Assembly (NCBI RefSeq): GCF_000716335.1
Contig: NZ_KL591008.1
Span: forward strand, 1 to 40,172
Direction: 5' to 3'
DNA length: 40,172 bases
Source: Streptomyces sp. NRRL S-118
GTDB taxonomy: Bacteria > Actinomycetota > Actinomycetes > Streptomycetales > Streptomycetaceae
The notes below the pieces were generated by a model. That model made no database searches and had not been told where the DNA came from. It saw only the letters and a list, made by a program, of their open reading frames with translations. Each line of letters starts with the position of its first letter. Positions within the stretch are counted from its first letter, which is position 1. Below, piece after piece: positions 1-40,172 of the stretch. The position numbers were made by a program, and so were the translations under genes.

Positions 1-2
1 CC

Positions 3-1736
3 CCCGCCCCCTCCCCTCCCGCCGCACCGGCCAAAACCCCGGTCGCCGTCGGGTACGGCGGAGCCGTCGCCAGCGTGGACCCCGACGCCTCGGCCGCCGG
101 CATCGAGGTCCTGCGGCGCGGCGGCAACGCGGTGGACGCGGCCGTGGCCACCGCCGCGGCGCTCGGCGTCACCGAGCCGTACTCGGCGGGCATCGGCGGG
201 GGCGGCTATTTCGTCCACTACGACGCCGGGACCCGCACCGTCCACACCATCGACGGCCGCGAGACCGCGCCGCGCTCCGCCGACGCGTCCCTGTTCCTCG
301 ACGGGAACGGCAAACCCCTCCCGTTCGAGGAGGCCATGACCAGCGGCCTGAGCGTCGGCACCCCGGGCACCCCCGCCACCTGGGACACCGCGCTCGACGC
401 CTGGGGCACCAAGTCCCTGCCGGAACTGCTGGCGCCCGCCGAACGCCTGGCCCGCGACGGCTTCACCGTCGACGCGACCTTCCGTGCCCAGACCGCCGCC
501 AACGAGGCGCGGTTCCGCGACTTCCCCGCCTCCGCGCAGCTCTTCCTGCCGGGCGGCCGGCTCCCCGAGGTCGGCTCGGTGTTCAAGAACCCCGACCTGG
601 CACGGACGTACGGCAAACTGCGCCGCCACGGCACGGGGGCGCTCTACCGGGGTGAGCTCGCCCGCGACATCGTCCGCACGGTGCAGGACCCCCCGGTGCG
701 CGACGGCGCCACCCGGACCGTCCGGGCCGGGGACCTGACGACGCGTGACCTCGCGGCGTACGAGACGGTGTGGCGCAAGCCCACGAAGGTCGCGTACCGC
801 GGCCTGGACGTCTACGGCATGGCGCCCTCCTCGTCGGGCGGCACCACCGTGGGCGAGGCCCTGAACATCCTGGAGCGCACCGACCTCTCACCGGCGCGCG
901 CGTCGCAGGAGCGCTACCTGCACCGGTTCATCGAGGCGAGCCGCGTCGCCTTCGCCGACCGGGGGCGCTGGGTCGGTGACCCGGCCTTCGAGGACGTGCC
1001 GGTCAAGGGCCTGCTGTCGCAGCGGTTCGCCGACGCGCGCGCGTGCCTCATCCGCGACGACGCCGTGCTGACCAGCCCCGTCGCACCGGGCGACCCCCGT
1101 GACCCGGCGCCGTGCGCGGCCGGCGCGGCGGCGGCCCCGACGACGTACGAGGGCGAGAACACCACCCACCTGACCACGTCCGACAAGTGGGGCAACGTCG
1201 TCGCCTACACCCTCACGATCGAGTCGACCGGCGGCAGCGGGATCACCGTGCCCGGGCGGGGTTTCCTGCTCAACAACGAGCTCACCGACTTCTCCTTCGC
1301 CCCGGCGAACCCGGCGGTGCACGACCCGAACCTGCCCGGCCCCGGCAAGCGGCCCCGCTCGTCCATGTCGCCCACGATCGTCCTCGACCGCCACGACCGG
1401 CCGGTCCTGGCCCTCGGCTCGCCGGGCGGCGCCACCATCATCACCACGGTCCTGCAGACCCTGACCGGCGTGGTGGACCGCAAGCTGCCGCTGGTCGAAG
1501 CCATCGCCGCGCCCCGCGCCAGCCAGCGCAACCAGACCACGACGGAGCTCGAACCGGCGCTGTACGGCAGCGGCCTGCGCACCGCACTCGAAGCCCTGGG
1601 GCACCGCTTCCGCGAGAACCCGGAGATCGGCGCGGCCACCGGCGTCCAGCGCCTGCCCGACGGCCGCTGGCTCGCGGCCGCGGAGAAGACCCGCCGCGGC
1701 GGCGGCTCCGCGATGGTGGTGCGCCCGGCGGGCTGA
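3..1736 (+). CDS. ggt: gamma-glutamyltransferase (5' end outside window)
   Basis: Gamma-glutamyltranspeptidase, an Ntn-hydrolase that cleaves the gamma-glutamyl bond of glutathione and related compounds, normally outside the membrane. The frame is open from base 3 with no stop, so the true start and any signal peptide lie upstream; the first visible residues are Pro/Ala-rich, as expected just after an export signal. Visible features are the N-terminal GGNAVDAAVA segment (codons near 120-150), the GIGGGG loop, and the maturation site ENTTH, whose first Thr (codon 1161-1163) should become the N-terminal nucleophile of the small subunit after self-cleavage. Downstream come LLNNELTDFSF, the serine-containing RPRSSMSPT segment and the oxyanion GSPGG motif. 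A hairpin directly follows the stop and separates it from the convergent P450 gene. The family call is secure; the substrate is not known. Confidence 0.95.
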   Translation, partial: PAPSPPAAPAKTPVAVGYGGAVASVDPDASAAGIEVLRRGGNAVDAAVATAAALGVTEPYSAGIGGGGYFVHYDAGTRTVHTIDGRETAPRSADASLFLDGNGKPLPFEEAMTSGLSVGTPGTPATWDTALDAWGTKSLPELLAPAERLARDGFTVDATFRAQTAANEARFRDFPASAQLFLPGGRLPEVGSVFKNPDLARTYGKLRRHGTGALYRGELARDIVRTVQDPPVRDGATRTVRAGDLTTRDLAAYETVWRKPTKVAYRGLDVYGMAPSSSGGTTVGEALNILERTDLSPARASQERYLHRFIEASRVAFADRGRWVGDPAFEDVPVKGLLSQRFADARACLIRDDAVLTSPVAPGDPRDPAPCAAGAAAAPTTYEGENTTHLTTSDKWGNVVAYTLTIESTGGSGITVPGRGFLLNNELTDFSFAPANPAVHDPNLPGPGKRPRSSMSPTIVLDRHDRPVLALGSPGGATIITTVLQTLTGVVDRKLPLVEAIAAPRASQRNQTTTELEPALYGSGLRTALEALGHRFRENPEIGAATGVQRLPDGRWLAAAEKTRRGGGSAMVVRPAG

Positions 1737-1753
1737 GCCCCGCCCGCCGGGGC
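1737..1753. terminator. bidirectional hairpin between ggt and the P450 gene
   Basis: GCCCCG, a five-base CCCGC loop, then CGGGGC. The hairpin starts at the base after the ggt stop and ends five bases before the 3' end of the convergent P450 gene. It is short and has no T-run, as is common in this group. Confidence 0.55.
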
Positions 1754-1757
1754 GGCC

Positions 1758-2978
1758 TCACCAGGCGACCGGCAGGGACTGCGGTCCGCGGATCAGGCCC
1801 TTGCTCTGCCACACCATGTCCTCCGGCTCCACCGCGAGCCGGAGGGCGGGGAACCGCTTCAGCAGGCTGGAGATCATGACCTCCGACTCCATCCGGGTCA
1901 TCTGCGCGCCCATGCAGTGGTGCGAGCCGTACCCGAAGGCCATGTGCGGCGCGTCCGCCCGGTCGAAGTCCAACACCTCCGGGTCCTTGAACACCCCCGG
2001 ATCCCGGTTGGCCGCGAGGTACGAGGCGTAGACGACCTCGCCCGCGCGGATCGTCACCCCGCCGATCTCGATGTCCTCCATGGCGACGCGGGGCAGCCCC
2101 ACGCCGTTGCGGTGGGGGATGAACCGCAGCAGCTCGTCGACGGCCTGCGGCAGCAGCTCCGGCTCGGCACGCAGCCGGGCCAGGTGCTGCGGATGGGTGA
2201 GCAGCGCGTACACCATGTTGGCGCTGTTGTTGCGCACCGCGTGGGCGCCGCTGACCTGGATGGCGGTGGTGACGGAGACCGCCTCCTCCTGGTTGAGCTC
2301 GCCGTTGTCCAGGGCATCGGCGAGCACGGTCGCCAGGTCCTCGCGCGGTTCGCGCCGCCGCCGCTCCAGCAGCTCCGTGATGTAGGCGGTGAGCTCGGCC
2401 TTCACCTGCCGGCTGCGCTCCGGGCCCGGCCCCGACGACATGATCAGATCCGGCCATCCGGCGAGCCGGTGCCGGTCCTCGTCCGGTACCCCCAGCAGGT
2501 CGCTGACCACCGACAACGGCATCGGCCCGTGGAACATCGCCATCAGGTCGGCGGGCGGGCCGTGCCGCTCCACCTCGTCCAGCAGGCGGTCGGCGGTCTG
2601 CTGCGCCAAGGGGCGCAGCCGCTTCATCCCCTGCACGGTGAACGCCCTGGCGACGACCTTGCGCAGCCGCGAGTGCTCCGGCGGGTCGACGTAGTTGAAG
2701 CCGGCGTGGGAGGCGATCTGGTGGGCGGTCATCCCGGTCACCCGCGCGGTCCGCTCCGCCAGCGCCCGTCGGCTGAGCCGCGGGTCCGAGGTGATCGCCC
2801 GGACGTCCTCGTACCGCGTCACGAGCCACGCCTCGCCCTCGCCGTACGGGAGGCGGATGCGCGCCACGGGCTCGTCGCGCAGCAACTCGTCGAGCAGCGG
2901 GTCGAACTGCAGGCCCGGTAGGTCGTCGATCGCCCAGAACCGCGCGGGCGGGGTCTGCGCCGTGGTCGTGTCCGTCAT
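1758..2978 (-). CDS. cytochrome P450, CYP158-like
   Basis: Haem monooxygenase of about 406 residues. The heme loop is FGYGSHHCMG with the ligand Cys near residue 355; the ExxR helix is in VDELLRFIPHR. Wording around the active site closely resembles CYP158A1/A2 of Streptomyces coelicolor as I remember them: IPHRNGVGLPR, SYLAANRDPGVF, and a C-terminus ending LIRGPQSLPVAW. In CYP158A2 these enzymes couple two flaviolin molecules. The I-helix lacks the usual AGxxT oxygen-activation motif and reads SGAHAVRNNSANM, which matches the GGEAVTNN variant of CYP158. The start at 2978 is chosen because GGAAAG precedes it at a reasonable distance and the protein then begins in the usual way; an in-frame start at 3020 is possible. 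No type III polyketide synthase, ferredoxin or reductase gene is adjacent, so its substrate and redox partners must come from elsewhere. Confidence 0.9.
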   Translation of the reverse strand: MTDTTTAQTPPARFWAIDDLPGLQFDPLLDELLRDEPVARIRLPYGEGEAWLVTRYEDVRAITSDPRLSRRALAERTARVTGMTAHQIASHAGFNYVDPPEHSRLRKVVARAFTVQGMKRLRPLAQQTADRLLDEVERHGPPADLMAMFHGPMPLSVVSDLLGVPDEDRHRLAGWPDLIMSSGPGPERSRQVKAELTAYITELLERRRREPREDLATVLADALDNGELNQEEAVSVTTAIQVSGAHAVRNNSANMVYALLTHPQHLARLRAEPELLPQAVDELLRFIPHRNGVGLPRVAMEDIEIGGVTIRAGEVVYASYLAANRDPGVFKDPEVLDFDRADAPHMAFGYGSHHCMGAQMTRMESEVMISSLLKRFPALRLAVEPEDMVWQSKGLIRGPQSLPVAW

Positions 2979-3199
2979 CCCGGTGCTCGCTTTCCGATGG
3001 GTCCGTTCAGGCCACGGCATCTGTTCCCGAGCCGCCCGCCGCCCGACGCCGTGCCGGGTCAGCTACCCCCGGATGGACGAAAGAGAAAATAAACACACTT
3101 GACCGTATGAATGGGTGACAGTGTGTCCGATCACCGTGGGGCGGGCGGTGCGGGCGGGCAAGGACGGCTCGTCGGCACGACAGCCACAGGAGACCCACG

Positions 3200-4006
3200 A
3201 TGCCCAGAATTTCCCGAAAGACCCGCATCGCCGTCCGCGGTGCGTTCGCCGCCTCGGTCATCGCCACGACCCTGACGACGGTCCCCGCCCACGCCGAGGA
3301 CTCCGCGCACAGCGCGCTCCCCAGCCACCAGTGCACCGTCAACGGTGTGGCGGTGGACCCCGGTGAGCGGGTCACCGGTACGAGCCGCGACGACAAGATC
3401 GAGTGCGAGAACGACGTCGAGAACGTCATCATCTTCGGCGGCGGCGGCAACGACAACATCCGCGTGAAGGGTCTGATCCTCGACTCGCAGATCCTCGGCG
3501 GCGACGGCGACGACACCATCCAGACCAGCCACCTGATGCCGCGCCACGGCTCCTCGACCATCCGCGGCAACAGCGGCGACGACACCGTCATCGTCGCCAC
3601 CGTCCGCGGCACGGCCGACCACGGAGCCACCGTCTACGGCGACATGGGCAACGACCGCATCACCGTCGGCAGCGTCCACGGCGCCCCCGGCGACTACGCC
3701 CGCGGCGGCGGCCAGGTCTTCGGCAACGACGGCACGGACCACATCACCAGTGGCACCATCGACTTCGGCGGCCGGGTGCTCGGCGGCTCGGAGAACGACC
3801 TCATCGAGGCCAAGGCCGTGGGCCCCGAGGCGGGCGGCACCATCCAGGGCGGCCCCGGCGTCGACACCATCCGCGGCACGGCGAACTCGGTGCTGTCGGC
3901 CGGTCCCGGCTGGGGCGTCGTGGACGGCGGCCTGGACGTCGACGAGTGCAAGGTCGTGCACGCCGCGCCGGACCGCGCTCGCAGCACCATCGCCAGCTGC
4001 CCGTGA
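3200..4006 (+). CDS. secreted RTX-like glycine/aspartate repeat protein
   Basis: Protein of 268 residues with a classic export signal: basic start (PRISRKTR), a hydrophobic stretch, and a probable cleavage after AHA near residue 32. The body carries about seven nonapeptide-like repeats of the form GGxGxDxI (GGGGNDNI, GGDGDDTI, GNSGDDTV, GDMGNDRI, GNDGTDHI, GGSENDLI, GGPGVDTI), the pattern that binds calcium in a parallel beta roll in RTX proteins. Four Cys in the mature part (two near the N-terminus, two near the C-terminus) could form disulfides that staple the roll. There is no catalytic domain and no C-terminal RTX secretion signal, so Sec export and a structural or calcium-binding role are the inference. 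A strong ribosome site (AGGAG at 3188-3192) fixes the start. Confidence 0.8.
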   Translation: MPRISRKTRIAVRGAFAASVIATTLTTVPAHAEDSAHSALPSHQCTVNGVAVDPGERVTGTSRDDKIECENDVENVIIFGGGGNDNIRVKGLILDSQILGGDGDDTIQTSHLMPRHGSSTIRGNSGDDTVIVATVRGTADHGATVYGDMGNDRITVGSVHGAPGDYARGGGQVFGNDGTDHITSGTIDFGGRVLGGSENDLIEAKAVGPEAGGTIQGGPGVDTIRGTANSVLSAGPGWGVVDGGLDVDECKVVHAAPDRARSTIASCP

Positions 4007-4060
4007 CCCGCTGACGCGGCACCGCCGCGCGAGGGTCCGTCCCGTGAGGGACCGTGCAGG

Positions 4061-4096
4061 AGGGCCGGGTACGAGCAGCCGCTCGTACCCGGCCCT
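4061..4096. terminator. strong 16-bp hairpin between convergent genes
   Basis: AGGGCCGGGTACGAGC pairs perfectly with GCTCGTACCCGGCCCT around an AGCC loop. It lies between the RTX-like gene and the convergent lysozyme-like gene and can serve both. Confidence 0.8.
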
Positions 4097-4206
4097 CGCC
4101 GTTCCCCCTGGGTCACATCGATGTGGCCGCCAGTATGTGGAGGGCCGACAGGCGCGTCATGGGATCGGTGCGGCCGGGGCCGCGGGACCCCGGCCCGCGC
4201 CGCGGC

Positions 4207-4710
4207 TCAGGCGGTGTCCCGTCCCGTCCCGTCGAGCGCCGGCCCGCCCGCCGCCCGGGTGCCGCATCCCGCCCCGGTGTCCGCCGCGTCGGCCGGGCCT
4301 GTCGGGCCGGCCGACCGCCGGGCCTCCTCCAGCAGTTCGCGCGCCTTCGCCTCCGCCTCGTCGTACCGCTCGGGGTGGGCCGAACGCTGGACCTCCTGGG
4401 CGGTTCGGCCGGGAGTGAGGTCCGGGCACCGGCGCTCCACCTGGACGGCCCGGCGGAAGAACCGCTCCGCGGCGTACGACACGTCCATGATCCGCTCGGG
4501 TGTGCCCCAGCCCTGGCTCGGCCGCTGCTGGAACACCCCGAGCGAGTCCTTGTCGCCGCAGGCGAGGTTGTTCATGTGCGACTCGACCCACCCGGCTTCG
4601 AAGCCGGCGAGCATCACCTTGCCGGACACGCCGAGGTCGCGGCCGACGGCGTACACGGTCCTGATGACCTCCGGGTCGTGGCCGGGCGGGATGCGGCAGG
4701 GGCGTGACAT
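4207..4710 (-). CDS. lysozyme-like / lytic transglycosylase-fold protein
   Basis: A 167-residue protein with the core seen in many streptomycete lysozyme-like cell-wall proteins: FEAGWVESHMNNL (candidate catalytic Glu in the VES segment), then GDKDSLGVFQQRPSQGWG and TPERIMDVSYAAERFF. Later QRSAHPERY matches the end of that domain. The C-terminal 40 residues are low complexity (Ala/Gly/Pro). Oddly, there is no signal peptide or membrane anchor in front of the domain, which family members usually have. The gene begins only nine bases after the stop of the frameshifted gene and shares the reading frame of its second half, so this may be a decayed or mis-assembled piece of a larger unit. Intracellular function would be unusual; the fold call is good, the activity uncertain. 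Confidence 0.7.
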   Translation of the reverse strand: MSRPCRIPPGHDPEVIRTVYAVGRDLGVSGKVMLAGFEAGWVESHMNNLACGDKDSLGVFQQRPSQGWGTPERIMDVSYAAERFFRRAVQVERRCPDLTPGRTAQEVQRSAHPERYDEAEAKARELLEEARRSAGPTGPADAADTGAGCGTRAAGGPALDGTGRDTA

Positions 4711-4719
4711 GACGAGGAT

Positions 4720-5240
4720 CTACCCGCCCGTCCCGGGCCGCCATCCGCGGTGGCGTCGGTCCGCCACGGCCGGCTGGACGCACCGGTGGCGCGGGGCGCC
4801 GATCCCGTCCAGCAGCGCGATCGCCGGGTCGGCGTGGGTGATGTGCCCCGGGCGGCGCAGGCCCTCCGGGCCGTCCGGCACCCGGCCGACCGCCGTCCGG
4901 TGGCGCACCTTTCGCGGTCCGGCCGCGTCCCGGTCCAGGGGCGGGACCACCATGAGCCGGTCCAGCTCCGGCCCTGCTTCCCCGTCGGCCGTCCGCACTC
5001 CGCGACGTGGCCCTGCGCGGACAGCGGGTACTGCTCCGGGAAGCCGGGTGCGTCCATGACACGTACGCCGGGCGCCGTCTCCGGGGTGGTGGCGAGGCCG
5101 AGCACCGGCAGCCGCGGCACGCCCGCCGCCGGCAGGCCCGCGACCGGAGCCCTCGCCGCCGCGGTGCGGTACTCCTCGGACGGGACGCCGAGGCGGGCGG
5201 ACGCGTTCACCGCCGCGCCGTGCCCGGCTCCTCGTCCCAT
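4720..5240 (-). pseudogene. hypothetical protein gene with an apparent -1 frameshift
   Basis: Two minus-strand reading frames join into one plausible protein. The first, from ATG at 5240, reads protein-like sequence with streptomycete codon bias (RLGVPSEEY, VPRLPVLGLATTPETAPGV, DAPGFPEQYPLSAQGHVAEC) until about 4990. The natural continuation is then in another frame (ADGEAGPELDRLMVVPPLD, KVRHRTAVGRVPDGPEGLR, HITHADPAIALLDGIG) to the TAG at 4720. Adding one base near 4985-4990 would restore one frame of about 174 codons. I do not recognise the family. Either a real single-base deletion or a sequencing or assembly error explains it; the adapter remnant 1 kb away makes an error credible. It could also start at a GTG about 30 bases further in. 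Confidence 0.5.
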
Positions 5241-5353
5241 CCGCCGGCGCCCGGTTCCGTCCCGAAAAGCTCCCGTAGCCCGGACGTAACACGACTGGGG
5301 TCGAATGCCTGCGGACCGCAGACTTTCCGTCGGCAGTGGGGCAGGGGCGTTGC

Positions 5354-6848
5354 ATGACGCTGCATCAACATCCGTCGGCCAGCGGGTCGTTCACGCACTG
5401 GCTGGGCGTGCTGGTGGAGCGGCTCGACCACCGGGGCGGCTGGTACGGCGTCTTCTGCCGCCGTGACCCCGCAGGCATGCGGGCCTGCCTCGACGGTACG
5501 GAGGTCCCGCCCTGGGACGTGGTGGAAGCGCTGCTCCAGGACCTCGCCACCGCGTACGGCGACCGGGTCGCGCAGGCGGAGGCGGCACGCGCCCGGGACC
5601 TGTACGCCGCGGCGGTCGCGGCCCTCGACCGCCGCCCGGGCGCCCGTGCGGCGCTGCACGGGCGGCTGGAGCGGATGCTGCGCGAACAGGCATACGCCGC
5701 GGGGCGCGGTGAGGAACTGACCGGCCTGCTGTCCGCCGCGGCGGAGGGTTCCGACGAGGCCGACCGCCTCGCCCGCGACCTGGCGTGGCTCCACGACGAC
5801 CACGCCCGCGCCTCCGCCCGCATCGACGAACTCCGCGCCCGGCTGGCCGCCCTGCCGCCCGACCCGGCGCAGGCCCCGCCGGCCGCTCCCGCGCCCGGAG
5901 CGCCACCCACCCCCTCGCCCGGTGTGCCAGCCGTCCCCGCCCCTGCTCCCGCCCCGTCGCCCGCGCCCGCCCCTGCTCCCGTCCCATCGGCCGCAGCGTC
6001 ACCCGTCCCCCCGCCACCCTCGGCCCCCTCGCCCGCTCCAGAGATGTGTATAAGAGACAGCCTGGGGCCGGCGCGGCGGCACCGGAGGGGTGCCGAGGAA
6101 GCGGCCCAGGGGCGCGCGGTACGCCTGGATCGAGGAGCCCGGACCGGACGGCGAGGAGGACGGGCCGGCGGCCGGCGCCGCGGACGCGGGCCACGAGGCC
6201 GTCGCGGTGCCCCGGCTGCCCGTCGCCGGCGCCGTACCCCGAGGTGCGCGGTTCGGGGGCGCCCCGGCCGCCGAGGAGACGCCGCCGCCCCCCGCCGGGC
6301 CCACCCCGGAGGACCGGCGCGCCGCCCAGGAGACCGTGGCCGCGCTCGTCGCCCTGCGCGCCCGGGGCCGCGGCGGCGAGGCGCACGCCCTGCTCTGCGA
6401 GGCGGCGGCCGGGCCCGCCGCCAGGCTCCCCCTGCTCGCCGCCGGCCTGCACGAGGCCGGGCTCGCGCCGGACTGGGCCACCCTGCTGTGGGAGGCCGCG
6501 TCCCTGCCGCCCGAGCACCTCGCGACCGTGGCCGGCGAGCTCGGCGCGGCCGGTCTCGAGCAGGACGCCCGGCACCTGCTGCGCCAGGGTGTGGCGCGGC
6601 CCCTGGGGGAGACGGCCGCCGCCGTGCTGGCGCTCGACGAGGCCGGCCGGGAGGGGCATGTCCAAGCCCTGCTGGACGCCTTCATCCGGTCGCGCACCGC
6701 CGAGGACGCCGCCCGCCTCGCCGCGTACGCCCCGCAGCGCCTGGTGCCCAGGCTCCTCGCCGCCCACAACGAGGTGCCTCCGCAGGAGCGCGGGGAACAC
6801 GGCCGGGGCGATCTCGTGCATGCGCTGCGCGTCGCGGGGCTGGTCTGA
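5354..6848 (+). CDS. large Pro/Ala-linker protein, interrupted by adapter sequence
   Basis: The N-terminal domain (about 190 residues; HWLGVLVERLDHRGGWYG, then Ala/Arg-rich helices likely to be coiled coil) is followed by a long Pro/Ala/Ser linker and a C-terminal helical repeat domain (VALRARGRGGEAHALLCEA, APDWATLLWEAASLPPEHL, ending LVHALRVAGLV). Streptomycetes commonly carry such proteins, often mislabelled 'UL36 tegument-like' because of the linker; the function is unknown. The gene is interrupted in the linker by a 19-base sequence identical to the Nextera mosaic end. Deleting exactly those 19 bases joins the two halves in frame (…SPA-PAWGRRGG…PRKRPRGARYAW) to give about 491 residues; as written, the N-terminal frame runs out of phase to 6952. 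Linker sequence may also be missing at the junction. Start at 5354 has an AGGGG six bases upstream. Confidence 0.75.
6042..6060. other. Nextera/Tn5 mosaic-end adapter remnant (artefact)
   Basis: AGATGTGTATAAGAGACAG is an exact copy of the 19-base synthetic mosaic end used in tagmentation libraries. It is a hybrid of the natural Tn5 inner and outer ends and is not expected in a genome. Its translation gives the tell-tale peptide MCIRDS. It sits in the Pro/Ala linker of the surrounding gene and breaks its frame. Confidence 0.97.
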
Positions 6849-6914
6849 GGATGGTCGCGCCCGCGCGCGAAAAGTGCCGGGTGTCGACCACTCGGGTACG
6901 AAACGTGATCGACT

Positions 6915-6931
6915 CCGCCGGTTCACGGCGG
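6915..6931. terminator. weak hairpin downstream of the linker-protein gene
   Basis: CCGCCG, a GTTCA loop, then CGGCGG, 67 bases after the stop at 6848 and before the pyrimidine operon. The stem is only six pairs, so this is a weak call. Confidence 0.3.
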
Positions 6932-6970
6932 CGGTCTTGCTCCGGGATGTGACGAGGCTTACGTTCACTG

Positions 6971-6997
6971 TCTACGCACCGCGTCTACGTGCGTAGA
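6971..6997. promoter_or_regulatory. operator-like inverted and direct repeat upstream of the pyrimidine operon
   Basis: TCTACGCAC and GTGCGTAGA form a perfect nine-base inverted repeat around a nine-base centre; GTCTACG also occurs twice as a direct repeat (6970-6976 and 6983-6989). It ends 33 bases before the ATG of the first operon gene, the position expected of a repressor or activator site. No regulator gene is present next to it, so the binding protein is unknown. Confidence 0.5.
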
Positions 6998-7029
6998 GGC
7001 TCTCTGACGCCGTGCCGAAGGAGCAGCTC

Positions 7030-7872
7030 ATGTCCCACGTCGTGCGCGCCGCCCTGGTCCAGGCCACCTGGACCGGCGACACCGAATCCATGATCGCCAA
7101 GCATGAGGAGCACGCCCGCGAGGCGGCCCGGCAGGGCGCCAAGGTCATCGGTTTCCAAGAGGTGTTCAACGCTCCGTACTTCTGCCAGGTCCAGGAGCCG
7201 GAGCACCACCGCTGGGCCGAGCCCGTCCCGGACGGGCCGACCGTCCGCCGGATGCAGGACCTCGCCCGCGAGACCGGCATGGTGATCGTCGTCCCCGTCT
7301 TCGAGATCGAGAGCCCCGGCTTCTACTACAACACCGCCGCGGTCATCGACGCCGACGGCTCGTACCTCGGCAAGTACCGCAAGCACCACATCCCCCAGGT
7401 CAGGGGCTTCTGGGAGAAGTACTACTTCCGGCCCGGCAACCTCGGCTGGCCCGTCTTCGACACCGCGGTCGGCCGCGTCGGCGTCTACATCTGCTACGAC
7501 CGGCACTTCCCCGAGGGCTGGCGCCAACTCGGCCTGAACGGCGCCCAGCTGGTCTACAACCCCTCCGCCACCCACCGCGGCCTGTCCTCCCACCTCTGGC
7601 AGCTGGAGCAGCCCGCGGCGGCCGTCGCCAACCTGTACTACGTCGCCGCCATCAACCGCGTCGGCCAGGAGGAGTACGGCGACAACGACTTCTACGGCAG
7701 CAGCTACTTCGTCGACCCCCGTGGCCAGTTCGTGGGTGACGTCGCCTCCGACAAGGAGGAGGAACTCGTCGTCCGCGACCTCGACTTCCGCCTCATCGAC
7801 GACGTACGGCAGACCTGGGCGTTCTACCGCGACCGCCGCCCCGACGCGTACGACGGGCTGGTGAACCCGTGA
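7030..7872 (+). CDS. nitrilase-superfamily amidohydrolase, probable beta-ureidopropionase
   Basis: Member of the carbon-nitrogen hydrolase superfamily, 280 residues. The catalytic triad is visible: Glu44 (GFQEVFNAP), Lys118 (KYRKHHIP) and Cys155 (YICYDRHFPEG). Sequence and neighbours fit N-carbamoyl-beta-alanine amidohydrolase, which releases beta-alanine, CO2 and ammonia in the last hydrolytic step of reductive pyrimidine breakdown; N-carbamoylputrescine amidase is the main alternative. The start is ATG 7030 with AAGGAG seven bases upstream, rather than an in-frame GTG at 7012. Its TGA overlaps the ATG of the aminotransferase by one base, so translation of the two is probably coupled. It is the first gene of a five-gene operon behind the inverted repeat at 6971-6997. 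Confidence 0.9.
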   Translation: MSHVVRAALVQATWTGDTESMIAKHEEHAREAARQGAKVIGFQEVFNAPYFCQVQEPEHHRWAEPVPDGPTVRRMQDLARETGMVIVVPVFEIESPGFYYNTAAVIDADGSYLGKYRKHHIPQVRGFWEKYYFRPGNLGWPVFDTAVGRVGVYICYDRHFPEGWRQLGLNGAQLVYNPSATHRGLSSHLWQLEQPAAAVANLYYVAAINRVGQEEYGDNDFYGSSYFVDPRGQFVGDVASDKEEELVVRDLDFRLIDDVRQTWAFYRDRRPDAYDGLVNP

Positions 7873-9176
7873 TGAGCGACCTGTACGCACGCCACCGGGC
7901 CGTCATCCCCGACTGGGTCGCCCTCTACTACCGGGACCCCATCGAGATCACCCACGGCGAGGGCCGCCACGTCTGGGACGCGGACGGCAGGCGCTACCTC
8001 GACTTCTTCGGCGGCATCCTCACCACCATGACCGCCCACGCGCTGCCCGAGGTCACCAAGGCGGTCACCGAACAGGCCGGGCGGATCCTCCACTCCTCCA
8101 CCCTCTACCTCAACCGCCCGATGGTGGAGCTCGCCGAACGGATCGCCCACCTCTCCGGCATCCCGGACGCCCGCGTCTTCTTCACCACCTCCGGCACGGA
8201 GGCCAACGACACGGCGCTGCTCCTGGCCACCACGTACCGCCGCACCAACCAGACCCTGGCGATGCGCAACAGCTACCACGGCCGCTCCTTCTCCACGGTG
8301 TCCGTCACCGGGAACCGCGCCTGGTCGCCGACCACCCTCTCACCGCTGCAGACGCTGTACGTGCACGGCGGCGTCCGCACCCGCGGCCCGTACGCGCACC
8401 TCGGCGACGCCGCGTTCATCGAGGCGTGCGTCGCCGACCTGGAGGACCTGCTCGGGCACACCGCCGACGTCGCCGCGCTGATCGCCGAACCGATCCAGGG
8501 CGTCGGCGGGTTCACCTGCCCGCCCGACGGGCTGTACGCCGCGTTCCGCCAGGTCCTCGACCGGCACGGCATCCTCTGGATCGCCGACGAGGTGCAGACC
8601 GGGTGGGGCCGTACCGGCGAACACTTCTGGGGCTGGCAGGCACACGCCGCGAGCGGCCCGCCGGACATCCTCACCTTCGCCAAGGGGATCGGCAACGGCA
8701 TGTCCATCGGCGGGGTCGTGGCCCGCGCCGAGATCATGAACTGCCTCTCGGCCAACTCCATCTCGACGTTCGGCGGCTCGCCCGTCACCATGGCGGCCGG
8801 TCTCGCGAACCTGTCCTACCTGCTGGAACACGACCTCCAGGGCAACGCCCGCCGGGTCGGCGGCCTGCTCATCGAGCGGCTGCGCGCCGCCGCGGCGGGC
8901 ACCGACCTCGTCCGCGAGGTCCGCGGCCGCGGACTGATGATCGGCGTCGAGCTGGTGAAGCCCGGCACCGACGAGCCGAACCCGGAGGCGGCCACGGCCG
9001 TCCTGGAGGCCGCCCGCGAAGGCGGCCTGCTGATCGGCAAGGGCGGCGGCCACCGCACCACCGCGCTGCGCATCGCGCCACCGCTGTCCCTCACCATCGC
9101 CGAGGCCGAGGAGGGTGCCGCCCTCCTCGAAGGGGCCCTGGCCTCGGTCCGGCCGTCCAGCCGTCAGGTCCTCTAG
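7872..9176 (+). CDS. class III PLP aminotransferase, probable beta-alanine/omega-amino acid type
   Basis: A 434-residue class III (omega-amino acid) aminotransferase of fold type I. Motifs are TTSGTEANDTALLLA (phosphate cup), YHGRS, DEVQTGWGRTG (the Asp holds the PLP ring nitrogen), and LTFAKGIGNG with the Schiff-base Lys near residue 271. In this operon the likely job is to transaminate beta-alanine, or 3-aminoisobutyrate from thymine, to the semialdehyde; the family also includes alanine-glyoxylate and 4-aminobutyrate enzymes, so the amino donor is inferred from context. It starts at ATG 7872 inside the stop of the preceding gene. The next gene follows after 56 bases. Confidence 0.9.
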   Translation: MSDLYARHRAVIPDWVALYYRDPIEITHGEGRHVWDADGRRYLDFFGGILTTMTAHALPEVTKAVTEQAGRILHSSTLYLNRPMVELAERIAHLSGIPDARVFFTTSGTEANDTALLLATTYRRTNQTLAMRNSYHGRSFSTVSVTGNRAWSPTTLSPLQTLYVHGGVRTRGPYAHLGDAAFIEACVADLEDLLGHTADVAALIAEPIQGVGGFTCPPDGLYAAFRQVLDRHGILWIADEVQTGWGRTGEHFWGWQAHAASGPPDILTFAKGIGNGMSIGGVVARAEIMNCLSANSISTFGGSPVTMAAGLANLSYLLEHDLQGNARRVGGLLIERLRAAAAGTDLVREVRGRGLMIGVELVKPGTDEPNPEAATAVLEAAREGGLLIGKGGGHRTTALRIAPPLSLTIAEAEEGAALLEGALASVRPSSRQVL

Positions 9177-9232
9177 GGGCCGGTGGTCCCACTCCAGCTC
9201 CAGCAGTCCAGCCGGCCGAAGGGGGCCGCACC

Positions 9233-10645
9233 ATGAGTACCACCCGCACCCTCATCCGCAACGGCCTCGTCATCACCGCCGCCGACGAGACCCACGCCGA
9301 CGTTCTGATCGAGGACGGCCGCATCGCCGCCCTCGCCGCCCACGGTTCGGCCGTCGCCGCCTCCTGGACCGCCGGCGCCGACCGGACGATCGACGCGACC
9401 GGCAAGTACGTCATCCCGGGCGGCGTCGACGCCCACACCCACATGGACTTCCCCTTCGGGGGGACCTTCTCCTCCGACGACTTCGAGAGCGGTACCCGCG
9501 CCGCCGCCTGGGGCGGTACCACCACCATCGTCGACTTCGCCGTCCAGACGGTGGGCCACGCGCTGCGCGAGGGACTGGACGCCTGGCACGCCAAGGCCGA
9601 CGGGAAGTGCGCCGTCGACTACGCCTTCCACATGATCGTCTCCGATGTGAACGACCGGTCGCTCAAGGAGATGGACCTGCTGGTCGAGGAGGGCGTCACC
9701 TCCTTCAAACTCTTCATGGCCTACCCCGGGGTCCTCTACAGCGACGACGGCAGGATCCTGCGCGCCATGCAGCGCGCTTCGGTCAGCGGCGGGCTGATCA
9801 TGATGCACGCCGAGAACGGCATCGCCATCGACGTCCTCGTCGAACAGGCCCTCGCCCGCGGCGAGACCGACCCCCGCCACCACGGCGAGGTGCGCAAGGT
9901 GCTGCTGGAGGCGGAAGCCACCCACCGCGCCATCCAGCTCGCCCGCGTCGCCGGCGCGCCCCTCTACGTCGTCCACGTCTCGGCCGAGGAAGCCGTCGCG
10001 GAACTCGCCGCCGCGCGCGACAAGGGCCTCGACGTCTTCGGCGAGACCTGCCCCCAGTACCTCTTCCTGTCCACCGACAACCTCGCCGAGCCCGGTTTCG
10101 AGGGTGCCAAGTACGTGTGCAGCACACCGCTGAGGCCGCGCGAGCACCAGGCGGCGCTCTGGCGCGGCCTGCGCACCGACGACCTCCAGGTGGTCTCCAC
10201 CGACCACTGCCCCTTCTGCTTCACCGGCCAGAAGGAACTCGGACGCGGCGACTTCTCCCGCATCCCCAACGGGCTGCCGGGCGTGGAGAACCGCATGGAC
10301 CTGCTCCACCAGGGTGTCGTCGACGGCCACATCGGCCGGCGCCGCTGGATCGACATCGCCTGCGCCGCCCCCGCCAGGATGTTCGGCCTCTACCCCCGGA
10401 AGGGCACCATCGCCCCCGGCTCCGACGCCGACGTCGTCCTCTACGACCCCCACGCCGAGCAGACCCTCTCGGCCACCACGCACCACATGAACGTCGACTA
10501 CTCCGCGTACGAGGGCAGGACCGTCACCGGCCAGGTGGAGACCGTCCTCTCGCGCGGCGAGGTCGTCATCGACCGCCGCACCTTCACCGGCCGCGCCGGT
10601 CACGGCCTCTACACGCCCCGCTCCACCTGCCAGTACCTGAACTAG
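9233..10645 (+). CDS. hydA: dihydropyrimidinase / hydantoinase
   Basis: Cyclic amidohydrolase of 470 residues from the metal-dependent amidohydrolase superfamily, which opens the ring of dihydrouracil, dihydrothymine or hydantoins to the N-carbamoyl amino acid used by the first operon enzyme. All metal ligands are visible: His68 and His70 (DAHTHMD), the carboxylated Lys159 (SFKLFMAYPG), His192 (MMHAENG), His248 (VVHVSAEEA) and Asp324 (STDHCPF). The length is that of bacterial D-hydantoinases and dihydropyrimidinases. AAGGGGG lies about six bases before ATG 9233. Its stop TAG overlaps the AGGAGG that serves the next gene, so the two are tightly linked. Confidence 0.95.
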   Translation: MSTTRTLIRNGLVITAADETHADVLIEDGRIAALAAHGSAVAASWTAGADRTIDATGKYVIPGGVDAHTHMDFPFGGTFSSDDFESGTRAAAWGGTTTIVDFAVQTVGHALREGLDAWHAKADGKCAVDYAFHMIVSDVNDRSLKEMDLLVEEGVTSFKLFMAYPGVLYSDDGRILRAMQRASVSGGLIMMHAENGIAIDVLVEQALARGETDPRHHGEVRKVLLEAEATHRAIQLARVAGAPLYVVHVSAEEAVAELAAARDKGLDVFGETCPQYLFLSTDNLAEPGFEGAKYVCSTPLRPREHQAALWRGLRTDDLQVVSTDHCPFCFTGQKELGRGDFSRIPNGLPGVENRMDLLHQGVVDGHIGRRRWIDIACAAPARMFGLYPRKGTIAPGSDADVVLYDPHAEQTLSATTHHMNVDYSAYEGRTVTGQVETVLSRGEVVIDRRTFTGRAGHGLYTPRSTCQYLN

Positions 10646-10656
10646 GAGGCCACCTC

Positions 10657-11658
10657 GTGGACTTCGGACTCGTCCTGCAGACCGACCCGCCCGCCTCGGC
10701 GGTCGTCGGGCTCATGCGGCGCGCGGAGCGCAACGGCTTCCGCTACGGCTGGACCTTCGACTCCGCCGTGCTCTGGCAGGAGCCCTTCGTCATCTACAGC
10801 CAGATCCTCGAACACACCCGCGACCTGACCGTCGGGCCGATGGTCACCAATCCGGGCACCCGCACCTGGGAGGTCACCGCCTCCACCTTCGCCACCCTCA
10901 ACGACATGTTCGGCAACCGCACCGTGTGCGGCATCGGCCGCGGCGACTCCGCCATGCGCGTCGCCGGCCGCAAACCCAACACCCTGGCCCGGGTCGGCGA
11001 GGCGATCGACGTCATCCGCGACCTGGCGGAGGGCCGCGAAGCGCTCGTCGACGGCAAGCCGTTGCGCATCCCCTGGGTGCGCGACGGGAAGCTGCCCGTG
11101 TGGATGGCCGCGTACGGGCCCAAGGCGCTCGCCCTCGCCGGGCAGAAGGCCGACGGTTTCATCCTCCAGCTCGCCGACCCCTTCCTGACGGAGTGGATGG
11201 TCAGAGCGGTGCGGAAGGCCGCCGAGGACGCCGGACGCGACCCGGACGCCATCACCGTCTGCGTCGCCGCGCCCGCGTACGTCGGTGACGACCTGGCCCA
11301 CGCGCGCGAACAGTGCCGGTGGTTCGGCGGGATGGTCGGCAACCACGTCGCCGACCTGGTCGGCCGGTACGGCGAGCACTCCGGCCTGGTCCCCGAGGCC
11401 CTGACCGCGTACATCAAGCAGCGCGAGGGCTACGACTACAGCCACCACGGGCGGGCCGGGAACCCGTCCACCGACTTCGTCCCCGACGAGATCGTCGACC
11501 GCTTCTGCCTGCTGGGGCCGCCCGCCGCCCACATCCGGAAGCTCGAGGCGCTGCGCGACCTGGGCGTCGACCAGTTCGCCGTCTACGACATGCACGACGC
11601 GAAGGAAGCGACGATCGACGCCTACGGCTCCGAGATCATCCCCGCGCTGAACTCCTGA
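10657..11658 (+). CDS. luciferase-like F420- or FMN-dependent oxidoreductase
   Basis: A 333-residue luciferase-like (TIM-barrel) flavin/F420 enzyme. Hallmarks are VDFGLVLQTDPP at the start, the GPMVTNPGTR loop and VCGIGRGDSAMR, as in the F420-dependent, methylene-H4MPT-reductase-like branch. It starts with GTG 10657 behind AGGAGG at 10644-10649. The operon supplies ring opening, decarbamoylation, transamination and uptake, but no NADPH-dependent dihydropyrimidine dehydrogenase is seen. The inference is that this enzyme performs or replaces the redox step on the pyrimidine ring, or acts on a related heterocycle; an oxygenase role like RutA is the alternative. Cofactor choice cannot be read with certainty from sequence alone. 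Confidence 0.85.
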   Translation: MDFGLVLQTDPPASAVVGLMRRAERNGFRYGWTFDSAVLWQEPFVIYSQILEHTRDLTVGPMVTNPGTRTWEVTASTFATLNDMFGNRTVCGIGRGDSAMRVAGRKPNTLARVGEAIDVIRDLAEGREALVDGKPLRIPWVRDGKLPVWMAAYGPKALALAGQKADGFILQLADPFLTEWMVRAVRKAAEDAGRDPDAITVCVAAPAYVGDDLAHAREQCRWFGGMVGNHVADLVGRYGEHSGLVPEALTAYIKQREGYDYSHHGRAGNPSTDFVPDEIVDRFCLLGPPAAHIRKLEALRDLGVDQFAVYDMHDAKEATIDAYGSEIIPALNS

Positions 11659-11738
11659 CCTGCCACCGGAACCCCCCACGCCCCGAGCACGGCCCCGTCC
11701 CGTCCCCGCACCGCGCTTCCAGGGAGGGCTCCGTCCCC

Positions 11739-13247
11739 ATGACCGCCACCGCCCCGATATCCGGCGGGCGCGTCGAACTCGCGCCCGCCGACGTCCCCGC
11801 CGACAGCCGCTTCGCCAACGAGGACCTCCTGCCCGTGCCGGTGGCGCGCCGCCGCTGGACCACGTACAACTTCGCCGCCCTCTGGGTGGGCATGGCCCAC
11901 AACATCCCGTCCTGGCTGCTCGCGTCGGGTCTGGTCGCGCTCGGGATGGACTGGAAGCAGGCCGTCCTCACCATCGCGCTGGCCAACGTCGTCGTCCTCG
12001 TGCCGATGCTGCTGACCGGGCACGCCGGCCCGAAGTACGGCATACCGTTCCCCGTCCTCGCACGGGCGTCGTTCGGGCTGCGCGGGGCCAACCTGCCGGC
12101 ACTGATCCGGGCGGGTGTCGCGTGCGCGTGGTTCGGGATCCAGACGTGGATCGGCGGGCAGGGCATCTTCGTCCTGCTCGGCAAGGTCTTCGGCGGATGG
12201 GCGGAAGCGGCGCGGATCGGCGGCCAGCCGTGGACCCTGTGGCTGTGCTTCGCGCTGTTCTGGGCACTGGAACTGGCCATCATCCACCGCGGCATGGAGG
12301 CCCTGCGCCGGTTCGAGAACTGGGCGGCGCCCTTCGTCATCGTGGGCGCGCTGGTGCTGCTGGTGTGGATCGCCGCCAAGGCCGGCGGCTTCGGGCCGCT
12401 GCTCGACCAGCCGTCCACGCTCGGCTGGGGGGCCGGTTTCTGGCCGGTGTTCTTCCCCTCCCTCATGGGCATGATCGCCTTCTGGTCCACCCTGTCGCTG
12501 AACATCCCCGACTTCACCCGCTTCGGCGCCGGGCAGCGCGCCCAGGCCGTCGGCCAGGCGCTGGGGCTGCCCACCACGATGACGCTGTTCGCGCTGCTGT
12601 CGGTCTTCGTCACCTCCGGCTCCCAGGCGGTGTACGGGGTGGCCGTCTGGGACCCGGTCGCGCTCGCCGCCCGCACGGACAACGTCTTCGGGCTGCTCTT
12701 CGCCCTGGTCACCGTGCTGGTCGCGACGATCTCCGTCAACATCGCGGCCAACGTCGTCTCGCCCGCGTACGACCTGGCCAACCTCGCCCCCCGGCGCATC
12801 GACTTCCGCAGGGGCGCGCTCATCACCGGCGTGGTGGGGGTGCTCATCATGCCGTGGAAGCTCACCGGGACGCCCGAGCTGTACATCTTCACCTGGCTGG
12901 GGCTGGTGGGCGGGCTGCTCGGCACGGTCGCCGGCATCCTGATCGCGGACTACTGGCTGGTGCGCCGCACGGTCCTGGACCTCGCCGACCTGTACCGCCC
13001 GGGCGGCCGGTACTGGTACGTGCGGGGCTGGAACCCGGCGGCGGTCGCCGCGTTCGCCGTGGGCGGGGTGCTCGCGGTGGGCGGCTCGCACTCGGCCCCC
13101 GGCAAGGGCCCGTTCCCGCAGGACGGCCTCATCCCCCTGCTGAAGCCGCTCGCCGATTACGGATGGGCGGTGGGCCTCACGGCCTCCCTGGTGGTGTACG
13201 TGGCGCTGATGACGGCGCGGCGGAGAAACCGGCCGGCCGCCGCCTGA
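11739..13247 (+). CDS. NCS1 nucleobase:cation symporter
   Basis: Integral membrane protein of 502 residues with about twelve hydrophobic segments, of the NCS1 family that imports uracil, cytosine, allantoin, hydantoins or thiamine by Na+ or H+ symport. Family marks are RFANEDLLPVP before the first segment, NFAALWVGMAHNIPSW, PVLARASFG, ACAWFGIQTWIGG and SLNIPDFTRF. As last gene of the operon it is the obvious uptake system for the ring compound that the preceding enzymes degrade. ATG 11739 has AGGGAGGG ten bases upstream; an 80-base gap separates it from the oxidoreductase gene. The gene to the right is convergent, 33 bases away. Confidence 0.93.
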   Translation: MTATAPISGGRVELAPADVPADSRFANEDLLPVPVARRRWTTYNFAALWVGMAHNIPSWLLASGLVALGMDWKQAVLTIALANVVVLVPMLLTGHAGPKYGIPFPVLARASFGLRGANLPALIRAGVACAWFGIQTWIGGQGIFVLLGKVFGGWAEAARIGGQPWTLWLCFALFWALELAIIHRGMEALRRFENWAAPFVIVGALVLLVWIAAKAGGFGPLLDQPSTLGWGAGFWPVFFPSLMGMIAFWSTLSLNIPDFTRFGAGQRAQAVGQALGLPTTMTLFALLSVFVTSGSQAVYGVAVWDPVALAARTDNVFGLLFALVTVLVATISVNIAANVVSPAYDLANLAPRRIDFRRGALITGVVGVLIMPWKLTGTPELYIFTWLGLVGGLLGTVAGILIADYWLVRRTVLDLADLYRPGGRYWYVRGWNPAAVAAFAVGGVLAVGGSHSAPGKGPFPQDGLIPLLKPLADYGWAVGLTASLVVYVALMTARRRNRPAAA

Positions 13248-13280
13248 CACGCGTCCTGCTCCGCGGGAGGCGCCCCGAGC

Positions 13281-14336
13281 TCAGGGCACCCGGGCCGTCC
13301 ACCGCGCCGAGGAGAACTTCGTCCGGGCCAGCTCCCGCGCGCGGGCCATCTCGTCGTCCGTGACCCCGCCCTCGGCCAGCCCGTACCGCTCGCGGAAGGA
13401 GCCGATCATCCGCTCGATGACCGTGGCGCGCGGCAGGCCCGTCTGCCGCCGCAGCGGATCCACGCGCTTCCTCGCGCTCGTCGTGCCCTTGTCCGCGAGC
13501 TTCTCCCGGCCGGTGCGCAGCACCTCCGTCATCTTGCCCGCGTCGATGTCGTACGCCATCGTCACGTGGTGCAGCACCGCGCCGTCCCCGCCGACGACCC
13601 GCTTCTGCGCCGCACCGGCGATCTTGCCCGCGTCCGTGGCGATGTCGTTCAGGGGCTGGTACCAGGCCTTGATCCCCATGTCCCCGAGCGCGCCGAGCAC
13701 CCAGTCGTCCAGGTAGGCGTAACTGTCCGTGAAGGACAGGCCCTTGACCAGTGCTTCGGGGACGGACAGCGAGTACGTGATGGTGTTGCCCGGCTCGATG
13801 AACATCGCGCCCCCGCCGCTGATCCGGCGCACCACCGTGACGCCGTGCCGCTCGGCCGCCTCCGCGTCCACCTCGTTGCGCAGCGACTGGAAGCTGCCGA
13901 TCACCACCGCGGGCGCGCCCCACTCCCACACCCGCAGCGTCGGCGGGCGCCGGCCGGCCGCTACCTCCGCGGTCAGCACCTCGTCCAGGGCCATGTGCAG
14001 TGCGGGCGGCTGCGGCCCGTCGTGGACGAGCTGCCAGGCGTAGTCCGTCCAGTCCGTCGCGTGCGCCAAGGCCCGCCGCACGGCCACCCCGATGCCCTCG
14101 GTGGTCAGCCCGAACAGCTGCGTGCCGGGCGGCAGGGCGGCGTCGATCCGCGCGGCGAGCCCCGACGCGTCGGTGTCGGCGGGCGCGCCCTCCAGGGCCC
14201 GGTCGATGGCTTCCAGCGCGTCGTCCGGCTCCAGGAAGAAGTCCCCGGCGACCCGCACCCGGCGCAGGACCCCGTCCTCCGTGTCGAGATCGACCACGAT
14301 CAGTTTGCCGCCGGGGACCTTGTATTCACCGTGCAC
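13281..14336 (-). CDS. lipoate-protein ligase A family, accessory domain at the N-terminus
   Basis: A 351-residue protein of the biotin/lipoate A/B ligase family, which attaches lipoate (or octanoate) to dehydrogenase and glycine-cleavage subunits. The catalytic part (from about residue 95) shows LHMALDEVL, RVWEWGAPAVVIGSFQSL, VVRRISGGGAMFIEPGN and the DAGKIAGAAQKR segment with the expected active-site Lys. Residues 1 to about 85 (GEYKVPGGKL, VAGDFFLEPDDALEAID) resemble the small accessory domain that is C-terminal in E. coli LplA and a separate LplB protein in some archaea, so the domain order here is reversed. The GTG start at 14336 has GGGAG about nine bases upstream and begins exactly at the accessory domain. 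It is divergent from the phosphatase gene. Confidence 0.85.
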   Translation of the reverse strand: MHGEYKVPGGKLIVVDLDTEDGVLRRVRVAGDFFLEPDDALEAIDRALEGAPADTDASGLAARIDAALPPGTQLFGLTTEGIGVAVRRALAHATDWTDYAWQLVHDGPQPPALHMALDEVLTAEVAAGRRPPTLRVWEWGAPAVVIGSFQSLRNEVDAEAAERHGVTVVRRISGGGAMFIEPGNTITYSLSVPEALVKGLSFTDSYAYLDDWVLGALGDMGIKAWYQPLNDIATDAGKIAGAAQKRVVGGDGAVLHHVTMAYDIDAGKMTEVLRTGREKLADKGTTSARKRVDPLRRQTGLPRATVIERMIGSFRERYGLAEGGVTDDEMARARELARTKFSSARWTARVP

Positions 14337-14545
14337 GTTCCGCGACTCCCGTGTCCGCCGTACGCTCCGCCGTCCCGGCCCCGAGGGCCGTCGCCCAGCG
14401 TACGGCCGGTCCCTCCGCCCCCGCCCGCCCGACGCTCCCGGGAGCTTCCGGGACCTGCGCCGGGTGGCGCCGGCATGACGGGGAAGTGACGGGCGGGACA
14501 CCGCCCCGGCGCCTCGATGTCAGAGGTCCGTGATGGGATGGACCC

Positions 14546-15382
14546 ATGATCGATGAGCTACTCGACGGTTCCGGGTCCCTGTCCAGCGAGGTCGAGGCGG
14601 CGGTGCGCGCAGCGGCCGCCATCGAGATCGTGCCGCGCCACCGCCGGCTCGCCGTGCACGAGATCGTCGAGAAGAACGGCCCGCACGATCTCGTGACCGT
14701 CGCCGACCGGGCCGCCGAGGCCCACCTCACCGCGGCGCTCACCCGGCTGCTGCCCGGCTCCGTGGTGGTCGGCGAGGAGGCGGTCCACGCCGACCCGACG
14801 GTGTACGAGGCGCTGCACGGCGACGCCCCGGTGTGGATCGTCGATCCCGTGGACGGCACACGGCAGTTCGTGCGCGGCGAGCCCGGCTTCTGCTCCCTCG
14901 TCGCGCTCGCCCGGCGGGGCGAGGTGCTGGCCGGGTGGACCTACGCCCCGGTGCTGGGGGAGATGGCCGTCGCGGTGCGCGGCCACGGCGCCCGGCTGAA
15001 CGGCACGGCCCTGCGGGCCGGATCGCCCGCGCCGGGCGCGGTCCTGGAGGTGGCCACGTCCCACCCGGACTACACCACCCCCGGCCAGAAGGCCGCCCTG
15101 GCCGGCCTGGCCACCGACGACGGCGTACGCGCCACGCCGTGCGGTTCGGCGGGACTGGCCTACCTGGACGTGGCCCGGGGCGCCACCGACGCGCTCGTCT
15201 TCACCTGGGAGTACGCCTGGGACCACGCAGCGGGCCTGGTCCTGGTCGAGGAGGCCGGCGGCACCCATCTGACGCTCTCCGGCGAGCCGTTCCGCATCAC
15301 CGGCGGCAACGCCCTGCCCTTCACGGCGGCCCGCGACGACACCACGGCCGCCCGGGTCCGCGCCCTGCTGACCGCCCAGTAG
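14546..15382 (+). CDS. inositol-monophosphatase-family phosphatase
   Basis: A 278-residue member of the Mg2+- and Li+-sensitive phosphatase family. The metal site is complete: GEE at residues 76-78, DPVDGT at 100-105, and WDHAAG with Asp near 226. Such enzymes dephosphorylate myo-inositol phosphate, histidinol phosphate, fructose bisphosphate or 3'-phosphoadenosine nucleotides; sequence alone does not decide. The spacing around GEEAVHADPTVYEAL and the short C-terminus fit the inositol/histidinol phosphatase branch rather than CysQ. ATG 14546 is preceded by a weak GATGG. The next gene lies 82 bases downstream on the same strand and may be co-transcribed. Confidence 0.85.
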   Translation: MIDELLDGSGSLSSEVEAAVRAAAAIEIVPRHRRLAVHEIVEKNGPHDLVTVADRAAEAHLTAALTRLLPGSVVVGEEAVHADPTVYEALHGDAPVWIVDPVDGTRQFVRGEPGFCSLVALARRGEVLAGWTYAPVLGEMAVAVRGHGARLNGTALRAGSPAPGAVLEVATSHPDYTTPGQKAALAGLATDDGVRATPCGSAGLAYLDVARGATDALVFTWEYAWDHAAGLVLVEEAGGTHLTLSGEPFRITGGNALPFTAARDDTTAARVRALLTAQ

Positions 15383-15464
15383 CCGTCCGGCCCCCGGGCC
15401 CGGAGAAGCCCCTGTGCCGCATATCCTTGATGCCCCTGCCATCGGCTGACGAAGGAGTCCGAAG

Positions 15465-16886
15465 GTGCCGTCGATGCTCGATGCCGTCGTCGTGGGGGCG
15501 GGGCCGAACGGACTGACCGCCGCCGCCGAGCTCGCCCGGCGCGGCTTCTCCGTCGCCGTGTTCGAGGCCCTCGACACGGTCGGCGGGGGTGCCAGGACCG
15601 AGGAGCTCACGCTGCCCGGCTTCCGGCACGACCCGTGCTCCGCCGTGCACCCCCTGGGCGCCGGCTCACCGGCGTTCAAGGCCATGCCGCTCGACCGGTA
15701 CGGCCTGGAGTGGCTGCACCCCGAGCTGCCCATGGCCCACCCCTTCGACGACGGAACGGCCGCGGTGCTGTCCCGCTCCGTCCCCGAGACCGCCGCCTCC
15801 TTCGGGCCCCGGGACGCGGGCGCGTACCGGCGGCTCGTCGAGCCGTACCTCGGCAAGTGGGACAGCCTCGCCCGGGACTTCATGTCGCTGCCGCTGACCG
15901 CCCTCCCGCGCGACCCCCTCACTCTCGCGCGCTTCGGCATCGACGGCCTGCCGCCCTCCACCTGGCTCATGCGCCGCTTCCGCGACGACCGGGCCCGAGC
16001 GCTGTTCGCCGGACTCGTGGCGCACGTCATCGCGCCGCTCGGCGGCCTGGCCACCGGCGCGATCGGGCTGGTCTTCGCGCTCGCCGCGCACGCCGGCGGC
16101 TGGCCGCTGCCGCGCGGCGGTTCCCAGTCGATCTCGGACGCCCTCGCCGCGTACGTACGCGACCTCGGCGGCACCGTCCACACCGGGTTCGAGGTCAAGC
16201 GCCTCGACGACCTGCCCCCGGCGCGCGCCTACGTCTTCGACACCTCTCCGACGGCGCTGGCCCGGATCGCCGGCCTGGGCCGGTTCTACGACGGCTACCG
16301 CTACGGCGCCTCCGTCTACAAGATCGATTACGCGCTCGACGGCCCGGTGCCCTGGACCGCACCCGCCGCCCGCCGCGCCGGCACCGTCCAGGTCGGCCCC
16401 AGCACCCGTGAGATCGGCGCCGCCCTGCACCAGGCGTCGAGCGGCACGGCGCCCCGCACCCCGTTCCTGATCACCGCCCAGCCCAGCCTGGTCGACCCCT
16501 CCCGCGCGCCCGAGGGCAAGCACGTCTTCTGGGTGTACGGTCACGTACCGCACGCCTGGCAGGGCGACCTCACCGAGGCGGTGGAGCGCCAGATCGAGCG
16601 CTTCGCCCCCGGCTTCCGTGACCTCGTCATCGCCCGCGCCACCGCCGGCCCGCCCGAGATGGCCGCCCGCAACGCCAACTACGTCGGCGGCGACATCGCC
16701 TGCGGCGCCGCCAGCGGGCTCCAGCTCCTGCTGCGCCCCCGCCTGACCCTCTTCCCCTACAGCACCCCGCACCCGGCCGTGTTCCTCTGCTCGTCGGCCA
16801 CCCCGCCCGGCCCCGGCGTGCACGGCATGTCGGGCCACAACGCGGCCAAGGCGGTCTGGCGCCACCTGCGGAGGACCGGCCGGTGA
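15465..16886 (+). CDS. phytoene-dehydrogenase-like FAD oxidoreductase
   Basis: A 473-residue flavoprotein of the amine-oxidase / phytoene desaturase-like group. The N-terminal dinucleotide-binding motif is [20 protein letters not shown], with an FAD ribose-binding acid in [17 protein letters not shown]. The C-terminus [16 protein letters not shown] is the second FAD contact seen in this family. The segment [16 protein letters not shown] is typical of the actinobacterial NAD(P)/FAD-dependent enzymes. No carotenoid gene is nearby (no phytoene synthase or prenyltransferase), so a carotenoid role is not supported and the substrate is unknown. GTG 15465 follows GAAGGAG at the proper distance. A GC hairpin starts five bases after the stop. 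Confidence 0.85.
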
Positions 16887-16890
16887 GGAT

Positions 16891-16910
16891 CGGCCCCGCC
16901 CGCGGGGCCG
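16891..16910. terminator. GC hairpin after the FAD oxidoreductase gene
   Basis: CGGCCCCGC and GCGGGGCCG form nine pairs around a CC centre, directly after the stop at 16886. The tip must open to about 4 bases, leaving about eight stable pairs. The remaining bases to 17186 hold no gene that I can support. Confidence 0.55.
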
Positions 16911-17186
16911 GCACCCGGCCGCACGCCGACGCACCCGGTGGACGCCGCCGACTCCCGGCTCCTGGGCGGCGGCAGGGGGCACGGCGCGATCCTCGGCTGC
17001 GCTCCGCGGGCGCGCAGGTGGTCGTCGGCTCCCTGGAGCAGGTGCTGGCGGCCGTGCGCCGCCGTGCGCTGCTACGGCGCCCCGGCGACCCGCGCGCGCC
17101 GCGGGGATGAAGGACCCCGGACGCGGCACCCGTACCGCCGTGCGGGCGGTGCGGGCGGCGCGTCCGGTGGTGAGGGAAGGCGGCTC

Positions 17187-18509
17187 CTACGAGGTGCGCC
17201 CCGGGGCGTCGAAGCTCGTGAACGCGGAGCGCTTCGGCAGGCGGTACGTCTCGCGGCCCGTGATCGCGTTGAGGATCGTCGCGTTGCGCACGGCGCCGAT
17301 GTCCAGGTTCGGCGCGGAGACCCCGTGCGAGTGGACCTCGGCATTGGCCACGAACACCCGGCCGGTGACCCCCTCGGTGAGCTCCACCGAGTGGTCCACC
17401 CGCACCCGGGGCCGCCCCCGGCCGTCCCGCAGGAGCAGGTCGTCGACCGGCTTCAGGAACGCGGGCGTGCGGTTGCGGTACCCGGTGGCGGCCACGACCA
17501 GATCGGTGGTGTGCTCGAAGAGCGCCCCCGTGTCGCGGTGCCGGCACGTCAGCACGGCCCGCCCCACCGCGTCGACCGCGGCCGCCTCGACGGTGATCCC
17601 GAAACGCAGCTCCACATCGGCCAGTCCGTGCTCCAGCTGGCGCCGGTAGAGCAGCTCGTGCACCGCTTCCAGGGTGTCGGTGGAGATGCCCTTGTAGAAC
17701 TGCCACTGCTCGCCGACGAGCCGGTCGCGCGCCTCCTGTGGCAGCGAGTGGAAGTACCGCATGTACGCCGGGGTCGTCAGCTCCAGGTTCATCTTGGTGT
17801 AGTCGAGCGGCGCGAACGACGCGGTGCGGGTCAGCCAGCTCACCGCCGGGCCGCCCTCCAGGTTCCGGCCCAGCAGGTCGACCGTCACCTCGGCCCCGGA
17901 CTGCCCCGAGCCGACGACCGTGACCTTGCCGGCGGCCGCCACGTCGTCCGCCCGGTACAGGTAGTCCGAGGTGTGCAGCAGCATCGAGGGCGGCAGGTCC
18001 GCCAGCGCGTCCGGCACGTACGGCGCGGTGCCGATGCCCAGGACGAGGTTGCGCGCCCGCAGCCGCAGATGCGTGCCGTCACCCCGTACGGCGTGCACGG
18101 TGAAGCGCTCGGCGTCCGCGTCCCAGTGGACCTCCTCGACCCGGTGCGAGAACCGGACCGACGGCAGCCTCGCCGCCGCCCAGCGCAGGTAGTCCTCGTA
18201 CTCGCGCCGCGAGGGGAAGAAGTTCTCGCGCACGGTGAACGTGTAGAGCCGGTCCATGTCGTGCAGGTACGCGAGGAACGACAGGGGGTGGCTGGGCGCG
18301 ACGAGCGTGACGAGGTCGGCGAGGAAGTTCACCTGCATCGAGGCGTCGCCGAACATCATCCCGCGGTGCCAGGTCAGCTCCGGCTGCTCCTCCAGTACGA
18401 CGAGGTCGACGTCGTCGACGGTCGAGGCCAGGGCGGCCAGGCCCAGGTTGAACGGGCCGCAGCCGATGGCGACGACGTCGTGTTCGCCGGTGATGCCGTT
18501 CTCGGTCAT
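17187..18509 (-). CDS. siderophore N-hydroxylating monooxygenase (lysine/diamine type)
   Basis: FAD- and NADPH-dependent N-hydroxylase of 440 residues in the IucD/DesB/RhbE family, which turns a terminal amine (lysine, cadaverine, putrescine or diaminopropane) into the hydroxylamine needed for a hydroxamate. Features in order: FAD site GCGPFNLGLAAL near residue 16; WHRGMMFGDASMQVNFLADLVT; NADPH site VVGSGQSGAEV; TKMNLELTTPAYM; and VVAATGYRNRTP with the C-terminal NAEVHSHGVSAPNLDIG. It is the last gene of the five-gene operon, and its ATG overlaps the stop of the acyltransferase gene (18506-18509). Context favours a free diamine, because the operon has its own decarboxylase. Confidence 0.92.
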   Translation of the reverse strand: MTENGITGEHDVVAIGCGPFNLGLAALASTVDDVDLVVLEEQPELTWHRGMMFGDASMQVNFLADLVTLVAPSHPLSFLAYLHDMDRLYTFTVRENFFPSRREYEDYLRWAAARLPSVRFSHRVEEVHWDADAERFTVHAVRGDGTHLRLRARNLVLGIGTAPYVPDALADLPPSMLLHTSDYLYRADDVAAAGKVTVVGSGQSGAEVTVDLLGRNLEGGPAVSWLTRTASFAPLDYTKMNLELTTPAYMRYFHSLPQEARDRLVGEQWQFYKGISTDTLEAVHELLYRRQLEHGLADVELRFGITVEAAAVDAVGRAVLTCRHRDTGALFEHTTDLVVAATGYRNRTPAFLKPVDDLLLRDGRGRPRVRVDHSVELTEGVTGRVFVANAEVHSHGVSAPNLDIGAVRNATILNAITGRETYRLPKRSAFTSFDAPGRTS

Positions 18510-19087
18510 CGGGGCATGTCCTCCTCCGCACGCGGGTGGACGAGCAGGGCTGCGGTCTTGTCGGGGAAGGAGACCTTGCCGGCCGGCCGGAACCCCGCCG
18601 CCTCGAACGCCCGCAGCGAGGGCGCGTTGGTCACGTCGGGCTCGGCGACGACCCGGGTGCACTCCGGGTCGGCCGCCAGCAGGCCCTCGGCGAGGGCGCG
18701 CAGCAGCGCCCTGCCCAGGCCCTGCCCGGTGCGGCCCGGATCCCCGATGGCGATGTGCACGCCCAGGTCGTGGGGCAGTTCGGCGTAGTGCCCGGCGAGC
18801 CGGTCCCGGACCACCCGGTACACCTCGATGTACGCCAGTGGCGTCCCGTCCAGGTCGATCAGGACGGGCAGGATCGCATCGCCCGCGAGGTGCCCGGCGA
18901 TCTCCTCGTACCAGCGCTCCCGCGGCCACGCCTGGTGCCAGAAGGCGTCGATGTGCGGTGACTGCATCCAGCCGTGCACCAGGTCCAGGTCGGCGCCTTC
19001 GGCCCGCGCGACCCGGGCCGACCAGGGGGCATGCAGTAAGGGCAGCGGCGGGCCCGGGACGGTGGCGGCCGGCTGTGCCGAGGTCAT
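18506..19087 (-). CDS. siderophore N-acyltransferase (GNAT)
   Basis: A 193-residue GNAT-fold acyltransferase resembling IucB, RhbD and DesC. It would transfer an acyl group from acyl-CoA to the N-hydroxylated amine to make the hydroxamate. Visible marks are HGWMQSPHIDAFWHQAW, the YIEVYRVVRDRLA strand with the conserved acidic/basic patch, GDPGRTGQGLGRALLRAL for the CoA pyrophosphate loop, and VVAEPDVTNAPSLRAFEAAGF. Acetyl, succinyl or a longer acyl group cannot be distinguished. Its start overlaps the end of the type A synthetase by four bases (19084-19087), and its stop overlaps the start of the N-hydroxylase. Confidence 0.9.
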   Translation of the reverse strand: MTSAQPAATVPGPPLPLLHAPWSARVARAEGADLDLVHGWMQSPHIDAFWHQAWPRERWYEEIAGHLAGDAILPVLIDLDGTPLAYIEVYRVVRDRLAGHYAELPHDLGVHIAIGDPGRTGQGLGRALLRALAEGLLAADPECTRVVAEPDVTNAPSLRAFEAAGFRPAGKVSFPDKTAALLVHPRAEEDMPR

Positions 19088-20877
19088 ACGGAGGCCTCCT
19101 GGAGGGGGTTGGGGGCGTCGAGGTAGACGGACTGGGCGTCGAGGGGCGCGAGGACCTCGTCGATGCCGTGCAGCCGGGTCAGCAGGTTGCCCTTGCACGG
19201 CAGGGTGTCCGCCTCCAGCCAGCGGCGCGCCAGCCGGTCGCCGTCCGGACCGGCCTCGGCGAGCGCCGGCAGCGCCGCCCGCAGCCGTTCGGCGAGGACG
19301 GCGAGCAGGTCCCGCTCGTCCGCCAGGCCGTCGACGGCCAGGCAGCCGACGACCGACAGCGCCTGGTTGCGCAGCAGGTAGTACGACAGCCGGTCGTCGA
19401 CGAGGGCGTCGTCGACCACGGCGAGGGTGGAGGAGCCGGCGCCGAGCCGCTCCAGCAGACCGGGCAGGTACGACGCGGCCAGGTAGTAGCCCTGGTTGTC
19501 GCGGAAGGTGGAGCCGGTGACGCGGCCCCGCGCGTCCAGCCGGACCAGGGTGTTCTGCTGGTGCGCCTCCAGGCCGATCCCGGTCGCGGCGTACAGGTGC
19601 AGCATGGGCACCAGCACCTTGTCGGTGTAGTCGGCCGTCCACTCCTCGGCCGCGCCCGGGCCGAGGGCGGCGACGACGTCGCCGAGCGCGCTGCGGCCGA
19701 GGCCGGGCCGCGGGGCCACGAGCCCCACCAGGCAGCGCAGGTCGGCGATGCCGTCCGGCACCTCGCGCACGGCCACGTCGAGGCCGGTGACGTCCGGGCC
19801 CTGCGGGCGGCCCGGCTCGTCGACGGCGAGCCAGGCGGGGTCGCGGGTGATGGCGAAGCCGGGGTGGGCCCCGAAGGTGCTGTCGGCGTAACCGGCGTCC
19901 AGCAGCCGGTTGATCTCCAGGCCGCGGCGCAGCTCCGTACGGGTCGACTCGCGGCGGGAGTTGGTCAGCCGCAGCCCGAGGGACAGCTTCAGCATCACCT
20001 CGGCGTCCGGCCGGTACACGGTGCGCACGCTGGAGGTGGGCCACCACTCGGGGCCCAGCTCGCCGAGCGGTTCCAGCGCGCCCGAGGCGACGAGCGCCTT
20101 GATACGGGGCCGGTGCAGCAGGTCCCGGGCCTGCCAGGGGTGGGCCGGGACCAGCACCCGGCCGTCGTGCAGACGGCGCTCGGCCAGGTCGGCGAGGAGG
20201 GCCACGGTGTCCCGGCCCGCGAGGGAGGGAGCGGACGCGACGGCGTCGTGGGAGACGACCGACTCGTCGGCGGCGAACCAGTGCAGCCGGAAGGAGCCGC
20301 GCAGCTCGGGCGAGTACGCCGCCGCCTCGTGGTCCGACAGGCCGTCGCGGCTCTTGGGGGCCGGGTGGTTCAAATGCCCGAGCAGCAGGGCCTGTTCCGC
20401 GTCGAGGAACCCGTCCGTGCCGGGCGGCGGCTGCGGATGGGCACGCCGGTCGGAGATGAACGCGGCGACCCGGCGCACGGACTCGGCGGTGCGCTCCACC
20501 AGGTCGGCGACCTCACCGGCCGGGACGCCGCCGGGCCGGCTGCCGCCGCGGACCGCCGCCTCGGCGGACAGCAGCGCCACCGCCGTCACCGGGTCGGCGA
20601 CGGGACCGAGCGGACCTCCGGGGCCTTCCAGGCGGGCCGGCGCGAAGCGGTGCCAGCCGGTGGGGGAGCAGTGGGTGACCTCGGTGACGAGGGCCAGTCC
20701 CGCGGTCGGCAGGTCGACCCGGAGCGGGCCGGCGGCGACGGGCGTGCCCGTCTCGCGCAGCCAGCACCGCAGCAGGGCCTCGATGTGGGCGTGTTCGGCG
20801 GCGCCGCGCGCGTCGAGCGCGTGCAGCGGGTCCGCGGTCGTGGATGCGGTGGTTGCCGCCGTGGTGGTGACGGTCAT
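19084..20877 (-). CDS. NIS siderophore synthetase, IucA-like (type A)
   Basis: A 597-residue IucA/IucC-family ATP-dependent synthetase. These enzymes adenylate a carboxylate of citrate (or succinate/ketoglutarate) and form an amide with an amine or hydroxamate amine. ATP and citrate contacts seen: VLVPAHPWQARDLL, SSVRTVYRPDAEVMLKLSLG with TNSRRE, EAHQQNTLVRLD, and FRDNQGYYLA. The overall pattern, ending with TLPCKGNLLTRLHG and VYLDAPNPL, agrees with the type A group that adds the first amine to free citrate. Its start overlaps the decarboxylase stop by four bases. Together with the type C enzyme at the head of the operon it should make a symmetric or near-symmetric citrate diamide. Confidence 0.92.
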   Translation of the reverse strand: MTVTTTAATTASTTADPLHALDARGAAEHAHIEALLRCWLRETGTPVAAGPLRVDLPTAGLALVTEVTHCSPTGWHRFAPARLEGPGGPLGPVADPVTAVALLSAEAAVRGGSRPGGVPAGEVADLVERTAESVRRVAAFISDRRAHPQPPPGTDGFLDAEQALLLGHLNHPAPKSRDGLSDHEAAAYSPELRGSFRLHWFAADESVVSHDAVASAPSLAGRDTVALLADLAERRLHDGRVLVPAHPWQARDLLHRPRIKALVASGALEPLGELGPEWWPTSSVRTVYRPDAEVMLKLSLGLRLTNSRRESTRTELRRGLEINRLLDAGYADSTFGAHPGFAITRDPAWLAVDEPGRPQGPDVTGLDVAVREVPDGIADLRCLVGLVAPRPGLGRSALGDVVAALGPGAAEEWTADYTDKVLVPMLHLYAATGIGLEAHQQNTLVRLDARGRVTGSTFRDNQGYYLAASYLPGLLERLGAGSSTLAVVDDALVDDRLSYYLLRNQALSVVGCLAVDGLADERDLLAVLAERLRAALPALAEAGPDGDRLARRWLEADTLPCKGNLLTRLHGIDEVLAPLDAQSVYLDAPNPLQEASV

Positions 20878-22430
20878 GCGGCGCCCTCCTCGATCAGTCG
20901 TTCACAGGTGCGGCCGGCGTCGAGGACCATGTCCACGAGACCGTCGATGTCGTCGATGGTGGCGGTGGGGTTGAGCAGGGTGAACTTCAGGCACACGCGC
21001 TTGGCCGAGCCCGGGCCGCCCGTCGCCGCGTCGGTGCGCCCGATCAGCGCGCTGCCGGATTCCAGCAGCCGCCGGCGCAGGGCGCCGTTGAGCTCGTCGG
21101 CCGCGGCCGGGTGGGCCGTGCGGGACCTGCCGGTGCCGCGGTAGCGGAACACCACGGTGGTGAGCTCGGCCGGGGAGACCAGCTCCAGCTCGGGTTCGTC
21201 CCGGATCCGGCGTTCGGCGTGGCGGGCCAGGTCGTGGCAGACGTCGATCATGCGACCCATGCCGGCCCTGCCGTACGTCAGGAGGGTCGCGGCGGCCTTG
21301 ACCGCGTCGGGGCGGCGCGTGGTCTGCAGGCTGCGGCCGAGCAGGCCGTCGTAGCCGGCCTCGGAGTCGTCGGTCGGGTTGAGGTAGGCCACCTCGCGGT
21401 CGAGCGAGGTGAACGCGGTGGTGTCGGAGACCAGCAGCACACTGGTGGCGGCGGGCTGCCAGCCGGTCTTGTGCAGGTCGAGGGTGATGGAGTCGGCGAG
21501 CTCCAGCCCCGCCAGCCGGCCGGCCAGCCGCCGCGAGAACAGGGCGCCGAAGCCGTACGCGGCGTCCACGTGGAGCCACATGCCGTGCCCGGCGGCGATC
21601 TCGGCGATCTCCGGGAGCGGGTCGATGGAGCCGAAGTCCGTCGTGCCGGCGGTCGCGACCACCGCGACCGGCGTCCGGTCCGGGCCGAGCGCGTCCAGGG
21701 CGGCGGCCAGGGCGTCCGGCCGCATGCGCCGGTGCGCGTCGACCGGGACGGGGTGCACGGCGGCCTCGCCGAGCCCGAGGGCGGCGCACGCCCGGTGGGT
21801 GGAGAAGTGGGCGAGCTCCGAGCAGAACACGACCGGGCCGGGCAGGGCACCCACGCCCTGCTCACGGGCGTCGATGCCGCGCCGCAGCGCGGCGGCGTCC
21901 CTGGCGAGCAGCAGACCCATCAGGTTCGACAGCGAACCGCCGGGCGTGAGGACGCCGTCGGCGCGTTCACCGAGCCCGGCCAGCTGGATCAGTACCCCGA
22001 TGAGCCAGCGCTCGACCGCGATGGCCGAGGGGCCGGAGTCGTAGGTGTCCAGCGAGGCGTTGCCGGCGCTCGCCAGGGTGTCCGCGGCGACCGCGACGGC
22101 CAGCGACGGGGGCTGCAGATGGGCGGCGGCCCGGGGGTGGGACAGGTCGATGCCGTGCTCCACCAGCAGGGTGGCCAGGAGCTGGAGCGCCGCCTCGGCG
22201 CCGATCCCCTCGGCCGGCAGCTCGGCCGGGCCCAGCGCGCCGGTGGCGGCGGCGAGCACCTCGGCCGGGGTGCCCGCCGGCAGGGGGCCTTCCGGGCGGC
22301 GCGCGGCCGACGCCGCGCCGATGGCCCCGGTGAGCGTGGCGAGGACCTCGGCGAGCCCGTCGCGGGAACCGGCGAGCAGCGACGGCGGGAACGGGGACAG
22401 CAGGGGTCGCGTTTCGGTCAGCGGTGTCAC
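20874..22430 (-). CDS. PLP-dependent group II decarboxylase (lysine or diaminobutyrate)
   Basis: A 518-residue fold-type I decarboxylase of the DesA/RhbB/DDC family. Motifs: GVLTPGGSLSNLMGLLLAR, VVATAGTTDFGSIDPL, MWLHVDAAYGF and the PLP lysine in LDLHKTGWQP (near residue 321). In siderophore operons such enzymes make cadaverine from lysine (desferrioxamine) or 1,3-diaminopropane from 2,4-diaminobutyrate (rhizobactin, schizokinen). There is no diaminobutyrate aminotransferase in this operon, which favours lysine, although DABA from an ectoine pathway could also be used. The GTG start at 22430 overlaps the stop of the type C synthetase (GTGA), and its own stop overlaps the type A synthetase start. 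Confidence 0.9.
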   Translation of the reverse strand: MTPLTETRPLLSPFPPSLLAGSRDGLAEVLATLTGAIGAASAARRPEGPLPAGTPAEVLAAATGALGPAELPAEGIGAEAALQLLATLLVEHGIDLSHPRAAAHLQPPSLAVAVAADTLASAGNASLDTYDSGPSAIAVERWLIGVLIQLAGLGERADGVLTPGGSLSNLMGLLLARDAAALRRGIDAREQGVGALPGPVVFCSELAHFSTHRACAALGLGEAAVHPVPVDAHRRMRPDALAAALDALGPDRTPVAVVATAGTTDFGSIDPLPEIAEIAAGHGMWLHVDAAYGFGALFSRRLAGRLAGLELADSITLDLHKTGWQPAATSVLLVSDTTAFTSLDREVAYLNPTDDSEAGYDGLLGRSLQTTRRPDAVKAAATLLTYGRAGMGRMIDVCHDLARHAERRIRDEPELELVSPAELTTVVFRYRGTGRSRTAHPAAADELNGALRRRLLESGSALIGRTDAATGGPGSAKRVCLKFTLLNPTATIDDIDGLVDMVLDAGRTCERLIEEGAA

Positions 22431-24265
22431 GCCCTGTCTCCTCGGTCCTCGGCCAGCGGGTTGGGGTGCGTGCCGTTCGGGTACAGCGCGTGGCGCAGGG
22501 CGCGGTCGGTGTACCGCGTGACGACGATCCGGTCGCGGTTCAGGCCGTACCGGGGGATCTCGGGAGTCAGCAGGTCGTACTCGGCGAACCGACCGGCCAG
22601 CTCCGGGAACCGCTTCCGGAAGTCCTGCTGGAAGTCCAGGATCGTCCGCCGGACCAGGCGCCAGAACACCGTCTCCGGTACGCCGAGCTGCTCGGCGCAC
22701 AGCGGCGCGAGATAGCGGAAGTGCCCGACGAAGACCTGGTCCATGACGTGCTGCTTGATGATCGAGGGGTGCTTGCGGGGCAGGACGTGGTCGTGCCCGT
22801 CCGGCTCGGGGCCGCGCTCCGGCACGTCGGTGAAGGAGACGCACACGTCGTCCACGAAGTCCTTCAGGTACAGGCGGGCCGGTACGTCGTTCTCGTCGTA
22901 CCCGATCAGCGTGTTCTGCCCGTGCGGGTTGAAGGTGACGCCGTACCGGTAGAGCACGTGCAGGATCGGCACGAGCAGCGTGCCGAACAGGCGTCGCAGC
23001 CATTCCTGCGGGTCGAGGCCCGAGGCGCGGACGAGTTCGGCGACGAACGCGTCACCGGAGTTGTCGACGTGCAGGAGTGACGCGAAGGTGCGCACCCGCT
23101 CGTCGGGGTCCTTGCGCGCCGACACCGACTCGCGCCAGATGCAGCCCAGAGTCTCCAGGTGCTGGTAGGGCGCCTCGTCCAGCTTGGACAGGTAGGGATG
23201 GCGCACGGTCACCGAGGCGACCTCGCCGAGGAACACGGTCCGGCACTCGCCGGTCAGGAACGTGTCGCGCTCCACCAGTCCGCGCAGCCACTGCGTCACC
23301 ACGGGCGCGCCCATGGTGCAGTGCGGCGGTATCCCGCGCCAGACCAGGGTGTTGAGGATCTTCAGCGGCAGCTTGACGTCGTACCGCTCGGGGGTGGTGA
23401 CGTTGGCCATCGTGCGGATGGACTGGCCCGGCAGGTACGCGTCGGGGCTCTCGCCGAGCGGGATGATGCGCCGCTGTGCCACGTCGGCGGCGTGCAGGAT
23501 CTGGACGGCGTGGTCCCACTGCCAGGGGTGGACGGGCATCCACACGTACCCGGCGGGGTCGACCCCGGCCTCCTCCAGGACGCCGGTGAAGCGGGCGCGG
23601 GTCACCTCGTCCAGTTCGGCGGCGAGGATGCCGTGTTCGGAGAGGTCCGAGGTGCCGCGGAACTCGGCGAGGCCGCGGTGGACGGCGACCCAGCGCAGTC
23701 TCAGCGGCTGCGCCGACTCGGGGGCGTACCGGCGTACGTCGGTGGCCGAGAAGCCGATCCGTCCCTTGTTCGCGACGAGGAGGTTGTGCCCCGTCATGCG
23801 GCACTCGAGGTCCGTGTGTCCCAGGCCGCGCAGTTCGGCCACGGTCTCGCCGCCGTGCGTGATGCGCGCGGCGTCGACGGCGAGGGTGGCGGAGAGCTCG
23901 GTGAAGTAGGTGGCGACGGTGGACGGGTCGCTGCCGATCGTCGAGGCCGCCTCCATGAGGAACTGCTGTGCGTCCCAGGCGGGTTGGGCGATCGCGTTGC
24001 CCAGCATGCTGGTCGCGGTGCGGGTGATGGAGTCCGGGTCGACGCGCAGCGAGCCGAACGCACCGGGCGTGGCGCTGAACGCGTAGGTGGTGCCGCTGTC
24101 GAGGTCGACGCGGTAGCCGCCGTCGCCGGTCTCGACCGCTTTCAGCATGTCCTCGAAGCACCATTCGCCGATGGCTTTGGCGAGGAGCCGGCGGTTGGCC
24201 TCGCGCCAGGCGGCCGGGGCCACGTCGGGCAGAGCGGGCACGGGATGGTCGGCGGGTTGGGGCAT
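22427..24265 (-). CDS. NIS siderophore synthetase, IucC/RhbF-like (type C)
   Basis: First gene of the siderophore operon: a 612-residue IucA/IucC-family synthetase. ATP/citrate site residues lie in WMPVHPWQWDHAVQIL, GQSIRTMANVTTPERYDVKL, LKILNTLVWRGIPPH, and FNPHGQNTLIGYDE. The C-terminal FhuF-like part shows the ending typical of type C enzymes (KRFPELAGRFAEYDLLTPE, then IPRYGLNRDRI). Type C enzymes act on a mono-amidated citrate or on succinyl-diamine units, completing the molecule. ATG 24265 lies 66 bases from the iron box at 24331-24349, so transcription should start between them and be blocked when iron is plentiful. The gene end overlaps the decarboxylase start by four bases. Confidence 0.93.
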   Translation of the reverse strand: MPQPADHPVPALPDVAPAAWREANRRLLAKAIGEWCFEDMLKAVETGDGGYRVDLDSGTTYAFSATPGAFGSLRVDPDSITRTATSMLGNAIAQPAWDAQQFLMEAASTIGSDPSTVATYFTELSATLAVDAARITHGGETVAELRGLGHTDLECRMTGHNLLVANKGRIGFSATDVRRYAPESAQPLRLRWVAVHRGLAEFRGTSDLSEHGILAAELDEVTRARFTGVLEEAGVDPAGYVWMPVHPWQWDHAVQILHAADVAQRRIIPLGESPDAYLPGQSIRTMANVTTPERYDVKLPLKILNTLVWRGIPPHCTMGAPVVTQWLRGLVERDTFLTGECRTVFLGEVASVTVRHPYLSKLDEAPYQHLETLGCIWRESVSARKDPDERVRTFASLLHVDNSGDAFVAELVRASGLDPQEWLRRLFGTLLVPILHVLYRYGVTFNPHGQNTLIGYDENDVPARLYLKDFVDDVCVSFTDVPERGPEPDGHDHVLPRKHPSIIKQHVMDQVFVGHFRYLAPLCAEQLGVPETVFWRLVRRTILDFQQDFRKRFPELAGRFAEYDLLTPEIPRYGLNRDRIVVTRYTDRALRHALYPNGTHPNPLAEDRGDRA

Positions 24266-24330
24266 CAGGCAGCTCCGATGTCTGTCCGGATCAGTGCGCT
24301 CGAACGCCTGGACGTTCGGGCGGAGTTAGA

Positions 24331-24349
24331 TTAGGTTAGGCTTACCTTA
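24331..24349. promoter_or_regulatory. iron box (DmdR/IdeR-type) between siderophore operon and exporter
   Basis: TTAGGTTAGGCTTACCTTA matches 17 of 19 positions of the actinobacterial iron box TTAGGTTAGGCTAACCTAA. It lies between the divergent siderophore operon (minus) and MFS gene (plus), so one repressor site can control both synthesis and export. Confidence 0.88.
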
Positions 24350-24462
24350 GAGACAAGGTCAACTTTCAGCCACCCGGCCCCACAAGGGAATTGACGGCTC
24401 ATCAGTGTCGGTGCCGGGCGTGCGCGTTCCACCCCGGACCCCCGATTTGGAGGTGCTCAGCG

Positions 24463-25995
24463 GTGCCTTCGTGCCGTCGTACGCCCCGATGGACCTTCGC
24501 CCTCGTCAGCGCCGGGGGGGTGATGATGACGCTCGACGTGACCGTCGTGAACGTCGCGCTCTCCGGCATCGCCCGGGACCTGGAGAGCGGACTCGGCAAG
24601 GTCCAGTGGACCGTCTCCGCCTACTCGCTGGCCTTCGGCGCGTTGCTGCTGACCGCGGGAGCGCTCTCCGACCGCGTGGGCCGCAGGTCGGTCTTCATGG
24701 CTGGAATGGCCCTGTTCACCGTGGCCTCGGCCGGGTGCGGCCTGGCACCGGACATCGGCACGCTCATCGCCGCCCGTGCCGCCCAGGGGCTCGGCGGCGC
24801 CCTGGTGTTCGCACCGACGCTCGCCCTGCTCGCCGCCGCCTACGAGGGCGCCCGCCGCCAGGCCGCCATAGCCGCGTTCGCGGCCATCGCCTCCGCCGCC
24901 GGGGCGCTCGGCCCCGTCGTCGGCGGCCTGTTCGTCCAGGCGCTCGGCTGGCGGTGGATCTTCCTGGTGAACGTGCCGATCGGGGTCCTGGTCGTGGCCG
25001 GCGCGCTCGCCCGCATGCCGGAATCGGACACCCCGGCCGAGCCCCGGCGCGCACTCGACCCCCTCGGGGCCGTCCTGGGCGTCGGGACGCTCCTGGCCCT
25101 GCACTATCCGCTGGTCACCGGCCCGGAAGCGGGCTGGACGGCACCGGAGGTGCTGCTCTCGGCGGCCGTCGCCGTCGTCCTGGCCCTCGCCCTGGTGGCC
25201 AGCCAGCGCCGCGGCGACGGACTGATCGACATGACGCTGCTGCGCATCAGGGCGTTCTCCGGCGCCGCGGTGCTGGGCTTCCTCGCCAGGCTCTCCAGCC
25301 TCGGGGTGCTCGCCTTCGTCACGCTGTGGCTGCAGAGCGCCCATGCGTACTCACCGCTGGAGGTCGGGCTGCACCTGTTACCGCTGACGGGCAGTCTGCT
25401 GGTGGCGGGACTCTTCGTCGCCCGGCTGCAGAAGGTGTTCGCCCCGGACGTCCTGGTCGCCGGCGGCTTCGCGGCCCAGGGGGCGGGCCTGATCGGCCTG
25501 GCCGCCGCAGGAGCGGGCGGCGGCCGGGCCGCCACCGTCACCGGCCTGGTCCTCCTCGGCATCGGAGGGGCCGTCATCTTCCCGCCCCTCATGGGCGTCG
25601 CCGTGGGTGCCGCGCCCGCCGACCGGGCCGGGATGGCGTCCGGACTGACCAACGCCTGCTACCCGCTCGGCACGGCGACCGGCGTCGCCGCCTTCGGAGC
25701 CGTGTTCTCCGCCCGTCTCGGCGACGGTCTGGCCGGCGGCCCCGGAGCCGGCACCGGCCCGGACGGCGCCACGTCGCTGCGGGAGGCCGTCGAGACCGGA
25801 CGCTTCGAGCTGCTCGACCCCGCGCTCCAGCCGCTCGCCCGCTCCGCCTTCGCCGGGGCCTTCACCGCGGTCTGCCTGGCCTCCGCCCTCGTCTGCCTGC
25901 TCGGTGTGGTGGCCGCCCGCACCCTCAGGGCGGGGACGCCGGGCCTCGGAGGCACCCCGGAGCGCCCCCGGTCCTCCCGTATGGCGACACCCTGA
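24463..25995 (+). CDS. MFS transporter (DHA2-like), candidate siderophore exporter
   Basis: A 510-residue major facilitator with about fourteen hydrophobic segments, as in DHA2 drug:H+ antiporters. Motif A is present as GALSDRVGRRSVF; the first segment carries VMMTLDVTVVNVALSGIA, and motif C-like glycines are in ASAAGALGPVVGG. Start GTG 24463 is preceded by GGAGG (24449-24453) at nine bases; an in-frame start upstream at 24391 would add a non-hydrophobic, Cys/Arg-rich piece and is unlikely. The gene is divergent from the siderophore operon over a shared iron box, which is the main reason to call it the siderophore exporter; a multidrug role is the alternative. A strong hairpin follows the stop. 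Confidence 0.88.
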   Translation: MPSCRRTPRWTFALVSAGGVMMTLDVTVVNVALSGIARDLESGLGKVQWTVSAYSLAFGALLLTAGALSDRVGRRSVFMAGMALFTVASAGCGLAPDIGTLIAARAAQGLGGALVFAPTLALLAAAYEGARRQAAIAAFAAIASAAGALGPVVGGLFVQALGWRWIFLVNVPIGVLVVAGALARMPESDTPAEPRRALDPLGAVLGVGTLLALHYPLVTGPEAGWTAPEVLLSAAVAVVLALALVASQRRGDGLIDMTLLRIRAFSGAAVLGFLARLSSLGVLAFVTLWLQSAHAYSPLEVGLHLLPLTGSLLVAGLFVARLQKVFAPDVLVAGGFAAQGAGLIGLAAAGAGGGRAATVTGLVLLGIGGAVIFPPLMGVAVGAAPADRAGMASGLTNACYPLGTATGVAAFGAVFSARLGDGLAGGPGAGTGPDGATSLREAVETGRFELLDPALQPLARSAFAGAFTAVCLASALVCLLGVVAARTLRAGTPGLGGTPERPRSSRMATP

Positions 25996-26052
25996 CACGT
26001 ACGCCCGCCTCCCGCGGCGAGCGACGCCGCGTCCTCCGCGCGGGCCCGCGAT

Positions 26053-26096
26053 GCGGACCGCCCGGGGCCCGGCTGCCCGGGCCCCGGGCGGTCCGC
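26053..26096. terminator. 20-bp perfect hairpin between exporter and importer operons
   Basis: GCGGACCGCCCGGGGCCCGG pairs without mismatch with CCGGGCCCCGGGCGGTCCGC around a CTGC loop. It lies between the 3' ends of the exporter gene (plus) and the permease gene (minus) and can end transcription from both sides. Confidence 0.85.
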
Positions 26097-26134
26097 GTGT
26101 CGCTCCGGGTCGTGCGCCGATGTACCGGGCCGCG

Positions 26135-28213
26135 TCAGAGCTCCCGCGTCCGGCGCAGCAGCCACACCAGGTACGGGGCGCCGACCAGGGCGGTGACGAT
26201 GCCCACCGGGATCTCGGTCGGCGCCAGCAGCCACCGGCCCAGGGCGTCCGAGGACACCACCAGCACCGCACCCAGGACCGCGGCCATCGGCACCATCCGG
26301 GCCGCGCTGTTGCCGACGACGCGCCGGGCCAGGTGCGGGGCGACCAGTCCGACGAAGCCCACCGCGCCGACCGCCGCGGCGGTGCCCGCCGCGAGCACCG
26401 CGCCCGCACCGAGGACCAGCAGCCGGGCACGGCCCAGCTCCAGGCCCAGGGCGCGCGGCAGCTCCTCGCCGAGGGCCAGCAGGTTCACCGGTCGCGCCGC
26501 GATCACCAGCAGCACCGCGACGACCGCGGGCAGCGCGAGCCACCCCAGCGCGGAGAAGTCCCGGGCGTACGTACTGCCGGCGAGCCAGCTGAGCGCGGCC
26601 GAGATGTTCATCTGCGCGCCGACCACCATGATGTTCACCAGGGCCATCGACGTGGCGGCCGCGCCGAGGCCGACCAGCACCACCCGGGTCGGATCCAGGC
26701 CGCTACGGCCGCCGCCGCGCGTCCCCCGGGCCACGAGCACCACGAGGGCGAGCATCAGCACGCCGCCGACGCCCGCCGCGGCCGGCAGGGCCACCAGCGG
26801 CGCGGAGGGGACCACGAGGATGACCGTCATGGCGCCGAGGGACGCCCCGCCGGTCACGCCGACGAGCCCGGGTTCGGCCAGCGGGTTGCGCACCACCGCC
26901 TGCACCGCCGCCCCCGCGACCGCCAGGCACGCCCCGGCGAGGGCGGCCACCAGGATGCGCGGCAGCCGGTAGGCCACCACCGCCTCGGTGATCTGCTCCG
27001 CGGAGCCGAACACCGCCGCACCCAGCTGGCTCCAGGTGACCTCCACGTCGCCGACGCGCAGCGAGACGACGATCGCGACGGCCAGGGCCAGCAGCCCGCC
27101 GCCGAGCGCGACGGCGTAGCCCGGGGCGCGGCGCCGGTCGGAGACCACGACGGCCGCGCCGGTGTCGGCGTCGCCGGTGCTGACCCGGCGCGCCAGCGCC
27201 ATGAACACCGGCCCGCCGATGAGCGCCGTGACCACGCCCACCGGGATCTCCGCGGGCTGGGTGGCGGACGGCTTGACGATCAGCTGGGCGGCCGCGTCCG
27301 CGCCGAGCACGAGCGCGGCGGCCAGCAGCGCGGCCGCCGGGATGAGCACCGCGTGCTTGCGCATCCCCAACTGCCGTACCACCACGGGGGCGATCAGGCC
27401 GACGAAGCCGATCGGCCCGGCGAGGGAGACGGCGGCCGCGGAGAGCAGCACCGCGAGGAGGAAGGCCGCGGGCCGGACGCGCTCGACGCGTACGCCCATC
27501 GCCTCGGCCGTCTCGTCCCCCAGCGCCAGCAGGTCCAGCGGCCGGGCCAGGAACGGCGCGATCAGCGCGCCGGCGGCGACGACCGCGCCGAGGACGAGCG
27601 GCCGTTCCAGGCCGGACTGCATCAGGGTGCCGTTGCCCCAGAAGAACAGCCCCCGGGTCGCCTGCACGTCGAGCATCTGCAGGAACTCGGCCGCCGCGGT
27701 GGCGGCCAGGGCGACGGTCGCCCCGGCGAGCAGCACCCGTCCGGGCGTCATCACCCCGCCGCTGCTGAGCACATACACCACGGCGACCGCGAGGAGCCCG
27801 CCGAGGAACGCGGCGCCACCGGCGGGGACCGGGCCGAGGCTGATGCCGGTGAAGGCCACCAGCACGACGGCGAAGTACGCCCCGGCGTTCACACCGAGGG
27901 TGTCGGGCGCCGCCAGCGGGTTGCGGGTCGCTCCCTGCACGAGCACACCGGAGACGCCGAGCGCGACACCGACCACGAGTCCGGTCAGGGTGCGCGGCAG
28001 CCGGCTGCCGACCAGGACGTCCTGGGTGCGCGGATCACCGTGGCCGAGGAGCAGGTCCACGATGTCGCCGATCCCCACCCCGGACGCTCCGAGACCGAGG
28101 TGCACCACGGCGACCACGCACAGGACGGCGGACAGGGCGCCGCCCACGAGCACAGCTCGTGGGCGGCGGCCGAGCGGACGGGCCGTGGGGGCCGTCAGTC
28201 CTTCCGAAGCCAT
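26135..28213 (-). CDS. ferric-siderophore ABC permease, two fused FecCD domains
   Basis: A 692-residue membrane protein made of two complete FecCD-type permease halves in tandem (about residues 20-335 and 355-690), like FhuB rather than a FepD/FepG pair. Each half repeats the same landmarks: SRLPRTLTGLVVGVALGVSG and YRLPRILVAALAGACLAVAG; ATRNPLAAPDTLGV and VVRNPLAEPGLVGV; GFVGLIAPVVVRQ and GFVGLVAPHLARR; PAEIPVGVVTALIGGP and PTEIPVGIVTALVGAP. The protein therefore can form the whole transmembrane channel alone. ATG 28213 lies in the stop of the binding-protein gene (TGATG), so their translation is coupled. It is the third gene of the importer operon. Confidence 0.93.
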   Translation of the reverse strand: MASEGLTAPTARPLGRRPRAVLVGGALSAVLCVVAVVHLGLGASGVGIGDIVDLLLGHGDPRTQDVLVGSRLPRTLTGLVVGVALGVSGVLVQGATRNPLAAPDTLGVNAGAYFAVVLVAFTGISLGPVPAGGAAFLGGLLAVAVVYVLSSGGVMTPGRVLLAGATVALAATAAAEFLQMLDVQATRGLFFWGNGTLMQSGLERPLVLGAVVAAGALIAPFLARPLDLLALGDETAEAMGVRVERVRPAAFLLAVLLSAAAVSLAGPIGFVGLIAPVVVRQLGMRKHAVLIPAAALLAAALVLGADAAAQLIVKPSATQPAEIPVGVVTALIGGPVFMALARRVSTGDADTGAAVVVSDRRRAPGYAVALGGGLLALAVAIVVSLRVGDVEVTWSQLGAAVFGSAEQITEAVVAYRLPRILVAALAGACLAVAGAAVQAVVRNPLAEPGLVGVTGGASLGAMTVILVVPSAPLVALPAAAGVGGVLMLALVVLVARGTRGGGRSGLDPTRVVLVGLGAAATSMALVNIMVVGAQMNISAALSWLAGSTYARDFSALGWLALPAVVAVLLVIAARPVNLLALGEELPRALGLELGRARLLVLGAGAVLAAGTAAAVGAVGFVGLVAPHLARRVVGNSAARMVPMAAVLGAVLVVSSDALGRWLLAPTEIPVGIVTALVGAPYLVWLLRRTREL

Positions 28214-29208
28214 CAGACCTTCAGGGCCTTGCCGGTCTCGTCGAGGATGTGCATCGCCGACAGCGGGCCGCCGAACAGCCAGGTGCCGGGGTCGAGCGCC
28301 AGCGCCTTGTCGTTCTTCACGAAGTCCAGGCCCTTCCACACGGCGTTGCCCGCGAGGTCCCCGGTGAACGGGTTGTCGTTGTCGGCGGCGACGTACAGGA
28401 AGGTGGAGTCCTTCTCGACCTTGGTGAGGCCCTCGACGCCGACCGTGGTCATGCCCCACGCGTCGGACTGGCCCTTCCAGCCGTTCTTCAGGCCGGCCAG
28501 GTTGAGCACCTGGGGCGCGATGGCGTCGTCGGTGAGCATCCGGATCGACGCGGCGCCGTTGGCGGTGAAGCCCTGCGCCAGCGCGTACTTCAGCCCGCCC
28601 TTGCCGGCCTTGTCCAGCCGGGCCTTGAGGTCGGCGGCCTTGGTGTCGATCTGCTGCGTCACCTCACCGGCCTTGTCCTCCTTGCCCACCGCCTTCGCCA
28701 GCTCGGTGAAGTTCTTCTTCATCGTCGCGAGCTGGGGCTTGGTGGTGTAGGTGAACGACAGCACGGGCGCGATGGCCTGGAGCTGCTTGAGGTTGGCCTT
28801 CGACCGGTCGTTGTCGATCACGATGAGGTCCGGCTGGAGCGCCCGGATCTTCTCCAGGCTCGGCTCGTTGCGGTCACCGACGTCGGTGACGCCGGCGGGC
28901 AGGCCCGCGCCCTTGGCCGTGATCCACGTGCCGTAGCCCTTGTTGTCGGCGTTGCCCGTGGGGGTGACCCCGAGCGCGACGAGCTCCTCGGCGTACGTCC
29001 ACTCCAGCGTCACCACCTTGGCCGCCGGCTTGTCCAGGGTGACCTTGCCCTGTGCCGTGTCGACGGTGATCTTTCCGCTCGCCGCCTTGTCCCCGCCCGT
29101 CTTGTCGTCCGTGGTGTCCCCGACGGTTCCGGACCCGCAGCCGGCGGCGGTGAGCATGAGGGCCACAGCGGTACCGCCCGTCGCGAGGGCGCGCAGCATT
29201 CTCTGCAT
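28213..29208 (-). CDS. iron-siderophore substrate-binding lipoprotein
   Basis: A 331-residue periplasmic-binding-protein homologue of the FecB/FhuD group. The N-terminus is a lipoprotein signal with lipobox LTAAGC, lipidated Cys24, followed by a Gly/Asp/Lys-rich flexible tether. The body shows the usual KVVTLEWTYAEELVALGV, PSLEKIRALQPDLIVID and a long connecting helix. It would catch the ferric siderophore at the cell surface and pass it to the fused permease. Start ATG 29208 has AAGGAG nine bases upstream. It is the middle gene of the operon: the ATPase gene ends 61 bases upstream, and its own stop overlaps the permease start. Confidence 0.93.
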   Translation of the reverse strand: MQRMLRALATGGTAVALMLTAAGCGSGTVGDTTDDKTGGDKAASGKITVDTAQGKVTLDKPAAKVVTLEWTYAEELVALGVTPTGNADNKGYGTWITAKGAGLPAGVTDVGDRNEPSLEKIRALQPDLIVIDNDRSKANLKQLQAIAPVLSFTYTTKPQLATMKKNFTELAKAVGKEDKAGEVTQQIDTKAADLKARLDKAGKGGLKYALAQGFTANGAASIRMLTDDAIAPQVLNLAGLKNGWKGQSDAWGMTTVGVEGLTKVEKDSTFLYVAADNDNPFTGDLAGNAVWKGLDFVKNDKALALDPGTWLFGGPLSAMHILDETGKALKV

Positions 29209-29269
29209 GGTGAATCTCTCCTTGTGTACTGGTGATGCGGGCGAACCGTCGTGGGGGGCGGGTTCGGGG

Positions 29270-30079
29270 TCAGGGCGCGGTGGGGGCTTCCGACCGCTGG
29301 GGGAAGCAGGCGAGGTAGCCCGTCGCCGGATCGCGCACGACGTGGACGCGCAGGCCGAACGCGCGGTCGATGACCTCGGGGTCGATGACGTCGTCGGGCG
29401 TGCCGGAGGCGGTGATCCCGCCGTCGGCCACCACCACGACGTGGTCGGCGTACGCCGCCGCCTGCATCAGGTCGTGCAGCACCACGCCGCAGGCGATGCC
29501 GTGCTCACGGGCCAGCCGCCGCACCACGTCGAGCACCTCGAACTGGTGGCGCATGTCGAGGTACGTGGTGGGCTCGTCGAGCAGCAGCACACCCGCCCGC
29601 TGCGCCAGCACCATGGCCAGCCAGGCGCGTTGGCGCTCTCCGCCCGACAGTTCGTCGAGCCGGCGGTCGACCAGCGGAGCCGCGTCGGTGACCTCCAGCG
29701 CCCAGTCGATGGCCTCGGTGTCCTCCGCGGTGTGCCGGGAGAGAGCGCCGCGGTGGGCGTACCGGCCGTGCCGGACGAGCTCCCGCACGGTCACCCCGGC
29801 CGGCGCCTGCGACGCCTGGGGGAGGAAGGCCAGGCGCTGGGACAGCGCGCGGCGCCCGAGCGAGCGCAGGGGCACGTCGTCGATGCGCACCTCGCCGCCG
29901 AGCGGGTCCAGCAGCCCGGCCACCGTCCGCAACAGGGTCGACTTCCCGCAGCCGTTGGGGCCGACCAGGACGGTGATGCCGCCCGCCCGGAGGGTCAGGT
30001 CCACCTGCCGCAGCACCGGGCGTCCCGCGTGCCCGACGTCCAGATCCTTCGCCACCAGACGGACATCGCCTTCGGACAC
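29270..30079 (-). CDS. ferric-siderophore ABC transporter ATPase
   Basis: ATP-binding subunit of about 269 residues (FecE/FhuC type). Walker A is GPNGCGKST, the Q-loop is in FLPQASQAP, the signature is LSGGERQRAWLAM, Walker B is GVLLLDEPT, and the switch His is in GVVLHDLMQAA. Two adjacent GTG codons (30082 and 30079) follow AGGAGG at 30088-30093; I prefer the second because of spacing. A longer start at 30136 would lie inside the iron box and is rejected. It is the first gene of the importer operon, whose order ATPase-lipoprotein-permease is less usual than ATPase-last. Confidence 0.92.
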   Translation of the reverse strand: MSEGDVRLVAKDLDVGHAGRPVLRQVDLTLRAGGITVLVGPNGCGKSTLLRTVAGLLDPLGGEVRIDDVPLRSLGRRALSQRLAFLPQASQAPAGVTVRELVRHGRYAHRGALSRHTAEDTEAIDWALEVTDAAPLVDRRLDELSGGERQRAWLAMVLAQRAGVLLLDEPTTYLDMRHQFEVLDVVRRLAREHGIACGVVLHDLMQAAAYADHVVVVADGGITASGTPDDVIDPEVIDRAFGLRVHVVRDPATGYLACFPQRSEAPTAP

Positions 30080-30123
30080 CACGTACCCCTCCTGCCGCCG
30101 GACTGACCGCGCCACCATACAAC

Positions 30124-30142
30124 TTAGGTAAGGCACACCTAA
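30124..30142. promoter_or_regulatory. iron box upstream of the importer operon
   Basis: TTAGGTAAGGCACACCTAA matches 16 of 19 positions of the iron-box consensus, with intact TTAGGT and ACCTAA arms. It lies about 45 bases before the ATPase start. Confidence 0.82.
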
Positions 30143-30417
30143 TGGTTCGACCGGAATAGATGTGACTTGTGATCAGGTCGAGATCTAGCGCGCACCCGTG
30201 CGCCCCCTGCGTACCTCCAACTCCCCTTGCGCGCAAGCCCGAAGAGGGGTTCGGATCGGCCCGGTCGATTCGCCGGAGCGGTGCCACCCGGCGCGTCCGG
30301 GTTGTGCTGCGGCGGGCCGCTCCGGTGCGGGGGTGCCGCCCGGTGGCACCGTCGTGGATCCGGCCATCGTGTTCGCCGGCCCGGTCGGCGGGCTGGTCAT
30401 CCAGGTTCCTTCTGTTC
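30143..30417. other. intergenic region between two iron boxes
   Basis: About 275 bases separate the iron boxes of the importer operon and the DUF2470 gene. No coding region is supported. It contains a 12-base palindrome CTTGCGCGCAAG at 30226-30237 and otherwise nothing recognised. Confidence 0.4.
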
Positions 30418-30440
30418 TAGGTTAGGTATGCCTAACCTAA
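30418..30440. promoter_or_regulatory. iron box, extended palindrome, upstream of the DUF2470 gene
   Basis: TAGGTTAGG, TATG, CCTAACCTA is a perfect nine-base inverted repeat (30418-30439); the 19-mer TTAGGTATGCCTAACCTAA (30422-30440) matches 16 of 19 positions of the iron-box consensus. The four-base centre gives two overlapping half-matching registers. It ends just before the ribosome site of the next gene, so a bound repressor would block the promoter or early transcript. Confidence 0.82.
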
Positions 30441-30452
30441 GGGAGGTCCTCG

Positions 30453-31184
30453 ATGGGCGCCACCGCCGTCCCCCCGGCCGAACCGACCGCCGCCGAGCAG
30501 GTCCGTTCAGTGCTGGCCCGCGCGGATTCGCTGACCATGACCACGGACGGACACCGCTACGACCTCGTCGGACTGCACACCGTCGACGAGCGGGGGCAGG
30601 TCGGGCTCGACCTGCCGGCCGGCAGTCCACCGGCGGCGCAGGCCGCGTACGCGCCACGCGGCGCGCTGGCCGCCCTGCTGGAGTTCACCGACGTCGCACC
30701 CACCGCCGTACGCGACAGAGTCCGCGCCCGGGTCACGCTCTCGGGATGGCTGACGCCTCTTCACCCGCCGGGCGCCACCGACCGCGTGGCGCTCCGCCTG
30801 GACACCGCACGCGCCACCCTGGCCACGGCGTCCGGCACCTCGGCCGTCGGCCTCGACGAGATCGTGCTGGCCGTGGCGGACCCCCTGGCCGGGCAGGAGG
30901 CCGCCCTGCTCACCCACCTGGCCGACGCCCACCCCCAGGAGATGGCACGGCTGACGCGCCTGGTCGACCCGCGGCACCTCCAGGGCGTCCTGCGCGTATG
31001 GCCGCTCGCCCTGGACCGCCACGCGCTGACCCTCCGGCTCGAACGGGCCCGCGGCCACCGCGACGTCCGGCTGGCCTTCCGTGCCCCGGCGTACGACGCC
31101 ACCCAAGCCGCCGACCGCATCCAGGAGTTGCTCGCCGGCACGCGCACCTGCGGGCACCGCCGCCGGCTCCTCGGCCGCTCATGA
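30453..31184 (+). CDS. DUF2470-domain protein, probable iron/haem-linked
   Basis: A 243-residue protein. The N-terminal half (LARADSLTMTTDGHRYDLVG, TDVAPTAVRDRVRARVTLSG) and the C-terminal DUF2470 part (ALLTHLADAHPQEMARLTRLV, ALDRHALTLRLERARGHRDVRL, ending in AADRIQELLAG) match a widespread streptomycete family. DUF2470 also forms the C-terminal part of HugZ-type haem-degrading proteins, which suggests a role in haem or iron handling; no catalytic residues are obvious. GGGAGG lies seven bases before ATG 30453, and a palindromic iron box overlaps the promoter region, so expression should rise on iron starvation. A 49-codon frame overlaps its stop by four bases. Confidence 0.85.
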   Translation: MGATAVPPAEPTAAEQVRSVLARADSLTMTTDGHRYDLVGLHTVDERGQVGLDLPAGSPPAAQAAYAPRGALAALLEFTDVAPTAVRDRVRARVTLSGWLTPLHPPGATDRVALRLDTARATLATASGTSAVGLDEIVLAVADPLAGQEAALLTHLADAHPQEMARLTRLVDPRHLQGVLRVWPLALDRHALTLRLERARGHRDVRLAFRAPAYDATQAADRIQELLAGTRTCGHRRRLLGRS

Positions 31185-31330
31185 CCCGGCAGCCCCCGCC
31201 CGGCCCGCCGCCCGCGGGCGACCTGGTCGCCGCGATCATCCGGGCGGCGCCACGGGCCGCGGCCCTCCGCACCCCGCCTCCGCCGCCCCGCCGCCCGGCG
31301 GGGGGCGCCGCCCCGACCCGCCCCGCCTGA
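31181..31330 (+). CDS. small proline/alanine-rich protein, hypothetical
   Basis: A 49-codon frame starting MTRQPPPGPPPAGDLVAAI. Its ATG overlaps the stop of the DUF2470 gene (ATGA), the arrangement used throughout the siderophore operon, which is the main reason to list it. Composition is Pro/Ala/Arg with one short helix-like stretch (DLVAAIIRAAPRAAAL). No family recognised; it may not be translated. Confidence 0.35.
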   Translation: MTRQPPPGPPPAGDLVAAIIRAAPRAAALRTPPPPPRRPAGGAAPTRPA

Positions 31331-31345
31331 GAACGGAACCGCCGC

Positions 31346-31744
31346 ATGCCACCGACGTACACCCCGGACGCTCGCACCGGTCCCGGCGGCTTACCCAGGC
31401 CCGCCGAACGGTCGCCGGCAGCTACGCCGCCCGCCCACCGGATGCCGCCGGGCCGCACCGGCTGGACCCCCGCCCGCACCGAGGCGCTCCTCGCGGCGCT
31501 GCGCCGGGGCGACACCGTCGCCGAAGCGGCCGGCCGGGCCGGTGTCTCCAAGGAGGCCGTCTACAAACGCAGACGGCGGGACCCCGCGTTCGCCGAGCTG
31601 ATGGTCGAGGCGCAAGGGCTGGGCCTGCGCGCCCGCGCCCGCCTCAGGGAACGCAGACGCGCGCCGTTCCGGACCATGAGCTACCGGCTGGTCCGGCGAA
31701 CGGACGCGGGCGGCGCCGCCGGCCAGGACCGGGCGGCCCCGTAG
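31346..31744 (+). CDS. small helix-turn-helix protein
   Basis: A 132-residue basic protein. A disordered N-terminus of about 36 residues is followed by a helix-turn-helix at roughly residues 56-78 (DTVAEAAGRAGVSKEAVYKR), resembling the DNA-binding part of small terminase- or transposase-type HTH proteins. After it comes a second helix and a basic tail. The gene lies 15 bases after the 49-codon frame and in the same direction as the iron-regulated DUF2470 gene, so co-expression under iron control is likely. A local regulator is possible, but there is no ligand-binding domain. The start at 31346 has only a weak ribosome site. Confidence 0.6.
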   Translation: MPPTYTPDARTGPGGLPRPAERSPAATPPAHRMPPGRTGWTPARTEALLAALRRGDTVAEAAGRAGVSKEAVYKRRRRDPAFAELMVEAQGLGLRARARLRERRRAPFRTMSYRLVRRTDAGGAAGQDRAAP

Positions 31745-31780
31745 CGCCCGGTCCTTGCGCCGCCGGACGGCCGTCCCCGC

Positions 31781-32932
31781 TCACATGCTCCAGCGCAGCA
31801 CCGCACCCAGCCCGCCCGCCGGACCCGGCGTGCCGTCCGGGACGAGGAGGACCTCGCAGTCCGCCGCGGCGGCGGACCGCAGCAGGGCGTCGTCGGCACG
31901 CGCCAGTTGGGGCTTGGCGACACCCATCGCCTGGACGTGGCCGCGCTGAACCCCGACCTCGTCGACGCCCGGCCCGATCCACACCTCGCGCCGTGCGTCC
32001 GACGCGTCCAGGGACAGCAGGAGGGTGGCCACCTGGTGCTTGCGCACCGCGTCCACGACCGCCGGCACTCCCTCGGCCGCCTGCCCGGGGCCGGTGTCGA
32101 GCGCGGCGGCCTCACGGTGCTCGCCGGGCCTGCCGCGCCCGACGCGGAAGCGGTCGAGCGCACTGTGGAGGCGCTCGCGCGTGAACTCCTCGCAGGCCCG
32201 CGCGATCTGCTCGTCCAGCACCCGCCTCGAGGCGCCGGGGGACCTGCTGCCGTTCTCCGCCTCGACGGTGACGGCCCGGATGCGGTCGGGCAGCCGGTGG
32301 TGCACGGCCCGGCGCTCACGGGCGTCACCGGCCAGCACCAGCAGCTCGGCGCCGCTCCCGGGCCACGCCCGGGCGAGCTCGCCGACGATGGCGTCGGCCG
32401 TCTCGTTCACGCTGTTCTCGACCTTGTTGCGGTAGTGCCACTCGTAGCGGTCCTCGGGGAGGCTGCGGTGCCCGCGCCCCTGCCACTCCCTGCCGCGGGC
32501 CTGGCCGAGCGGTTCGCGGCGGTGCCCGTCGCGCAGCTCGAAGTCGGCGCCCGTCCGGTCGATGTAGGCCACGAGGCACCGTGGGCGGTCGCCCCGCAGA
32601 TCGGCGAGCGGCGCGATGTGCGGCAGGATCGACCAGGTCGCCTCGATCGAGGGCGGGGCCACGGCGAGGGGGACGTCGAGCACCACCTCGGCGCCCGTGG
32701 CGAAGAGCGCCCGGCCCGGCGGCGAGCCGGAGACGGGCTCGCGGGCGAGCCGGTCCATCACCGCCCTCACGGTGTAGGCGTCGGCGCCCGCCTCGATGAG
32801 CTGCGACGCGGCGGAGCGGTCGCGCAGCTCCTGGACCTTCGCCGCGTCCTCCGTCGAGCGCGAGGTGTCGATGTACAGAGAAGCCCATGGGCCTGGCCGG
32901 TCGAAGAGCGGTTTCAAGAAGCCGAGTTCCAT
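31781..32932 (-). CDS. Rv2629/Balon-like eRF1-domain protein
   Basis: A 383-residue protein with the architecture of mycobacterial Rv2629: an N-terminal GPWASLYIDTSRSTEDA segment (Rv2629 has GPFASVYFDDSHDTLDA as I remember it), RALFATGAEVVLDVPL, LPHIAPLADLRGDRPRCLVAYIDRTGADFEL, YEWHYRNKVENSVNETA, AELLVLAGDARERRAVHHRLP, and a C-terminal L7Ae-like part ending VPDGTPGPAGGLGAVLRW. The family is related to archaeal/eukaryal release factor aeRF1 and to Balon, a factor that occupies the ribosomal A site in dormant cells. The GGQ motif of true release factors is absent, which agrees with a hibernation or quality-control role. The start has GGGGGA just upstream. It is divergent from a small membrane protein gene. 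Confidence 0.82.
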   Translation of the reverse strand: MELGFLKPLFDRPGPWASLYIDTSRSTEDAAKVQELRDRSAASQLIEAGADAYTVRAVMDRLAREPVSGSPPGRALFATGAEVVLDVPLAVAPPSIEATWSILPHIAPLADLRGDRPRCLVAYIDRTGADFELRDGHRREPLGQARGREWQGRGHRSLPEDRYEWHYRNKVENSVNETADAIVGELARAWPGSGAELLVLAGDARERRAVHHRLPDRIRAVTVEAENGSRSPGASRRVLDEQIARACEEFTRERLHSALDRFRVGRGRPGEHREAAALDTGPGQAAEGVPAVVDAVRKHQVATLLLSLDASDARREVWIGPGVDEVGVQRGHVQAMGVAKPQLARADDALLRSAAAADCEVLLVPDGTPGPAGGLGAVLRWSM

Positions 32933-33202
32933 GATTCCCCCAGGCGCGGGAGTACGAGTACCACCAGGTTATGCCGATATGAAGCGTTTCGTACGACCGT
33001 ACGGCTGCCCTGCGCTTCCGCGCGGGCCGGGCGCCCCGCCCCACCTGCACCGTGTCCACCCGCGTACGCAGCCGGTCGCGGAACGTGCCCACCTCGCGAA
33101 ACGTGGCCGTCCGTACACGCTCCGCGACCGGGTCATGCCGGCGAGGCCGCGCGGGAAGACGGACCGGTGTCCATGTACCGCACCGGCAGGAGGAGTTGCG
33201 TC

Positions 33203-33715
33203 ATGCACAGCGTCAACAGGTGGCTCACCCGGCACTTATGGGTCCAGATCGCGCTCTCGGTGGTTGCCGCCACCGCCGTCATCCTGCTGATCGACCCGGC
33301 GAGGTCATGGGGCGAGGTGCTGGTGCGTGTCACCGTCATGTCGCTCGGCGGAGCGGCCGTCCTCGTCGCGCGCCGGCGCGGGGAGCGGCGGGCTGTCGGC
33401 GGATCGGACGCGACGGTGGCGGGCCTGGACCACAAGCTGCGCCGGGGCGACGTGCCCGCGGATCCGGGGGAGCGGGAGGCGATGGCGAAGCTGGTGGCCC
33501 GCCGGCTGCACCACACCCGCCACCGGTGGCCGGCCCTCGCCTTCCTCTGCGTGATGCTGGGCACCCTCTACGTCCTCATCGCCGCCACGTCCGGCCCGCG
33601 GGCCATGATCGGCTACGGCCTTCTCTTCGGCGCCTTCCTGGTGTGGCTCACCTGGTACAGCGTGCGGCACCACCGGCGCCTGCGCCGCATGGCCGACGCC
33701 CTCGGACGGACCTGA
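33203..33715 (+). CDS. small membrane protein, four predicted segments
   Basis: A 170-residue protein with hydrophobic stretches near residues 10-28 (VQIALSVVAATAVILLI), 34-54 (VLVRVTVMSLGGAAVLVA), about 108-128 (ALAFLCVMLGTLYVLIAA) and 134-152 (IGYGLLFGAFLVWLTWY), with a basic cytosolic-type loop between the second and third. No family recognised; similar small membrane proteins are common in streptomycetes. ATG 33203 follows AGGAGGAG. It is divergent from the Rv2629-like gene, 270 bases away, with promoters for both in the gap. Confidence 0.7.
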   Translation: MHSVNRWLTRHLWVQIALSVVAATAVILLIDPARSWGEVLVRVTVMSLGGAAVLVARRRGERRAVGGSDATVAGLDHKLRRGDVPADPGEREAMAKLVARRLHHTRHRWPALAFLCVMLGTLYVLIAATSGPRAMIGYGLLFGAFLVWLTWYSVRHHRRLRRMADALGRT

Positions 33716-33879
33716 ACGGGGCATCGCGGGCTCCATCGGCCGGATTCGCCCTTGCTCGCGCGGACCTGCTCGCCGTGCACGCGCGCTGTAGGCGGGGGAG
33801 AACCGGGCCGCAGGCAGCGCGAGGATGATGTCGAATTTTCGCCAGCCCGGTGTGCCGCCGGTCCGGAATGCTGGAGACC

Positions 33880-35355
33880 ATGCACACCGACACCGAGCGC
33901 TGCGTACGGGCCGTCCAGTCCAAGGACGCCCGGTTCGACGGCTGGTTCTTCACCGCCGTCCTCACCACCCGGATCTACTGCCGGCCGAGCTGCCCGGTGG
34001 TGCCGCCGAAGGCCGAGAACATGACGTTCTACCCGAGCGCGGCCGCCTGCCAGCAGGCCGGCTTCCGTGCCTGCAAGCGGTGCCGCCCGGACACCAGCCC
34101 CGGCTCGCCCGAGTGGAACGCCCGCGCCGACACGGTCGCCCGGGCCATGCGCCTCATCCAGGACGGGGTCGTGGACCGCGAGGGCGTGCCCGGCCTCGCG
34201 GCCCGCCTCGGCTACTCCACCCGGCAGGTGGAGCGCCAGCTGCTCGCCGAGCTGGGCGCGGGCCCGCTCGCGCTGGCCCGCGCCCAGCGGGCCCAGACGG
34301 CGCGGCTGCTCATCGAGACGACCGAACTGCCGATGGCGGACGTCGCGTTCGCCGCCGGCTTCGCCTCCGTACGCACCTTCAACGACACCGTCCGCGAGGT
34401 CTTCGCGCTGGCCCCGGGTGAGCTGCGCGCCCGCGCCGCACGCAGCACTGCCCGGCTCCCGCGGACCCCCGGCGTCATCGCGCTGCGGCTGCCGTACCGG
34501 GCCCCGCTCCACCCCGACAACCTCTTCGGGCACCTGGCCGCCACCGCGGTCCCGGGCGTCGAGGAGTGGCGCGACGGCGCCTACCGGCGCACCCTCGCCC
34601 TCCCGCACGGCCACGGCATCGCCGAGCTCGCACCCCGCCCCGACCACATCGCCTGCCGCCTCTCCCTGACCGACCCGCGCGACCTCACCCTCGCCATCAG
34701 CCGCTGCCGCCGGCTGCTCGACCTGGACGCCGACCCCGTCGCCATCGACGCCCGGCTGCGCGGCGACGAGCTCCTCGCGCCCCTGGTGGACAAGGCGCCC
34801 GGCCGCCGGGTCCCGCGTACCGTCGACGCGGCGGAGTTCGCCGTACGGGCGGTGCTCGGACAGCAGGTCTCCACGGCGGCCGCCCGCACCCACGCCGGGC
34901 GTCTCGTCGCCGCGCACGGCACACCGGTCGACGACCCCGAGGGGGGCCTGACGCACCTCTTCCCCGGACCCGAGGCGCTCGCCGCCCTCGACCCCGAGGC
35001 CCTCGCGCTGCCCCGCAGCCGCCGCACCACCCTGACCACGCTGGTCGCCGCCCTCGCCGACGGTTCGCTGCGGCTCGGCCTGGACAGCGACTGGGACGAG
35101 GCCCGCGCGGGCCTCGCGCGGCTGCCCGGCTTCGGCCCCTGGACGATCGAGGTGATCGCGATGCGCGCCCTCGGCGACCCCGACGCCTTCCTCCCCACCG
35201 ACCTCGGCATCCGCCGCGCCGCGGAGGGGCTGGGACTGCCGTCGACGCCCGCCGCGCTGACCGCCCGCGCCGCCGCCTGGCGGCCCTGGCGCGCGTACGC
35301 CGTCCAGTACCTGTGGGCGACCGACACCCACCCCATCAACCACCTGCCCTCGTGA
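33880..35355 (+). CDS. Ada-AlkA fusion: methylphosphotriester sensor, AraC HTH and 3-methyladenine glycosylase
   Basis: A 491-residue three-part DNA-repair regulator and enzyme. Residues 1-75 are the Ada zinc domain with Cys34, Cys38, Cys65 and Cys68 in the E. coli Ada spacing; Cys34 should accept methyl groups from phosphotriesters. Residues about 85-185 are an AraC-type HTH (GVPGLAARLGYSTRQVERQL, ADVAFAAGFASVRTFND). The C-terminal half is an AlkA glycosylase with the helix-hairpin-helix LPGFGPWTIEVIAMR and the catalytic Asp in FLPTDLGIRRA. It lacks the methyltransferase domain of E. coli Ada; that function is supplied by the next gene, 12 bases downstream. ATG 33880 is preferred because known family members begin there; in-frame starts at 33868 and 33850 exist. 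Confidence 0.92.
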   Translation: MHTDTERCVRAVQSKDARFDGWFFTAVLTTRIYCRPSCPVVPPKAENMTFYPSAAACQQAGFRACKRCRPDTSPGSPEWNARADTVARAMRLIQDGVVDREGVPGLAARLGYSTRQVERQLLAELGAGPLALARAQRAQTARLLIETTELPMADVAFAAGFASVRTFNDTVREVFALAPGELRARAARSTARLPRTPGVIALRLPYRAPLHPDNLFGHLAATAVPGVEEWRDGAYRRTLALPHGHGIAELAPRPDHIACRLSLTDPRDLTLAISRCRRLLDLDADPVAIDARLRGDELLAPLVDKAPGRRVPRTVDAAEFAVRAVLGQQVSTAAARTHAGRLVAAHGTPVDDPEGGLTHLFPGPEALAALDPEALALPRSRRTTLTTLVAALADGSLRLGLDSDWDEARAGLARLPGFGPWTIEVIAMRALGDPDAFLPTDLGIRRAAEGLGLPSTPAALTARAAAWRPWRAYAVQYLWATDTHPINHLPS

Positions 35356-35367
35356 GGAAGCCGACCG

Positions 35368-35913
35368 ATGCGCCGACAGCACACCGTCACGGACAGCCCC
35401 TACGGCCCGCTCACCCTCGTCGCCACCGACGGGGTCCTCAGCGGGCTGTACATGACCGCACAGCGCCACCGGCCCGCCGAGGAGACCTTCGGGCACCCGG
35501 ACCCGCGGCCCTTCGGCGAGGCCGTCCGCCAGCTCGACGCGTACTTCGCGGGTGAGCTCACCGTGTTCGACCTCCCGCTGCACCTCGCCGGCACGCCCTT
35601 CCAGCGCGGTGTCTGGCAGATGCTGCGGACGATCCCGTACGGCGAGACCCGCACGTACGGCGAACTGGCCGAGGCGCTGGGCAGACCGGGGGCCTCCCGT
35701 GCCGTCGGCCTCGCCAACGGCAAGAACCCCATCGGCATCATCGTCCCCTGCCACCGCGTCATCGGCGCGAGCGGCAGCCTCACCGGCTACGGCGGCGGCC
35801 TCGACCGCAAGCAGCGGCTGCTCGCCTTCGAGAGCGGTGCTCCCGTGAGCGCTGCTCACACCACGAGCAGCCCTCCGATGAGCAGTGCTTTCGAGAGCGA
35901 TGCTCTCTTCTGA
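35368..35913 (+). CDS. ogt: O6-methylguanine-DNA methyltransferase
   Basis: Suicide repair protein, 181 residues, transferring the O6-alkyl group of guanine to its own cysteine. Active site is [12 protein letters not shown] with Cys128; the Arg finger is in [13 protein letters not shown], and the C-terminal [17 protein letters not shown] is standard. After that the protein carries an unusual Ser/Ala-rich tail of about 25 residues; the DNA encoding it holds four copies of the 11-base palindrome GAGCNNTGCTY, and the phrase AFES recurs exactly 21 codons later, suggesting a small duplication. It is 12 bases behind the Ada-AlkA gene and surely co-transcribed, forming an alkylation-response pair. 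Confidence 0.95.
35832..35905. repeat. four iterated 11-base palindromes at the 3' end of ogt
   Basis: GAGCGGTGCTC (35832-35842), GAGCGCTGCTC (35847-35857), GAGCAGTGCTT (35880-35890) and GAGCGATGCTC (35895-35905). Each can fold as a mini-hairpin or act as a dyad site; they lie in the coding tail of ogt. Confidence 0.6.
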
Positions 35914-35933
35914 TCACCCGCTGCGGGGAGCGT

Positions 35934-35959
35934 CTCGCCGATCACGCCGGATCGGCGAG
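35934..35959. terminator. 10-bp hairpin between ogt and the Sir2 gene
   Basis: CTCGCCGATC and GATCGGCGAG form a perfect ten-base stem around ACGCCG, between the convergent ends of ogt (35913) and the deacylase gene (35965). It can end transcription from both sides. Confidence 0.8.
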
Positions 35960-35964
35960 GCACC

Positions 35965-36684
35965 CTAGGCGAGCCGCTTGAGCAGGGCCGGCAGAGCCGT
36001 CCCGATCGGCTCGCGCACCACCTCGTCGGCCAGTTCGTCGTACGGCGTCGGCTCGGCGTTCACGATGACCAGCCGCGCCCCGTGCTCCGCCGCGATCCCG
36101 GCCAGCGAGGCGGCCGGCTGGACCTGGAGCGTCGAGCCCACCGCGATGAACACCTCCGCGGCCTTGGCGATCCCCATCGCCTCCCCGAGCACCACCGGGT
36201 CCAGCCGCTCCCCGAACATCACCGTCGCCGATTTCAGGATCCCGCCGCACGCCTCGCACGCCGGATCCTCCTCACCCGCCTCCACCCGGGCCAGCGCCTC
36301 CGCCATCGAGGACCGCGCACGGCACCCGGTGCACACCACCGCTCGCGCGGTGCCGTGCAGTTCGAGCACCTTGCGGGCTGGCATCCCGGCGAGCTGGTGC
36401 AGCCCGTCGACGTTCTGCGTGATCACCCGCACGGCGAACCCGGGCGTGCGCTCCAGCTCGGCGACGGCCCGGTGCGCGGCGTTCGGCTCGGCCCGCAGCG
36501 CCTCGCTGTCGCGCCGCATCAGCCACGAGCGGCGCCGGATCTCCGGGTCCGCCATGTAGTACGCGTACGTGACGAGCTTCTCGGCCTCCGGATCGCGCCG
36601 CCACAGCCCGTTCGGCCCGCGGTAGTCACTGATGCCGGAGTCCGTGGAGATACCGGCACCGCTGAGGATCGCGACGAGAGTCAT
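35965..36684 (-). CDS. Sir2-family NAD-dependent protein deacylase
   Basis: A 239-residue sirtuin that removes acyl groups from lysine using NAD+, giving nicotinamide and O-acyl-ADP-ribose. Motifs: SGAGISTDSGI (residues 8-18) and DYRGPNGLW for NAD, TQNVDGLHQL at 89-98, catalytic His110 in LELHG, four zinc Cys (118, 121, 143, 146) and VGSTLQVQPAASL. All catalytic residues are intact. The ATG at 36684 has no clear ribosome site, so the start is only fairly sure. Close by are a NUDIX hydrolase and an ADP-ribosylglycohydrolase, both possible users of ADP-ribose products. Confidence 0.93.
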   Translation of the reverse strand: MTLVAILSGAGISTDSGISDYRGPNGLWRRDPEAEKLVTYAYYMADPEIRRRSWLMRRDSEALRAEPNAAHRAVAELERTPGFAVRVITQNVDGLHQLAGMPARKVLELHGTARAVVCTGCRARSSMAEALARVEAGEEDPACEACGGILKSATVMFGERLDPVVLGEAMGIAKAAEVFIAVGSTLQVQPAASLAGIAAEHGARLVIVNAEPTPYDELADEVVREPIGTALPALLKRLA

Positions 36685-36762
36685 ACGGCGACCCTAGGCA
36701 GCACCGCCCTCCCCCGCGAACCGGTTTTCCCGCTGCCCGCGCCCGCGGCGGGGCACGTGCGA

Positions 36763-36768
36763 TACGGT
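36763..36768 (+). promoter_or_regulatory. -10 element for a probably leaderless antitoxin transcript
   Basis: TACGGT fits the TANNNT -10 pattern and ends seven bases before the ATG at 36776. There is no ribosome-binding sequence, so transcription probably begins at the start codon. Confidence 0.45.
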
Positions 36769-36775
36769 CACCCCC

Positions 36776-36976
36776 ATGGCCAGGGTCACCGTCACGCTCG
36801 ATGCCGAACTCGTCGTGGAAGTCATGGTGTTGGCGGGTGTCGGCAGCCCCCAGGACGCCGTCGAACTGGTTGTGCGCGACTACATCGCGCGCGGTCACCG
36901 CACCGAGGCGCGCGTCACCTCGCGCGACGAGCAGCCCCGGATCACCGAGAGCGCCCCGCAGGACAACCAGGGCTGA
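36776..36976 (+). CDS. orphan VapB-like antitoxin
   Basis: A 66-residue protein: a short beta strand then two helices (RVTVTLDAELVVEVMVLAGV, PQDAVELVVRDYIARGH) as in ribbon-helix-helix VapB/DUF2191 antitoxins, followed by a charged, disordered tail. The true VapB tail would wrap a PIN-domain toxin, but no toxin gene follows; the next gene is a convergent NUDIX hydrolase. Its role is therefore more likely a stand-alone DNA-binding regulator. Translation is probably leaderless. Confidence 0.75.
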   Translation: MARVTVTLDAELVVEVMVLAGVGSPQDAVELVVRDYIARGHRTEARVTSRDEQPRITESAPQDNQG

Positions 36977-36996
36977 CGCCCGGGCCCGCCCGGGCG

Positions 36997-37485
36997 TCAG
37001 CGCGGCGGGCGCCCGTTCTCCAGCTCCACCGCGCCCCCGCCGTTCCCCAGCACGTCCAGCGCCGCGAGCACCCGCGGTCCCAGCGAGCCCAGCAGGTACG
37101 CCGGCAGCTCCTCGCGCTCCACGAGCTTCCAGGAGACCAGCTCGTCCTCCTGGAGCCGGATCGCCCGGAACTGCTCGCCGGTCAGGACCCCGCCGTCGTA
37201 CACGTACGCCACGATCGGCGGCCGCCCCGGGCCGGGCACCCAGTCCACCGCGAGGAGCCGGCCCAGCTCGACATCGAGCCCGATCTCCTCCAGGGTCTCC
37301 CGGCGGGCGGCCTCCCGCGGGGTCTCGCCCCCGTCCGACTCGATGGTCCCGCCGGCCAGCGCCCAGCCGTCCCGGTAGTTGGGCTCGACCAGCAGCACGC
37401 GCCCCTCGCCGTCCCGGAAGATCGCGGCGGCTCCCGCCAGTACGCGGGGGAGGCCGGCGATGTACGTTGCGTAATCGGTGCTCAC
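36997..37485 (-). CDS. NUDIX hydrolase
   Basis: A 162-residue Mg2+-dependent hydrolase of nucleoside diphosphates linked to a second moiety. The Nudix helix is visible from GGTIESDGGETPREAARRET through LEEIGL, with the RExxEE residues Arg62, Glu63, Glu66 and Glu67. The first glycine is two residues further from Glu54 than in the standard GX5E spacing. GTG 37485 is the start; the ADP-ribosylglycohydrolase stop lies five bases upstream, so the two form an operon. ADP-ribose is a plausible substrate from this pairing, but sequence does not prove it; the convergent antitoxin gene ends 20 bases away. Confidence 0.88.
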   Translation of the reverse strand: MSTDYATYIAGLPRVLAGAAAIFRDGEGRVLLVEPNYRDGWALAGGTIESDGGETPREAARRETLEEIGLDVELGRLLAVDWVPGPGRPPIVAYVYDGGVLTGEQFRAIRLQEDELVSWKLVEREELPAYLLGSLGPRVLAALDVLGNGGGAVELENGRPPR

Positions 37486-37490
37486 GGTGA

Positions 37491-38609
37491 TCAGCCTAGG
37501 GGTTCTCCGGCCAACCCCGCCGGGCTCGCACGTCCGCACGACTCCACCAGCCGTATCGTGCGCTCCGCCAGTTCCCCGATGCCTGCGCCGTCGAAGCCGA
37601 ACACCGCGCTGCGCACCCGGTCCTCCAGGGGATCGGTCCACCGGCGGGGGATGCGGGAGGCGCCGCAGAGCACGCCCGCGACCGAGCCCGCCGTGGCACC
37701 GTTGGAGTCGGTGTCCAGCCCGCCGCGCACCGTCAGGGCGATCGTGCGCGTGAAGTCGCCCTCCCCGTACAGCAGGCCCGCCGTGATCACGGCGGCGTTC
37801 GGCACGACATGGATCCAGTGCAGCCCGGACGTCTCCCGCTCCAGCTCGGCGAGCGCGCCGGACCAGCTCACGCCCGCCTCGTGCAGCGCGACGGCGTGCC
37901 GCACCGTGCGGGCCAGGCGGCTGCTCCCCGGGATGCGGACCAGCGCCGCCTCGATCGCGTCGCGGACGCCGCATGCGGTGAACGCGGCGGCGATCAGCGC
38001 GGCCGCCCACATCGCGCCGTACACCCCGTTGCCCGTGTGCGACAGCACCGCGTCCCTGCGGGCCAGCGACGCGGCCCGGCGTGGATCTCCGGGGGAGGTC
38101 CAGCCGAAGACGTCCGCGCGGATGAGAGCGCCGATCCACTCCTGGTACGGATTGTCGTGCGTGGCCGTCAGCGGCGGTTTCAGACCCGCCGCCAGGTTGC
38201 GGTAGGCGGCGCGCTCGGCCGTGAAGGTCTGCAGGTAGGGCAGACGCAGCAGCCACAGCGCGCCCACCTGCTCGGTGGTGAAGCCGAAGCCGTGCGTCTC
38301 CAGCAGGTGCAGGCCGAGGATCGCGTAGTCGACGTCGTCGTCGCGGCAGCTCCCGCGGATCCGGCCGCGCACGCACTGCGGCCACTCCGGGCGCAGCTCG
38401 AAACCGGACGCGTCGGCCGGCGGCTCCGGCAGGTAGTCGGTCAGGGGCAGGGCGCCCGTGGCGCGCAGGTACCGGTCGATCCGGTCGCGCGTCCAGTAGT
38501 CGCCGCGCTCGACGGGTTTGCCCAGCATGTTGCCGGCGATGCGCCCCGACCAGCCGCCCAGGACCCGGTCGGCCAGGGTCGGCTCCGCGGGGCCGGAGGC
38601 CCACGTCAT
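37491..38609 (-). CDS. ADP-ribosylglycohydrolase-family protein
   Basis: A 372-residue member of the DraG/ARH family, which cleaves ADP-ribose from arginine or other residues, using two Mg2+ ions. The start motif LADRVLGGWSGRIAGNMLGK is that of the family; acidic metal ligands appear in CRDDDVDYAILGLHLLE (Asp90-92) and GGLDTDSNGATAGSVAG (Asp299, Asp301). It is longer than DraG (about 300 residues) by inserts such as the LPLTDYLPEPP region. The ATG at 38609 has no good ribosome site. It is upstream of, and probably co-transcribed with, the NUDIX gene. Targets are unknown; the family also includes enzymes acting on other glycosides. Confidence 0.85.
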   Translation of the reverse strand: MTWASGPAEPTLADRVLGGWSGRIAGNMLGKPVERGDYWTRDRIDRYLRATGALPLTDYLPEPPADASGFELRPEWPQCVRGRIRGSCRDDDVDYAILGLHLLETHGFGFTTEQVGALWLLRLPYLQTFTAERAAYRNLAAGLKPPLTATHDNPYQEWIGALIRADVFGWTSPGDPRRAASLARRDAVLSHTGNGVYGAMWAAALIAAAFTACGVRDAIEAALVRIPGSSRLARTVRHAVALHEAGVSWSGALAELERETSGLHWIHVVPNAAVITAGLLYGEGDFTRTIALTVRGGLDTDSNGATAGSVAGVLCGASRIPRRWTDPLEDRVRSAVFGFDGAGIGELAERTIRLVESCGRASPAGLAGEPLG

Positions 38610-38759
38610 GGGGGCAGCGTCACACGAGGGGCCCGCGCGCGCGACCCGGAACCGGTCTGACCAGCGGGTCCGTACGCCGGACAGGGGTGGCACACCGTCC
38701 GACCGTACGGATAGGGTCGGCGTCGGCGCGACTGCCTGTTCGATAGCAAGGGATGCAAG

Positions 38760-39914
38760 GTGACGGACGGAGCAGTAACGGAGGCCGCGCGCGTGCTCGT
38801 CGCGGCTGACAAGTTCAAGGGTTCGCTCACGGCCGTGCAGGTCGCGGAGCGGGTGACGGCCGGGCTCCGGCACGTCGTCCCCGATCTCCGGGTGGAGACC
38901 CTGCCGGTCGCCGACGGCGGGGACGGCACGGTGGCGGCCGCGGTGGCGGCCGGGTTCGAACGGCGTGAGGTACGGGTGACCGGGCCGCTCGGCGAGCCGG
39001 TGACCGCGGCGTACGCGCTGCGCGACGGCACGGCGGTCGTGGAGATGGCGGAGGCGTCCGGCCTCCAGCTGCTGCCCGAGGGCGTCTTCGCCCCGCTGAC
39101 GTCCACCACCTACGGCTCCGGCGAGCTGCTGCGCGCCGCGCTCGACGCGGGCGCGCGCAGCATCGTCTTCGGCGTGGGCGGCAGCGCCACCACCGACGGC
39201 GGCGCCGGGATGCTCGCCGCGCTCGGCGCGCGGTTCCTCGACGCGGACGGCAAGCCCGTCGGCCCGGGCGGCGGCGGTCTGCGGAACCTGGCGATCGCCG
39301 ATCTGTCGGGCCTCGACGCCCGCTTCTCGGACGTCGAGCTGGTCCTCGCCAGCGACGTGGACAATCCGCTGACCGGGCCGAAGGGCGCGCCGGCGGTGTA
39401 CGGGCCGCAGAAGGGCGCCTCGCCCGACGACGTGGCCGAGCTGGACGCCGCCCTCGGGCACTTCGCGTCCGTCCTCGCCGACGCGATCGGCCCCCGCGCC
39501 ACCGAGCTCGCCGCCTCGCCGGGCGCGGGCGCGGCGGGCGGCATCGGGTACGGGGCGCTGGTCGCCCTCGGCGCGGGCTTCCGCCCCGGTATCGAGGTCA
39601 TGCTGGACGTGCTCGGCTTCGGCCCGGCCCTTGACCGCGCGACCCTGGTCATCACCGGCGAGGGCTCCCTGGACGAACAGACCCTGCACGGCAAGGCCCC
39701 CGCGGGCGTCGCGGCGGCCGCCCGCGCGGCCGGCATCGAGGTCGTCGCCGTCTGCGGCCGCCTGGTCCTGCAGCCCGAGGCCCTGGGCAGGGCCGGCATC
39801 CGCCGGGCCTACCCGCTGACGGACCTGGAACCCGACACGGCGAAGTGCATCGCCGAGGCGGGCCCACTGCTGGAACGCCAGGCGGCGAACATCGCCCGCG
39901 ACTTCCTGTCGTAG
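38760..39914 (+). CDS. glycerate kinase (type II)
   Basis: A 384-residue glycerate 2-kinase of the GlxK/GarK family, which phosphorylates D-glycerate to 2-phosphoglycerate and links glyoxylate or glucarate use to glycolysis. Motifs: ADKFKGSLTAVQVAE near the start, VADGGDGTVAA, TTYGSGELL, VGGSATTDGGAGMLAALG, ASDVDNPLTGPKGAPAVYGPQKGA and ITGEGSLDEQTLHGKAP. All are intact and the length is normal. The GTG start at 38760 has AAGGG seven bases upstream. It stands alone; repeats follow its stop. Confidence 0.95.
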   Translation: MTDGAVTEAARVLVAADKFKGSLTAVQVAERVTAGLRHVVPDLRVETLPVADGGDGTVAAAVAAGFERREVRVTGPLGEPVTAAYALRDGTAVVEMAEASGLQLLPEGVFAPLTSTTYGSGELLRAALDAGARSIVFGVGGSATTDGGAGMLAALGARFLDADGKPVGPGGGGLRNLAIADLSGLDARFSDVELVLASDVDNPLTGPKGAPAVYGPQKGASPDDVAELDAALGHFASVLADAIGPRATELAASPGAGAAGGIGYGALVALGAGFRPGIEVMLDVLGFGPALDRATLVITGEGSLDEQTLHGKAPAGVAAAARAAGIEVVAVCGRLVLQPEALGRAGIRRAYPLTDLEPDTAKCIAEAGPLLERQAANIARDFLS

Positions 39915-39929
39915 ATCCCCCGCCGCCCC

Positions 39930-40056
39930 CTCCGGGCATCCGCCCACCTCCCGGAGGGGAGCACCCACGGTGGGTGCGCCCTCCCACGTGGGGGGCAACC
40001 ACGGCGAGCATGTGGCACCCGGGGCCGCCCACCTCCGGGCATCCGCCCACCTCCCG
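39930..40056. repeat. two copies of a 24-base sequence 103 bases apart, with palindromes
   Basis: CTCCGGGCATCCGCCCACCT plus TCCCG occurs at 39930-39953 and again at 40033-40056 in register. After each copy comes a GAGCAC-x-CAC dyad: in the first, GCACCCAC/GTGGGTGC is perfect (39961-39977); in the second it is degraded. A further palindrome CCCACGTGGG lies at 39983-39992. Likely a tandem duplication with terminator- or operator-like content; the 258 bases to the end of the window hold no supported gene. Confidence 0.5.
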
Positions 40057-40172
40057 AGGCGAGCACTCACCGTGGAGTCGCCCCTCCACGCGAGGGGGAC
40101 GGGGGCGGAGCGTGGGGGTGCCCGGACGTAAGACGACTGAACTCGCGCGAAGCGCGGTGAACGAGAGTCCGG

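Follow-up and report, generated by a model that had tools for sequence, protein, structure and literature searches.

Organisation of the operon

The window, meaning the whole 40,172-nucleotide stretch of Streptomyces sp. NRRL S-118 analysed here, carries five minus-strand genes running from 24265 down to 17187, with GTGA or ATGA overlaps between neighbours (Table 1). This operon is an NIS siderophore pathway with two IucA/IucC synthetases, and the Pfam matches of its genes lie far above cut-off. Set against a superfamily cut-off of 25 bits, Pfam profile searches matched the type C synthetase to PF04183 at 252 bits (and to PF06276 at 120 bits) and the type A synthetase to PF04183 at 197 bits. 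The decarboxylase (PF00282, 172 bits), the acyltransferase (PF13523, 148 bits) and the hydroxylase (PF13434, 357 bits) were each read inside a longer ORF. The original prediction of a five-gene operon with a decarboxylase, an N-acyltransferase and an N-hydroxylase is thus confirmed in its coordinates and gene families by ORF layout and Pfam.

Comparison with solved structures bears out the predicted pairing of a type C with a type A synthetase. The nearest structure to the type C enzyme is DesD (330-331 bits), followed by AlcC (317 bits) and IucC (304 bits), with IucA at 27 bits. The type A enzyme scored 158 bits with IucA, 73 with AcsD, 44 with IucC and 35 with DesD, and presumably activates citrate.

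Table 1 Operon genes, iron boxes and transport genes of the window.
Feature	Position	Strand	Remarks
Type C NIS synthetase (DesD/AlcC/IucC-like), gene 1	24265-22427	minus	612 aa
PLP-dependent decarboxylase, gene 2	22430-20874	minus	518 aa
Type A NIS synthetase (IucA-like), gene 3	20877-19084	minus	597 aa
GNAT acyltransferase, gene 4	19087-18506	minus	193 aa; putative N-hydroxydiamine substrate
FAD-dependent diamine N-hydroxylase, gene 5	18509-17187	minus	440 aa
Iron box, 17/19	24331-24349		between operon and divergent exporter
Divergent MFS exporter	24520-25995	plus	PF07690, 155 bits; start estimated, longest ORF from 24391
Fused double FecCD permease, FhuB-like	26135-28459	minus	PF01032, 508 bits, two stretches; likely start near 28153
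Siderophore-binding protein, FhuD-like	28213-29208	minus	PF01497, 86 bits
ABC transporter ATPase of uptake genes	29270-30118	minus	PF00005, 109 bits; start estimated
Iron box, 16/19	30124-30142		just upstream of ATPase gene
Iron box, 17/19	30422-30440		upstream of DUF2470 gene at 30453 (plus)

The iron boxes were scored against a DmdR/IdeR-type consensus; when the window was simulated 30 times with a first-order Markov model, no run produced a site with five or fewer mismatches. All 14 scanned relatives with the type C gene first have a box with at most three mismatches less than 350 bases upstream of that gene; upstream of the internal decarboxylase gene of the same relatives, the best site has 9-10 mismatches. 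The box at 24331-24349 makes the operon a candidate for iron regulation by a DmdR/IdeR-type repressor. Among the transport genes, the divergent exporter, whose position is kept in relatives, scored 221 bits with an EmrB-like model (cut-off 230), the permease 607 bits with the FhuB subfamily model (cut-off 849), the binding protein 150 bits with the FhuD model (cut-off 252) and the ATPase 269 bits with the FecE model (cut-off 375).

No aminotransferase was found in a Pfam scan of the operon and the adjoining exporter and uptake genes, in agreement with the prediction that the operon has no diaminobutyrate aminotransferase. The window does hold a class III aminotransferase about 8 kb from the operon (7869-9176, plus strand), which scored 151 bits with the diaminobutyrate transaminase (Dat) model against a cut-off of 401.6; its nearest models are of the acetylornithine type, all matched below cut-off.

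Decarboxylase and hydroxylase lineages

Among solved structures, the decarboxylase scored 271 bits with the desferrioxamine decarboxylase 5o5c and 226 bits with the diaminobutyrate decarboxylase 2qma. Its clade in the decarboxylase tree (the window clade, support 100/100) comprises 24 two-synthetase and 12 one-synthetase rows and none of the eight Dat-linked rows, and the des-type decarboxylases of Gordonia and Nocardia group with the window enzyme at 100/100. A constraint holding the window clade and the Dat-linked decarboxylases together was rejected (p-AU 0.0014) on a tree that contains long branches. The motifs HLQPP, DTYDS and GFG occur in 36/36 window-clade decarboxylases versus 0/8 Dat-linked ones; since the des-type Gordonia and Nocardia enzymes share them, what they indicate is a diamine in common with these, not a new one. 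The enzyme is probably a lysine (or lysine/ornithine) decarboxylase, as its clade, its context and the rarity of Dat favour a supply of cadaverine by lysine decarboxylation.

Two further features were set aside as guides to the substrate. The nearest NCBIfam model of the decarboxylase is RhbB, at 333 bits with a cut-off of 900, and the DesA of the same genome outscores it on that model (444 bits; S. meliloti protein, 892 bits). The loss of an aspartate (VAYLN versus ADYLN) before a tyrosine that we take to be catalytic does not mark a change of substrate, the position being variable both within the clade and among the Dat-linked rows.

The hydroxylase scored 333 bits with 6xbb (SsDesB), 296 with 5o8p and 281 with a putrescine N-hydroxylase. 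Its clade (100/100) contains 23 two-synthetase and 12 one-synthetase rows, including the des-type enzymes of Gordonia and Nocardia; 0/6 Dat-linked rows fall inside it, and DesB-type enzymes also lie outside. Histamine was dropped as a candidate substrate: against the NCBIfam 'putative histamine N-monooxygenase' model the window hydroxylase (389 bits, far below cut-off) and the DesB of the same genome (375 bits) score alike, and the S. meliloti protein reaches 770 bits, so that the label says little about the substrate of the window enzyme. By family assignment and clade the N-hydroxylase may act on cadaverine, and the GNAT enzyme, an acyltransferase by family, is a candidate acetyltransferase.

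Distribution and other NIS loci

Orthologues of the type A synthetase were found in 9 of 246 Streptomyces genomes, that is, in this genome and in eight others at 74-94% identity; of these eight neighbourhoods, six contain the whole five-gene set and the other two are truncated at contig ends. C12 of the same genome carries desABCD, and C11 a further locus with two synthetases, of a type that appears widespread in the genus, which makes the operon the third NIS locus. The original prediction of a second siderophore beside desferrioxamine therefore stands as to desferrioxamine but not as to number. The operon is also distinct from the desferrioxamine pathway, as had been proposed, given the separate desABCD and its own IucA-like second synthetase. 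Whole-genome counts gave just two synthetases in two Myxococcus, one Saccharothrix and one Streptoalloteichus genome.

None of the 80 neighbourhoods of operon relatives, some of them cut by contig ends, contained Dat. Across whole genomes, Dat above the curated family cut-off was absent from 9 of 12 operon-bearing genomes (Kribbella 6, Myxococcus 2, Saccharothrix 1), and each of the three others has at least one such gene. Two genes of this genome exceed the cut-off: the C11 siderophore locus holds one, and the other, possibly ectB, lies on C4.

Relation to known systems

The operon resembles rhbABCDEF of S. meliloti 1021 (rhizobactin 1021/schizokinen), in which decarboxylase, type A synthetase, acyltransferase and hydroxylase follow in the same order and a type C synthetase is also present; the gene names are those we take to apply to this locus, its record being unannotated. 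Unlike our operon, rhb has a diaminobutyrate transaminase in front and the type C gene last instead of first. The rhb decarboxylase and hydroxylase fall outside the window clades, and rhb proteins are 34-42% identical to those of the operon. The aerobactin genes iucABCD likewise encode a type A (IucA) and type C (IucC) pair, which joins hydroxamate arms to citrate, but aerobactin uses lysine itself, without a decarboxylase, and the operon's type A synthetase matches IucA at only 158 bits. The desferrioxamine pathway employs one synthetase and succinate instead of citrate. The desABCD genes of this genome share decarboxylase, hydroxylase, acyltransferase and type C synthetase with the operon but have no type A synthetase, while the desferrioxamine form of Gordonia and Nocardia (DesC-DesD-Dec-Hyd) carries a decarboxylase and hydroxylase of the window's own clades.

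Arthrobactin reports and the Kribbella loci

The computed [M+H]+ of arthrobactin, made up of citrate, two cadaverines and two acetyls, is 477.2555. In the passages available, a 2019 study reports arthrobactin ([M+H]+ 477.256) from S. katsurahamanus by an MS/MS library match, and from that strain only, not from S. jumonjinensis; it calls the arthrobactin genes not known and assigns no cluster (PMC6856088). S. katsurahamanus has putative orthologues of the decarboxylase (81%) and the type A synthetase (89%), the only two of the five genes seen, and S. jumonjinensis has the complete operon. Arthrobactin is also listed in a molecular network of Kribbella speibonae (PMC7411998, in the sections available), so that among operon-type strains the available literature reports it for S. 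katsurahamanus and K. speibonae and not for S. jumonjinensis. Both reports are spectral-library or database matches rather than isolated compounds.

The same sections of PMC7411998 describe the isolation of desferrioxamines from K. speibonae, which the authors credit to the spb cluster of strain SK5, also with five genes: two synthetases, a decarboxylase, a hydroxylase and an acyltransferase. Our comparison covered six Kribbella relatives and, for K. speibonae itself, the published spb table; spb agrees with the Kribbella loci in gene content, in approximate gene sizes and, when its table is read backwards, in gene order. In these relatives the type C gene sits at the opposite end from ours, and the two enzymes, decarboxylase and hydroxylase, share 56-61% identity with those of the window. 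All six genomes have three synthetases, the operon pair and one other, which in the three inspected belongs to a DesC-DesD pair; there, neither the decarboxylase nor the hydroxylase has a match within 16 kb. The sole close match to each of the two enzymes lies in the operon in 6/6 genomes, the next-best matches being at most 33% identical for the decarboxylase and, short weak ones apart, at most 32% for the hydroxylase. As K. speibonae yields desferrioxamines, its N-hydroxycadaverine is presumably made by the enzyme type of this operon.

In the parts available, the open-licence PMC papers searched assigned no gene cluster to arthrobactin: one includes orthologues of desB among the genes for arthrobactin but gives no cluster (PMC11238546), and the passages of PMC13293324 and PMC12842786 are silent on operons of this kind. 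In the text available, the authors of an Arthrobacter genome interpret its four-gene Rhb-like cluster as schizokinen-like (PMC3534580).

Proposed product and alternatives

We consider it probable, at roughly three in four, that the operon makes arthrobactin, known classically from Arthrobacter pascens, or a very close homologue. The predicted cadaverine-based, arthrobactin-like citrate dihydroxamate gains support from the enzyme clades, the rarity of Dat, the Kribbella genomes and the published arthrobactin reports. In the product, each of the two terminal carboxyls of citric acid would carry one N-acyl-N-hydroxycadaverine in amide linkage, and iron would be bound by the two hydroxamates together with the citrate centre. 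From clade, context and the chemistry of relatives, the decarboxylase would convert lysine to cadaverine and the hydroxylase cadaverine to N-hydroxycadaverine, which the GNAT enzyme would acetylate, acetyl being suggested by the arthrobactin mass only. The type A synthetase would activate citrate and join the first arm, and the type C synthetase would add the second, an order modelled on aerobactin IucA/IucC; such a pair fits what citrate diamide synthesis for arthrobactin appears to need. Low iron would release expression through the box at 24331 and, judging by family and position, the MFS protein would export the product and the FhuBCD-like system re-import its iron complex. For this strain, the acyl group and cadaverine rather than putrescine are proposed by analogy.

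The same scaffold built from putrescine arms, mixed arms or non-acetyl acyl groups is unlikely. Published work describes Gordonia GorA as a putrescine N-hydroxylase with activity on several diamines, cadaverine among them, and the G. rubripertincta decarboxylase is reportedly called lysine/ornithine in a paper title, which makes putrescine possible; judging by 9/9 Gordonia loci, both enzymes probably belong to the window clades. The best solved relative of the acyltransferase is MbtK, a lysine N-acyltransferase (182 bits), and family membership leaves the acyl group free. The mass published for S. katsurahamanus, as given in the available passages, nevertheless corresponds to two cadaverines and two acetyls on citrate, and SsDesB prefers cadaverine, though DesB-type enzymes lie outside the window clade.

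A full or partial role of the operon in desferrioxamine synthesis, the function put forward for spb in the available part of PMC7411998, is very improbable. DesD is the closest structure to its type C synthetase, and a DesCD pair could draw on its decarboxylase and hydroxylase, but desABCD is separate here, a separate DesC-DesD locus exists in the three inspected Kribbella genomes, and the Myxococcus, Saccharothrix and Streptoalloteichus genomes noted above hold just two synthetases. Rather than the single type C synthetase of a desferrioxamine locus, with no citrate-activating enzyme, the operon has an IucA-like enzyme, for which we know of no role in desferrioxamine assembly. Least probable is a schizokinen-type product, the original fallback, in which diaminobutyrate borrowed from another locus would yield 1,3-diaminopropane to be hydroxylated, acetylated and joined to citrate. 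The two transaminases above the Dat cut-off in this genome would allow it, and RhbB is the nearest decarboxylase model, yet at a score below that of DesA. For the family this route is disfavoured by the nine Dat-free operon-bearing genomes, by the exclusion of all Dat-linked rows from both window clades and by the rejected decarboxylase constraint; SsDesB, though from another clade, does not hydroxylate 1,3-diaminopropane. The marks of schizokinen and rhizobactin 1021 loci, a Dat gene in the locus and enzymes grouping with Dat-linked ones, are both absent here.

Implications

Arthrobactin is a decades-old soil siderophore, and the operon offers a concrete assignment, tied to named strains and a single diagnostic mass, for genes called unknown in the 2019 study (PMC6856088, available passages). 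We lean slightly towards a broader joint reading, in which the missing arthrobactin cluster is this operon family, with members in Streptomyces, Pseudonocardiaceae, Kribbella and myxobacteria and on a Rhodococcus plasmid. On that reading, the family's decarboxylase represents a lineage that forms cadaverine and is separate from DesA; citrate (arthrobactin) and succinate (desferrioxamine) lines have swapped decarboxylase and hydroxylase together, as one module; and in Kribbella one module would feed both assembly lines. If this is true, the published assignment of spb to desferrioxamines needs revising, and the reading of that Kribbella cluster would be corrected. The decarboxylase clade, its motifs and the absence of Dat may help genome miners to separate cadaverine-based citrate siderophores from those of the schizokinen type.

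Gene content of the operon and its iron boxes

The five genes of the operon are arranged so that every start overlaps the stop of the gene before. Their content and order bear out the original prediction of a five-gene operon with two NIS synthetases, and the Pfam domains of the encoded proteins were unambiguous. Against solved structures, the type C synthetase matched DesD (330 bits), AlcC (317) and IucC (304) far better than IucA (27), and the type A synthetase matched IucA (158 bits), AcsD (73) and IucC (44). The decarboxylase was closer to the desferrioxamine decarboxylase 5o5c (DfoJ, 271 bits) than to a diaminobutyrate decarboxylase (226), the hydroxylase matched 6xbb (SsDesB, 333 bits), followed by 5o8p (DfoA, 296) and a putrescine N-hydroxylase (281), and the acyltransferase matched MbtK (182 bits). 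An N-terminal stretch of the type A synthetase also matched MbtK, an acyltransferase of 441 residues, in the PDB (about 40 bits); it could possibly represent a domain common to the two enzyme classes.

Features of the window and of two further loci in the NRRL S-118 genome
Feature	Coordinates	Strand	Remark
Operon, 5' to 3': type C synthetase, PLP decarboxylase, type A synthetase, GNAT acyltransferase, FAD-dependent N-hydroxylase	24265-17187	minus	
MbtK-like stretch of type A synthetase	20778-20521		residues 34-119; MbtK residues 41-125
Iron box	24331-24349		19 bases; between operon and divergent MFS exporter gene
Fused permease	ends at 26135		nearest FhuB model, below curated cut-off
Uptake binding protein	29208-28213		nearest FhuD model, below curated cut-off
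Uptake ATPase	30118-29270		nearest FecE/FhuC model, below curated cut-off
DUF2470 gene with its own iron box	30422-31184		adjoins uptake genes
Class III aminotransferase	7869-9176		about 8 kb from operon; not of the Dat kind
Contig C11 locus	C11:54000-73000		Dat, type A synthetase, acyltransferase, type C synthetase
Contig C4 locus	C4:218000-237999		decarboxylase-hydroxylase pair

The iron box upstream of the operon agrees at 17 of 19 positions with a DmdR/IdeR-type consensus; in 30 Markov-simulated versions of the window, no site came within five mismatches of it. A second box precedes the uptake ATPase gene, and the DUF2470 gene has a strong third one. The type C gene came first in 14 of the 19 relatives scanned, and all 14 carry a site with at most three mismatches within 350 bases of it. 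In Streptoalloteichus, where type C is not first, a three-mismatch site lies before the decarboxylase gene; in a Rhodococcus plasmid, two Myxococcus and one Kribbella, nothing better than eight mismatches was found before either gene. We infer that the operon is regulated through its iron box and that the neighbouring genes act in transport.

Distribution of the operon

Of 246 Streptomyces genomes, nine carry an orthologue of the type A synthetase, NRRL S-118 among them; identity in the other eight is 74-94%, one sequence being partial. Counted from the table, about 230 of the genomes give matches better than 1e-59. Apart from the nine orthologues, the matches listed were mostly 49-55% identical, and the three such loci inspected (C11 of NRRL S-118, L075 and L184) all adjoin the diaminobutyrate transaminase gene Dat. 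In the phylum sample, 23 of 396 genomes gave a type A match with an E value no higher than 0.001. Beyond Streptomyces the best of these is 44% identical, and the three strongest non-Streptomyces genomes have Dat in the locus.

Scanning the decarboxylase alignment against named genomes yielded 128 relatives, some from genomes already represented among the unnamed loci (the contigs of L076 and L063 both measure 941,528 bases). Among the best 80, 44 have all five enzymes, 27 a DesC-DesD-decarboxylase-hydroxylase layout (Nocardia, Gordonia, Williamsia, Jongsikchunia) and nine a partial set, several at contig ends. By record name, the full set occurs in Streptomyces, Microtetraspora, Haloechinothrix, Actinophytocola, Allokutzneria, Streptoalloteichus, Gandjariella, Saccharothrix, Lentzea, Actinoalloteichus and Kribbella, and in Myxococcus, Corallococcus, Pyxidicoccus and one 'Comamonas' of myxobacterial layout. 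The latter contig (L092, 'Comamonas sp.') and a Kribbella-like operon titled 'Streptomyces sp. SID13031' (L146) are at odds with their titles, reflecting either mislabelling or transfer. The 250-kb plasmid pSID of Rhodococcus pyridinivorans carries the whole operon with the type C gene inverted, which suggests horizontal movement; there it sits among sugar-metabolism genes, near an IS256 transposase. In one relative (L066, genome G054) the hydroxylase and permease each read in two frames, through frameshifts or sequencing errors.

Cadaverine or diaminopropane as the diamine

Trees were built from 51 decarboxylases and 48 hydroxylases, hand-chosen and including long branches. The window enzymes and those of both architectures formed one clade (100/100; 36 decarboxylase and 35 hydroxylase rows), the order inside it being weakly supported. 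Outside it fell all eight Dat-linked decarboxylases and all six Dat-linked hydroxylases, as did the DesA/DesB rows of Streptomyces, those from C4 and a single odd row from Haloechinothrix. Constraining the clade together with the Dat-linked decarboxylases was rejected (p-AU 0.0014). The motifs HLQ[PA][PA], DTYDS and GFG were present in 36/36 decarboxylase clade members and the Streptomyces katsurahamanus protein, and in 0/8 Dat-linked, 0/2 DesA and 0/4 C4 rows. A second two-synthetase cluster in Haloechinothrix alba has the order decarboxylase-hydroxylase-type A-type C and shares 48-57% identity with the query sets; its decarboxylase branches away from the named groups.

No Dat match was found in the neighbourhoods of the best 80 decarboxylase relatives, some of them cut by contig ends. 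In nine of 12 operon-bearing genomes (six Kribbella, two Myxococcus, one Saccharothrix) no transaminase passes the TIGR00709 cut-off; one that does is present in S. jumonjinensis, H. alba and Streptoalloteichus. One Gordonia and one Nocardia genome each gave one synthetase match and one decarboxylase match, of the window clade. GorA of Gordonia rubripertincta is reported to act on putrescine, cadaverine and 1,6-diaminohexane (PMC8009421), and the decarboxylase of this species is a lysine/ornithine decarboxylase by paper title (reference list of PMC7824959). Both probably belong to the window clade, since 9/9 Gordonia loci fall in it. The operon is predicted to make arthrobactin or a near relative of it, citrate with two N-acyl-N-hydroxycadaverine arms; the substrates, acyl group and order of the two ligations are inferred.

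Reported arthrobactin producers

Arthrobactin (m/z 477.256) is reported in S. katsurahamanus in a paper that describes its genes as not known, citing Burrell 2012, and was unable to name a cluster (PMC6856088). Two proteins under that species name are orthologues of operon enzymes, P0027 of the decarboxylase (81%) and P0134 of the type A synthetase (89%). Both records give 19,958 bases as the longest contig, so the two genes probably lie together; among the best 120 hydroxylase matches none bore this name, and the link to this species is through two genes. The operon is complete in S. jumonjinensis, for which we found no report of arthrobactin in that paper. No S. clavuligerus-named protein was among the best 120 decarboxylase, type A synthetase or hydroxylase matches, many with incomplete or missing names. 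By its title, a 1978 paper treated cadaverine as an intermediate in the formation of arthrobactin and of ferrioxamine E (references of PMC11238546). A search limited to open-licence papers turned up none that ties arthrobactin to a gene cluster.

A molecular network of Kribbella speibonae likewise lists arthrobactin (PMC7411998). Its spb cluster, credited there to desferrioxamines, is tabulated as synthetase (565 residues), hydroxylase (418), acyltransferase (156), synthetase (546) and decarboxylase (495); read backwards, this is the gene order of the Kribbella loci compared, with about equal sizes. The original prediction of an arthrobactin-like product holds up. Observed in its favour are the clade, the rarity of Dat, the gene pair in one reported producer and a cluster of this type in another.

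Other NIS loci and possible sharing between pathways

The NRRL S-118 genome has five IucA/IucC matches: two belong to the operon, one is the DesD of the desABCD locus on contig C12 (L013), and C11 (L014) holds the remaining two. Its two Dat matches above the TIGR00709 cut-off lie on C11 and C4. The 19 kb covered on C11 gave no match to a decarboxylase or hydroxylase, and the 20 kb covered around the C4 pair (L015) none to a synthetase; a pyruvate kinase gene lies some 4.5 kb from this pair. Between them the two loci make up a complete rhizobactin/schizokinen-type set. The C4 hydroxylase has a match of at least 67% in 57 of 61 Streptomyces (own counted), three of these in pieces. The C11-type synthetase seems widespread in Streptomyces, and a split schizokinen-type pathway may be common there.

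All six Kribbella genomes have three synthetases. In the three inspected (L180-L182) the third belongs to a DesC-DesD pair, and neither the decarboxylase nor the hydroxylase had a match within 16 kb. In none of the six does the next-best decarboxylase match exceed 33% identity, and a further hydroxylase at 30-32% occurs in three, the remaining matches being short and weak. The lack of close second copies suggests that desferrioxamine-producing Kribbella would take N-hydroxycadaverine from the two-synthetase locus, which would then serve both pathways. An IucA-like synthetase, as a citrate product would need, is encoded at that locus only.
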